Shown here one piece after another: positions 1 through 64,000 of a stretch of 64,000 bases of DNA; within the stretch, counting starts at the first letter, position 1, and each line of letters begins with the position of its first letter. Below the pieces are notes generated by a model that was given only the letters and a program-made list of their open reading frames with translations, did no database searches and was not told the DNA's origin. A program made the position numbers and the translations under genes. Source of the DNA: Ehretia macrophylla (Eukaryota > Streptophyta > Magnoliopsida > Boraginales > Ehretiaceae); NCBI GenBank assembly GCA_037974665.1, contig CM075783.1:13101762-13165761 (forward strand), in the 5' to 3' direction.

Positions 1-359
1 GGGTGATGACCTGGATTTTTCCCTCGAACGTGCGAATGATTAGTATGTCCGAGCTGGCAAGGTAGTTGAGAGCATTTAATAATGAGTTACCTCCTTTAAA
101 TGAAGAGGGTGGAACTCTATTTATACTAAGTTCTGGTCTGACAGCATTTAATGCAGCGCAGTTTTATGTCCCATCAGCGCTTTATGTCCCATTGGAACAG
201 CTAGAATTGAGGTCGGGGTCTCCGGGGTCGGGCCAGTCATCCTGATTGGACATTCAGTTAAACGTGCTGGCCTTGGCGCTGATTAACCCGCTTCGGCTCG
301 GGATGGATTCGTACCTCAGCTCGAGAACCCCTCGTCAGGTATCAAGTGGAATAACCCAT
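1..359 (-). mobile_element. LTR-like remnant, truncated by window start
   Basis: This segment is distinctly more GC-rich than the DNA to its right. Read on the minus strand it starts TGGGTTATTCC and has a TATA-like box (AGTATAAATAGAG, about 114-126) in its second half, the layout of a retrotransposon LTR with its promoter. No partner LTR, primer-binding site or target-site duplication is visible because the window begins here. It could instead be another moderately GC-rich repeat. Assignment to a lineage is not possible. Confidence 0.35.
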
Positions 360-718
360 AATCTTATAAAATAATTTAAGAGTTTATAATTTTTCTATGT
401 AGAAAAAATTATATATGCTAACATATATGTGGCCATAGGTGTCCATTTTCTTCCTCTTTCTAGCATTTGCTTCCAGGCTCAGGTAACCGTGCTTTATCGG
501 CGACAAAACAGAAGAAGGATAAAAAAAAAAAAAAAGCGGACTGATGATGATACAAATCTACTACGTCCGCAGGTGCTTAATTGTCTTGATTTGATTTATA
601 GAACATTAAGCTACCAACAAGAAAAAGAGAGAAAGTACCTAAACAGAAAAGGAAAGTATATTCAATTTAAAAAATCACCTAAAAGAAAGTGTTCATTAAT
701 TTTTTTTTTTTTTATCAT
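360..718. other. AT-rich spacer, no gene seen
   Basis: Contains an A-run near 520 and a T-run near 700. The short open frame here is lysine-rich low-complexity sequence and is not supported as a gene. Confidence 0.5.
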
Positions 719-721
719 TAA

Positions 722-1286
722 GGCAGCAATTGGTATACTGAAATAAATTTGGGCAGGAATGGAATGAGTCAAGAAATGAAATGAAATTGGGAATTGAATA
801 AACTTGAGAATGAGAATGACATGTTTGGTATGCTCTAAGAATTAAGAATAGTAATGTGAATGACTTGTATAATATGACAAAATTACTCTTTTATTATTAT
901 AATATTAAAAATAAGAATAAATATAAATATAATCGTAAACAATATAAACATAAATAATAATAATAATAACAATAACAACAATAAATAAAAATAAAAAAAA
1001 TAATAATTATTAATAACAAAATAAAAAAAATAATAACAAAAATAAAAACAAGAATAATAAGAACAATAATAATTATTATTATGATTATTAATAAATTGGT
1101 ATTATTATTTTTTTTTTTTTTGTTTTTATTTTTATCATTATTATTTTTCTTTATTATTATTATTAGTAATTTTTATTATTATTATTTTAATCACTATTAT
1201 TTTTTTTTGTTTTTATTATTATTTTATTTATTATTATTATTATTTTCATGATAATATTATTATATTTTTAATTTTTATTATTTTTA

Positions 1287-1322
<36 letters not shown>

Positions 1323-1684
1323 TAATCACTATTATTATTTTTTATTTTTGTTTTTATTTTAATAATAATTATTATTATTATGTTTATAATAATAATAATA
1401 ATTATTATTATTATAAAACAAATTATTTATAAAAGTTATGTTATATAAGGGTATGGTAGTCAAGTTTATTCTCAAACACATGGGAATGGACCATTTCTAT
1501 ATATTTGGTCTGGAATGACTATTTCTATGTATTTGGTTTGGAATGACTATTCCATGTATGTTGGAATGAGATTCTCTTGGGAATGACATTCTCAACTTCA
1601 TTCTCTCATACCAAATATAGGAATTAAAATAGAATTGAGAATATTATTTTATTCACAACTCATTCTCATATATCAATCACTGCC
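722..1684. mobile_element. Tourist-like (PIF/Harbinger) MITE, copy 1
   Basis: The ends are inverted repeats: the left begins GGCAGCAATTGGTATA and the right, reverse-complemented, begins GGCAGTGATTGATATA. The trinucleotide TAA flanks both sides (719-721 and 1685-1687), the TWA target duplication typical of PIF/Harbinger elements. Inside the termini are repeated GGAATGA/TCATTCC motifs. The centre is a long (ATT)n/(AAT)n tract. There is no coding capacity. A related copy lies in inverted orientation at 21454-22512. Confidence 0.8.
870..1425. repeat. (ATT)n/(AAT)n trinucleotide tract
   Basis: Imperfect AAT on the left half switches to ATT on the right half, so the tract itself tends to be self-complementary. 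It forms the core of the MITE. Confidence 0.9.
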
Positions 1685-1687
1685 TAA

Positions 1688-2691
1688 GTGTATATTGGTT
1701 ATTCCGGGAGTCCGTTTGATACCTCGTAGTTGGAGGGCCTTGTTGCTGTTTCTGCTAGTCTCTTGTCGCAATTTACATACTCTATTAGATTAGCTGCTCT
1801 TTCGTGTCATTTGTTTTTTTTTTTTCTTTGTAATGGTCTTTGACCTATTAATGTAATTTTCATTATTTAATGAAGTATTTTGCTCGTTGACTTGGCAAAA
1901 TAGAGTGTACATTAGTTAACATGAGAAATATTTCCTAAACATTAGTGGCCAGTTTAGAAGAATGATTACGTTTTTTTCGTAATGATGCTCTAAAGCATAG
2001 TTGCGCATGAAGAGCTTTTATTGAAAAATTGAGTGCGGGTTTGTCGAAATTCCGCCTATAGTACCGACAATGAAGTTATTAACATTGTTTAAACAAAGGG
2101 CACAATGAATTGAAGTTCATCTACATAGACTTCAATTTCAAGCGATCACTTACTATGATGTTGACTAATACGTTCTTTCACGTACAAGGAAGATTTTTTT
2201 GAATTTAAATTAAAAGAAAGTGTATATTTTGTTGGTTGATGTCTCCAATAATTATATCCGTGCATTTAAAGCTTAACGATATGAAAAATATCAAATACAT
2301 TCTGGAAATAAATTGCATCATCTGAATTCACAGATCAGAATGATCCTGTGCTAAGCATGTAACACATGATGTTACGCATTGGCCATTATATCTATTAGAA
2401 TATTCAAGCATATAAAGAGTGAGTGGGTGAGGCAAATGGCTATTGTCGGGGTTTGACGAGATTGAAACTCCGTGGTTGGTGAGTTTTTATTTGAGGTAGT
2501 TGTTGCACAATACAACAGCCAACGCCAAACGTTAATGCTACCTACTAAATATAGAATTTAGGTGTCTCCATCTTTGCCCACGGTCAGAATTGTGACAAAT
2601 GAGTTATTTACAAATTTGCTTGCTTGATTTCAAATGTCAAAAGAGAGAAAGAGATAGTATATATACACTAACAATTCTTGTGTTCAATAAC
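1688..2691. other. Unassigned AT-rich spacer
   Basis: No open frame with recognisable protein similarity, no RNA gene and no clear repeat boundary seen. A T-run near 1817 lies just downstream of slightly more complex sequence. Confidence 0.4.
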
Positions 2692-3600
2692 GGGAAAATA
2701 TCACATTTAGTTTTTATTATTTCTCAAAAGTGTTAATTTTATTTTTATTGTTTAATTTTTTTTAATTTCGTCTCTATTGTTCTCTTAAAAGTTTTATTTC
2801 GTCTCTAATATTTTTAAAAAATTTAATTTCATCACTATTATTTCTTTAAAATTTTAAATTCGTCATTATTGTTCAAAATTAGTCAATTTAGTTCTTATTG
2901 TTTTCTAAAAAAAATTAAATTCGTCTCTATTATTTTCTGAAAAAGGATCAATTATGCATATAGTCCCTATTGTTCCCATATTTTTTTCAAGTTAGTCCTT
3001 AATATTTCAAAAAAAAATCATGTTAATCCCTAATGTTTACAAAAATGATTCAAAATGGTCTATATTGTTCAAAACTAATCAATTTAGTCACTATTATTTT
3101 CCAAAAAATTTAATTTAGTCCTCAAATAGAGGTCACGACAGGACTAAATTGAATTTTTTTAAGAAAATAATAAGGACTAAATTAAATTTTTTGATCAGAA
3201 ACAATAAGGATCAAATTGACTAATATTGAACAATAATGACTATTTTGAATCACTTTTGTAAACATTGGGGATTATTATGAATCTTTTAGAATATTAGGCA
3301 TTACATTGAAAAAATATGTAAACTATAAGGACTAAATGTGAAATTTGCCCTTCTAAAAAATAATGACTAAATTGACTAATTTAGAACAATTTGAATGAAT
3401 TTAAAACTTTAGAAAAATAATAGCGATGAAATTAAAACTCTTTAGAAATAATAAAGATGAAATTAATTTTTTTTTTAGAAATAATAGGGACGAAATTAAA
3501 ACTTTTAGAAAAATAAAAGGGACGAAATTAAAAAAATGTAAACAATAAGGAGAAATTTAATTTTTTTTAAACAATAGGGACTAAATATGCTATTTTCCCT
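2692..3600. repeat. Long foldback (inverted-repeat) element
   Basis: The left arm begins GGGAAAATATCACATTTAG and the right arm ends with the near complement (reverse-complemented: AGGGAAAATAGCATATTTAG). Both arms consist of many degenerate copies of a motif resembling TTTAGTCCCTATTGTTTxxA, and they meet near 3130. A transcript would fold into a hairpin of roughly 450 bp per arm. No coding sequence and no convincing target-site duplication were found, so the superfamily is unassigned. Confidence 0.75.
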
Positions 3601-3601
3601 T

Positions 3602-4800
3602 TACTAACATTGGTCAATTTATTTCTTTTCAATAGTCCCAATGTTATCTCATTTTTCAAATTAGTTTTCATTGTTCTAAAACTATGAAATTGGTCCTCCA
3701 TGTTTACCTAATGTGATCAAATTAATCCTTTTCGTTAAAAATAAAGTTACTATTAAAAAAAAAATACATTAAATGTCTTAATTGTCGTTTACCAAATTGA
3801 TGGAATTATATGTATACCTTTTCTTTCACCTTCATTACACAACACAGACAAAAAAACCACACACCATCAAAATAAAAAATTCTACCAAACCTGCCAGGCT
3901 GCCAGCTATTCAATCCAAATCCCCCACCCCTAAAAATCCCAAACCTACCACCCCATCCCCGCAATCCCAAATCGCCAGCTCTAATCCCAAAAAACCTCTT
4001 TGTGTGTGTGTGTGTTTCGGTCTGTGCATGTGTATCATTATCACTATGTTCGCGCGTGAGTGTGCGTGGCATTTGTGTATGGGTGCGTTTTTTAAGTTCA
4101 TGGTCATATCGTAATTGATAACCATATCTACTGACGAAATATCAAGTCCTCTACTTGCAACATCAATGTAGACAAGAATATTGCACTGCCCAACCTTGTT
4201 TTTGTTTAAAGCTCCAAGTCTTTTTGCCTTCCAAATGCATCTCATACAAAATTAAGTCTAAGAATGTTGCCTGTACTTGTTTATAAGATTCAAGTATCAT
4301 AATTTCTTTTTACATATGGTTAAAGAGATTTGTGGTTGTGGTTGTGTGTATATATGTTGTTTTCTACATATGGATCTGTGTTGTGTGTATATGTGCATGG
4401 TTGTGTTTGTGTGTGGCATGTATGTGTGATTATGTGCTTATGTGATAGAGATAAAGGGGGAAGGGGAAGAGGAACGGGATGAAGGAGAATGGGAAGAGAA
4501 AAAAGAAAAAGAAAAACAAAGCAAAATAATTTTTTTGGATTACATTCAACTATTTTCAAAAGTCGAAGACTCAAGATCGAACTTTTATGAAAATTTTGAG
4601 GACTAATATGAATATTATATGAGTTTCCAATTTTACCCTCCCACATGACTACTATTTAGTCAAATATAACCAACTATTTAACCGTATGAACTAATTTGAC
4701 TAATTTTAACAAACATTGAAGACTAATTTAATGTTTTTTAGAATTATAAATACTAACCTGAAAACATATAGTAGCATTGAGGACTAATGTTGTATTTAAT
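3602..4800. mobile_element. Diverged inverted-repeat element enclosing a helicase fragment
   Basis: The left arm (about 3602-3760) carries motifs such as GTCCTCCATGTTTACC and CAAATTAATCC. The right arm (about 4556-4800) carries their diverged complements (GAGGACTAAT, CAAACATTGAAGACTAA). Between them lie a C-rich stretch, a (GT)n run near 4000, a DEAD-box helicase fragment on the minus strand, a TG-rich stretch (4320-4445) and a purine-rich stretch. This layout suggests a non-autonomous element that picked up a gene piece, but the ends are not exact and no target duplication was found. Confidence 0.4.
4090..4245 (-). pseudogene. DEAD-box RNA helicase exon fragment
   Basis: The minus-strand translation contains a run matching the C-terminal RecA-like domain of DEAD-box ATP-dependent RNA helicases: [10 protein letters not shown], then [16 protein letters not shown] (motif V region) and VDMVINYD. 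It is closest in my recollection to the plant RH10/Rrp3-type helicase, which acts in rRNA processing. The similarity stops after the NYD motif, before motif VI (HRxGRxxR). No other helicase motif or exon is nearby. About 45 codons survive of a protein of more than 400 residues, so this is a captured or broken fragment. The frame stays open into unrelated sequence below 4090. Confidence 0.75.
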
Positions 4801-5175
4801 GATTTCTTTTTCTTTAAACACTAAAACTATGTGATTATTCCTTATCTTAAGTGAGTTAGATACTAGTGTTAATGTCAATATAACATTATGTTGGGTTTTT
4901 GGCCCAAGCTCAAGTGGTAGATCTGTAATTTAAAAGAAGATCATATGTAAATAATAACATATTTATATGTATAAGAGCATATATATATATACACCTTGAA
5001 AAAGAAGGGTGAGGGTGGAAAGAGAGAGAGAAACAGGAGGAAGAGGCTAAAAGAGAAAAAAAGAGAAGAAAAAGAGAAAGGGAAAAGGAGAGGGGATGGC
5101 ATGTTACAGTTTGGTGGGGAAGAAAGGAAAAGGGGGTTAGTTAAATTTTAGGTCAAAACAAAGGGCAAAGGGAAA
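4801..5175. other. Purine-rich low-complexity spacer
   Basis: The stretch 4995-5170 is almost pure A/G on the plus strand. No gene is seen. A short motif near 4908-4922 resembles a Pol III A-box, but no B-box follows. Confidence 0.5.
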
Positions 5176-5337
5176 AAAATTTGCTGCCCTTCCTTTTATG
5201 TCAATCGTCCATTAGTGATGAATTATTTATCCGTCACCAATGGGAGAAGGAATACTATTTATGTCGCCAAATTTAGGCCCATCTGCCATTGGGTTTGCCC
5301 ATTTCGCCAAATTTAGTTATCCTTCACCAAGGAATAC

Positions 5338-5575
5338 AACTTTGAAACGTAGTAGTGTTGTTCTTGTCAAGTATGAGTGGTATGATTCTCAAAATGATAA
5401 GGGCTTAAATGTTCATCTAAAATATCAGTTGACATATATAAATGTAAAGAAAGGATACCCAAAGTATGAACCTTTTGTCTTAACTGAACAAGCACATCAA
5501 CTTTACTATGTCAAGTATTCTAGTGCTAAAAGAGACCGAGCAGACTGGTGGCCTATATACAAGATCAAACATATG
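5338..5575 (+). pseudogene. CACTA TNP2-type transposase C-terminal remnant (DUF4216)
   Basis: The frame reads VVLVKYEWYDSQND, KGYPKYEPFVL, QAHQLYYVKY and DWWPIYKIK, the conserved order of the DUF4216 domain found after the catalytic part of plant En/Spm TNP2 transposases. The transposase core that normally precedes it is missing; the frame upstream of 5338 runs into subterminal repeat sequence. The protein would have bound and cut transposon ends. Only the tail remains, so this copy is not functional. Confidence 0.75.
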
Positions 5576-5711
5576 ATATGTCTACCGATGAGAATGATAT
5601 GAATGAACATTTGGCTTTTTAGGCAAATGAGATTAGCGTGTCATTCGTATAACTGGATGATAACGATGTGCTCATCTATTGTCATTAGTTAGGTTAATGC
5701 ATTGGGGTAAT

Positions 5712-6405
5712 TGAAGATGCTGAAGAAGAGTTCAGGACCATTTTTGCTAGCTGGTACACTGGCCAATGGATCACTTATGGAGAGGTTCCACCAGATATCA
5801 AGGAGTGATGGTTTCGCTCATTTGAGGTATATATAAAAACTAATACCATAAATATTTATTATATATTATTTATACATGCATGTTGTATTAACTCATGTAC
5901 GTGTTTTTATCTTCTTTGTTGTTGCAGAGAGATTAGAAGTGGTACCCTTGTGAGACCTTATGAAAACAAAAATATTTCCATCATAAGGCCAGTGATAGGT
6001 TGAAGGATCAATTATCTAAGGCACATAAACAAAACAAATGCCTAGTTGGTCCATAGAGGAAAATTGGGATTAGATGAAGATTAAATGGGCCATTGAAAAA
6101 TGGATAGACAAAGCTAACAAGAACAAGCAAAACAGGAGAAAAATACGTCAGTCCACTACACAGTGCACACATTTCATGAGCTCAAGAGGATGATGGTATG
6201 TAAATAAATTAATAAATTAAACTCAATACATGAATTAGTTTATTTTATGTCTTATATATGCAATTAGTAATTATGAAGTTAATAATACAAGAGGACAAAG
6301 AGCGTCTCCAAGTATCCCACACCGAGGTTTTCAAGGCGACACCTAGTAAAGTGGTGGGTGATGAGATCTAATACGCTGACAACAAGGTTGTTAAGACGAT
6401 GGTAA
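5712..6405 (+). pseudogene. CACTA TNPA-like protein remnant (Ptta/En/Spm family)
   Basis: Several short in-frame blocks, separated by stops and apparent introns, match the plant Transposase_24 (Ptta/En/Spm) family. The first (5712-5826) contains EEEFRTIFASWYTGQW and VPPDIKE followed by a stop and WFRSFE. A second exon-like block (about 5928-6200) includes KASDRLKDQLSKAH and a tryptophan-rich stretch (KWAIEKWIDKA in another frame). A third (about 6285-6405) includes VSHTEVFKATPSK. This family binds subterminal repeats of CACTA elements. Multiple stops and frame changes show it is dead. Its C-terminal part continues after the solo LTR at 10347. Confidence 0.65.
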
Positions 6406-6564
6406 TAATTTATACAATATATTAAATTAAAAAATATGTTTAATGCAATAATAATGCTAAGTATTTCAAAACTTTGTCTTTACAGGAGTGATATGAGAAG
6501 ATGCTCCAACAGTAGAGGCTGCGAGCCAAGCCAATCCCATGATGCCGCCCATTAATCCCAATGA

Positions 6565-9500
6565 TGTGATGACCCGGACCTAACATATAAACATTTTATT
6601 AATTTGCATATATTTATTTTATTTAATTGCACAATTCTTGAAAAACGTGACACGATAACTGTTGCATTCACTTAAATTATATTCAATTGGCTTTTTCAAA
6701 ATTATTATTTTATTATTTTACTAATAATTTAAAATAATTTAATTTCACTATTTGAATGTGAAGTCTCGAACCCGAGAATAATTATTTTTATTATTATCAC
6801 AATTTGTATTTATTTAAATTATATTTAATTGATTTACATAAAGTCATTAACTTATTTCTTTCATTATTTGTATTTATTTAATTTATATTTAAATGATTTG
6901 CCGGGACACTTATTCTATTATTTTAATTATTTAAAATTGTTTTACAAGTCTTTAAATTAATTTATCTTACTATTCGAACGGGAAGCTCGGACCCGAATCT
7001 GAATGAGTTAGATTAATATGTTTAATATTTATATTCATTTAATTGACCCGGACCTGAACGAGCTAGTTTATTATTTTAGTAATTATAATTATTTAATTGG
7101 CCCGGAACTGAACGAGTCATTTTATTATTTTTAATAAGTCCAATTATTTAATTTATATCTAAATGAGATACCTAGAATAATTATTTCATTGAATTTTATT
7201 ATGAGCATTTAGTTTGTCTATACTTAATTGAAAAATATTTCCTAAGCCCGAAGTTGAGTTTTTGTTTTATTTTTTTATTTTATCTACTTTTATATTTGTC
7301 TCATGTGAATTATTCCGTTTAGGCATCGGTAGACATTTTAAATGCATTAATTTAGTCATTACATTTGGTAGTTTATATTAGTGAGCTACCGCATACAAGA
7401 AAAAAAGAGTAAGCTACCGAATTGGCATTGGTATCAATTTAATGTATTAGTTTAATTTGTATATTGTTAGCCAAAGTCAACCCGTGAGATTCTTATGCAG
7501 TAGTTTAGGCTTTAGTCTTTGAATTAAGTTAGTCTAGTCAGCAAGCAAACAAACAAAAGGAATTGGTGATTGGTGATATTGGTTGAAGCTTAGCCGAAAC
7601 AAGAAAAGAAAGGAAAAAAAAAGATAGGAGTCTAAGTTTATTTTCGGTGGTCAAAGGCTAAAGATAAGAACAAAGAAAGATGATGAAGTTAGCTTATAGG
7701 ACCGAAGGCAAGCCATTAAAAAACAAAAAATGGAATTGGTGGAGAGAAAAAGTGAACCGAAGGGAATAAAATGTGGAATCAGTGGTAGTCTTCATTTAAT
7801 CTCCATAGTAGATAGCTAAGGTACAAAGCAAACAAAAGAAAAACAAGGAAAACAGATTCGGTAGAAGCAAGAATCAGAGAAAGAAGAAAAGAAAATGTGA
7901 AGAGTTTGAGCATGGTGTTGGGTCTTGGAGATGGCGTTTGGCTCGTGCAGGCATAGAAGATTGAAGCTTACCTAGTTCTTGCAAAATTCAGCTTTGGTTT
8001 GGTAAGGGAGTTTGCATTTAATTGAATTTAAAGTTTGTGTCAATTTTGAAAATTTTGTGATTTGTTGATTTTGGCTATAGAAATGCTTAAATGTTGTATC
8101 ATATATGCTTTACATGTTGTGTAGACTACATTTGAGTAGTTAGATGGCTTTCTCCGTGGTTGGAGCTTGAAATGCATGAAAAATATAATGAATAGTGACG
8201 AAATTTAGGGTTTTGATAAAACTTGATAATTAGAATGAATTGAGGCTTCCGTTAGGTGCTTTAGACATTAATGAAACTAGCCAAAGGCTTACATGAGGTT
8301 GAATTGCCCGAAAATGAGTTAAAATGCGAAATTGGTAAACTTTAAAAAGGGAATTTTTCACGTAATGCAATCCGGGCACGTTTGAGCTTTGGAATAGGTA
8401 TCCTTGGGACATGGAAGCACGTTTGGTACTTTGTTTGCGTGAATTTGGGGTCCGGATAGAGTAGTTGTAGTTAAAACCCGCTTGGGGCCTTTCCGAGCTT
8501 TTGCCTCCAAAACAAGTTTTCATGGCATTGATAGATGTCTTTTGGCGTAATTAGGAATGTAGTATAATTAGATTGTAGTTTTGTAACTTCTAAATGCACA
8601 TAGGAGAAGAAAAACTTGGCTAAAGAAATGGAAAATAGTGTCAAAGTTTAATTAAATGTTGGAGATTGCTTTCTAATTGATTGATTAGGTGTTTATATGC
8701 ATTTGTATAGCATGTCTATACCCTATTGGTAAGGTTTGTGATTTGAGTTACTTAGCTACCTTGTTGGGATATGTGCATATTTTGATCGTATTGTTATATT
8801 ACTTCTAAATTATAACTATATGCGAGGGCATTAATGAGTTAAATGCATGCTAGAGAATGAGAGGTACATGATAATTGTATTATATTATAAGTTTAAAGTG
8901 TAGTCACTTTTGTTGCTATGAGGTGGAATGATTCATTACCTAGGCTGTTAGAATTCTAATGTAGTGAATGTCATTTGCAAGATCAAAGCAATGAATTAAG
9001 GTACTTGCATAGTATTATGTGAGAATATGTTTGTATCTTGTCTATATGGTTGTTCTGTTCTTATTACATGTTAGTGTCTTGGAATTGGTCAACTAATAAT
9101 TAATTACGCTTGTGTGAAGTGTTTATCTACTTGGTTAAGTTTGTGAGTTGAGCCATTAATGTGATTTTATTGTGTTGGTTACGAATGTCTCTAGGAGATT
9201 CTTTGTGATAAGTATATGTTCTATTACATGCTAGGGTTGATCCATTGAGCCAATCCAAGGTGTTAAAAGTAGACTGACGCTAGTTCTTGTATCCTTTAGC
9301 TACCTGGTGGAGATGAAGGAGTCTTCATCTCTTCTGTGCATCTCAACTTTACTTATTGTTTCTAAATTGAATTATTTAGTAATTGATAAAGTTTACATGT
9401 ATTATTTTACTTGCTATCTTGAATCTTTTCGTGTTATTTGTGATTAACTGCAAGGGCAGCCTACTTTGTCATTCCTTTTACGTGATTTGATATTCTTGTT

Positions 9501-10341
9501 TCTCATGATCTTGACTCGGGGTTGCGCAACCTTTTCGGACATGGTAGCATGGAGAAAAACGGGCAACATCGGACTTGTCGACTACCATGGCGCCTATTCC
9601 CTTTCTCTCGCTGAGTATACTTCACTACCCTAAATGCGTGGTTCACCTGCTGGGCATATGGACCTACCTCAGGAGAAAGGGTCGTAGGATCGAGGTACAT
9701 CCGGAGTATCCTATTTTTGAGGAATAAAGGTTTTGTCGGCACTTGCTTGAAGATCTTGGTTCGTGGCTCATGATAGAAGACAAGTGGAACCGTATCCTTT
9801 ATATACGTGATTAAATACTTGTCCGTTTAGCTTTGTTAGTTGGTGTTGAAAATGTTGTCATCTTGTTGCATATCATGTAGCACTTCCCGGTTTACTGCAT
9901 CACCTCCCTCACTGAGTAACTTTGGTTACTCATTCCTCGTTTTAGCATGTTTTAGGAAAAGCTGTGGTTGGATGCTATGTAGTGGTCTATGTGTAGGAAA
10001 TGCAAGTTGCTGGTTGCATGTGTTTTGTTTTGAGATTATGAAACCTTGTGTATGTTTCTATTGTCTAAAAGGTTGTAACATAAAGTAAAGCTTGTATTCT
10101 TGTATAAGTTAAGAATTGTAGATGGGTTGTAATAACTTCAATGGTTTACTTGATTGCCTAGTTAGTTGCATGCTTGCGTGAATGATATTGTACCTTGGAG
10201 TTGGATTGTAGTTTTGAGGATAAGTTACTGCTTGCAGGTGAACTAATAGCCCTATAAACAAGGGAGACTCTATCCGTTTCTCCTCGTTTTTCATGACCTC
10301 GGGTATTGGACTATGGTCTCGTGAGGGATCGAGGCATTACG
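6565..10341 (+). mobile_element. Solo LTR of a Ty3/gypsy-type retrotransposon (3777 bp)
   Basis: It begins TGTGATGACCCGGACC and ends GGGATCGAGGCATTACG. The 5-bp duplication AATGA flanks both sides (6560-6564 and 10342-10346), and the CACTA TNPA-like frame resumes on the other side. No PBS, polypurine tract or gag-pol is inside, so it is a single LTR left by LTR-LTR recombination. Boxes shared with the LARD and gypsy D LTRs include GGGAGACTC-TCCG (near 10263), the GGGTCGTAGGAT region (about 9677) and CTCACTGAGTA (about 9909). It is longer than either of those LTRs, so it belongs to a related but different subfamily. The last base is G where A is expected. Confidence 0.85.
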
Positions 10342-10346
10342 AATGA

Positions 10347-10700
10347 GGTATTCTTCAAGGCAATTGGTGGGTCAAATAAAGGGCATATCTATAGATTCGG
10401 CTTGTAAGGGGTCCGCATTGGTAGGACAACATACGATGTTCCAACCATTGCCCCCGAACTCACACAACGGGACATCAATGTTGTTGTCACTCAGAAGAAA
10501 TAGTTCATAAGATGGCACCTTGAGAAACAACAACGTCTGATCGGTGCATGTTGTCCAAAATGAGCTTCAGCGGTAGTGACGGGCAAAGTAGGAGATACAA
10601 CATCTGGTACAACAGGTTATAATCCTCATGCTGCAGATGCATGAGGAAATCTCCTGACTAAAAGGCAACCACCCAGACCATGATCGAGACCAACAAGGTA
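10347..10700 (+). pseudogene. CACTA TNPA-like C-terminal remnant, continued
   Basis: Immediately after the AATGA duplication the frame reads FFKAIGGSNKGHIYRFG, then VRIGRTTYDVPT. This matches the glycine-rich block near the C-terminus of TNPA-like proteins (pattern: VGGxxKGRVYGLGS). Stops interrupt it at several places. It is the continuation of the remnant ending before 6560, displaced 3.8 kb by the solo LTR. Confidence 0.55.
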
Positions 10701-10760
10701 ATCAGTAGATTTTATATTTTTTATAAACTTTAAAAATCAATTTTGTATCGTGTTTTATAT

Positions 10761-10762
<2 letters not shown>

Positions 10763-10816
<54 letters not shown>
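10763..10816. repeat. (TA)n microsatellite
   Basis: About 25 TA units in AT-rich CACTA-internal sequence. Confidence 0.9.
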
Positions 10817-10819
<3 letters not shown>

Positions 10820-11145
10820 AATTTTTTGTAACTATTATTTTTTTAATTTTGTACATTTTATATTTTCTTTACTTGTAAATTTATATATATATATTTTTAA
10901 ATAAAAATTAAACGACGACGAAATAAATGAAAATTGGGCGATGAAAATTGGGCAATAGGATAGCGACAATCTCTGTTGTCAGAATCGTACAATTCGCGAT
11001 GCGAATCGTACGATTCGATATGATTCAGCAAAAAATCGATACAAATCGAATGAGAGAATCGTGAATCGTATGTGAATCGTACCGAATCGTAACGAATCAT
11101 ACGATTCACTGAATCGTTCGCGATTCAAGCCACACTCACAAACTG

Positions 11146-11371
11146 CACCGTATATGATGAAGTTGATATGATTTCAACGTCTATTGGAGAAAAACCGATA
11201 GAGTACATTGAAGATTTTGTTGCCATTGGGTCATTCCATGCCTTGAAGAATGGCATACTAGTTATATGTTCAGCTGGTAATAAAGGACTAGGTGAAAAAA
11301 CTGTTTCAAATGTTGCGGCCTGTGGATCGTTTGCTCTTATTGGAGTCCAACAAACAACTGAATGCTACTAA
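11146..11371 (+). pseudogene. Subtilisin-like protease fragment inside the hAT element
   Basis: The frame contains VDMISTSIGEKPIEY, IAIGSFHALKNGI-type sequence (here VAIGSFHALKNGILVICSAG) and TVSNVA. This is the conserved stretch of plant subtilases between the catalytic His and the oxyanion Asn, ending in the SAGNxG signature. Plant subtilases are secreted serine proteases of about 700-800 residues; only about 60 codons survive, without the catalytic Asp, His or Ser. Similarity ends after VSNVA; the remaining codons to the stop at 11369-11371 are unrelated. Its position between the two hAT termini indicates capture by, or insertion of, the hAT. Confidence 0.75.
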
Positions 11372-11546
11372 GAAATGACAGTAACTAAGAAGGCAAGGAC
11401 ACTGAGAGGAAAATGGATAGGAAGAATGGGACTCCAGACTGTAAGTGAATTAGGTGATGCATCTTTACGAGCTCAGGCGTGCTGTGAGTGGAGAGTTTTG
11501 TTTAGCTTTGTGTTTTGATGTAGATAAGTCTTGTTGACCTCTATAC

Positions 11547-14492
11547 TGTGATAACCCGAATTCGGCATGCATTTAATAGCATTTGACTGCATTTAATTAA
11601 ATGTCTAATTAGTTAAATCAACCAATTTGCACTATTTTAATATTTCTCTTGGAAGAATTTAGTAGTTATATATTGAATAATTAAAAGATTATTACCTATT
11701 TCTAATAATTATAATAATTGAATTTCTTCTCTTGTGATTAATTAAGTGTTATCTTAAATGTTAGTGTTTAATTGTATTTGACTATATATTTATATTAACT
11801 TTCATTTGTAGCTTAATATTAACTTCATAATTCTTAAAATATTCTAGAAAAATAGTTAAATTAATTATTTTAAATGAATATTGATTACCTTGATTGTTGT
11901 GATTATTTTAATAATCGGTTTTGGTTGTCTTGCATTAAAATTACTCGGTTTTCAAATAAATGAGGAAAGTAACTCCGAGCGGGAGTGAATTTTAAACTAT
12001 TCTACTATTCTACTTTTCAAAGAATTAAAGTTTTATATTATTGCTCATCACCTTATTAGCGATCGATTATTGACTGTTCGATCGCAATATTTCGAAAATG
12101 AGAGTTAGATAAATATTCTTCGGACTTAGTGAAAAATGTTTTTAGTTTACTTTAACTAGTTTTAGTTGTTTTTCATTTAATTGCATTGTTTTAACTTGAA
12201 TTAGATTTAACGGCATCAAAATAAGCTTATTTGACTATTTTTAATTAAAGTTTGATTTTGCAAATGACCAAAATGCCCTTGTCATCTTTTAAATAATAAA
12301 ACAAGGAAAAAATCAATAAAAACATTTTGCAAAATGCCAACCATATCCCTTGCCATGGCCGAATGGTCATAGGGAGAAAAGAAAGGATTTTTTCTTGCAT
12401 TTTCTTCTACAATTGCGTGTGAAATTGCTCGGGGGTCGTCGCTCAGGTCCTTGCGGGTCTTGGTCTTCAATCTCTATGAGAGTTTTCATGCATTTGTGCA
12501 TATTTTATGAAATTTGATTTTTGATTCAAATTTTTAGATTTGATATTTAATGCGTTATAATGCCTGGAATTGATTAGAAATGCTTCTTTAGGGTTCGTAG
12601 AGCATTGCTTGATAGTTATTTAGCAATTTTTACGGTTGAAACTGCGTATTTGAAATTGGGAAAAAATAATGAATAGTGAATTATGAATAGTAAACACTAG
12701 AATTTCGGATTTCGATCCAAATTGTGATTGATTGATTTGGATAGGTGTCATTAATGATAGAAAGCTAAAATGTGAAATAAAAACAGATCGGCCTTTGTTA
12801 AAATTGGAAATTAGACAAAGAAACGTAAAGGGGCTGTTTGACCAGAAGTTGACCGTGCTCGAATTGAGTTGGGGGTTTTGCAATTGAGGGCATGGAAGCA
12901 CTTTTGGTGCTGTTATGGCGTTGATTGAGTGACCGGTTAGCATAGTTGTAGTTCAAACGCAGTAGGTGGACTTTCGGGCCTCGGGTGAGAAAGTGAAGTT
13001 TAGTGACATAGAAACGTGCCTTGTAGTGCCTGAGTGAATGTAGTGAAATCGTTTTCCTAATCCCATAGCTCGTTTGCTCGTAATTGCCTTTAGAAGTTAG
13101 AGATTGAATAGTGATATTTGTTGTTTTCGTGTTTGAACTGCCGTTACTTGCTTATATTGCTTATAGAATGCTTATGTTGTCTATAGAATGCTTATAATGC
13201 CTATAGAATACTTGTTATTGCTTGATAATGTTAGTTGGTGTTGTTCTTGTTACTTATTTGATTGTAAATGCTTGTTAATGCTTATTACACTTGTTAGAGT
13301 TGATTATTGATTGAAATGTTTAACAATTGTTGAATAATGCTTGATATCTCGTTTATCTCCTCTATTATGTATTGTTGTGCTATCGCTCGTTTATCGCCTT
13401 GTATCGAGTCTTGCATTGCATAGTGTCAGGGCATGAGTGATGGGCCTCTCTGGGTAGCCTCGGGATGCCAGTGTTGGTTGTTCTAGCTCCGTGTCCTATT
13501 CCCTTTTCTCGCTTAGGTTGCCTCCCAGGGAGATTTAGGTCGTAGAATTGATGGTTACTCCTGGGGTATTCCAAACTGGAGTTATAAGGTGGTTGCGTTC
13601 TTATTGTCATCGTTGTCAACATCAAGCTCAAGATTGATGTATCGCTCGTGAAATCGTACATTGCTCGTATGAGTGAACCATAGCCTTCAGAGTGTGGTAT
13701 GGCTTTCAATGGTTGTGTTAATGCTTTCAGTAATTGCTTATTGTATTGATTGTTTGTCTTGATTGCTTGTTTATCAGTTATATTGCTTAACTGTCTTATT
13801 TGCATTGCACGACTTTCTTTCTCTCCAGTTCGATATCTGTCTCGTCCTCACTGAGTATACGTGTTGTGTATACTCACTCATTACCACCACATTTTAGGAA
13901 ATGTCATGTTAGCTGGAAAGTTCATGATTTCGTGAAAGCTCGTGCTTGAAGAGTTGTCTTGCGTGCCTATGTGGCTTGAGTTGTCGAAGTTGTAAAGATG
14001 TATGCTTTTATGTATTGTATGTATTTATTGTTAAAAGAAATGTAATCTAAATTAGCTAAATAGTTGAGGTGATTGATAAGTTAGTTATGTATTCAGTAAT
14101 ATAGTTTAACTTCAATGCATGTTTGTAATGTCTAAAGGAAAAGAGTTAGAATGACATGATAGTTTATTTTATGCAGTAGCTTAGTATGGTTTAATTATCT
14201 AGTTTGAATGTATTTGTCAAGAATGAAAAGAGATAGGTTAGCTTTTTAATTAGAAATGTATGTATATTTGCTAAGTTTAATTGATGAGAACCGAGGCTCG
14301 GATGGCCTTGAGGTGTTTGTATGGTTGGACACGGTGTTGGTCCACTTATATGCTGTCGCAGGTTTTACATTTCGCCTAGAAACAGGGGAGACTCCGTCCG
14401 TTTTCCCTGAAAATTATGTCCGGGTTTGGATTTGGGTTGTGATTAGATCGATTGTTAGAACTCCCGGTCTCGTGAGGGATCGGGGTGTTACA
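11547..14492 (+). repeat. 5' LTR of the LARD
   Basis: Starts TGTGATAACCCGAATTCGG and ends GGGATCGGGGTGTTACA. It contains a run of short GCTTATAG/TGCTTGTTA-type repeats (about 13145-13275), a GGTCGTAGAATTGATGG box (13530) and a CTCACTGAGTATACG box (13850). Only non-coding sequence is seen. Confidence 0.9.
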
Positions 14493-14494
14493 GG

Positions 14495-14506
14495 TGGTAT
14501 TAGAGC
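14495..14506 (+). promoter_or_regulatory. Primer-binding site of the LARD
   Basis: TGGTATTAGAGC, two bases after the 5' LTR, differs at one base from the tRNA-iMet complement TGGTATCAGAGC used by most plant LTR elements. Confidence 0.85.
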
Positions 14507-16279
14507 TTGTCTAGCTCATAAGCCGGGACAAAGTCCTCGGTCTAGTGGTAGTGGTCCTTGAATGTGTGCTTGTTAAGTGTGTCTTGAAAGTGTATGCTTG
14601 TATGTGAGATTGTGTGTCTTGATCTGAATGTGTGCTCCTATGTGATATAGTTATGTGTTATGTATTAATTGTGTGCTAAGTAAAGTGAAGTGTCTATTTG
14701 TGCATTGAATTGACCTATCAAATTGGCATCGTGAATCAGATTGATCTCATGGATTGTTATTTGCTTGGAGTATTGCTTGTGATGTGTGTATTAGAATGTC
14801 TTGAATTAGCTATGCCGTGATTTAAATTGATTATGTTGTGCTTGACTTGATTGTCGTGCTTGAGAGACTTTGTTGAATAAACTATTTTGTAAGCTTGCTG
14901 GCATAATAGCTTAAGGCATATGTATAACTGTGATATATTGGCATTCATACATGTCCTATTGAAATGGTAAGTAAGTCCCCTTTCTCCCCTGAAGAAAGTG
15001 GTTCACAGTTGGCCTTTCAAGGTGTATGGACTGGCAGGAAATGAATGGCATTTGACTAGCCTTTATTTGGGAATTGGTGTTTGCTGTTGGAGCTCGGTTA
15101 TTGGCAAATCTCTATGGTCCTCCTCTGTGCTTAATAGTTGTGAAAGAGTAGCTTTCTCTTGGGGTTTTATTTGGATATTCTTTGGAGCATTCTTTGGTTT
15201 TCTTAATGGATATTCTTTGGAGACTTCTGTTGGCATTTCTCGATGGATTTGGCTATTGGGATTTTAATCGGCCTTACTGCACAGTATTATCTATGGTATA
15301 TGTGTCTCGGTCTTTATTGGTGTTATACTGGCATCCCTGATTGGAAATTCTTCAATGGTATTTTCTGGAATTCTCAGTGGCCAATTATTTAATATTTACT
15401 TATTAGGCAAACTTGGCTACTTTCTTATTGGAGCATTGTTTCGGATATCTTCTTTAGTGTTCCTCAGTAGGTTTGGTATTTGAAATTCCTATCAGACTTA
15501 TTGTATAGTACTACTTATGGTATTCTTTGAAATTCTTATTGGGCGTTCTATTGGTATTTTTCTTATTGGCAAGATTGTATAAAGTTCTCACTTGGCAAAT
15601 AGTGAAGAGGCCTCAGAGTTTGGTTTTGGTGGGAAACTATGTTTGTTATTCAACTTGGTTGTTTTATTGGGCACATTGTATTTTCTCTGCTATTTCCTTT
15701 GACATTCCTCTCAGCATTTGATAGCAAAACTCGGAATCTAATTGGTTGTCCCATGGGGTTATTATTTGGAAGGCTTCTTTGGAACTTTAGAAGTATATTT
15801 GATTGGGTTTCTTAGTATTTTCTTCAGCACTCTTAACAGGGAATTCTTCTATGAAATTCATGACCAGCGGGGTAATTCTTTGGACCTCTAGATAGAACCT
15901 TTGATTGAGCCTTTATTTGGCTTTTTGCTTGGGGATTCTCAAGCAGTAATAGTTGAACTTCTACTAGAGATTCGTGTATGGGATATTCATTCGGTATTCC
16001 TCTTATCATTAATATGTGATGTGATTTTATCTACAGTATCTTTGCTTTAGTCTTTATTGGTATTATCTCAGCGTTTCTGGTTGGAATTTATTCTTCTTCG
16101 GTATTCGTGCCAACGGGATTTTTGTACGGTATCTACATTTGAGCTTTTATTTGGCGTTACCACTTGGCATTTCTACTTGAACTTTCCTATTGGCCGTCTT
16201 GATTAAATAGTTGTTCAGTAGCTAATGAAGACTAGTCAGAGTTGGATTTCAATGGATACAGAGTTCTATTGGAAGAAGA
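14507..16279 (+). other. Non-coding internal region of the LARD
   Basis: The plus strand is strongly enriched in T and G. From about 15000 to 16200 it is built of degenerate short motifs such as ATTGGTATT, TTTATTTGG and CTTATTGG. Open frames in it are hydrophobic and short and match nothing I recognise, so I do not call a gene. It shows no similarity to gag-pol. Confidence 0.6.
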
Positions 16280-16313
16280 ATTGCGAGGACGCAATTGTTT
16301 TAAGGGGGAAGGA
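16280..16313 (+). promoter_or_regulatory. Hairpin and polypurine tract preceding the LARD 3' LTR
   Basis: AATTGCG-AGGA-CGCAATT forms a 7-bp stem, followed by GTTTTAAGGGGGAAGGA, the plus-strand priming site, directly before the LTR at 16314. Gypsy D has the same stem with loop TGGG and nearly the same tract (complement of 57680-57716). Confidence 0.8.
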
Positions 16314-19266
16314 TGTGATAACCCGAACCCGGCATGGATTTAATAGCATTTGACTGCATTTAATTAAATGTCTAATTTGTTAAATCAACCAATTTGCACT
16401 ATTTCAATATTTCTCTTGAAAGCATTTAGTAGTTGTATATTGAATAATTAAAAGATTATTACATATTTCTAATAATTATAGTAATTGAATTTCTTCTCTT
16501 GTGATTAATTAAGTGTTATCTTAAATGTTAGTGTTTAATTGTATTTGACTATGTGTTTATATTAACTTTCATTTGTAACTTAATATTAACTTCATAATTC
16601 TTAAAATATTCTAGAAATAGTTAAATTAATTATTTTAAATGAATATTGATTACCTTGATTGTTGTGATTATTTTAATAATCGGTTTTGGTTGTCTTGCGT
16701 TAAAATCACTCGATTTTCAAATAAATGAGGAAAGTAACTCCGAGCCGGAGTGAATTTTAAACTATTCTACTATTCTACTTTTCAAAGAATTAAAGTTTTA
16801 TATTATTGCTCATTACCTTATTAGCGATCGATTATTGACTGTTCGATCGCAATATTTTGAAAATGAGAGTTAGAGAAATATTCTTCGGACTTAGTGAAAA
16901 ATGTTTTTAGTTTAATTTAACTAGTTTTAGTTGTTTTTCATTTAATTGCATTGTTTTAACTTGAATTAGATTTAACGGCATCAAAATAAGCTTATTTGAC
17001 TATTTTTAATTAAAGTTTGATTTTGCAAATGACCAAAATGCCCTTATCATCTTTTAAATAATAAAACGAGGCAAAAATCAATAAAAACATTTTGCAAAAT
17101 GCCAACTATATCCCTTGCCATGGCCGAATGGTCATAGGGAGAAAAGAAAGGATTTTTTCTTGCATTTTCTTCTACAATTGTGCGTGGAATTGCTCGGGGG
17201 TCGTCGCTCGGGTCCTTGCGGGTCTTGGTCTTCAATCTCTGTGAGGGTTTTCATGCATTTGTGCATATTTTATGAAATTTGTTTTTTGATTCAAATTTTT
17301 AGATTTGATATTTAATGCGTTATAATGCCTGAAATTGATTGGAAATGCTTCTTTAGGGTTCGTAGAGCATTGCTTGATAGTTATTTAGCAATTTTTACGG
17401 TTGAAACTGCGTATTTGAAATTGGGAAAAAATAATAAATAGTGAATTATGAATAGTAAATCCTAGAATTTCGGATTTCGATCCGAATTGCGATTGATTGA
17501 TTTGGATAGGTGTCATTAATGATAGAAAGCTAAAATGTGAAATAAAAATAGATCGGCCTTTGTTAAAATTGGAAATTAGACAAAGAAACGTAAAGGGGCC
17601 GTTTGACCAAAAGTTGACCGTGCTCGAATTGAGTTGGGGGTTTTGCAATTGAGGGCATGGAAGCACTTTTGGCGCTGTTGTAGCGATGATTGAGTGACCG
17701 GTTAGCATAGTTGTAGTTCAAACGCAGTAGGTGGACTTTCGGGCCTCGGGTGAGAAAGTGAAGTTTAGTGACATAGAAACGTGCCTTGTAGTGCCTGAGT
17801 GAATGTAGTGAAATCGTTTTCCTAATCCCGTAGCTCGTTTGCTCGTAATTGCCTTTAGAAGTTAGAGATTAAATAGTGATATTTGTTGTTTTCGTGTTTG
17901 AACTGCCGTTACCTGCTTATATTGCTTATAGAATACTTATGTTACCTATAGAATGCTTATAATGCCTATAGAATACTTGTTATTGCTTGATAATGTTAGT
18001 TGGTGTTGTTCTTGTTACTTGTTTGATTGTAAATGCTTGTTAATGCTTGTTAATGCTTATTACGCTTGTTAGAGTTGATTATTGATTGAAATGTTTAACA
18101 ATTGTTGAATAATGCTTGATATATCGTTTATCTCCTCTATTCTGTATTGTTGTGCTATCGCTCGTTTATCGCCTTGTATCGAGTCTTGCATTGCATAGTG
18201 TCAGGGCGTGAGTGTGGGCCTCTCTGGGTAGCCTCAGGTTGCCAGTATTGGTTACTCTAGCTCCGTGTCCTATTCCCTTTTCTCGCTTGGGTTGCCTCCC
18301 AGGGAGATTTAGGTCGTAGAATTGATGGTTACTCCCTGGGTATTCCAAACTAGAGTTATAAGGTGGTTGCGCGCTTATTGTCATCGTTGTCAACATCAAG
18401 CTCGAGATTGATGTATCGCTCGTGAAATCGTACATTGCTCGTATGAGTGAACCATAGCCTTCAGAGTGTGGTATAGCTTTCAATGGTTGTGTTAATGCTT
18501 TTAGTAATTGCTTATTGTATTGATTGTTTGTCTTGATTGCTTGTTTATCAGTTATATTGCTTAACTGTCTTATTTGCATTGCACGACTTTCTTTATCTCC
18601 AGTTCGATATCTGTCTCGCCCTCACTGAGTATACGTGTTGTGTATACTCACTCCTCACCACCATATTTCAGGAAATGTCATGTTGGCTGGAAAGTTCGTG
18701 ATTTCGTGAAAGCTCGTGCTTGAAGAGTTTTCTTGCGTGCCTATGTGGCTTGAGTTGTCGAAGTTGTAAAGATGTATGCTTTTATGTATTGTATGTATTT
18801 ATTGTTAAAAGAAATGTAATCTAAATTAGCTAAATAGTTGAGGTGATTGATAAGTTAGTTATGTATTCAGTAATATAGTTTAACTTCAATGCATGTTTGT
18901 AATGTCTAAAGGAAAAGAGTTAGAATGGCATGATAGTTTATTTTATGCAGTAGCTTAGTATGGTTTAATTGTCTAGTTTGAATGTATTTGTCAAGAATGA
19001 AAAGAGATAGGTTAGCTTTTTAATTGGAAATGTATGTATACTTGCTGAGTTTAATTGATGAGAACCGAGGCTCGGATGGCCTTGAGGTGTTTGTATGGTT
19101 GGACACAGTGTTGGTCCACTTATATGCTGTTGTAGGTTTTACATTTCGCCTAAAAACAAGGGAGACTCCGTCCGTTTTCCCTGAAAATTATGCCCGGGTT
19201 TGGATTTGGGTTGTAATTAGATCGATTGTTAGAACTCCCGGTCTCATGAGGGATTGGGGTATTACA
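16314..19266 (+). repeat. 3' LTR of the LARD
   Basis: Starts TGTGATAACCCGAACCCGGC and ends GATTGGGGTATTACA. It differs from the 5' LTR by scattered, mostly transition substitutions and small indels, including one extra TGCTTGTTAA-type unit near 18045. Confidence 0.9.
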
Positions 19267-19273
19267 TATACCA

Positions 19274-19554
19274 TGTAAGTATGGTAATTATATTTCACAC
19301 AAAGAGGTTTACATCATGGCACTATTTATAGTACAGTAGGTTACAGCAACAAGTATGATAAGGATGCAAGATAACTATAAGCTCTAGGATTACAACAATT
19401 AAGCTAAACGAAAACATATTCGAAGTTATCTTCTATCACAGACAAAGTGATATAATTGCTGTCCAATCTAACTTATTATTTAGAAAGAAAATAAATATTA
19501 CTGATGTCCATGCTAACTTTATCATTTAGAAAGTAAAGAAATATTGGGCATCAG
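19274..19554 (-). mobile_element. Copia LTR remnant with PBS split by the LARD
   Basis: Read on the minus strand this has a TATA-like box (CTATAAATAG, about 19325), an R-like region and an end at ACCATACTTACA. If the LARD and one TATAC copy are removed, the next bases read TGGTATAGAGG, a one-base-deleted form of the tRNA-iMet PBS. The LARD therefore appears to have landed exactly in the PBS of an older minus-strand copia element inside the hAT. The LTR start (TGATGCCCAATATTTC at 19554) is a guess from the TG dinucleotide. No downstream gag is recognisable beyond it. Confidence 0.5.
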
Positions 19555-19929
19555 ACACAAAAACCAAATTATATTAGCTTGTTTTATTTTATTCTTTATC
19601 ACAAGCAATGGTACTATATATATATTTTTTAATTTTGAAATTCACAAGCAATCTTATGTGGTCTTTGTTTGTTTGGACATAAAATTGCTTTGGAATTTAG
19701 TTTGCAAGATAGTGATTATTAGAAAAGTAACAAAAAAACATATATTAATATTCATTCAAAAGAAGAATTTCAACTAAAAACTGTTAATAGAAACATAATA
19801 TATCAAATTAATCTAGTTTTAAATTTGTGACCGAATCGGTACGATTCACGATTCGATACGATTCACGATTCAAAAAAATGACATTTCGATTCACGATACA
19901 GTTCACGATTCGACAACTATGGCGACAAT

Positions 19930-20263
19930 TACTTTTGCGACAGAAAGAGAGAAATGAAATAGTGAAGGTTTACTTTGCAATGAAATGGTGACAGAAATTA
20001 ACAAAATAATCTAAAGTTAAAAATTTATATGGTGACGGAGTGGCGATGAAAATTAATAAAATAATTAAAAATAAAAAATTAATATGGTGACGGATTGGTG
20101 ATGATGTTTTATAAAATAATAAAAAATAAAAATTAATTTAGCGACAGACTCGGAAAAAATAAATATTTATTTGTCTTTAATTTGGGGATGAATTTTTAAT
20201 TTTTTGTCCAATGCAGAGACGACGTTACATTTTTTGTCACCTGATGTCTTTTTTCTTGTAGTG
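19930..20263 (+). repeat. CACTA right subterminal region and terminus
   Basis: Multiple imperfect copies of ATGGTGACGGAxTGGTGATG and AAAATAAAAATTAAT spaced about 60 bp lead to the terminus CACTACAAGAAAAAAGAC (reverse complement of 20246-20263). Such repeats are the expected binding sites of TNPA-type proteins. Confidence 0.75.
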
Positions 20264-20439
20264 CAAAATATTGTAGTGTTTACTTTCTTTACCATGAAGA
20301 AGTAATACCCTTATGCTATTATAAAAATACATATGCATTTTAGTATCTACATTATGTAGATATAACCAAAGATATATTGTGATTCAACTTTCTTTTTGTA
20401 AAGAATAATTAGTGTAATAGATTTTTTAATTAAACAAAT

Positions 20440-20697
20440 TATTAAAAATAATAAATAATATAATAAATCTCTCTCTAACAACTTCAACTTTTAAATTAAA
20501 TGATTTCTTAACATGGTATCAGAGTCTAGGTACTAAAAGATCTTGGCTTCAAAACTTACCATCACTCGTTTTAAAATATTAAAACTGTCCAAGTGTATGA
20601 CTCAAAAACTAACTTCATCTACACTTACGAGGGCATATTGAAGTTAATAAACTACTCTTTAACATGTTAAACTTTTAGATGTGATTGTCACTTGACA
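20440..20697 (+). mobile_element. TRIM element (terminal-repeat retrotransposon in miniature)
   Basis: The 5' LTR (20440-20513, 74 bp) shares its layout with the solo LTR at 26647-26720: CTCTCTAACA, then CTTTTA-AT-A-ATG, then CTTAACA. It is followed directly by TGGTATCAGAGTC (20514-20526), a tRNA-iMet PBS. A short internal region ends in a GAGGGCA purine tract before the shorter 3' LTR (20635-20697). Flanks CAAAT (20435-20439) and CAAAC (20698-20702) match at four of five bases. There is no coding sequence. Confidence 0.7.
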
Positions 20698-21453
20698 CAA
20701 ACAATAATTGTTAAGGTTCATAGGAAGTGAATAGATTTTAAGCATTTGAAGAAATTGTGTGCACATATTGTATTTTTTTTTTTTTTTTTGCAAATCACAT
20801 ATTGTGTTGTTGTTGGCACATGAGGAAGATAGAGTTTTTTCCCATAATTTTTTTAGTGATGAATTAATTTGTATATTTCACAATGTATGGACACTATTTT
20901 GACATCCATTATCAAATATTTTATTTGTTGCAATATGTAAAATTATTGCAAAAAGGCGAAAAACCATTACATATGACTTTAACTGTCGCTTATGGTACGG
21001 TTGCATATGGTCTCATTGCAACAATGATTCTTTTGTAAATAATATGAATATTGCAATTACACTATGATTTTAAAATAGTTGCGTAAAAGTAATCAAATGA
21101 GCAATTATTAACAAAATGTGATAAAATAACTTTAAAATGTTGCAATTAAATAAAAGTGTTACAAAAAATTTTAGCTTATACAATGATTAAAAAACCATTG
21201 CAATATATAGGTGAGTTTTATTGTAACGGTTTTTTATTTTTTAATTGGAATCTTATAAAAGAGCTAAAATATTATACTGGTCATACGCAAAATTTTTGCT
21301 GAATATGTTATGCCATCTAGCTAAATCCCATAACTTCACAGACCATGAGAGTTGTGAAATCAAGATACGGGTTGTATAATAATCTTCAACATGTATTTTA
21401 ATTTTCCCGTAAACTAGGAATAAGCACTGCAAAGGACACATCTTTTTTCTTTA
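20698..21453. other. AT-rich spacer, no gene seen
   Basis: Contains a T-run near 20770 and repeated short phrases such as TTGCAAxAA and AACCATTGCAA that suggest an old MITE, but ends could not be defined. Confidence 0.4.
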
Positions 21454-21756
21454 GGCAGTGATTGGTATGTGGGAATGAGTTGGGAATGGAATGACATTCT
21501 CAATTCTATTTTAATTCCCATGTTTGGTATGAGGGAATGAACTTGGGAATGTCATTCCTAATGGAATCTCATTCCCACATACATGGGAATAGCCATTCCA
21601 GACTAAATACATGGGAATGGCTCATTCCCATGTATTTGGGAATCAACTTGACTACCATACCCTTTATAAATAATTTGTTTTACAATAATAATAATAATAA
21701 TTAAAAAATATAATATTAATTATTATAAAAATAATAATAATTATTATTATTATGAA

Positions 21757-21803
<47 letters not shown>

Positions 21804-22106
21804 TAAATAATAGTGATTAAATAATAATAATAATAATAATTAAAAATATAATAATATTATTATGAAAATAATAATAATAATTATTATTATAATAATAAAA
21901 AAGATAATAATAATAATAAATAAATAAAATAATAAAATAATAATAAAAACAAAATTAAAAAATAATAATAATAATAATAATTAAAAATATAATAATATTA
22001 TTATAAAAATAATAATTATTATTATTATTATAATAAATAAAAAGATAATAATAATATTAATAAATAAAATAATAAAAACAAAAATAAAAAATAATAATAG
22101 TGATTA

Positions 22107-22139
<33 letters not shown>

Positions 22140-22512
22140 TAAAAATATAATAATATTTTGTTATTAATAATAATTATTATTTTTATTTTTTTTTTTTTTA
22201 TTATTTTTTATTATTGTTGTTGTTGTTGTTATAATTATTTTTATTTATTATTTATTATTATTATTATTTATTATTATTATTTATATTTATATTGTTTACA
22301 ATTATATTTATTTTTATTTTTATTTTTAATACTATAATAATAAAAGGGTAATTATGTCATATTATACAAGTCATTTGTATTACTACTCCTAATTCCTATA
22401 GCATACCAAACATGTCATTCTCATTACCAAGTTTATTCCATTCCCAATTTCATTCCATTCCTTGGTTCATTCCATTCTTGTCCAAATCCATTCCAATATA
22501 TCAATTAGTTCC
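21454..22512. mobile_element. Tourist-like MITE, copy 2 (inverted relative to copy 1)
   Basis: The left terminus GGCAGTGATTGGTAT follows TTA (21451-21453). The right end is diverged (reverse-complemented GGAACTAATTGATAT) and its target duplication has decayed. Subterminal GGAATGA/TCATTCC repeats and the long (AAT)n core match 722-1684 in reverse orientation. It is non-coding. Confidence 0.75.
21677..22340. repeat. (AAT)n/(ATT)n tract in MITE copy 2
   Basis: A-rich AAT repeats up to about 22165, then T-rich ATT repeats, mirroring copy 1. Internal duplications of a block containing TAATAATATTATTATGAAAATAA are visible near 21850 and 21990. Confidence 0.85.
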
Positions 22513-23186
22513 TTTTCGGCCTCCTCCTCTCTTTTATGATCTGGGTGAAGTCAATGAAGATGGCTTTCATTTGTTCTCATGTAGATTGTGATAATTTGAT
22601 GTATATGGAATAATTGAAACAAGGTTTCTTCTCATGAGAAGAGAGAAATGGAAAGAAGAAAAGAGTATACATATCATTACTTTTTCCTCTTTTTAAACAA
22701 ATTTCAACTTATCTTCCCTTCTTTTCCTTCCAAGTTAGTCATATTCTAATTAGAAAATCTCGCAAAATACACAGAAATGAAGACTACAATATGTGATCTA
22801 AGCTGAAGCCTCCTTTGAACGCTTTTCAACTTGCTAGTACGTTTGATATAACGTCTATGTCCTTGTCAATCGATAGTGAAGGAACAAAATCTTGGTACAT
22901 ACCAATACTTATTACAGGTACAATGATACAAATCAAAAGAAAAAACTATGGTGGATTAATAGCGCACAAAATAGGGCCATCTGTTCTATTTGGCAGACTA
23001 CAGATAGATTGATGTAAAGATCCTATTGTGTTTTTTGGTGTTTTTTTTGTTGTTAAATGAAATGATTACTTACTTCGCAAAAAAAAAAAACTCTGGCGGT
23101 GTGTTAGATCATATATGGAAGGGCAAAATGTACAAGTGTATCACGTCATCATGTGATCAAAAGGCTCCAGCTTTACCAGCCATATG

Positions 23187-23250
<64 letters not shown>
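23187..23250. repeat. (TA)n(GA)n compound microsatellite
   Basis: About 17 TA units run directly into about 15 AG units. Confidence 0.95.
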
Positions 23251-23253
<3 letters not shown>

Positions 23254-25994
23254 CTGAATATCGAATGATTTAGGATTTGGAAGCAAGATGTTGATTTCCA
23301 TGCAAAGCTTGGCAAGTAAGCAGTCCATGCATGTTAAACCTCATATTCGTTGACTGTCCGACCTTAAAGTATCTAACATTTAAGTGCACGTTCTCCTGAC
23401 CTCTACTAGTACGTATGTGAGATGAAAAAACAAATTAAAGCAAAAAGTCCTCATATTTTATTCTTGGAAAATAAGAATCATTAAGAAAGTTGATTCTAAA
23501 AATGAGTGATTGTCATTCTTCGGACCATACTGCTTAACTTGAGAGCGGATAACAAAAAAACTAAGGTTTGTGTAGGATGCTATGCAATTTTTAATAAGCA
23601 TGTAGTTAATACCCGTATAAGAGCTAAACATCAAGTTCTTTGATAATCTTTACTTAATAAAAATTTCTCTCTAACTGTTTCAGTTTTTAGATGAAGTACG
23701 TAATCATTTAAGAAATCATATTAGTACTCCTCACTTCAGTTCTATAAAAAGTCTACCTCCTCCACAATCCGGGCTTCACTATATAGACAACAATTAGGAT
23801 TCTGTCTCGACTATATAATTTTACTGAAAGTTTTACAATATATTCTGCTATAATTATCTAACGAAGACATCCACAATCTTGAAGTTTTAAAAGCAAGGTA
23901 AGGGACCATTAATCTAAAAAACTAGCAGAGAGTACAACTAAAATGATATAAGCATGGTCCACGGCTTAGAGTGTGGTAAAAAGGTCCAAGATCCCATTCT
24001 TACTATATAAGAATAACAAATAACTTGCTTTTATTGTCTCTTGTCATGTGCTATTAAGAACTCTTGCTCCAAAACTAAAATTTTCACACATTAAAATGGT
24101 CTATGGTGCGTGAACTGTAGAATACCCCTTAATCATCGTGTAACTGGACACAGTGTTCTTGTTTCAATTGAAGTTCATGTTCAACGGTCACCCCGCTTAC
24201 ATAGAGAGTTTGATCCCTTGTAACGTTATAAGATTAGAGGAAAATATAAATAAGTACCTAAGATTTCTCTGTTAATGATCAAAACAACAATTTTCCTCTG
24301 ATACGGATGTTTATTATTTGTTGTACTTAATACCAATAATGTCCTATTTGCTTCTTTATATCAATACAACTAAAAGTTATCCCTGTGCAGCTTGTATCTT
24401 GAAGATTTGCATCCCTTTACAACGTTACAATGTTATAAAAAAATTAATAACAGTAAAGTGATGATCCGATTATTTGATCTTCATACTGAATGATCCAGAT
24501 GATGATTCAATTGTTTGATTTCTACACTTAATGATCCAGATCTAACTTGTTGGATTTTGGGGTCGGGTCGCCCAATGTGGGTTGACTCGGCCCGACCCAT
24601 TTTGCATGGGTCAATAGAAGTTATGCATGGAAAGTTATTCTCATAACTCCCACATCTAATTTCCAAAAAGAATAATTAAGAAAAATAAATAGAACTGAAA
24701 GTCAGTTCTGAGAAAAAAATAGAAAAAGAAGACAGTGAGTCTTCTTCTTTGATTCTCTCTCTGCCAATTTACTAGGTGTAAATATCAAATCAAATCAACA
24801 TTTAAGTTGTGGCTTGTAATCCAAGACCGATATCGTATTTTGGATTTCGATTCGGGGCTATTTGACGGTGGAACGAACGTGGTTACTTTCTCGGACAAAT
24901 TCTTCCGCATCCATTATGACGTTAGTATGATTTATGATTTTATGAAGAATCCATATTGTGTATTAAATTTTTTCATAACTACAAAAACATTTCACAACCA
25001 TTGGTTTCCCTAGTAACATCATAATGTTTGGACCATCAATTTCTCTAGTAATGTCACAATGTTAAGAGAAAATCCAAATCCATATCTTGAGGGAAATAGA
25101 AGTGTGCTTAACTTTAAAATAGAAGGGGGAAATCTATTAGAAGAAAAGAAAAAGCTATCTCAGTTGAATTGTTATACCATGCATAGAAGGAAAACTAGGG
25201 TTTTGTCATATAAACGTACCGCAAATTCAAGGTCGAACAGATAACGAAACAAAGGTTAACTGCAAAAGACTGCTCCTTTGACAAGCAAGGCATAGAAACC
25301 ACTCACCTGATCAAATCCTTATAGCATCTCATGATCATACATCGATTATATCGCCTGCAAAAAGAAAGAGAATCTTTAGACCAAACTTCCTTTAAAAAAT
25401 AAAAATAAAAGAGAACTGCTATATAAAGCTAGAACAAATTTTAATCGAAGTTAATAAACTCTGGCAAAAGACAACACAATAAGCACCTTTTATAAGTACT
25501 GAAGACTAAGTTCAGTTATGGAGGTTGTTTTTGGTTGGATATTTAGCTGATTATATAGAGGACTAGCTTAGAAAAATCTCCAAGACTTGAAGCGTGTGAA
25601 GTATCACACCCTAGGGTCTATCAACTGCCTTCCATACGTGAGAGGAGGCTTTGACTTTTAGGTTAAATGTGTAGGTGCACTACCCCACTAAACACCCAAT
25701 TCCCAAGTGACAACGATGCACCAGAGAAAGAGAGAGAAAGATTACGTAAATGAAACAATATCACAAGACGGGAAGGTCGTAGGACGAGGGGAATAGATAT
25801 CTTTTGACGTTTTCACTAAGGTATGTACACGTTGTTTTAGCTATAATGCATTTCACAGGGAACATGAAAAGTAAGTTTGAAAATAACATTTTTCTCCGTA
25901 ATGAGAGAGAGAAGAAATGAAGATGGAAAACGTGATAAAGAATTGAACAAGTGGAGACAATGTTGGCTATACTCGTGGTGCGATATGATGGAGT

Positions 25995-26062
25995 AAAATT
26001 GAATTGTTGGCTACATATTGTGCAGCCTAAAATTGAATTGTTGGCTACATTATTGTGCAGTC
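25995..26062. repeat. 34-bp tandem duplication
   Basis: Two near-identical units, each AAAATTGAATTGTTGGCTAC followed by an ATTGTGCAG stretch, one after the other. Confidence 0.75.
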
Positions 26063-26198
26063 TCACATGTCTCCATTCCTAACCGTGAATGTTTAAAGTA
26101 TTGGCGTTTTTCTATATCATTAAAGTGCTGCAGCAGTACACTATTTATACATCAGAGTAGCATCAACTAAGCATGTAAAGAGTCCTATATGCTACATG

Positions 26199-26568
26199 CA
26201 ATGGCGGAGCCAGGCACCAGGTATTAGGGTATGCACTACAATATCAAAGTCAGTAACCGAGATTACAGGACAATTATTTATGCATAAATTTTTATATAAA
26301 CTATAAAAAAATTGATGGTTTTATGTCTAAAATTATATTTTTATACTATAACTAAACCAATACTTAATTTAAACACTTTATAACACAAATATAAGGGTGT
26401 TCCACTGTAAAAAATGTTGTGTTCATGGCATTGAACCATAATTTCAGGGTGTTCCACTGCAAAAATGTTGTTTTCATGAAAAGAGAAAAAAAAAAAAAAA
26501 AAGACTACACACCCAAAATTTTAGAGTGTTCCATTGCACACCCAATGCCAAAGGTGGCTCCGCCCCTG
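26199..26568. mobile_element. hAT-type MITE (370 bp)
   Basis: Termini CAATGGCGGAGCCAGG and (reverse-complemented right end) CAGGGGCGGAGCCACC are inverted repeats. The flanking 8 bp GCTACATG are identical on both sides (26191-26198 and 26569-26576), as expected for hAT transposition. It contains an internal duplicated phrase (GGGTGTTCCACTG with AAAAATGTTGT at about 26395 and 26448) and an A-run. There is no coding sequence. Confidence 0.85.
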
Positions 26569-26646
26569 GCTACATGTACAAGGGACGTAATACGTATTCA
26601 AAAGCACGACTAACATCTTTATCCAAAGATCCACATCAATCATAGT

Positions 26647-26720
26647 TGTTGAATATAATAAATAATATAACAAACCCCTCTCTAACAGTTCAAACTTTTA
26701 GATGAGATAGTAACTTAACA
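26647..26720 (+). mobile_element. Solo TRIM LTR (74 bp)
   Basis: Begins TGTTGAATATAATAAAT and ends AACTTAACA, flanked on both sides by ATAGT (26642-26646 and 26721-26725). It matches the LTR layout of the TRIM at 20440-20697 and, being less decayed, defines that LTR's length. Confidence 0.8.
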
Positions 26721-26725
26721 ATAGT

Positions 26726-28984
26726 CAACCAATATATAAAGTTATTGTTATCACTAACTAACCCCTCATTAGGAACGAGCTGACACAAGATGGGAGTCGA
26801 CCAAATTAAAAGATAAGTTAAAGGATAATCATTTGAAATGATATGGACATGTTAAGAGACGATTTGTGGAGATTCGTGTGTATAAAACTAATAGAGGAAA
26901 TAGTTATTGACAATGAATAAGTGACATTATCAAATTTATATAATCGACCTCACCTTATGGCATAAGACTAGATCTCGTTTGGTTTTATTTGATTTTTGAC
27001 ATCTTTTATGATATTGTGTGGTATTAATTAATTTCTTAAAAAAATTTAATCTAGCAATATGTATATGGTGGTTTTTTAAATATATATAGATTACTGTTCT
27101 CAAGATAGTATATGCATATATCGAATCAAATGGTATAAAATAATACTCTTAGAAGTTCTTAGACTTGAACTAGAAAACATCCTTAAATTGTTGAAAATAA
27201 TCTATTAATATTCTAAAAGAATAACCGATATGACACGTGTCAATTAATGAACATCTCAGCGGGATCAACCATATTATGCCATGTGTAACCATTATAAGCA
27301 TCTCAAATTTTAAAATTTTAAAATGATTTTTACAGGTTATAATGTACAAGATAATTAATTTTAAAATTTTGAAATGATTTTTACATATCATAATATAACA
27401 GATAATTATTAGATGCATTATTATCCAAATCATATTATTTAAATAATTTATATCTTATATTTTCTTAAGATTTTTTTATCTATCATATGACTCTATCATA
27501 TCTTCATTTAAATTTTTTTATCTTTATCAGTATAAATTTTTATTTTATTAATAACGTTATCTCTACATTATTAATAGCATTATCTCTACTTTATATTGGT
27601 AAATCTGAGTCAGTTGGAAAATCAACGTTTGTTCAGGTTGCCCTAATCAAGAGTTTTGTGCTACTGCTTCCAAAGGCCTTGATCCTGGTAAAGTTTTAGG
27701 TTTTACAGCAGTTTGAGTTGATTAGAATTAAACATCTAATGAGAATTTAGTTATCGAAATAGCTTAGATATTTCACACTATAGTTTTTGCCTGAGTACTT
27801 CAAATTTAAAAGAAAAAGATAAATTCAACAGCAATTCAAGCTGTTTTAGTTAACTGGAACACTTAAAGTGTTTATGATTTACAAAAAAGTAGATTAATCA
27901 GCATTAAAGTAGGTGGGTTGTTTTTAGGTTTTTTGTTTGAAGTAATGGAGTGCAAGCGTTAAAGATCTTTTTGTTGTAAATTGTTGATTTTTTTCATTCT
28001 AGCATTGTTTTAGTGTTGATTCTTTCATTTTTTTATTATTATTCTGATTTTTAGTTATGTGGGTTGTTTCTAGGTTTTCGGTTGAAGCAAGCAATAGAGT
28101 GCAAGTGTTCAAGATCTGATTTTGATTAAAAACAAATGTATATATGTATTTATTTGCAAATCCTTAGTTTAGCATTCTAGATATTGTTTTAGTGCTGATT
28201 TTTCATTATGTTTTGGTTTTTCTATTTCTCAAGAAATTCGTTAATTGCTATGAGAAGGAAGCTCCAGAGCTCTTAAGTATATATCAGGAAAAGTTGTTTG
28301 AATGTTCAACTTGAATAGTTTATAGGGCTGAAAAACACTGTTAATGCTCACAATCAATTTTTGACATAACATATGATAAAAGCTTACTTTTTGGAATGAA
28401 GAGCAACGATTTTGCTTTATCATTTTGCTATTTGATCTGAGTTCCTGTTTTGTTTGGTCAGCGAAGCTATAACTTGATGTGTTGAATGAATTTCTGTAGC
28501 TTTATTATGCAAATCTCACACATGAAATTTTGGATTTGTATAGAACTCTGAACTCTTTCACTTTGTTTTGTTAGATGAGTCAGTTTTGGCTGTCAATGTA
28601 AGTTACGTGTGATGCTAAGTTCTCATTGATTCTCAAAGCATATACAATATATTTGTGGTGGCGCATGCAACTCGAATTTGTTTTTATTATATTCCTCTCA
28701 GTAATTTGACTAGGAAAAAAGAAATAACTTGGCATGCAGCTACATTTCCATGTGATATTGAGGGTATTTTGCACATGGTTAAGGGCAGGATTAGTTGTAC
28801 AAAAAAGTCTACAAATTGTGATATCAATAGAGAGCTTTCTCATAGGCGGGAGCCTGAGAAATATTCTTGTATAGCGGATTTTGGAATGTTTAAAAGTTTA
28901 GATTAGCATTTGATATTGGTTTTTATGTAAACAGTTGATTGTTGAGATTCATGGATTCACTTTTACTGGATTAACAAAAAAATA
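26726..28984. other. Intergenic region with small duplications, no supported gene
   Basis: A roughly 60-bp unit (TTTTAAAATTTT-GAAATGATTTTTACA) is repeated at 27306-27420. A roughly 160-bp direct duplication spans 27905-28220 (GTGGGTTGTTTxTAGGTTTT ... GAGTGCAAGxGTTxAAGATCT twice). Open frames at 28580-28906 have no recognisable similarity. Confidence 0.4.
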
Positions 28985-29480
28985 ATAATCTTACTAAATT
29001 ATTCCGTGTCAAGTACAAAGACATACAAATCTTATTATTAGTAAATTACTCTATATATGCATCTTAAGCACAATAACATGATAACTAGTTCACGTTAGAG
29101 TTAAGATTTTGAGTTTACAAGCAAAATTATTTTTATAAAGTTAATAATAATTCAAAATCATAACTAACATAATTAATTTGAATTATTAGTTAAATTATTT
29201 GCTCACTTCCAAGTGGTACATAACACTTTAAGACAAATATAATTTGACTCAAAAAGAAAAAGAAAAGTTCCACATTGGACCAAGCTTAACTATTTCTATG
29301 AAGCTCGTGCAATGGCAAAGAAAATCATAAATAAGTAAAAAAAAAAAAAAAAAACATAGGAGACAAATATGATTTTTAATTTGATTTTCATTAATAATAT
29401 CTACCACTTAAATTTGCTTTTATTTTAACATTATCTACATGTCAATTAATACAGAAAATAAATCAAGACAAATATTTTTA
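28985..29480. repeat. Left copy of flanking modules C, A and B
   Basis: Three blocks recur on the far side of the CACTA block at 43490-44040 in the same orientation: C (28985-29045, CTAAATTATTCC...GACATACAAATCTT), A (29125-29340, GTTAATAATAA...AAGTGGTACATAA...AGAAAAGTTCC...CTATTTCTATGAAGC) and B (29385-29462, TAATATCTACCA...AACATTATCTACATGTCA). Here the order is C-A-B; on the right it is B-A-C. Confidence 0.7.
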
Positions 29481-29491
29481 TAATGTTAATA

Positions 29492-30180
29492 TACTACAAG
29501 AAAAATAGGCTGAGCCGACAGTCAAAATCCGCAGCCTAGCGGTAGCCAAATTGGGACGGGTGACGGCTAGGCGACGGAATTACGTCCGTAGTAAAAAGCC
29601 CCGTAGCCAAATTGATATTCCGTAGCCTAGCCAATTCCGGAAATTAATTTGTATTTATTTTTTATAACTTTCATAGCAAAATAGCCGTAGTCTATCCGTA
29701 GCCAACTAAAATTTTTACTTTTTTAATTAATTATTAATGTCTGTAGCAAATCCGTAGCCATTTCGGTCGTAAATCGACCGTCGTCCACGGCTACGGATTA
29801 ATATCCGTAGAATTTCAATAGCCACTATTTGGTAGCCAATCTGTAGCTCATTCGTAGCCAATTAAAATTTTGATTTTTTTATTAATTATTAACGTCCGTA
29901 GCAAAGCCATAGCCGTATCGGTCATCAATCGGTCGTAGTCCATGGCTACGGATTGGTATGGTAGCCAATCCATAGCCTTTTGTCGACACATTTTCGTAGT
30001 CAATCCGTCGCTAATTAATTATTTAATTTTAAAAAAATAAAAAAAATTATATTAACAGAAAAAAATTAAAAATACAAATTAATATTTACAATAGATTTAT
30101 AATATTTATAAAAAAAACCAATACAAAAATAATATTAATTTACAAAAAAATCTAAAATGATCTACTCTTGTCTTCTAATC
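29492..30180 (+). mobile_element. CACTA left terminus 1 with CCGTAGCC subterminal repeats
   Basis: TACTACAAGAAAAATAGGCTGAG at 29492 is a one-base variant of the CACTACAAGAAAA terminus. It is followed by at least ten copies of CCGTAGCC or GGCTACGG, several paired as palindromes. The first 500 bp closely parallel the second left terminus at 30853. No transposase is encoded nearby. No matching right end or target duplication could be assigned. Confidence 0.65.
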
Positions 30181-30191
30181 ATCTCACTCAC

Positions 30192-30261
30192 ATGGTTTTA
30201 ATGTTTGCAAAGCTTTCCTTTTCTCTTTCTGTACTTTCTCATACTCTTCCAAAGTCATCTC
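30192..30261 (-). pseudogene. Captured exon of an RGG/hyaluronan-mRNA-binding-family gene
   Basis: The minus strand reads EMTLEEYEKV, QKEKRKALQTLKP, the signature of the conserved block in plant HABP4/Stm1-like RGG-box RNA-binding proteins (RGGA type). The 70-nt exon has a good acceptor (ATAATAG before GAGATG) and a canonical donor (GTGAGT right after CCAT), so it was taken from genomic DNA with introns. No other exon of that gene is recognisable; 30262-30848 looks like intron. It lies between the two CACTA left termini. Confidence 0.7.
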
Positions 30262-31559
30262 CTATTATGACATTAACAAATATGCATAAATAACACACAA
30301 ATATTACTTGAAGATATTTAGAGCAGTTTAATTTATTAAATTTCTCATCTACATATACATTGCCAAATTTCTTCTTCCTACACAATCTAACCAGTGAAAT
30401 AGTATTAAAAATACACCAAAAGCTCATTAGTTAGAAGAGAAAACAATTAATAAAAAACTTAGAATATATCAGTCCAAGGCTTCTAGCAAGAAATGTAATT
30501 GAATCTCCCAAGTTATGTTTTGCGTATAGAAGTATCGTTTGTATGAAATTACTTTATTATCTACCCTTCTAATATATAATTTTTCGTATCACCAATGCCA
30601 TTTGCATAAAAGATGATTAAGTTGGATAAAATTGATGCATTCATATAGAAAAGAGAAATCCTACCACAGTTTGAACCATTGTAAGCCAGATCTCTACATT
30701 CCTTAACAATGGTAGTTTCATTGTCACACATATAAGAAAAATGTTCAGTCATGTTCCCTCCACAAAGTATGCATTTAGATACATCTGCACATCATAGCAA
30801 ACTGTATTCAACGCCAATGAATTCATCCAAAGATCTGTTGATTACTAAACAAAACTACAAGAAAAAAAGACTGAGGCAACATCCAAAATCCGTAGCCTAG
30901 CAGTAGCCAAATTGGGACAGGCGACTGCTAGGCTACGGAATCCCGTTCGTAGTAAAAAGCCTCGTAGCCAAATTGATAATTCATAGCCTATTCGTAACCA
31001 ATTTCAGAAATTAATTTGTATTTATTTTTTATAACTTTCGTAGCAAAATAGCCGTAGCTCATCCGTAGCCAACTAAAATTTGGATTTTTTTTTAATTAAT
31101 TATTAACGTCCATAGCAAATCCGTAGCCGTTTCGATCATAAATTGTCCGTAGCCCACGACTACGGATTAGTGTCCGTAAAATATCGATAGCCCCTTTTCC
31201 GTAGTCAATCCATAGCCAACTAAAATTTTTATTTTGTTATTAATTATTAACGTCCGTAACAAAACAATAACCATTTCAATCGTAAATCGACTGTCGCCCA
31301 CGATTACAAATTAATATCCGTAGAAATTCAGTAGCCCCCTATTCCGTAGTCAATTGTCGCCAAATATCCGTAGCCAAAATAAATTTTTATTTTTAAAATA
31401 ATTTATTAATTTTCGTCGCCATTTGTAAATTTAAATTTTTTATTTTAAATTAATTAATTCATAATCGTCGTCATTCTGTAGCTATTTTGTTGCCCAACTT
31501 TCTATAGTTAGTCCGTCGCCAATTAATTATTTAATTTTAAAAAAATAAAAATTGTAAAA

Positions 31560-32618
31560 TTAAAATATAAAATTTTAAAAATTAATATTTACAAAAAAAA
31601 AAAAAAAATAAATGTACAATTATTAGTATATACAAAAAAAAGTATAATATTCAAGAATATTTTAATATGTTTCTTAAATTCAAATTCAAGTTCTACACAT
31701 CATTGTCGATTCTTACATATACCATAACACTCACATAAGGCATGAAACATATAATGTACGCCTTGAACAAGTAATCTAACATAAAAAGGAACTTAGTGCT
31801 AGCTTTTATTTTCCTTATTCTTATATCGAAAGAGAAAATGAAATAAAACATAAACTAAAGCTTTTACAACCCAATTTTCAAGTGAATCTGACACAATCCT
31901 TGTTACCATATTCACCATCACCACGATAAGGAAACTCCTAGAAAAAACAAAATAACCAACATCAAATAAGCAAATTAAAATTAGCTAAAAGATCCATAAA
32001 CCAAAAGTCATAAAAAAAGTCCAATAGAATTTAACTTTACCAATTGTAAAGAATTTAAAAGGAAAAAATAAAAGTGTTTTTGTATGCACTGCAAATATTA
32101 GCTTAAGAGGCCTACAATAAACCCTTATTCCTAGTTCTGATCCAGCAGACCATAATAACTCTTTAAAGTTGCACTCAGTTCAGATTTTTATAGGCCGACA
32201 CTTAAAACATCTTGCTGAGATGATGAGAAGTCGAAATTACTCTTATCAAAGTAGTTTCCGCAGAACTTGCTGAATATAATAGACATCACCAATCTAATTT
32301 TATTTCCCTCTCTGTGATTAGTCCTTTGACTAATTATTTGTACAGTAGTGGAGGTCATAAAGTCCAAATGAAGGTGAATAAATTCTAGAAATACTAGCTG
32401 CAAGCAAAAGACCAAGAAAATGAAACTACTAGTTGCAAGCAAAAGACCAACAAATTTTTCAGGATAAAGCAGGGCAGTTCAACAACCTAGATTGAAAACA
32501 AAGTATCAGTACACAAGCATGCAGCAATAATAGCATCAGGCCATTATGTCCTTCAAAGGAATAAAATGCAGAAAGCCGGTGCAAAGAGAAAAGGGAAAAA
32601 GATTAAATAACATTAAAG

Positions 32619-32660
<42 letters not shown>

Positions 32661-33498
32661 CCATATGTGACTAGAAAGACAAACGTGTATCTGCTATAAA
32701 TAATTAGACGCTCGAAGTTGAAGAGGGATAACAATATAAGACAAGATCATGAAATATCCAATTGATTCTCATTGTGCCATTGGAAAAATTGCAACAGATA
32801 ACTATATGGAACTTGCCACGTTAGAGTAAGATTAACCTTAGAATAGCCATAACACATATTTTAACGCGAGGTGTTGGACTTCCATCCAAAAGAGTGTTTT
32901 CTAGTTTGAGGTCCCCCTATGAAAAATTTCTGAACAACACAAACTACTTATCAATTAATATTCCAGAACAAGTAGAGGAAACTAGAAAAAAGTGTCCAAA
33001 ATTAAACAAATGCGGCATGCGACTTATCAAGCACAGGTTACATGTGATCAAGCAATTAAAAGTTCAACAACTTCATTTGAACCTCCAAACTTTTCTTGCT
33101 TTCTTCATTTTGTTCTTGTGAGTGAACTTCACTAGAACATTATACATTTGAACTCCTCACTCCACTTGTAAAGTAGCGTTTCAAAAATCTTATTCCATCA
33201 AATGAGATATAAGAGACAAAAAAATAGGATATATCTCTCTTTAACATCAGATTAGGATAAAGGATTGGTCATCATCTAGTCACTAAATAGAACATTTTGA
33301 AAGTTTAAAAGTAAATTTTATTGATGTGTGACAAGGGTATGCAACCCGAGAAATGATATGTCAGTAATATGTTAAACAGCAATTCAGGATCTCATACGAA
33401 AAGATGCTTTTACTAGAGTTAACCTCTAGAGGAACTAACAAGACAGGATAAATGAATTATGACGACTGAACTAAGATATAGATAAAATGGTGCCTTAC
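31560..33498. other. Interior of CACTA element 2, mostly unassigned
   Basis: Contains a (TA)n microsatellite (32622-32656) and an exon-like piece (31878-31937). No continuation of the isocitrate dehydrogenase gene (its downstream exons would lie here on the minus strand) was found. Confidence 0.45.
31878..31937 (-). other. Exon-like terminal fragment, unidentified
   Basis: A strong acceptor on the minus strand (TTTTGTTTTTTCTAG) is followed by 19 codons (EFPYRGDGEYGNKDC and four more) and a TGA stop. It looks like the last coding exon of a captured gene, but I do not recognise the protein. Confidence 0.3.
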
Positions 33499-34142
33499 CA
33501 TAACATCAAATTGCTCAGGTTTGGAAACAAGTTGCATGCAGTTGTTGCCCACGATGATCTCATTGTACTTGATACTAGGATACTTACTAGCAACCTCACG
33601 ACATGATTCTAAGAATAAACCATCAGCAAGCTTCAGGATGTTTGCCTTGTGCACAGCAGTGACTGTCTTCCAATTGTTGAGGTATGCATACTCAAAAGGC
33701 ATATTTTGCTATGCGTTCTGAGCAGAACTTTGTCATCACCTAGCAAAATTCTTACATGAGAGACAAAATACTCTCTATAAAGGCTAATGAAGCATTTCAA
33801 CATCACTACTTGAATTCTGAATTCCACTTATTAGTCTATCATTACTCTCTAGTAATTGAAACTGGAATATTATAATTTCTGCAGTAGAATACACGTGATT
33901 TCCAAGAGATTGTTCATTAGAATAATCTTGCTGACTGTATATCACATACCCAAAATATCAAGGTTTATTACAATAATCTCTAGAATTTACTATGATTAGT
34001 GGCAATGGAAAAAGGAAATTGATAATTGATGAGGTTAGAGGATAGAGTAGAATACCTTAAGGCTTTCGACAACTCAAGGAACGACCTCGTGTTCGAGGCC
34101 CGAGTACTTGCCTTCGGTGTTCTCCCTAATGACAACGATTTC
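33499..34142 (-). pseudogene. NAD-isocitrate dehydrogenase regulatory subunit, two captured exons
   Basis: Two exons of the mitochondrial NAD-dependent isocitrate dehydrogenase regulatory subunit (TCA cycle) are present. Exon 34056-34142 encodes EIVVIRENTEG, GLEHEVVP and VVESLK, then donor GTATTC. Exon 33499-33739 starts after acceptor GCTAG with [13 protein letters not shown], continues with [26 protein letters not shown] and YNEIIV, and ends at PEQFDVM with donor GTAAGG. Intron positions and splice sites are preserved, so the DNA was copied from the gene, not from mRNA. It is dead: an in-frame TGA replaces the Gly between VVP and VVES, and one extra T shifts the frame after KYAF. Upstream and downstream exons of the roughly 370-residue protein are absent. 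Confidence 0.9.
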
Positions 34143-34443
34143 CAAGAGATTGTTATTAAGGTGCAGTTGGAAGAAAATGAAGTTAGTAATTTAAATGAAT
34201 GGATCGAGAGATGAACCTTGCATTGATGTCCCTAAGAGTACTTGAAATAGTACAGAGCCAAGAAATAACAATAGGCTTGGAACTTATCTTCATGAAAGGA
34301 AGATGATAAACATATTCAGATGAAATATATTACAATTTTCAATTAGGCAATTACTAAGACTTCTTTGCATGTTTGAGCAACGGTGATGGTAGACAAATTT
34401 TTTAGATGTACCATATCCTAATCCTTCAAAGACAATTATAATA

Positions 34444-34563
34444 TTAAAAAGACTCTATATCTGCGCCACGGTAATATTTGGCTCCATAAGCGTAGTTGTC
34501 ATCCGTTACAAGGTGCATTATTATTGGCCTTATTCTATCCAAATCCTCCTTTATAAATACTAT
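34444..34563 (-). other. Unidentified coding-like segment
   Basis: A minus-strand frame of 39 codons ending in TAA reads IVFIKEDLDRIRPIIMHL, then VTDDNYAYGAKYYRGADIES. The amino-acid composition looks like a real, conserved protein, and a TTAG acceptor-like site lies just upstream. I cannot name it; it does not match the isocitrate dehydrogenase exons next to it. Confidence 0.35.
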
Positions 34564-34571
34564 CAAACTAA

Positions 34572-36405
34572 CACATATGTGCAAGACAAACGACTAGTAG
34601 AGGCAAACTTTGACATCCCAGTGAACCCGAAACTCATTCCAGAAACCAAAAGGTAAAAGGGAAAAAAGTCTTGGTTCCTCATACAATAAGGATCTAAAAA
34701 TGAAACTTCAGAGCTAAAATCTAGTCAGAAATCAGACTGAACATTGCCTACAAACTGAGGATAGCAAATGAAATTGAACTTATATTGTGATAGATAGCTA
34801 GAATTGATCATTATAATTAGGAAACAAAATGCATAGGTATAAGTTTCACAATAAAACAATAGGAGTCTTAAGAGAGAGAGTTCACGATATGTCTCTGTAT
34901 TTGCTATGTATAGTTCCTCAAACGCACTATGGTATATTACTTTTCCTCCACCAATATACCTAACCCCATACTCCAATTCTACAAGTATAGATAGAATACA
35001 GGGGTTTCTCCATTAATGATATGATGAGGTGACACCCTCCAAAGAAATAGCATAAGAAAGCACATAGAATTTGTTAAACCTTTCTTTCACGAAATAAGTA
35101 TATAGAGCAAAAGTCAACCATTTTTTTTATCTCACAAGTCTTCACTAAGGCATAGGTTATATATGCAAAAAAATGGTTTACAAAATGGAGAAACTCTCTA
35201 AGCAGCCATGTTAAGTATAGAACAATGTCAGAAGTTGTTGGATTCAAAGGTGTACAAATTCTTTCCTTTGTTCATTTTATAAATGATATTTATCCATATT
35301 AACTTTCTCATTACCAAGGGAATTTGACCATGTTGGGTCATGAGAATATATAAGCTGCTTAGAACCATAATAATGCATGATAAAAGTAAATAATATGTAA
35401 TCAACACCTATTCTTATATATAAAGTATGCAACATTACATGCCGATACAAATCAAAGCTAAAATGCTTAATCTCGTGGTGACAGTAATAAAGAATCCAAG
35501 TCATGGTGTCAATATATTTAGGCAAAGAATCGAAACAGAGGACAACTTCTATGAATCCAGATAATGCTCAAACACAAATGCTGCCCAAACCAAAGATAAT
35601 TGGAAAAAAATGCCACCTCCAAAAACCCGTGCACTACCCAATTATTCAATCTCAAAAAGGTCTTTCTACGATATGTGAAATAGGTGAATCATATTAAACT
35701 GTCATGCAACAAAAAGGAAGAAAAGGAAAAATGACAAAATTCAAGAAAAGAAAGTAGCTTGCGGTACATTTACAACCACCAGTGAGTACAGGAAGCAATA
35801 TAAAGCAATATAAACATTTCTATATATGTAAACATGGATATCAAGATCTGATGTATCATCTTGTTCTCTCTAGCTTTTATACGAGAGAGTAAAGAGAGAA
35901 GACAGAGTTGATGAACAACTTAAGGGCGAAACGAATCAGAGGGGAAAGACTAAAAAATTAATAGAAAATAGAAGGCAACTAGTCTGAAAGTTTCCTCCGA
36001 CAGATTCTTCTTCCACAGGCAATTCAAGATCTCTAAATTCACCATCCTCCCAAACGTTACAGCACATTCCAACAACAACTACTTTTCTTATCTACTTGTC
36101 CCCATTATTAAACCTGATATGGCCATGAACATGTTTCATACCAAAATTCAAACCTGAACTAAAGGATCCTCAATTTCAGTGTCATAAAACCCACAACTAT
36201 GAAGCCTATCCAAAACTCAATTGACTCTAAAAACATTTATCTCACAACAACACTTAAATTGAAGAATCGTCTAATTCTCAAATTCAACACCATAATGAAT
36301 TAACTACAGCTCAAAACAGGAAACAATCTAGTGAAAATTTATTGATAACCTAAAGACTCAAATCCTAATCAACACCTTTAATATTTAATTCAACAAAACT
36401 ACGCT
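34572..36405. other. Unassigned interior of CACTA element 2
   Basis: Ordinary AT-rich sequence. No protein similarity, RNA gene or repeat boundary was recognised. Confidence 0.4.
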
Positions 36406-36615
36406 TACATGCTGTCACCCACATATTTGTCCAATTTCGGTGGTCTTTCGACGAATAGCCTTCACACTCCAGTTAGATGTCCTCTTGCGAGCAGCAAGGT
36501 ACGCACAAGTAGTGCAACGGCTCTTCTGAAGATGAAAGCTGCGGCGGCCACATCGCACACACAGTGTGTGTGTCTTGTTCCTCCTCTTACCAAAGCTTCA
36601 TGTTCCCTTACCCAT
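36406..36615 (-). pseudogene. RPL37: Ribosomal protein eL37 (60S L37) pseudogene
   Basis: Starting at the minus-strand ATG (36613-36615) the frame reads MGKGT, stop, [28 protein letters not shown], then [19 protein letters not shown]. This is the N-terminal two-thirds of eL37 with its zinc-binding CxxC and CxxC pairs, a large-subunit ribosomal protein of about 94 residues. A TGA replaces the Gly at position 6, and similarity is lost after RRKTT, with a frame change near 36425. Upstream (36616-36750) the minus strand looks like a 5' UTR (CTAGGGTTTCTGCATC, pyrimidine/CCA-rich). The coding part carries no intron in the surviving portion. It lies inside CACTA element 2 in the same orientation as the dehydrogenase exons. 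Confidence 0.9.
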
Positions 36616-36827
36616 GGCTGTGCAGATGCAGAAACCCTAGCCTGTGTGGCTTTTGCCCTGCCGAGACAAATTCCGTGAAAGATGGTAATGGGTGGTAGAG
36701 GAGGAAGGTGGTGGTGGTGGTGGTGGTTGTGGCACTTCAAGTTAAGAGTGTGGCGCTTTTAACTTAAACAAAACCCTAAATAGCCACTTTCAATGTTTTT
36801 ATAAAAGGAACATTTTATTTTACATTT

Positions 36828-36935
36828 CGTCGCCGGCCGACCGGTTCAACCATCCGGTACCTCATCCGCCTGAGACAGAGATGTTCGGCGCTTTTCTATC
36901 CCCGCCGGACGAGGCTCCGGCCGACCGGCTGACAA
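36828..36935. other. GC-rich island, possible captured exon
   Basis: About 108 bp of high GC in an AT-rich setting, bounded by near-copies of CCGGCCGACCGG (36832 and 36917). It differs strikingly from both sides. No protein match is recognised in either direction. Confidence 0.35.
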
Positions 36936-36939
36936 TTTA

Positions 36940-37321
36940 TACAAATAGAAGAAATTTTAAAATTTTTCATATTATGTTTCTTAAAATTTTAAATTTATCT
37001 TTATTATTTAAACTAGTTAATTTAATTTTTATATTTTCTAAAAAATTTAAATTTATTCCTATTATTCAAAATTATTTAATTTAGTCTTTCTTATTTTTTT
37101 AAAAATAATTTAATTCATACCTAAATTAGCTAAATCGATTTTTTTTTAGAAACACTACAGTTTAAATAAAATTTATTTTAAAAACACTAAAACAATTGCG
37201 TGATTTTGAATAATAGAAACAAAAAAAAATGATTTTTTTAAAAAAATATAACGTTAAATTTACTAAATTTGAACAATATAGACAATTAAAATTTTGATAA
37301 AATAATATATACTATTTGTAA
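36940..37321. repeat. Foldback-type repeat remnant
   Basis: AT-rich arms with TTTAGTCTTT/TTTATTCCTATTATT-type motifs, resembling half of the foldback element at 2692-3600. Confidence 0.35.
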
Positions 37322-39247
37322 AATTTAGGCTACTGCTGGGCTTCCTTAGCCCATTCGTAGCTAACGACGACGAATGGGTTATGGATAATTAATAATATGT
37401 ATTCTAACATGTTAATGGGTAGGAATAACATATTAAAATGTGTTAATATCTTCATATTTTTTTTGTTTATGAAGTTTAGACACAATGTGAGAGTTATTCG
37501 ACTCTAAGATTGAACGTTTATTAACATTAAGGCAATGTTAAGTGAGAATATGATAAGTTCAATTTAAACAGCTATTGATTTTCTATGAGATTTCTCTACA
37601 AAAGTATGCACGTTAATGAAATACGGACCAAGTTTATTTTTATTTGAAAAATTTATAACTCATGTGAAGTTTACTACGTTGTAGGTGCAATTAAAATTCC
37701 ATAATTCAAATTAAAAACGATGAACCTCGATTTTTTGTTGAAGTCCGTAGCCTAGCAGTAGCCAATTGAATACTGCTGGGCTACGGAAGAGTTGAAGTCC
37801 GTAGCCTAGCAGTAGCCAATTGTTGACTGTTGGGCTACGGAAGAGTTGAATTCGGTAGCCTAGCAGTAGTTAATTTGCTACTGCTGGGCTCTAGACAACT
37901 AATAATATGTATTGTAACTTGTTAATAGGTAGAAATAACGTATTAAAATGTGTTAATATATTCATATTTTTCTTCTTTATGAAGTTTAGACACAATGTGA
38001 GAGTTTTTCGACTCCTAGATTGAATGTTTATTAACATTAACGCAATGTTAAGTGAGAACATGATAAGTTTGCTTTAAACGATTATTGATTTCCTATGAGA
38101 TTTCTCTATAAAAGTACGCATGTTAATGAAATACAGACCAAGTTTATTTTTATTTGAAAAATTTACAACTCAAGTGAAGTTTACTACGTTGTAGGTGCAA
38201 TCAAAATTCCATAATTCAAATTAAAAACGATGAACCTCAATTTTTTGTTGAAGTCCGTAGCCTAGCAGTAGCCAATTGGCAACTACTGGGCTACGGAAGA
38301 GTTGAATTCCATAGCCTAGCAGTAGCAAATTAGCTATTGCTGGGCTACGGATAACTAATAATATGTATTATAACTTGTTAATAGGTAGGAATAATGTATT
38401 AAAACGTGTTAATATCTTCATATTTTTCTTCTTTATGAAGTTTAGACACAATATAAGAGTTTTTCGACTCATAGATTAAACGTTTATTAACATTAACGCA
38501 ATGTTAAGTGAGAACATGATAAGTTTGCTTTAAACGGTAATTGATTTCTCTATAAAAGTACGCACGTTAATGAAATACGGACCAAATTTATTTTTATTTG
38601 AAAAATTTACAACTCAAGTGAAGTTTACTACATTGTAGTGCAATCAAAATTCCATAATTCAAAATAAAAATGATGAACCTCAATTTTTTGTTGAAGTTCG
38701 TAGCCTAGCAGTAGTCCATTGGCTACTGTTAGGTTACAGAAGAATTGAAGTCCGTAACCTAGCAGTAGCCGATTGGTGATTGCTGGGTTACGAAAGAGTT
38801 GAATTCCGTAGCCCAGCAGTAGCCAATTTGCTACTGTTGGGCTACGGACAACTAATAATATACATTGTAACTTGTTAATAGGTAGGAATAACGTATTAAA
38901 ACGTGTTAATATCATTATATTTTTCTTGTTTATGAAGTTTAGACACAATGTGAGAGTTTTTCTACTCCTAGATTGAACGTTTATTAACATTAACGCAATG
39001 TTAATGAAAACATAATAAGTTCAATTTAACCGGCAATTGATTTCTCTATAAACGTATGCATGTTAATGAAATATGGTCCAAATTTATTTTTATTTGAAAA
39101 TTTTGCAACTTAAGTGAAGTTTATTATGTTGTAGGTGCAATTAAAATTCCATAATTCAAATTAAAAATGATAAACTTTAGTTTTTTGTTGAAGTCCGTAG
39201 TCTAGCAGTAGCCAAGTGGCTACTGTTGGGCTACGGAAGAGTCGAAT
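37322..39247 (+). repeat. Satellite-like array 1 of CACTA subterminal units
   Basis: Four tandem units whose CCGTAGCC anchors fall near 37741, 38251, 38694 and 39191 (spacings about 510, 443 and 497 bp). Each unit has a core of about 390 bp (CTAATAATATG...GTTTAGACACAAT...AACATTAACGCAATGTTAAG...TACGTTGTAGGTGCAATC) and one to three short palindromic modules CCGTAGCCTAGCAGTAGCC-AATTG-GGCTACGG type. The number of palindromic modules accounts for the variable unit length. Confidence 0.85.
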
Positions 39248-39660
39248 GTCGTAGCCCATCCGTAGCTAGGAGCTACGGATAGACTATGGACTTTGTTATT
39301 TTATTTTTCTCTATTTAATTAAAATATCCGTATTTATTTTTTTAATATATTTTTTGAATAATATATATAGTCCGTAGCCAATCCGTAGTTATTTGGCCAC
39401 TGCATGGCTACGGACTTTTTTATAAAAAATTTTGACGAATTAATTAAATAATCTGTAGCTAGTCCGTAGCAAATTGGCCACGGCTAGGCTACGAAATATT
39501 ATTTTTTATTATTTTTATTAATTGAAATTATGGTCCGTAGCCAATCTGTAGCTATGTTTTATCGTCATTTCAACGAGGTCTAAGTAGGCTACGAATGGGC
39601 TACGGAATTTATTGCCCGTATCAAATCTGTAGCCTGACATTAGCCAATTTACTACGGAAA

Positions 39661-39707
39661 AAATCCGTCGCCCAATTCCGTCACCCGAGCGCTGTTTTCT
39701 TGTAGTG
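39661..39707 (+). repeat. CACTA right terminus of element 2
   Basis: Ends GCTGTTTTCTTGTAGTG, complement of CACTACAAGAAAACAGC, preceded by CCGTCGCCCAATTCCGTCAC. Confidence 0.8.
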
Positions 39708-40405
39708 AGCCTAAGAATTAATTAATCTCATCAATGTTGGTGTTATCTTATGCAAAGTGAAGCATGACTCACAACCCACCTCCCATAAATCATTGCTAAT
39801 ATATCTCATGATCCATACATGATATGTACATATGCCTAGTGACTAAATCACATGAATAATATGAATCACTTACAAATTCAAAAAATAAGCCTAGATTCTT
39901 CTTCAATACATGTGCCTAAGAAAGATAAACCATGATTAGGAAAAGCTAAAGAAAATGTGCAACTAAAGAAAAGCTTGAAAACTCAAGGACATAGTACTTA
40001 TAATACCACAACACTCAACTCCATATGAAGAAGGATTATCTTCTCCAACATCATCCTTCTAATTCGATAAAGACTCGAATGAATCATTTTCCACTTTTTC
40101 TTTAAATCCCAACAAAGCGAATCCTAAATCACTTAACAAAATAATTCTATTTAAGCACGTGATTCCATTATTTCAATTCTAAATCAGTATGACTCCATTA
40201 TTTCAATTCTAAATTAGCACGACTCTATTATTTTAACTCTAAATTAGCACATGACTTCATTATTTTCACATATAACAAAAGAATAGTACCACTAACCAAT
40301 TAACATTTCATATTCGCTATATCAGCATTAACATATACATATTGAACTATAAGCGTGGTACATATTCAACTCTAAACTATTTACCTATAGATAGAGATAG
40401 GAATA
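39708..40405. other. Spacer without supported gene
   Basis: Includes a 30-35-bp degenerate repeat (GACTCCATTATTTCAATTCTAAATTAGCAC) three to four times at 40140-40260. No protein-coding or RNA gene is seen. Confidence 0.45.
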
Positions 40406-40676
40406 TGGTGGTGGTGCTCTTGGTAGTAGTGATGGTGCCATTGGTGGTGTTGATGATACCATTGATAGTGGTGATGAGGGTGGTACTCTTGATGATGTCT
40501 TTGGTGGTTCCCTTGGTAGTGATCACGAATAAAAATTAAATAAATAAATGAAAAAATTAATAAACTACAAACTAGTATATTGCACTACCTTTGATGGTGT
40601 TGGTGATGGTGTTGGTGGTTGTTGTTGTTAGTGGTGGTGCCTTTGTTAGTGGTAGTGGTGTCATTGGTGTTGATGG
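40406..40676. repeat. GGT/GAT-rich trinucleotide-like repeat
   Basis: Two blocks (40406-40520, 40589-40676) of imperfect GGTGGTGATGGTG-type repeats. The valine/leucine-rich open frame through it is low complexity and not called as a gene. Confidence 0.7.
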
Positions 40677-40708
40677 TGTCACGCCCTGACTCAACGGAAA
40701 AATGAAAT

Positions 40709-43470
40709 CCATAGCTCATCTGTAGCCAATTGCCACGGTTGGGCTACGGACCACTAATAGTATAAATTCTAACTTGTTAATAGGTAGGAATAACATATTA
40801 AAGCGTGTTTATATCTTTATATTTTTCATGTTTATGAAGTTTAGACACAATATGAGAGTTTTTGAACCCCTAGATTGAACGTTTATTAACATTAACGCAA
40901 TGTTAAGTGAGGACATGATAACTTCGATTTAAACGGCTAATGACTTTGTAGGAGATTTCTCTATTAAAATACGCACGCTAATAAAATACGAACCAAATTT
41001 ATTTTTATTTGGAAAACTAGCATCTCAAGTGAAGTTTGCTACGTTGTAGGTGTAATCAAAATTCCGTATTTCAAATTAAAACTGATAAATCTCATTTTTA
41101 TCTGAAAGTCCGTAGTCCATCTGTAGCCAATTGCCACGGATTGGTTACGGACCACTAATAGTATAAATTCTAATTTGTTAATAGGTAGGAATAACGTATT
41201 AAAGCATGTTTATATATTTATATTTTTAATGTTTATGAAGTTTAAACACAATATGAGAGTTTTTAGACCCCTAGATTGAACGTTTATTAACATTAACACA
41301 ATGTTAAGTGAGGACATGATAACTTCGATTTAAATGGCTAATGACTTTGTAAGAGATTTCTCTATTAAAATACGTACGCTAATAAAATACATACCAAATT
41401 TATTTTTATTTAGAAAACTAGCATCTCAAGTGAAGTTTGCTACGTTGTAGGTGCAATCAAAATTCTGTATTTCAAATTAAAACCGATAAACCTCATTTTT
41501 ATCTGAAAGTCCGTAGCCCATCCGTAGCCAATTGCCACGGATGGGCTACGGACCACTAATAGTATGAATTCTAACTTGTTAATAGGTAGAAACAACGTAT
41601 TAAAACGTGTTTATATCTTTATATTTTTTATATTTATGAAGTTTAGACACAATATGAGAGTTTTTTGACCCCTAGATTGAACGTTTATTAACATTAACGC
41701 AATGTTAAGTGAGGACATGATAACTTCGATTTAAACGGCTAATGACTTTGTAGGAGATTTCTCTATTAAAATACGCACGCTAATAAAATACAGACCAAAT
41801 TTATTTTTATTTGAAAAACTAGCATCTCAAGTGAAGTTTGCTACGTTGTTGGTGCAATCAAAATTCTGTATTTCAAATTAAAACCGATAAACCTCATTTT
41901 TATCTAAAAGTCCAAAGTCCATCCATAGCCAATTGTCATAGATGAGCTACAGACCACTAATAGTATAAATTCTAACTTGTTAATAGATTGAAACAACGTA
42001 TTAAAGCGTGTTTATATCTTTATATTTTTCATGTTTATGAAGTTTAGACACAATATAAGAGTTTTTGGACCTCTAGATTGAACGTTTATTAACATTAACG
42101 CAATGTTAAGTTAGGACATAATAATTTCGATTTAAACGACTAATGACTTCGTAAGAGATTTCTCTATTAAAATACGCACGCTAATAAAATACGGACCAAG
42201 TTTATTTTTATTTGGAAAACTAGCATCTTAAGTGAAGTTTACTACGTTGTAGGTGTAATCAAAATTTCGTAATTCAAATTAAAACCGATAAACCTCATTT
42301 TTATCTGAAAGTCTGTAGCCCATCCGTAATGAAATCTGTAGCCCATCCGTAGCCAATTGCCACAGATAGGCTACGAACCACTAATAGTATGAATTCTAAC
42401 TTGTTAATAGTTAGGAACAACTTATTAAAGCGTGTTTATATCTTTATATTTTTCATGTTTATGAAGTTTAGACACAATATGAGAGTTTTTAGACCCCTAG
42501 ATTGAATGTTTATTAATATTAATGCAATGTTAAGTGAGGACATGATAACTTCGATTTAAACGACTAGTGACTTTGTAGGAGATTTCTTTTTTAAAATACG
42601 CATGCTAATAAAATATGAACCAAGTTTATTTTTATTTGGAAAACTAGCATCTCAAGTGAAGTTTGCTACATTGTAAGTGCAATCAAAATTCTGTATTTCA
42701 AATTAAAACCGATAAACCTCATTTTTATCTAACAGTCCGTAGCCCATCCGTAGCCAATTACCACAGATAGGCTACGAACCACTAATAGTATGAATTATAA
42801 CTTGTTAATAGGTAGGAACAACGTATTAAAGCGTGTTTATATCTTTATATTTTTCATATTTATGAAGTTTAGACACAATATGAGAGTTTTTGGACCCCTA
42901 GATTGAACGTTTATTAATATTAACGCAATGTTAAGTGAGGACATGATAACTTCGATTTAACGGCTAATGACTTTGTAGGAGATTTCTCTATTAAAATATG
43001 CACGCTAATAAAATACGGACCAAGTTTATTTTTATTTGGAAAACTAGCATCTCAAGTGAAGTTTGCTACGTTGTAAGTACAATCAAAATTCCATATTTCA
43101 AATTAAAACCGATAAACCTTATTTTTATCTAAAAGTCCGTAGCCCATTCGTAGCCAATTGTCACGAATGGGCTACGGACCACTAATTGTATGAATTCTAA
43201 CTTGTTAATAGTTAAGAATAACGTATTAAAGCGTGTTTATATCTTTATGTTTTTCATGTTTATGAAGTTTAGACATAATATGAGAGTTTTTGGACCCCTA
43301 AATTGAATGTTTATTAACATTAATGCAATGTTAATTGATGACATGATAATTTCGATTTAAACGACTAATGACTTCGTAGGAAATTTATCTATTAAAATAC
43401 GCACGCTAATAAAATACGGACCAAGTTTATTTATATTTGGAAAACTAGCATCTCAAGTGAAGTTTACCAA
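40709..43470 (+). repeat. Satellite-like array 2 of CACTA-derived 401-bp units
   Basis: Anchor motifs CCGTAGCC (or variants) fall at 40709, 41110, 41511, 41912, 42313, 42737 and 43137: spacings 401, 401, 401, 401, 424 and 400. The last unit breaks off at about 43470. Each unit opens with a palindrome whose best copy (41511-41551) pairs CCGTAGCCCATCCGT with its exact complement around a short loop. The remaining body is homologous to the core of array 1. The 424-bp unit has an internal 23-bp duplication of its palindrome half. No terminus of the CACTACAAG type flanks this array. Confidence 0.9.
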
Positions 43471-43489
43471 GTTTATTTTTATTTTTATT

Positions 43490-44040
43490 TTGATTTTTAG
43501 TAATAATATCTACCATCCAAATTTTATTTTATTTTAACATTATCTACATGTCATTTAACACATAAAAATTACATATGAAAACATATATCTTTATAAAGTT
43601 AATAATAACTCAAATTCAAAACTAAGATGGCTAATTTGAATTATTGGTTAAGTTATTTTGTAACTTCCAAGTGGTACATAATAGATGAAGAAAAATATAA
43701 TTTTTACTCAAAAAGAAAAAGAAAAGTTCCGTGTTGGACCAAACCTAACTATTTCTATGAAGCAATGACAAATAAAATTGTAAATAAGTAAAAAAAATAA
43801 CATATGAATACAAATATAAATATTTAATTTTATTTTTAGTAATATAATTTAATAAATCAAGATTTTAACTGAAAAACGTTTTTAAAAGTCCAATGCAATG
43901 AAATGTTCCACGGTAGACCTCTTTAATTTCAATGCTAATTGTTAGGTTATATTGAATTGGGACCAAAACTGCATGGTCTATTGATGCTAAATTATTCCAT
44001 GTCAATTCAGTGCGAAGACATACAAATCTTCTTATTAAAA
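43490..44040. repeat. Right copy of flanking modules B, A and C
   Basis: Same blocks as at 28985-29480 in the same orientation but in the order B (43497-43560), A (43590-43795), a short second B-like stretch (43825-43862), and C (43985-44040). Confidence 0.7.
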
Positions 44041-44277
44041 CCTTCCCAAGGTATTCATTCCCAAAACACTGCATAACCTTCACCTGTAGCACCTCATCCG
44101 TGAGAAAACAATCCTTACCCATTGTAGCCCTCCGTCCTCTACCCTCCCCCTTCCCCCTTCCTCCTCCCAAAAAAAATAAAATAACCATCTACCCTTTGCG
44201 AGTTCCCCAAAACCAATACTCTACCCACTGCAACCCCCTAAACAACCCATTTACTGTTCATGGCACTTCAAAACAAC

Positions 44278-44728
44278 TGTTAGAAAGCCTAAGGTTCCAT
44301 CTTAAAATGCATTCGTACTAGCTAGGAGAAGTAGCCCAAGATCTTATATGGAGGTCTTGAAAGTCTTGATTTATCCATGTCAAGCTATTGGATATTTCAA
44401 TATCCTCCTTCAAATGTGGCCCATGATTTATTGATTATGTGGTTAAGGAAGTAGCAATCTTAGAAGAGTGACATAAAGTCAATTGTTGAAGGCGTGACGT
44501 GGTACGAGAATAGAACATCTGAAGACTACATACCAAAGTAAATGTCTGAAAAACGAATATGTCAGACATGGATGGATACCAATGGAATAAGGCCTAACTT
44601 TAATACCATGTTAGAAAACTTAAGGTTCTATTATAAAATTAATTGGTACTAGATGAAATAATCCAAAACTTATATGCTGGCCTTGAATGTCCTAATTTAC
44701 CGACATGAGAAAATTAGATACTCCAACA
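44278..44728 (-). mobile_element. TRIM-like element on the minus strand
   Basis: Two diverged direct repeats of about 120-125 bp (44278-44402 and 44609-44728) share TGTTAGAAA-CTTAAGGTTC, TGGTACTAG and GTCTTGA/GGCCTTGAATGTC phrases. On the minus strand the upper repeat starts TGTTGGAGTATC and ends TTTTCTAACA, followed by TGGTATTAAAGTTAGGCC, a degenerate tRNA-iMet PBS. The lower repeat is preceded by the purine tract GAAGGAGGA. The 200-bp interior is non-coding. The flanking 5-mers (ACAAC, GCCCC) do not match. Confidence 0.6.
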
Positions 44729-45233
44729 GCCCCTACCTTTAGAGACCCACCTCCCACAAAATAACCTTTCATCCTTCGTGACACCTTTGTCCCAAAACAA
44801 TCCCAAGTTGATATAGTGGTGTGCACCTGTTCATGTATGGTAGGTAACTTGTGGTATATACGCGTTTGTGTATGTCTATCTCTATGCTTGTAGGTCAAAG
44901 AGTGTTTGTATGCGCATGAGTAGATTAGAGTGTGTAAGTGTGTATATATATCTCTATGTAAATTAGTGTATATGTGTGCTTGTAGATCATTGCGTATGTG
45001 TTAGAGTGTGTAGACCAATGTATGTTTGCTAGTGGAGGTGGTAGTAATGATAAAGGTGGTAAAGTTGGTGATGGTGGTGGGAGTAGGGTAAATATATAAT
45101 AGGTTGAATTTATAGGGTTAATTTTTAATTATCTTGTCTTGATTTTGGATAATAGGTTAGTTATTTTTTTTATCGATTATTATGAAAAGACTAAATAATT
45201 CTTCTCTAAAATACCTCTTAAGGGATTTTTAAA
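44729..45233. other. TG-rich low-complexity spacer
   Basis: Irregular TGTGTATATG stretches at 44815-45030 and GGTGG repeats at 45030-45075. No gene is seen. Confidence 0.5.
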
Positions 45234-45697
45234 AAGAGTAAATATCACTCCACCCCCTGTGATATGGAAACTATCACGCTACTCCATATGTTTGTAAAAC
45301 TATTTAAAACCCTCCTGTACTTTTTGAAACCCGACATATCACCTCCCTCCGTCTCTTTTAAGCTAATATCGTTAAAAAAATCAGTTAAGTGACATTTTTT
45401 CCCTTTTTTTTGTTGGGTAAGTAATCATTTCATTCCAAAAAACTCAAAACTTTACAATGAACATGTGAATGGATCATCTAGAACTAATGTTCCATTCTAT
45501 ACACAAAACACTATTTTCTAAGCTATCACGAAATTTACAATAAATACTAGCTTTTCTTCTAACATCCAAAATAACTTTCTCAGTAATTTGACATTTTTGC
45601 CCTTATATTATACATATTTTAACTTTCTCTTTCCACCCATTCTTTTCACCAAAGCAAAATTAAAAAAAATTATATATGTATAAGACCAAGAAAAAAG

Positions 45698-45699
<2 letters not shown>

Positions 45700-45754
<55 letters not shown>
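45700..45754. repeat. (TA)n microsatellite
   Basis: About 27 TA units, followed by a short GTAT repeat. Confidence 0.95.
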
Positions 45755-45756
<2 letters not shown>

Positions 45757-45813
45757 TATGTATGTATGTATAGAAAAAAGAATTGCAAAAAAAAAGAAGA
45801 TGCGAAGGAATGG

Positions 45814-46092
45814 TGGGGGGCTGATGGGGAGTGGGAGTAGGGACTGGGGGGGACTGACATGGGGGATAGGCGGTTGGGGGTGGAGGCTGACAGGGGGGAG
45901 ATGGTGGGGCGGCCTTGACGTGAGACGATAGGGGGCTAGGGATAGGGTTGACGGGGGGTAGGGTGGGAGTAGGGATAGGGGTGGGGTGGGGGGTTGACAA
46001 AGGATAAGGGTGGGGGGTTGAGAGGGCTAATGGGAATGGGGGTAGGGATGGAGGTGGGGGTAAGTGGGGTACGGGGGATGGAGGAAGGGGTG
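45814..46092 (+). repeat. G-rich minisatellite-like tract with quadruplex potential
   Basis: About 280 bp with more than twenty runs of three or more G on the plus strand, arranged as loose repeats of GGGxTxGGGGxTGGGG-type units. The complementary frame is a proline/threonine-rich low-complexity peptide and is not called as a gene. Confidence 0.85.
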
Positions 46093-46360
46093 AAGAAGAT
46101 GTTTTTTTTTTTTTTCTTGGGTAAGGATAGGTGCAAGGGCATTTTAGTCATATCATGGTTCATATAAAACTAATATACACTTGCAGCTGCTTTTTCTGCG
46201 CGTGCAATATACCTTCAACTGTAAAACAAATGGACAGCAAACGGAGAGGGGCGATGTGGTGTGTTTCAGAAAATATAGGGGGCTTTTTTATAGTTTTGTT
46301 AATAGTAAGAGGTAACGTAATAATTTTGCATATTATAAGATGCAGAGTGATTTACTCTTT

Positions 46361-47289
46361 AAAAAATTAGAGGACCTAGTCAAAATAATTTCAAAAGATG
46401 CATGTCGTTTAGCTCGTCTTATGCGCAGCTAGATTCTCGGGATATTTTTTCTTCCGTTTTCCCGAGAAAAAAACAATTGTTGGGTAAAGACTAGGCCCGA
46501 AATGATGGACATGGTGCACAAGTAAGGACAATTATTAATGCTAAGTGCATGCATGGATTTAACATGTGTTTCATGAAAAAAATTAACAATAACATGTGTT
46601 TCCAAATCATATGCATAAATAATAAAGATGTATTTGTAAGACAAAGGACAAGTTCCACTTGGTCGTATAAAATATACTATTGACTTTCATGCTAGTTCAA
46701 GATAGCAGTTATACTTCAACTTTTACAAGGACTTTAGCGGAAGTCTATCTTCAGTCTATCTGAACCGGTACATGATGTTTTTGTTAAGTTTTGGCTCAAA
46801 TTTTATGTCTAAGTTTATAATCAAGACAAGTAAAACTTTTATTAAGAGTAGAAGACAAGAACCCTAAATCATAAGTAAGTTTATGATGTGTTTTTTTTAT
46901 GAATAATACTTTCTAATTTGTAGATAGTTGTCACTTACAATGGGATATGTGTGAACCTAAAATTATAACTATATAAGGAGAGTTTTTCTTGTTTTTTCTA
47001 TAAAAAAAAAAAATCAATTGTGGTGAGGGTTTAAGATTTTTTGAGCATGAAACCAGATGTGTAAAGGTTAAGATTTTTTTCGTACATAAAGTTAGTTGTA
47101 AGCCTATAACGACTATTAAGAAATAATGGGTTATCCCAAAGCTGAAAAGATGAACGTAAATCAAAGGTGACAAATCATGTAAAAATATTAGTTGTTTTCC
47201 CTGTTTTGACGTGTATGCGTTTCTCTCATCACAACAAATTGATCATGGACATGTGGATGTGAGTGGCATACAATGAAGGGCAAATATCT
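46361..47289. other. Spacer without supported gene
   Basis: Contains the first copy (about 46545-46755) of a diverged direct repeat whose second copy is at 47478-47630; shared phrases include CAAAGGACAAG-TCCACTTG and CATGCTAGTTCA. Confidence 0.45.
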
Positions 47290-47470
47290 ATCGTCAAGGG
47301 TAGAGCTAGCCCATTTAGAGGGGGGCAAGATTATAAAAAAAAAAACCATATGTAATTTTTTTTTTTAAATGCTAGGGTTCATCTAATTTTTTTATATTTA
47401 TTTATCGTTAATCTTCTTAATTAAATTTTGGGACTCCAAGATAAAATTTTTGGTTCCGCCCCTATTTATA
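47290..47470. mobile_element. Possible hAT MITE remnant
   Basis: The right side carries GGTTCCGCCCCTA and the left AGGGTAGAGCTAGCCC, a diverged version of the GGGGCGGAGCC terminus of the MITE at 26199-26568. The target duplication is not recognisable. Confidence 0.35.
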
Positions 47471-47477
47471 TGTGCAC

Positions 47478-48747
47478 ACATGCATGGATTTACTAACCTG
47501 TGTTTATTATATTTGTAAAACAAAGGACAAGCTCCACTTGTTCATATAAATATACTGTAACTTACATGCTAGTTCAGGATGGTAGTTGAACTTCCAACTT
47601 TTACGAAGACTTTAGATGGAGGGTAGCTGTACAACATGAAAGAATATGTCAATATAAGTTCGTTTGTTTTTGCGTAGTGAGAGGTGAGGAAAGTTAAAAT
47701 ATGTGACAAGCTAATGTTCTCTTATATTATTAAATCCACTAAGCCTATTGTTCATTCAAAGGAGTCAACTTCTACTTCCCTATTTAGAAAGGAGAAAATG
47801 AATATACTCTCTCTACCATCTTTTTGTTTTCCTTTTTTCTATTTTCAAAGCAATCTGAATTTTTTTTTTACCCTATTATCACAATTAAAATTTCGAACAC
47901 CTTACAGCAGTCTTAGCATGATTAAATTTCTTCGGGTACAATTCCGCTCTCACAGTGTGGAGAAATTTTCATTTTTCTTGAGCTGAAGTATGTAGATTCG
48001 CATCATTTTAAACGATCTCTATTATAAAAATAATGTGGCTACATGATAGAGATAATAATTCTAAAATCAGGCTAAGGGAGCAAAATCTATTTTACCAATG
48101 CATAGGTTCATACGCTTCAATTGACATGAATATCCAACCAAAAGAAAAATTACGAACTTGTCGTAGAGCTTATAAATGCCTGAACTATATAATTGCGGTT
48201 ATTTGAACTTGAGTCACATAATTCTTCTTTTTTTTCTTTTTCTTTTTCTGTTTTGTTTGCGAAGTAAGCAAGTTTGACCCAGACTGAGAACTAAATGAAG
48301 TACATAGTATAAAATGGTTTCGAAGCACCTAATATGTTGGACTAGAAATAAAGTGGCTAATTGGTTAGTAAATTGTTTTAAAGGTGACTGCCTTGTTATA
48401 ATTTACGCTCTAATGTGGAAATTAGAAATTACAACTATATATAGAACTCTTAATTATAGAAATAAGAGGGAATTAGTGTTTACCGTGGGCATGATAGTTG
48501 GTACAAAAAAAAATGAATTATTACAAGATATTGAGACATATCCTTAACCATGGTTTATCACGTGCTTATGTATGTATTCTGATATGTTTATCTCTTGTAA
48601 ATAGCTATAGCTTATCTTCTATATTAGTGACAGGTTGTTGTATTCAAATATGATAGGACTTATCATATTGTATCACTCACTGTATTATTTAACGGAAAAT
48701 TCTTTCATGAGGCATGTGGCAAATCTACCACAGCCACATGTTAAGTT
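47478..48747. other. Spacer without supported gene
   Basis: Apart from the repeat copy at 47478-47630, nothing recognisable. Short open frames have no similarity that I can see. Confidence 0.4.
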
Positions 48748-49255
48748 GTTATTCTATGAGGCTAATCCACGTTCGTCTATGTCGTGCATATATACCATGT
48801 CAGAAGTTTCTTTTTTTACTAATTTGGCCTTACAGAGTTTTAAATAAATTTCTATGATACCCCCACTTATGACAATTGATTGACATTTAACAACTAATTG
48901 AAGCATTTTTTTGTCCATGTAACTGTGACATATTTACCACATGTCTCAGGGAAGAAAAACCCTTATTTAACTTGCAACATATCAATGAGAAGAGCATCGT
49001 AGCCTTCTATTTCATATGACAACAGTGCTATAATCCTTTCATGGTAATCAGAGCTAATTAATCTGACTCCAACGAGAAAAATAAGAATTTTTTTTTTTAG
49101 ATGGCGCACACCTCATCCTCCTCCACCAGTGCTTCTGCACACGCCACTAGTGCTTCGGCACAATCTTTTGTCTCCATTCCTGCATCAACCACTTCTTTTG
49201 ATGGCATCATCGCCTTTAATGCTGCTGTGCAACTACCACTCAAATTGACACCATC
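48748..49255 (+). mobile_element. Copia element A: LTR end, PBS and start of gag
   Basis: An LTR ends ATCCTTTCA at 49041 and is followed by TGGTAATCAGAGC (49042-49054), a tRNA-iMet PBS with one extra A. The LTR start is not resolved; a TGTTAAG at 48748 is one candidate. Gag starts at 49101 and is cut at 49255 by copia B. The rest of element A lies beyond the right end of the window. Confidence 0.65.
49101..49255 (+). pseudogene. Copia A gag, N-terminal fragment
   Basis: After ATG the frame reads MAHTSSSSTSASAHATSAS, then SFDGIIAFNAAVQLPLKLTPS. A Ser/Thr/Ala-rich leader followed by a PLKLT motif is the usual start of plant Ty1/copia Gag proteins, where it precedes NFxSWRxQF. The frame is interrupted at CCATC (49251-49255) by the LTR of copia B. 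Gag would form the virus-like particle; only about 51 codons are visible. Confidence 0.65.
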
Positions 49256-49456
49256 TGTAAGGATGTAATTTCCCACACAATTATGGGATTCTTTCATTCA
49301 TATTTATAACAATTACAAGATAAACTTTTCAGTTTGAATTGCTATACATGATATGCGAGAATATAAGAAGATAACTACATAAGTTACAAGCTTATGTTTC
49401 ATGTTCATAGGACTCTAACTGTCCTTTGGATAACTGCGGCTGATCACCACTTAACA
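49256..49456 (-). repeat. 3' LTR of copia B
   Basis: On the minus strand it starts TGTTAAGTGGTGATCAGCC directly after the purine tract TTGTGGGAGGG (49457-49467) and ends AATTACATCCTTACA. At 201 bp it is typical of short-LTR copia lineages. Confidence 0.8.
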
Positions 49457-49595
49457 CCCTCCCACAAGCTGAGGGTGGAAGAAGCACTGAGAGCTTGTCA
49501 TGAAGTAGCTCGAATCGCGGCTTGAAGAGTGGTTTAGTGAATATGTCAGCAAGCTGGTCACGCGTGGGAATATACTTGACTTGCAAAGTGCCATC
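49392..49595 (-). pseudogene. Copia B pol C-terminus
   Basis: The frame reads LQVKYIPTRDQLADIFTKP, the conserved end of the copia RNase H region, then ELLHDKLSVLLPPSACG and a stop inside the LTR. It continues directly from the IIDG at 54350-54361 once copia C is removed. Confidence 0.85.
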
Positions 49596-49797
49596 TGTTA
49601 GGAATACAGATCATGATAAAATAATTTGAATTTGTAAATTGTTACCCTTTGTAACGCAACTACTTCGATTTGATCTTATCTCATGTACATTGCTCTGGCT
49701 ATATCCTTATCTATTGTAACACAACTTCGGCTATAGATATACATGATAATATACACATCTTTGGTAAGTGTTTCCAGAGGTTTTTCCTATTCTTTCA

Positions 49798-49809
49798 TGG
49801 TATCAGAAA
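49798..49809 (+). promoter_or_regulatory. Primer-binding site of copia C
   Basis: TGGTATCAGA, directly after the 5' LTR, matches the 3' end complement of tRNA-iMet; the next two bases diverge. Confidence 0.85.
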
Positions 49810-49838
49810 GTCCTATAACTCGCGCTTTTGTCGATCCT

Positions 49839-52800
49839 ATGGCTGCCACTTCAAATTCTTCGTCATCTTCCGCTGCCACTTCAAATTCTTCTTCATCTTC
49901 CACTGCCGTTCATCTTCCAGCTCAAGTTATTTCCATCAAACTTGATGGAACTAACTTCCTTGCCTGGAATGCTCAATTGCTTCCTTTATTTCGTAGCTAT
50001 GGTCTTATGGGAATCATTGATGGTTCCCACCCATGTCCTCCTCAATTTTCCACTGATGAACACAAGGCCCAAGGTACTCTTAATCCTTCTTATGTTGTTT
50101 GGAAATATAAGGACCAATCGGTACTTGGTTGGATAGTTTCTTCTTTGTCTCCTGCGGTGGTTTCTACTATCTATGGGCTTGAGACCTCTCGGCTTGCTTG
50201 GCAAGCCCTTAAGGCACGTTTTGTTGTGCCTTCTACTTCTCGTATTTCACTTATTAAGCGGAAATTGCAATCTCTATAGCAAGGTTCTATGTCTTGCCAA
50301 AATTTTTTGGATGAGGTTAAATCTCTTGCTGATGAGTTATTGGCTGTTGGGAAACCTATTGCTGATTCATATTTGATCCTCTCAGTTCTTAATGGTCTCA
50401 ACTATTCTTTTCACTCATTTGTCACGACATATATACTTCTTGCTAAGGATAAATCTATGTCGTTCTCAGATTTTCATGTAGAGTTGTTGAACTATGATCT
50501 TATACAAAAATTTCACACTCAGTCTATTCAACTTGAAGCTGGCTCCTATGCGTTCTACTCACACATGCCGGCCTCTAAATCAAACAGTCAGAACAATACC
50601 AAGTCTCGGTTTTCTAGTGGAACTAAGTCTAATGGCTCGGGGCCTGCTCCTTCTCAATATTGGCAACCGTTGCCTCACTTACCGCTATCTTCTACAGCTC
50701 CTGTATCTTCTGAAGCTAGGCCACGCTTTCTATGCCAGATTTGCAAACGAGATGGCCATCAGGCGCTTGACTGCTTTAATCGCATGAACTATTCTTTTCA
50801 GGGACGACATCCTCCAACTGAATTGGCTGCTATGGTCGCTGAGGCTAATACTGCATATCTCAATCAACATCAATGGTATGCTGACAGTGGTACAAATGTT
50901 CATGTTACCTCCGACATTGCTAATCTTGCCATCTCTCAACCTTATGAAGGGGATGACTCTGTGGGCATAGGTAACGGGACAGGTTTGATGATCTCCCGTA
51001 CTGGCAGTGCTTCCATTAAAACCCCTTCCTCCACTTTAGTCTTAAATAACGTTGCTTGTTTTCCTCATGCTTCAACTCATTTGCTTTCCATAAATAAATT
51101 TTGCAAAGATAATAATGTTCTCTTTGAACTTACTGGTTCTAATTTTTCTGTGAAGGACATCCTAATGGGGGACACGCTCCTGACGGGGCCAAGTGATAAT
51201 GGATTGTACCCGATCAACCTTCGTCAATTGTCTTTATCAAAATTTCATGCTCTCTCCATGACCGTTGGCGTCAAGGCTCCTTTCTCCACTTGGCATGATC
51301 GCTTGGGGCATCCCTCCGCCGCTACTCTTCATCATGTTGTTTAAAATTTTTCTCTCCCTGTTAATGGTTCAGTCCATAAACAGTCCATTTGTGAGTCTTG
51401 TCAATTAGGAAAGTCCAAGTAGTTACCATTCTTTGATTCATCTAGAGAATCAACTGTTCCTCTAGAAATAATTCATTCTGATGTTTGGTCCACTTCCACT
51501 TCTTCTTTGACTAGTTGTCGCTATTATGTAATATTTATTGATGATTTTAGTCGTTTTTGTTGGTTGTTTCCCATTTCACATAAATTTGATGTTTATTCTA
51601 CCTTTGTTAAATTCAAGCTTTTAGTGGAAAAACAATTTAATTACACCATTAAACAATTTCAAAGTGACAATGGGGGTGAATATTGTTCTACCATGTTTAA
51701 GTAGTTTTTGAGTGACAATGGAATTTTCCATCGCCTCTCTTGTCCTCATACCTCTCAACAAAACGGTCTCTCCAAAAGAAAACATCGTCATATAATGGAA
51801 ATGGGACTTACCTTGCTTGCTCAATCAGGTTTATCCGAGAAATTTTGGGTTGATGCTTTTCTCACTTCTATATTTATCATTAATCGTTTACCTACCAAAG
51901 TCCTTCACTTCTTATCACCATATCAATGTCTCTTCAAGCTTTCTCCTGATTTTACTTATTTTAGAGCATTTGGTTGCAAGTGTTTTCCATATATTCGGCC
52001 TTACACACAAGAGAAGTTAGCTTTTCGCAGCACTCCATGTATATTCTTTGGCTATTGTTCTAATCAAAAAGGCTTTCATTGTCTTGATCCATCCTTCCGA
52101 CGGGTCTACGTCTCTAGACATGTGATCTTTGATGAAACAAGCTTCCCTGCTCGGATACAATCCATGGTCACTACCTCCGTTAGCGGCTCGGACTCCTTAG
52201 GTAATACTTCCACTTTATTTCTATCTCCTCCCTCGCATCTTTTCCCCACTTCTATCACAAATACTACTCTTGCTTTGCCTACTACATCTACCAGTCATCC
52301 CATACCTATACAAAATTCTGAAACCTCACTTAATCTCTTACCCTCCCCTCAACATTCCATCCAACCCGAGAGTCCCTTACCTGCACAAAATTCTGGCCAG
52401 ACCGAGAGTTCCTCACTTGCTCCCACGTCCATCATCTCTCCCAGTCACCCCATACCTGCACCACCCGATAGTGAGCATGTACCTTCTCTCCCTTCCTCTC
52501 GTATGATCACACGTTCTCGGACTGGAAATCTCAAGCCACGAACCTTTCTTGGGTTTCAATTGTTTTATTCAACTCGTCACCCTCTTCAAGATTTACATGT
52601 AGGTGCTTCTGTTTTTGAGCCTCGAACCTATGCCCAAGTAGTGTCCCTACCCGAGTGGCATGCAACAATGGAGAGTAAATTTACGGTATTATTGTCAAAT
52701 GAAACTTGGTCCTTGTGTTCTTGGCCTCTTAGGAAAAATGTTGTGTCGTGCAAGTGGGTGTTCAAGCTCAAACGACGACCCGATGGTAGCATTGAACGTC

Positions 52801-54191
52801 GGAAGGCCAGACTCGTGGCTGTTGGTTATCTCCAGCGTAGTGGGATTGATTTTCATGACACTTTCAGTCCTGTTATCAAACCCTTTACAGTTCGTATGGT
52901 GCTTGCCCTTGCTGTTTCATTTAATTGAGTCATTCGGCAACTTGACGTCTCCAACGCCTTTCTACATGGCATTCTGGAAGAAGAGGTTTATATGACACAA
53001 CCGAAAGGTTTTAAGGATCCTAAGCATCCACAGTTTGTTTGCAAGCTACACAAGTCTATCTATGGATTAAAGCAAGCTCCTCGAGCTTGGTTTAATCGAC
53101 TCTCTACTACTCTTTTATCACTTGGATTTCACAGTTCACAAGTCGATCCATCATTGTTCACTTATCATCATGCTTCAGTTCATGCATTTTTGTTAGTCTA
53201 TGTGGATAATATTCTTGTTACTTCCAATAATCAGGATTTCATTATATCTCTCATATCTAACCTACAGCTTGATTTTGCTATGAAAGATCTCGGCCATTTG
53301 TCATATTTTTTAGGCATTGAAGCCACATGGAATTCTGCAGGTTTGCATCTTCGGAAAACGAGATATATCATTGATCTCTTGGAACGTGCGAAACTTCTTG
53401 GCATCAAACCTTATCGTGCTCCTTGTGTCTCGGGTTCTAAGCTGTCCAAATTTGATGGAGAACCTCTTTTGGATCCTACTAAGTATTGGCACATTGTAGG
53501 GGCCCTACAATATGTCACTCTCACTCACCCTGACATTGCATATTCTGTGAATCAGCTTTGCCAACACATGCAATCCCCGACTTCAGCTCATTGGACAGCA
53601 GCCAAATGTGTGTTGCGGAACCTAAAGCAAACACTTGATTATGGGCTCTTCTGCAAACCTGGTTCTTTTTCTGTTAATGCCTATTGTGACTCGGATTGGG
53701 CTGGCGACCCTGATGATAGACGATCAATGTGTGGCTATGGTGTTTATGTTGGTCCCAATCTTATCTCTTGGTCGGCCAAGAAACAACCTGTGGTGTCAAA
53801 ATCTATTACCGAGGCCGAATATCGATGCTTAGCTATTGTTACTGCAGAGGTGTATTTGTTGCGCATGCTCTTGTACGAGTTGTAAGTGGCACTTGACTCT
53901 GCTCCTGTCGTTTGGTGTGATAATATCAGTGCTCTTGCTCTTGCCTCTAATTCAATCTTTCATTCTCGTTCTAAACATATTGAGGTGGATTATCACTTTG
54001 TCAGAGAAAAGGTTGCAAACCGTGACATCATTCTGCAGTATGTTCATACCTCTCTTCAACTTGCGGACATTTTTACCAAGGGACACACTGCCGATTGTTT
54101 ATGTTCTTTGCGTAACAAATTATCCGTCACTGATCTTCCTGTTAGTTTGCGGGGGGATGTTAGGAATACAGATCATGATAAAATAATTTGA
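49839..54191 (+). pseudogene. Copia C Gag-Pol polyprotein with six in-frame stops
   Basis: One continuous frame of 1450 codons encodes Gag, the CCHC knuckle CQICKRDGHQALDC (residues 299-312), protease DSG (349), the integrase GAG-pre domain (WHDRLGH, 485; CESCQLGKSK), the integrase core (HSDVW, FQSDNGGEY), RT (LDVSNAFLHG, YGLKQAPRAW) and RNase H (CDSDWAGDPDDRRS, EAEYR, ADIFTKG). There are no frameshifts. Stops at 50277 (TAG), 51342 (TAA), 51420 (TAG), 51702 (TAG), 52926 (TGA) and 53883 (TAA) fall where relatives, from memory, have Gln or Trp. Catalytic positions are also changed: RT YVDD reads YVDN (residue 1124) and the integrase Glu before RKHRHI reads Lys (646). The element therefore encodes no working enzyme. 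The start is the first ATG after the PBS followed by the Ser-rich Gag leader. Confidence 0.95.
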
Positions 54192-54349
54192 ATTTGTAAA
54201 TTGTTATCCTTTGTAACGCAACTACTTCAATTTGATCTTATCTCTTGTAAACTGCTCCTTATCTATTGTAACACAACATCGGCTATATATATACATGATA
54301 ATATACACATCTCTGGTAAGTGTTTCCAGAGGTTTTCCCTATTCTTTCA

Positions 54350-55382
54350 CCATCAATAATCTTTTCTCTGACAAAATGGACATCGATTTCGATGTATTTG
54401 CTGCGGTTATGAATGATCAGATTGCTGGCCATGTATATTGAACTCACATTGTCACGCAAAATCGTGGAGCAGGTCTGTTTGAGGCGAAGAAAGTCCATGA
54501 CATGACAAACCCATAAGATTTCAAAAGTAAGAGCAGCAACGACGTGATATTCAGCCTTGGAGCTAGATTTAGAAACCGTTTGCTGCTTCTTCGAGCTCCA
54601 TGTAATAATATTTTGGCCTAGGTATATTGCATAGCTAGTGGTTGAACGACGAGTAGTTGGGCACCCGACCCAGTCTCCGTCACAATAACCTGTGAGACTC
54701 ATGTCATGATTTGCAGTGAAACGAAAACCGAAATCAATATTGTGCTTGACATATCCTAAGATCTTCTTGGCAGCCACGAGATGTGATGTACGAGGAGCTT
54801 GCATGAATTGACACACAAAGTTTACAGCATATGACAGGTCTGGACGAGTCATCGTGAGATATTGCAACGCACCTACGAGTTATCTATATTCTGTGGGATC
54901 AGCCAAAAGATCACCATCAAAAGGAGTTAAGCGTACGGAAGCCATCGGAGTGGAGTCGGGTTTCGCACCATCAAGATTGAATTTCTGGAGCAATTGAATT
55001 GAATATTTGCTTTGAGTTAGCAGGAAATGATCATTATGATGCTTAACTTCCATTCTAAAAAAAAATGCAATTGCCCAACGTCCTTCATGTAGAATGAGTT
55101 GGAGAGTTGTTGAATAAATGATTGAATGTTATATATGTCATCCCTTGTGATAACTGTGTCATCGACATAGATAAGAAGAATAATAATATGATCCGAAGAA
55201 TGACGGACAAATAGAGATGCATCGTGATGAGAATGAGCAAAACCACAAGAAAACAAAAAGGAGCTGAATTTATGATACCATGCTCGCGGGGCCTGTTTTA
55301 GGCCATATAATGATTTGTGCAACTTGCAAACATAGTCAGGATAATTAGAATCCACGAAGCCTTGCGGTTGATGCATGAAAAC
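54350..55382 (-). pseudogene. Copia B reverse transcriptase / RNase H segment
   Basis: The minus strand encodes MHQPQGFVDSNYPDYVCKLH, KSLYGLKQAPRAWYHKF, YVDD (intact, in IYVDDTVIT) and KDVGQLHFFL, then a frameshift near 55055 where LGMEV is expected. It resumes with PTEYR, a TAA stop (near 54881), LVGALQYL, MTRPDLSYAVN, YCDGDWVGCPTTRRS, SKAEYH and FVREKIIDG. This is the RT palm-thumb to RNase H order of Ty1/copia. It ends at the copia C insertion; the preceding part is displaced by gypsy D at 55383. Confidence 0.9.
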
Positions 55383-57679
55383 TGTCACGCCCCGACCCGA
55401 CCCCGCAAAAGGCCAAGCCTGGACCCGACACACGGACGGAGTCTCCCCTATACCGTGGACGATCCGAAAACCCTACATTCAACATAATACTTGCAAAAAC
55501 CATAATAAACATTTGAAACAAGCCAACTTTCTTTTAGAAAATATACATCTTCTCATTAACAACTTTGCAAACCAAAAATGTCATGCACACTATACAAGTA
55601 TTCGTGCCACTAAACAGTTAAACCATTAGTATGCAATTCTTTACTAGTCATAAGAGTATATCTTTACAACTTCACATTCTTTCAACTTTACAACATAAGA
55701 CCATAGAGGCCTCAAAATGAAACTACATACAAGGCTACAAGCCTTAAAATGAAGCGACAACCAAGCATTAACATATCAAGCATGGCCCGCACAAAAGTCT
55801 GGCAACCAACCACTAGCTAAGCAAAGAAGTGCTATCAAGGAAACACCTCCACTTGCTCCTCCTCCTCAATTACCTCAATAGGGTCCGCTTCAACTACTCT
55901 TGTAAAATATAGTATAGAAAGGAATGAGCAAAAACTATTGCTCAGCGAGGGTTATTGGTCTCAAGGTCGGAGATGAGATGAGAATGCAATGCAAATAGTC
56001 AAGCAATTCATTCAATTATCATATAGAGATACAAACAAAGCCAACAATAAACAAGACAAGCATTAAAACTATAAACACTCATTCAAAGGATACGATTCAC
56101 TTTCCACGAGCAACTTTCAATCACGAATTCGATGACGACGCGCCGGCCCAAACCACCTTATAACTTTAGTTTGGAATACCCCGGAAGTATCCATCAATTC
56201 TACGACCCAAATCTCCCTGGGAGGCAACCCAAGCGAGAAAATGAATAGGACACGGAGCTAGGGTAACCAACACTGGTAACCCGAGGCTACCCAGAGAGGC
56301 CCATCACACCGCCCCTGACTCTATGAATGCAATACAATATACAATGCAACAATCGAGCAATCAAGCAATAAAGCCACACGTGGGAGAATAACAAAGTAGG
56401 TTACTCTCGCACGCAATAGCAACAGTTGATAAGCATTTCAATCAAAATCAACTCTAACAAGCATATCAAGCAATATTAAACATTCTATAGGCATAACATT
56501 AAGATATCAAGCAAAATCACAAATCGACCCCAACTATCAAAATGCTACTATTTCCAAACGAGCCACGAGTTCTGGAAACCGACTTCACCAATCCTCCTAG
56601 GTCACCATAAGACACATCTAAAGATCCCGAAACCCTACTTTACCCTAGAATTCACGCAAAGCCTCGATTTTTTCCTTTGCTCGTTTGAACTACAACTATA
56701 CTAACCAAACACCCAACCAACGCCATAACCACACCAAAAGTGCTTCCATGGCCTCCCGAGACAATGCCATCATGCAAAACGAGAAAATGCTAAACTCGAC
56801 CTAAATGACCCCGACTTTCACCAATGCATTTTTCTCATTTTTTCCATTACACAATCCAAACAAATCATGCATTTAAGCATTCTAGCATATCTAGCATCTT
56901 TTCACATCAACAGAACGCATAACGGAACAACTTCTACGTTTCAAAGATTTACTATTCATATTTTACTATTCAATTGACATTTTAAATTACAATCTCAACA
57001 TTCAACCACAGAAAATGTTAAAAAGCTATAAATACATATTCTACAATTGTCAAGGAACATTCTTTAAGCATTAAAACGATTAAAATAACAAACTACGGAT
57101 AAAACCCAAAAATCATAAAGTTGATATACATGTTATTCAAATGCGCAAATAACGTGCTTCCCTCACCTTGGACACTCCTAATCGCTAAGAAAACCTCGCT
57201 GGATGCCTCGGTAACAACCTTGTGCAAGCTCACACGAAAATTTGAAGTTTGAAGATTGAAAATATTTTTTTTTCTTTCCTCTTGGTTTCGGCCAGTAGGT
57301 TTTCTGTTTTGTGCTTTTTTTATTTTTATTTTGCTATGTTATAACTTATAAAAGATGACAAGCCTTTGGTCAAATGGTCAAGCTTGGTCAACTAACTTAA
57401 AAATTGGTCAAATTGGCCTATTTTTATGCATTTTAAAGCTATAACAACCATCACCAAATTAATTCTAGCTAACAACCACTAAAACACTAAAATTAAAACA
57501 CTAAATACTAGTTTTCACTATTTACTGAGGACTAGAAAACACTCTCTAGCTATCGCTCCCGAAATGCAATGTACTTTGCGACAACAAAGAAGTAATAATT
57601 TGATTTCAAAGAATTTAAGAAAATATAATTTTCAAAATAATAAATAGGAAAATTTCACATTCCGGACTCGGGTATTACA
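55383..57679 (-). repeat. 3' LTR of gypsy D
   Basis: On the minus strand it starts TGTAATACCCGAGTCCGG and ends GGGTCGGGGCGTGACA (2297 bp). It contains the GGGAGACTCCGTCCG box (55433-55447), a GGTCGTAGAATTGATGG box (56194-56210) and CTCTGGGTAGCCTCGGG (56282-56298), all shared with the LARD LTRs. Confidence 0.9.
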
Positions 57680-57716
57680 CCCTCTCCCCCTTAAAACAAT
57701 TGCGCCCACGCAATTC
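57680..57716 (-). promoter_or_regulatory. Polypurine tract and hairpin of gypsy D
   Basis: On the minus strand AATTGCG-TGGG-CGCAATT is followed by GTTTTAAGGGGGAGAGGG and then the LTR. The hairpin overlaps the last codons of pol. Confidence 0.8.
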
Positions 57717-60700
57717 TTACCTGGTTAACAAACAACTCCGGATACTGATTCCGAACTTGGTCCTCTCTTTCCCAAGTCGCTTCCTCAAATCCATGATGAT
57801 TCCACAGAACTTTTACTAACGGAATACTCTTTCTGCGAAGTTCCTGAACTTTCCGATCCACAATTCGAATCAATTTCTCTTCATAAGTCAACTTTTTCTC
57901 AATCTGCAAAGGTTCTGGTTCAAGTACATGTGAAAGGATCTGGATGGTATTTCCTCAACATTGACACGTGGAAAACATCGTGCAGTGTCGACAAGCTCGG
58001 AGGCAAAGCTAAGCGATAAGCCAAATGACCTACCTTTTCGGTGATCTCATACGGACCCATATACCTGGGACTAAGTTTCCTGCTCTTACCGTGCCGAATC
58101 AATCCCTTCTGAGGAGAAATATTAAGAAATACCCAATCTCCCAAATCAAACTCAAGATCCCGACGGTGCTTATCTGCATAACTCTTCTGACAACTTTGAG
58201 CAGTAAGCATATGCTGGCGAATAAGGTGAACATTATCTACCATCTTAATCATCTCAGGTAACACAGTCGGATCAACTGTTCTCATTTCTCCAACCTTTTC
58301 CCAATACAATGGGGATCTGCATTTACGACCGTACAACTCCTCGTAGGGAGCCATACCTATAGTAGATTGATAACTATTATTGTAGGCGAACTCCGCTAAA
58401 GGCAAAAACTTCTCCCAATTCTTCCCAAAGTCTAACACACATGCCCGTAGTATGTCCTCTAAGATCTTGATGGTTCTCTCAGACTGGCCATCAGTTTGTG
58501 GATGGTATGCAGTACTGAAGCTCAATTTAGTTCCCATGGCTTCTTGCAACTTCTGCCAAAAACGAGATCTAAATCTGGGATCTCTATATGACATTATACT
58601 CTGTGGCACACCATGAAGTCTCACAATATTAGCAACATAAAGCTTAGCTAGTTTATCAAGGCTATCATGTTTGTTCACGGGAATAAAATGTGAAACCTTA
58701 GTCAATCGGTCCACAACAACCCATATAGAATCACATCCTCTCGGAGATCTAGGAAGATCGGTCACAAGGTCCATTGTTATATGCACCCATTTCCATTGCG
58801 GAATCGACAACGGTTGCAGAAGCCCGGCTGGCCTCTGATGCTCAACTTTAACCCTCTGACAAGTCATATACCTGGATACATACCCAGCAATCTCCCTCTT
58901 CATATTGTTCTACCAGAAGTGTTGTTTCAGATCTCTATACATTTTAGTACTGCCCGGGTGAATCGTATATCTCGAATTATGTGCCTCGGACAGAATCTCA
59001 TTCTTCAAAGTCGGATCACCAGGAACACACACCCTGTCCCTGAATCTGAAGATACCATCTGCATGTAATTTAAAATCCGACTATCCCCTTTTTGTTTTTT
59101 CTTGGATTTTCAAGAGGTGAGGATCAGTCTTCTGAGCCTCTCTAATTTGTGCTAGCAATTCCGACTGAATTTGTAAGCTAGCAAATCGAATCCCTACCTC
59201 AATAGCTTTTGGCTTCCATGAACAAATTTCCTCCAAAGTCTCCTTATCCTTGATAATTAAACTTGCAACAGTAGTCTTTCGGCTCAAAGCATCTGCAACA
59301 ACATTTGCCTTACCTGGCACATAGTTTATAGAGCAATTGTAGCCACCTAATAGCTCTAGCCATCTTCGCTACCTCATATTCAAATCTTTTTGTGAAAATA
59401 AATATTTGAGGCTCTTGTGGTCAGTAAAAATTTCAAATCTGCTACCCCACAAGTAATGACGCCACTTCTTTAAAGCAAACATAACTGCAGCTAACTCTAG
59501 ATCATGTGTAGTGTAATTGACTTCATATGGTTTTAACTTCCTAGAAGCATAGGCAATCACCTTACCATTCTGCATTAAAACACAGCCCAAACATTCTTTA
59601 GATGCATCACTGTAGACAACAAAGTTTTTTGTACCCTCAGGTAAAGCTAGTACAGGAGCTGTAGTTAGTCTCTTCTTCAGTTCTTGGAAACTGGATTCAT
59701 ATTTAGCATCCCAGTTGTAAGTAACCTTCTTTCGAGTCAACTAGCTTAAAGGTCCAAAAATTTTGGAAAAGTCTTTAACAAACCTCCGGTAGTAACCTGC
59801 CAACCCCAGAAAACTCTGAATCTCTGATACCGTTTCAGGTCTCTTCCAAGACAAAACAACTTCAATCTTAGCTGGGTCTACTGAAATTCCTCGATCTGAA
59901 ATGATATGGCCTAGAAAAGATATTTGATTCAACCACAATTCGCACTTGCTGAATTTAGCAAAAAGCTTATTTTCTTGCAAAGTCTGTAGCACAATCTTCA
60001 AATGTTGTTCATGTTCAGCCTCATTCTTAGAGTACACTAAAATGTCGTCAATAAAGATTACGACAAATTGATCAAGATAAGGTCAAAAAACTCTCTGCAT
60101 TAAGTCCATGAATGCGGCTGGTACATTCGTCAATCCAAACGGTAACACAACAAATTCATAGTGGCCATATCTAGTCCTAAATGCCGTCTTAGGTATATCG
60201 TCACTCCGAATCCTGAGTTGATAGTAACCCTGCCTCAAGTCAAATTTGGAGTAAACACTCGCACCCTGCAACTGGTCAAACAATTCTTCAATCAACGGCA
60301 AGGGGTATTTGTTCTTAATCGTGACTTGATTAAGTCCCCTGTAATCAATACATAACCGTAGCGTGCCGTCTTTCTTTCTCACAAACAACACAGGCGCACC
60401 CCACGGCGAAGAACTAGGTTGTATAAACCCTTTCTCAAGCAAGTTCTGAAGCTGAATTTTCAATTCTTGAAGTTCAGCCGATGCCATTCTATAAGGACTT
60501 CTAGAAATTGGCGCAGTGCCTGCCATAAGGTCAATCACAAATTCAATCTCCCTATCCGGTGGTAAACCCGGTAATTCCTCGGGAAATACACCAGGGAAGT
60601 CTTTAACAATTGGAACCTCATTCAAATTCAACTTATCAGTAGGTTGATTGATCAGATAAGCTAAGTAAGCTTCACAACCTTTATTCAACAACTTAGAAGC

Positions 60701-62311
60701 CTTGATTGATGATAAAAGAGGAATTCGGGCAGCCCTGCAGTTCCCAACAATCTCCAGTACCAGTAGGTCAGGAATCTGAAGATAAACAATCTTTGTTCTA
60801 CAATCCAACTGAGCATAGTATTTCCCCAACCAATCCATTCCCAATATGATTTCAAAGTCACGGAAGGGCAGTATAATTAAATCAGCAGGAAAATTACGGT
60901 TCTCAATACATATATCACAAGATTTGCAAATAGACTCAGTAACAAATTTCGCACCCAAAGGCGTACTAACTTCAACTTCATGCGGCAGTTTATCAATGCA
61001 AACATTCACAGATCGTGCACATGCAGGAGTTATAAACGAATGTGTAGCTCCGGGATCAATCAAAACTTTAACTGGCTGAGTATTGAGAAGAAAGGTACCT
61101 TCCACTATTGCTGTAGTGTCGGGTAACTCATCCGCATCCAGTGCAAAGACCCTAGCCTGTACCCTCTGTGTTGGACCTGCACCTACAGCCCTATTCTACA
61201 CACCTTGGCCTCCAGTATAGCCCTGAACATTCTTATACTTAGGGCAATCTTTCACCCTATGCTCATCATTCCCACAACCCGTGCACTTACCACTCTTCCT
61301 CTAGCAATTAGCCTCAACGTGCCCCGATCGATTACAAAAGTTACACTGCTGATTTTGTCTTACAACAGTGTTTCCCGTAGGTGCGGGGGCTCTAGCAGTG
61401 GTAGGAACTGTACCTCGCTACTGAGGTCTAGTCACAGCCGGCCTAGCCTGAATCTGATATTGTGGCTGATACAGACGTTGCTGAGGAACATGCGCAGAAG
61501 TCTGATACTACCTCGGCTGACTCTGGCTGCTTTGGCCCAAGTACTGTTTCTTACTCGGCTGGCTACTCTCAACTATCATCTCAGCCTTCTTTTTCTCAAA
61601 CTTCGAGGCTGCTTGAAATGCCTCGGGAAAAGTAGTATAGGTCTGCCGAGTCAAATGCAGCTGAATATCCATTCTCAGCCCACGAACAAACCTATAAATC
61701 ATCCTCCTAGCTGGCCGCACTAGCTCAGGCATATACCTCGACAGGCTAACAAACCTAGCCTCATACTGTGCAACAGTCATGTTTCCTTGCTTCAGGGCCA
61801 CAAACTCGTCTTCCCGCCTTTCCCTAGCTATCTCGGGAATATACTTGTCCCGAAACTCACTCACAAAATCATCCCACAAATGCGGAACATCCTCACAGTC
61901 CCACCTCAACCTGACAGTGTTCCACCACTGTTCTGCGTCGCCCTCAAATAGGAATGCCGCATAATCTATTCTTGTCTCATCAGTGTACCTCAAAGCAGCG
62001 AAAATTTTCTCAACACGGTTAATCCATCTCTCGGCTGCCTCATCATCCGGCTCTCCAAAGAACTTACCCGGCTTGTGCCTCAGGAATTTCTCTAACTGGT
62101 TATTCTCAGACCTATACCCCTGTCTACCAGGATTAGCTTGATTTCCCTGGGGATTATTATTCCTGTCCTGCCTCTGCTCATGTAGTACCTGTGTAATCCG
62201 GTCAACTGCTGTGGTCATAGTAGCCATAAACTGTTCAGGCAACGGTTGCTGACCCTGTTCTGCTGCCTCTTCATCTGCCCCTTGACCTTGAGTACCCCGA
62301 CGTGGCGGCAT
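57691..62311 (-). pseudogene. Gypsy D Gag-Pol polyprotein, nine stops and one frameshift
   Basis: From the ATG at 62311 one frame runs to about 57946. Gag (WINRVEKIFAAL, FRDKYIPE) is followed by two CCHC knuckles (residues 323-336 CNFCNRSGHVEANC and 343-356), protease ([10 protein letters not shown], about 419), RT with FIDD (755-756) in ILVYSK context, RNase H ([21 protein letters not shown]), integrase (MDLVTDLP, HPQTDGQSERT) and, after a one-T frameshift near 57945, a chromodomain-like tail (PLVKVLW, EEATWERED, YPELF). In-frame stops lie at 61508, 61418, 61301, 61196, 60083, 59741, 59369, 59081 and 58910. The second integrase Asp is replaced (SYRDPRF, residue 1242) and the first Cys of the HHCC finger is Tyr (1148). 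The chromodomain normally directs integration to heterochromatin. Confidence 0.93.
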
Positions 62312-62597
62312 ATTAACAACTCACAATAGCTGGCAACATATAAAAGCAGTTTATAGACAGAAATATAGCACATAAGATTAGATAATACTCAAGTCAATAA
62401 CAATCAAATATCCTATCACACAATTCTTGTAAGACAAGATTGACATGCCAAACATTTCACTTGAACACATAAGCACTCAAGTTCACATAGTCATACTATA
62501 ACATTTTTCACTTAACAATCATACAATAACACTTTAGCATTTTAGACCTTTACCCCACAGACCGAGAAACATATCCCGGCTCATGCAAGACTAACAT

Positions 62598-62609
62598 GCT
62601 CTGATACCA
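62598..62609 (-). promoter_or_regulatory. Primer-binding site of gypsy D
   Basis: On the minus strand TGGTATCAGAGC, eight bases after the LTR end, is an exact tRNA-iMet-type PBS. Confidence 0.9.
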
Positions 62610-62617
62610 CCTAAAGA

Positions 62618-64000
62618 TGTCACGCCCCGACCTGACCCCGCAAAAGGCCAAGCCCGGACCCGACACACGGACGGAGTCTCCCCTGTACCATGGACGATCC
62701 GAGAACCCTACATTCAACATAATACTTGCGAAAACCATAATAAACATTGGAAACAAGCCAACTTTCTTTTAGAAAATATACATCTTCTCATTAACAACTT
62801 TGCAAACCAAAAATGTCATGCACACTACACAAGTATTCGTGCCATTAAATAGTTAAACCATTAGTATGCAATTCTTTACTAGTCATAAGAGTATATCTTT
62901 ACAACTTCACATTCTTTCAACTTTATAACATAATACCATAGAGGCCTCAAAATGAAACTACATACAAGGCTACAAGCCTCAAAATGAAGCGACAACCAAG
63001 CATTAACATATCAAGCATGGCCCGCACAAAAGTCTGGCAACCAACCACCAGCTAACCAAAGAAGTGCTATCAAGGAAACACCTCCACTTGCTCCTCCTCC
63101 TCAATTACCTCAATAGGGTCCGCTTCAACTACTCCTGTAAAATATAGTATAGAAAGGAATGAGCAAAAACTATTGCTCAGCGAGGGTTATTGGTCTCAAG
63201 GACGGAGATGAGAGGAGAATGCAATGCAAATAGTTAAGCAATTCATTCAATTATCATATAGAGATACAAACAAAGCCAACAATAAACAAGACAAGCATTA
63301 AAACTATAAACACTCATTCAAAGGATACGATTCACTCTCCACGAGCAACTTTCAATCACGAATTCGATGACGACGCACTGGCCCAAACCACCTTATAACT
63401 TCAGTTTGGAATACCCCAGAAGTATCCATCAATTCTATGACCCAAATCTCCCTGGGAGGCAACCCAAGCGAGAAAGGGAATAGGACACGGAGCTAGGACA
63501 ACCAACACTGGCAACCCGAGGCTACCCAGAGAGGCCCATCACACCGCCCCTGACTCTATGAATGCAATACAATATACAATGCAACAATCGAGCAATCAAG
63601 CAATAGAGCCACACGTGGGAGAATAACAAAGTAGGTTACTCTCGCACGCAATAGCAACAGTTGATAAGCATTTCAATCAAAATCAACTCTAACAAGCATA
63701 TCAAGCAATATTAAACATTCTATAGGCATAACATTAAGATAACAAGCAAAATCACAAATCGACCCCAACTATCAAAATGCTACTATTTCCAAACGAGCCA
63801 CGAGTTCTGGAAACTGACTTCACCAATCCTCCTAGGTTACCATAAGGCACGTCTAAAGACCCCGAAACCCTACTTTACCCTAGAATTCACGCAAAGCCCC
63901 GATTTCCCCCTTTGCTTGTTTGAACTACAACTATACTAACCAAACACCCAACCAACGCCATAACCACACCAAAAGTGCTTCCATAGCCTCCCGAGACAAT
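62618..64000 (-). repeat. 5' LTR of gypsy D, partial
   Basis: The last 1383 bp (in element orientation) of an LTR that aligns with 55383-56765 nearly base for base. The remaining 0.9 kb lies beyond the window. Confidence 0.9.

Follow-up and report, generated by a model that had tools for sequence, protein, structure and literature searches.

Tandem arrays in a probably nested pair of gene-carrying CACTA elements of Ehretia macrophylla

Results

The window, a 64,000-nucleotide stretch of Ehretia macrophylla contig CM075783.1, contains a related pair of gene-carrying CACTA elements in which no transposase is recognisable. Most likely one of them, B (30853-39707), is nested inside the other, A, an arrangement to which we assign a probability of about 0.65. 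The outer element would comprise 29492-30852 and 39708-~43480 and hold a HABP4-family exon together with array 2, while the inner one would hold array 1 and fragments of genes for NAD-isocitrate dehydrogenase and ribosomal protein eL37. With B nested in A, array 2 would be the right arm of A itself. Both arrays look like decaying parts of transposons rather than newborn satellite DNA. The features of the block, in window coordinates, are as follows.

28994-29491, + strand: left flank of the block, homologous to the right flank
29492-30091, + strand: left end of outer element A, terminus plus subterminal region; TACTACAAGAAAA, 12/13 of CACTACAAGAAAA; 7 exact half-sites
30187-30261, - strand: HABP4_PAI-RBP1 family exon fragment (25 aa) in A; PF04774, E 5.6e-05, 24.3 bits against a cut-off of 21.8
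30853-31594, + strand: left end of inner element B, terminus plus subterminal region; AACTACAAGAAAA, 12/13; 7 exact half-sites
33460-33708, - strand: NAD-isocitrate dehydrogenase gene fragment in B; PF00180, E 1.1e-15; PDB IDH[NAD] subunit gamma, E 1.8e-22
34077-34190, - strand: probable second exon piece of the isocitrate dehydrogenase gene in B; PF00180, E 0.0034, 17.1 bits, under the cut-off of 27
36418-36597, - strand: ribosomal protein eL37 gene fragment in B; PF01907, E 3.9e-21; PDB plant eL37, E 2.2e-28
37321-39240, + strand: array 1; four cores at 37390-37732, 37900-38242, 38356-38685 and 38853-39182; tandem 54-bp palindromes at the junctions
39241-39707, + strand: right end of B, subterminal region plus terminus; minus strand of 39695-39707 identical to CACTACAAGAAAA; 7 exact half-sites
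39708-40690, + strand: stretch from the right end of B to array 2; 0 half-sites, no identified gene; interior of A if nested
40691-43465, + strand: array 2; cores start at 40755, 41156, 41557, 41958, 42382, 42783 and 43183, the last truncated; 9 exact half-sites; right arm of A if nested
43481-44037, + strand: right flank of the block; the left-flank repeat with its pieces permuted

Termini and flanks of the block

CACTA ends are found on the left at both 29492 and 30853 and on the right only at 39707. The right end is an exact copy of CACTACAAGAAAA, which we take to be the 13-bp CACTA terminal inverted repeat consensus, and in each left end the first base is the one that is changed. Assignment to CACTA (En/Spm) is based on these terminal inverted repeats beginning with CACTA and on a subterminal motif reiterated at both ends. 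The 3-bp target site duplication of B was not found, its flanks (CAA and AGC) having no base alike in register; its absence makes 30853-39707 less likely to be a clean single insertion, although the ends are still of CACTA type. Pairing 29492 with 39707 gives flanks of ATA and AGC, with one base alike, and a single element spanning 29492-39707 was rejected because of this mismatch and because it leaves the end at 30853 unexplained. A scan of 59 interior open reading frames of at least 45 aa, lying outside the arrays, matched no transposase family at E 0.01. A Tnp2-type transposase is expected of autonomous CACTA members only, and non-autonomous members need none.

Homologous flanks bracket 29492-~43480, array 2 included, and the left copy stops at 29491, adjoining the terminus of A. 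The matching pairs are 29128-29403 with 43586-43851 (80%), 29372-29491 with 43481-43604 (83%), and 28994-29040 with 43987-44037 (84%). Since these pieces are permuted, a clean empty site is unreadable, and a simple empty-site reading was set aside, the right flank beginning some 105 bp upstream of the point of insertion. We guess that the insertion went into a tandem repeat at this site and that a deletion came afterwards.

Repeat units and subterminal palindromes

The first-pass annotation had described two tandem arrays, and both were recovered by Tandem Repeats Finder (TRF) and by a repeat search. TRF reports array 2 at 40708-43465 (period 401, 6.8 copies, score 4434) and, within array 1, a stretch at 38248-39240 (period 497, 2.0 copies, score 1557); the repeat search places 11 copies in register at spacings of 510, 456, 497, 1902, 401, 401, 401, 424, 401 and 400. 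Array 1 thus has four units spaced 510/456/497, with cores of 343, 343, 330 and 330 bp, and array 2 has seven 401-bp units, with cores of 341 bp in five units, 340 bp in one and 283 bp in the truncated last, which is cut at 43465. The core shared by the arrays, earlier put at roughly 390 bp, is indeed common to both but is only ~340 bp long. The irregular unit length of array 1 is explained by its junctions, where 54-bp palindromes stand in tandem groups of 3, 2 and 3, whereas array 2 has a single 45-bp palindrome at each junction; at one of these a partial further copy of 23 bp makes up the extra length. Alignment of all eleven units, the check that had been proposed, gives a mean identity of 90.4% within array 1, 92.9% within array 2 and 84.6% between them; array 2 is the more regular and the more homogeneous. 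Nothing in the left ends matches the core convincingly (the best hit, at E 7.5e-04, falls in AT-rich sequence), and an exact 31-base core pattern had 0 matches in a collection of viral contigs, where a plant repeat is not expected.

Both arrays carry the CCGTAGCC...GGCTACGG palindrome, and the motif is a subterminal repeat of this CACTA family, as had been suggested. Exact half-sites number 7 in the left end of A, 7 in the left end of B, 10 in array 1, 7 in the right end of B and 9 in array 2, against 0 in the interiors (30092-30852, 31595-37320 and 39708-40690); outside the ends and arrays there is only one in each outer flank of the block. Shuffled versions of the three end regions had means of 0.05-0.08 half-sites and a maximum of 1, compared with the 7, 7 and 7 observed. 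Many of the palindromes are decayed: when arms of 16 bp with no more than 3 mismatches are required, 4 of the 7 junctions in array 2 pass. Seven hand-picked palindromes were folded, each against 200 shuffles. Five reached -17 to -22.6 kcal/mol with none of the 200 shuffles as stable; two were weaker, one in the left end of A at -12.3 kcal/mol (4/200 shuffles as stable) and that at 39250-39294 at -10 kcal/mol (0/200). The arm variant TAGCAGTAGC has exact copies in the left end of B (1) and in array 1 (6) and none in the left end of A or in array 2, and no motif tying array 2 specifically to the left end of A was found. By analogy with En/Spm and with the soybean element as described in PMC2613891, the palindromes are putative binding sites for a TNPA-type protein; none is encoded at the locus.

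Because the left-end palindromes occur without the 340-bp core, what was amplified is the core together with a palindrome. The earlier proposal that the arrays grew from the palindromes therefore stands in so far as the palindrome lies within the amplified unit, and growth from palindromes alone was rejected.

Divergence and decay of the arrays

The left ends of A and B are alike over 440-610 bp. Comparison of 29492-29931 with 30853-31289 gives 84.8% identity, with 10.3% transitions and 4.9% transversions (gap columns left out), and the corresponding values between the arrays are 84.6%, 9.5% and 5.9%. On these sequences the left ends and the arrays appear to have diverged about equally, with the qualification that left-end identity shifts with the stretch chosen, to 81.4% (447 columns) and 75.2% (626 columns) in longer gapped alignments. 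The two arrays separate in 100/100 bootstraps, and neither clade is nested in the other. Since the units cluster by array, each array underwent homogenisation or amplification at some point in the past.

The substitution spectrum of array 2 is one of decay, not growth. Among its differences, 72 of 94 are C>T or G>A; 46 variable sites are singletons and 19 are shared; and how far apart two units lie in the array has no bearing on their identity (Mantel r 0.21, p 0.20). In array 1 a distance effect is weakly present (r 0.66, p 0.045, from four units only). Methylation may be the cause of the C>T decay. A satellite "being born", as the first-pass annotation had it, is at odds with changes that are mostly of the deamination type, mostly private and without a distance effect.

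Probable nesting and alternative explanations

Several observations favour the nested arrangement. There are two left ends and one right end, the arrays form separate clades, and left-end and array identity are nearly the same (84.8% and 84.6%). The TAGCAGTAGC arm variant joins the left end of B to array 1, array 2 stops mid-unit inside the bracketing flanks, A and B hold different gene fragments, and half-sites are confined to ends and arrays except for one per outer flank. Against it stand the target duplication found neither for B nor for 29492/39707, a divergence match that depends on the stretch compared, the want of a motif linking array 2 to the left end of A, and the permuted flanks. 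Array 2 does lie beyond the terminus at 39707, as had been noted, but the second left terminus at 29492 alters what "outside" means; rather than DNA that has departed from its transposon, it more likely lies within the right arm of a surrounding CACTA element that has lost its right end.

It is unlikely that the block is instead a single rearranged CACTA element in which faulty gap repair or recombination duplicated the left end (29492, 30853), array 2 being a right subterminal copy displaced beyond 39707. The one right terminus would suit such an origin, as would the missing 3-bp target duplication expected of B as a separate insertion; but a host exon fragment lies in the 0.8 kb that separates the two left ends, which are thus not a plain tandem duplication, the arrays are two clades of which neither lies within the other, and the homologous flanks enclose array 2 as well. 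Decidedly improbable is one CACTA element ending at 39707 with array 2 as a young satellite, seeded from the subterminal region and growing outside it. Its position past the visible terminus and its more regular, more homogeneous units (92.9%) are what such a satellite would show, yet a second left end exists, the flanks enclose the array, array 2 does not derive from within array 1, its changes are of decay type and mostly private with no distance effect, and it has seven units only, the last truncated. Still less probable is the capture by CACTA elements of a pre-existing host satellite, as proposed for the 171-bp repeat of Chenopodium quinoa (PMC8978399, the precedent). A core without a convincing left-end match could be foreign, but the unit junctions carry the element's own subterminal palindrome, and array 1 shares the arm variant of the left end of B.

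Under the nested arrangement, the right subterminal region of this CACTA family, known here from one locus, would be a tandem array of ~340-bp spacer plus palindrome. A TNPA-type protein bound at the palindromes may help to bring the element ends together, and near-identical palindromes flanking a spacer would naturally lend themselves to unequal exchange or slippage, by which spacer and palindrome could be amplified. In each element the amplification, or the last homogenisation, would be later than the divergence of A from B, and the arrays would since have decayed by C>T change. The right terminus of A was presumably deleted, leaving a truncated last unit joined to flanking DNA near 43465-43490. 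We infer the nesting, the loss of the right end of A, the protein binding and the mechanism of amplification.

A more speculative extension, which we consider rather doubtful, is that the right end serves as a binding platform of variable length. Each lineage would multiply its core-plus-palindrome modules independently, and the arm type would shift jointly at left end and array (TAGCAGTAGC), so that the element tunes the binding of its own transposase; loss of a terminus, as apparently in A, would leave the module as a potential satellite seed.

Relation to known systems

CACTA-linked tandem repeats are already known from Arabidopsis, Chenopodium, wheat and barley. In Arabidopsis thaliana, 499 bp of Atenspm2 are reported to occur in Ensat1 (PMC10794571, PMC6947457); monomers of Ensat1/Ensat2 include a CACTA-type stretch, a likeness of description and not of sequence, whereas the present units still lie within CACTA ends. 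A CACTA element of Chenopodium quinoa has a 171-bp array (32.5 copies) near its 3' end, for which the authors argue capture of an existing satellite, and Chenopodium CACTA elements carry captured gene fragments (PMC8978399). The array near one element end and the gene fragments resemble our case; the unit length differs, and here the unit includes the element's own palindrome. Tandem monomers derived from CACTA sequence are likewise seen in Chenopodium satellite CficCl-61-40, which stems from ~40 bp within the transposase domain of Jozin (PMC7320549), in contrast to the subterminal source here. Wheat and barley satellites such as TaeSat04-337, TaeSat07-343 and HvuSat01-338, which match EnSpm/CACTA (PMC10827815, PMC11447152), also have monomers of a few hundred bp, 95-100% CACTA-covered, but unlike the present unit are established and FISH-mapped; they too are likened by description, not by sequence. 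Soybean Tgmt* has imperfect 13-bp CACTA ends and subterminal palindrome-forming repeats, 12 on the right and 2 on the left (PMC2613891), and Tgm-Express1 has imperfect 13-bp CACTA ends and five host gene fragments (PMC1947982). These traits recur here with a different motif, and an array of ~340-bp core plus palindrome goes unmentioned in the passages compared.

As a story of satellite origin, the locus would add one further CACTA case to the several already in print. With two relatives next to each other, both carrying an array, the divergence of ends and arrays can be compared at one locus, which makes the block an easily read example of the origin and persistence of tandem repeats within DNA transposons. 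It is also a warning that an array just beyond a visible transposon end may be part of an outer, truncated element.

Captured gene fragments

Host gene fragments lie between CACTA ends, as in Pack-CACTA elements: isocitrate dehydrogenase and eL37 in B and the HABP4-family exon in A. A match to PF25184 (E 0.0085) was taken as chance, as were two low-scoring hits of the eL37 fragment (PF18912, PF00130) that fall below their own cut-offs. Separately, the best-scoring protein match of a Copia open reading frame has 46% identity across the full query, and one listed match reaches 80% over 35% of it; the best full-length protein matches of a Gypsy open reading frame stand at 67%.

Architecture of the arrays and the surrounding CACTA ends

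The first-pass annotation described two satellite-like arrays grown from CACTA subterminal palindromes. Both arrays are present where it placed them, as seen by TRF and by a repeat search that recovers 11 copies in register. Array 1 (37321..39240) has four units (TRF: 38248-39240, period 497, 2.0 copies, score 1557), and array 2 (40691..43465) has seven (TRF: 40708-43465, period 401, 6.8 copies, score 4434), ending mid-unit at 43465. The aligned copies are spaced by 510, 456, 497, 1902, 401, 401, 401, 424, 401, and 400 bp. Unit cores were delimited at conserved borders before alignment. Those of array 1 measure 343, 343, 330, and 330 bp; in array 2 five units have 341 bp and one has 340 bp, with the truncated last core at 283 bp. 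Alignment of all eleven units, which the annotation had proposed as a check, gave a mean identity of 90.4% among the units of array 1 and 92.9% among those of array 2, against 84.6% for pairs drawn from both arrays. The cores are joined by palindromes: 3, 2, and 3 tandem 54-bp copies at the junctions of array 1, one 54-bp copy plus a variant after its unit 4, and a single 45-bp palindrome at each junction of array 2. Compared with one another, nine copies of the 54-bp palindrome are 67-93% identical.

A search for the terminal 13-mer CACTACAAGAAAA returned six sites, from which we propose an outer element, A, and an inner element, B (30853-39707).

CACTA-type ends matching CACTACAAGAAAA with at most two mismatches
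29492, plus strand: TACTACAAGAAAA, left end of A
30853, plus strand: AACTACAAGAAAA, left end of B
55241, plus strand: at most two mismatches
39695-39707, minus strand: exact, right end of B
20251-20263, minus strand: exact, TTTTCTTGTAGTG
50471, minus strand: two mismatches

The right-type end at 20251-20263 carries its own 55-bp tandem repeat (19995-20263) and a different, TGGTGACGGA-like subterminal motif; the window showed no left end whose terminal sequence resembles it.

Gene fragments lie on the minus strand inside the elements: a HABP4_PAI-RBP1 exon fragment between the two left ends (PF04774, E 5.6e-05) and, from 31595 up to array 1, one fragment of NAD-isocitrate dehydrogenase (PF00180, E 1.1e-15) and one of eL37 (PF01907, E 3.9e-21), both with PDB matches. 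A second NAD-isocitrate dehydrogenase piece, also on the minus strand, falls under the Pfam cut-off. The stretches 30031-30852, 31600-37320, and 39708-40710 were covered through the 59 stop-to-stop ORFs of at least 45 aa listed for them, and a few shorter ORFs were scanned separately. At E 0.01 the 59 matched PF01907 and PF00180, the sole further match being a marginal one to PF25184; thus, no transposase was found among these interior ORFs.

Tandem repeats tied to CACTA elements and gene capture by such elements are both already known. The Ensat1/Ensat2 satellites are reported to derive from Atenspm2 (PMC10794571, PMC6947457) and CficCl-61-40 from Jozin (PMC7320549); CACTA elements of C. quinoa are described with a 171-bp array of 32.5 copies close to the 3' end (PMC8978399), and for wheat and barley satellites 95-100% coverage by CACTA sequence is given (PMC10827815, PMC11447152). 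Tgm-Express1 is a reported precedent for capture (PMC1947982).

The palindromes are subterminal repeats

Exact half-sites (CCGTAGC/GCTACGG) were tallied in ten regions jointly spanning the window. There are 7 in the left subterminal region of A (29492..30091), 7 in that of B (30853..31594), 10 in array 1, 7 at the right end of B (39241..39707), and 9 in array 2; 30092-30852, 31595-37320, and 39708-40690 contain none, and the outer flanks one each. Shuffles of the five rich regions averaged 0.05-0.08, with a maximum of 1. Because of this distribution and these shuffle counts, the palindromes are subterminal repeats of the CACTA family of A and B. They are often decayed, and four of the seven array 2 junctions pass at 16-bp arms with at most three mismatches. 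Seven hand-picked palindromes were folded as single-stranded DNA with 200 shuffles each: five reached -17 to -22.6 kcal/mol (0/200 shuffles equally stable), the one at 39250-39294 folded partially (-10 kcal/mol, 0/200), and the degenerate one in the left region of A gave -12.3 kcal/mol (4/200). TNPA-type proteins are reported to bind such repeats in En/Spm, and the same has been proposed for Tgmt* of soybean (PMC2613891).

Direct 45-54 bp palindrome copies flanking a spacer would permit unequal exchange or slippage. Possible traces of exchange are the varying palindrome number across array 1 junctions, a 23-bp partial duplicate in array 2, and a 12-bp gap common to units 3 and 4 of array 1, though units 2 and 3 are closest overall.

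Nested elements or one rearranged element

If B is nested in A, so that array 1 is part of B and array 2 part of A, the divergence between the left ends should equal that between the arrays. The left ends (29492-29931 versus 30853-31289) are 84.8% identical, with 10.3% transitions and 4.9% transversions (gap columns excluded), and the arrays 84.6%, with 9.5% and 5.9%; this match depends on the stretch chosen, as longer gapped alignments of the left ends, similar past the terminal repeat, fall to 81.4% (447 columns) and, under looser scoring, 75.2% (626 columns). The exact arm variant TAGCAGTAGC occurs once in the left region of B and six times in array 1, and in neither the left region of A, which has TAGCGGTAGC once, nor array 2. 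Homologous flanks surround the block 29492-~43480: 29128-29403/43586-43851 (80%) and 29372-29491/43481-43604 (83%), the left flank's top matches within the window, and 28994-29040/43987-44037 (84%), whose E-value is matched or beaten by several AT-rich stretches (57-66% identity among the matches listed). The left copy ends at 29491, adjoining the terminus of A. The permuted order of the flank pieces suggests that the target may have been a local tandem repeat, with a deletion on the right side. Nesting would also fit the right border of array 2, which breaks off mid-unit at 43465: the 13-mer search found no CACTA right terminus beyond it, the sole right-type match there being 50471 with its two mismatches.

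The main rival is a single rearranged CACTA element. Against nesting, the flanks of B lack a matching 3-bp target duplication (CAA versus AGC, no base alike in register), and no motif links array 2 to the left region of A specifically. Pairing 29492 with 39707 yields no duplication either (ATA versus AGC, one base alike). Judging from the first base, altered in both left termini, A and B are not young; even allowing for age, a mismatch at all three positions is unlikely after simple insertion of B.

Growth and decay of the arrays

The majority base served as reference for counting substitutions. C>T or G>A changes account for 72 of 94 substitutions in array 2 and 37 of 72 in array 1, affecting 72/715 and 37/360 C/G cells, respectively, in CG, CHG, and CHH contexts; this spectrum suggests dense methylation of the arrays. 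Changed A/T cells number 10/1613 in array 2 and 28/984 in array 1. Singleton sites outnumber shared ones (46 versus 19 in array 2, 47 versus 12 in array 1). Identity shows no distance effect in array 2 (Mantel r 0.21, p 0.20) and, across just four units, a weak one in array 1 (r 0.66, p 0.045). Given its C>T/G>A excess, singleton-rich sites, and lack of a distance effect, array 2 resembles a set of once near-identical units that decayed individually; for the same reasons, the view of a satellite being born finds no sign of present growth there. Array 1, with its 47 versus 12 sites, more frequent A/T change, and weak distance effect, looks older. Over 37390-39182 it differs from array 2 in A/T change and is alike in C>T rate, as though the two had spent a similar time silenced and been amplified at different times. 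The split between the arrays (support 1.0 in one tree, 100/100 bootstraps) places the amplification or homogenisation of each after the divergence of A and B.

Other repeats in the window

Two direct repeats of ~2.95 kb (11547-14492 and 16314-19266, 96.3% identity) open with TGTGATAACC and close with TTACA; they are probably the LTRs of one retrotransposon. Short direct repeats at 49596-49797 and 54158-54349 (90.6% identical, TGTTAGGAAT...TATTCTTTCA) flank a Copia-type element. AT-rich inverted repeats of ~1 kb at 720-1687 and 21451-22514 (74.6% identical), separated by ~20 kb, may mark both ends of a large element or be two occurrences of a single repeat. Direct repeats at 55383-56765 and 62618-64000 (96.9% identical, starting TGTCACGCCC) enclose minus-strand Gypsy-type ORFs and are probably LTRs, the second reaching the window end. 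The same ten bases that open the Gypsy LTR at 55383 occur at 40677-40686, directly upstream of array 2, perhaps as a trace of another insertion.
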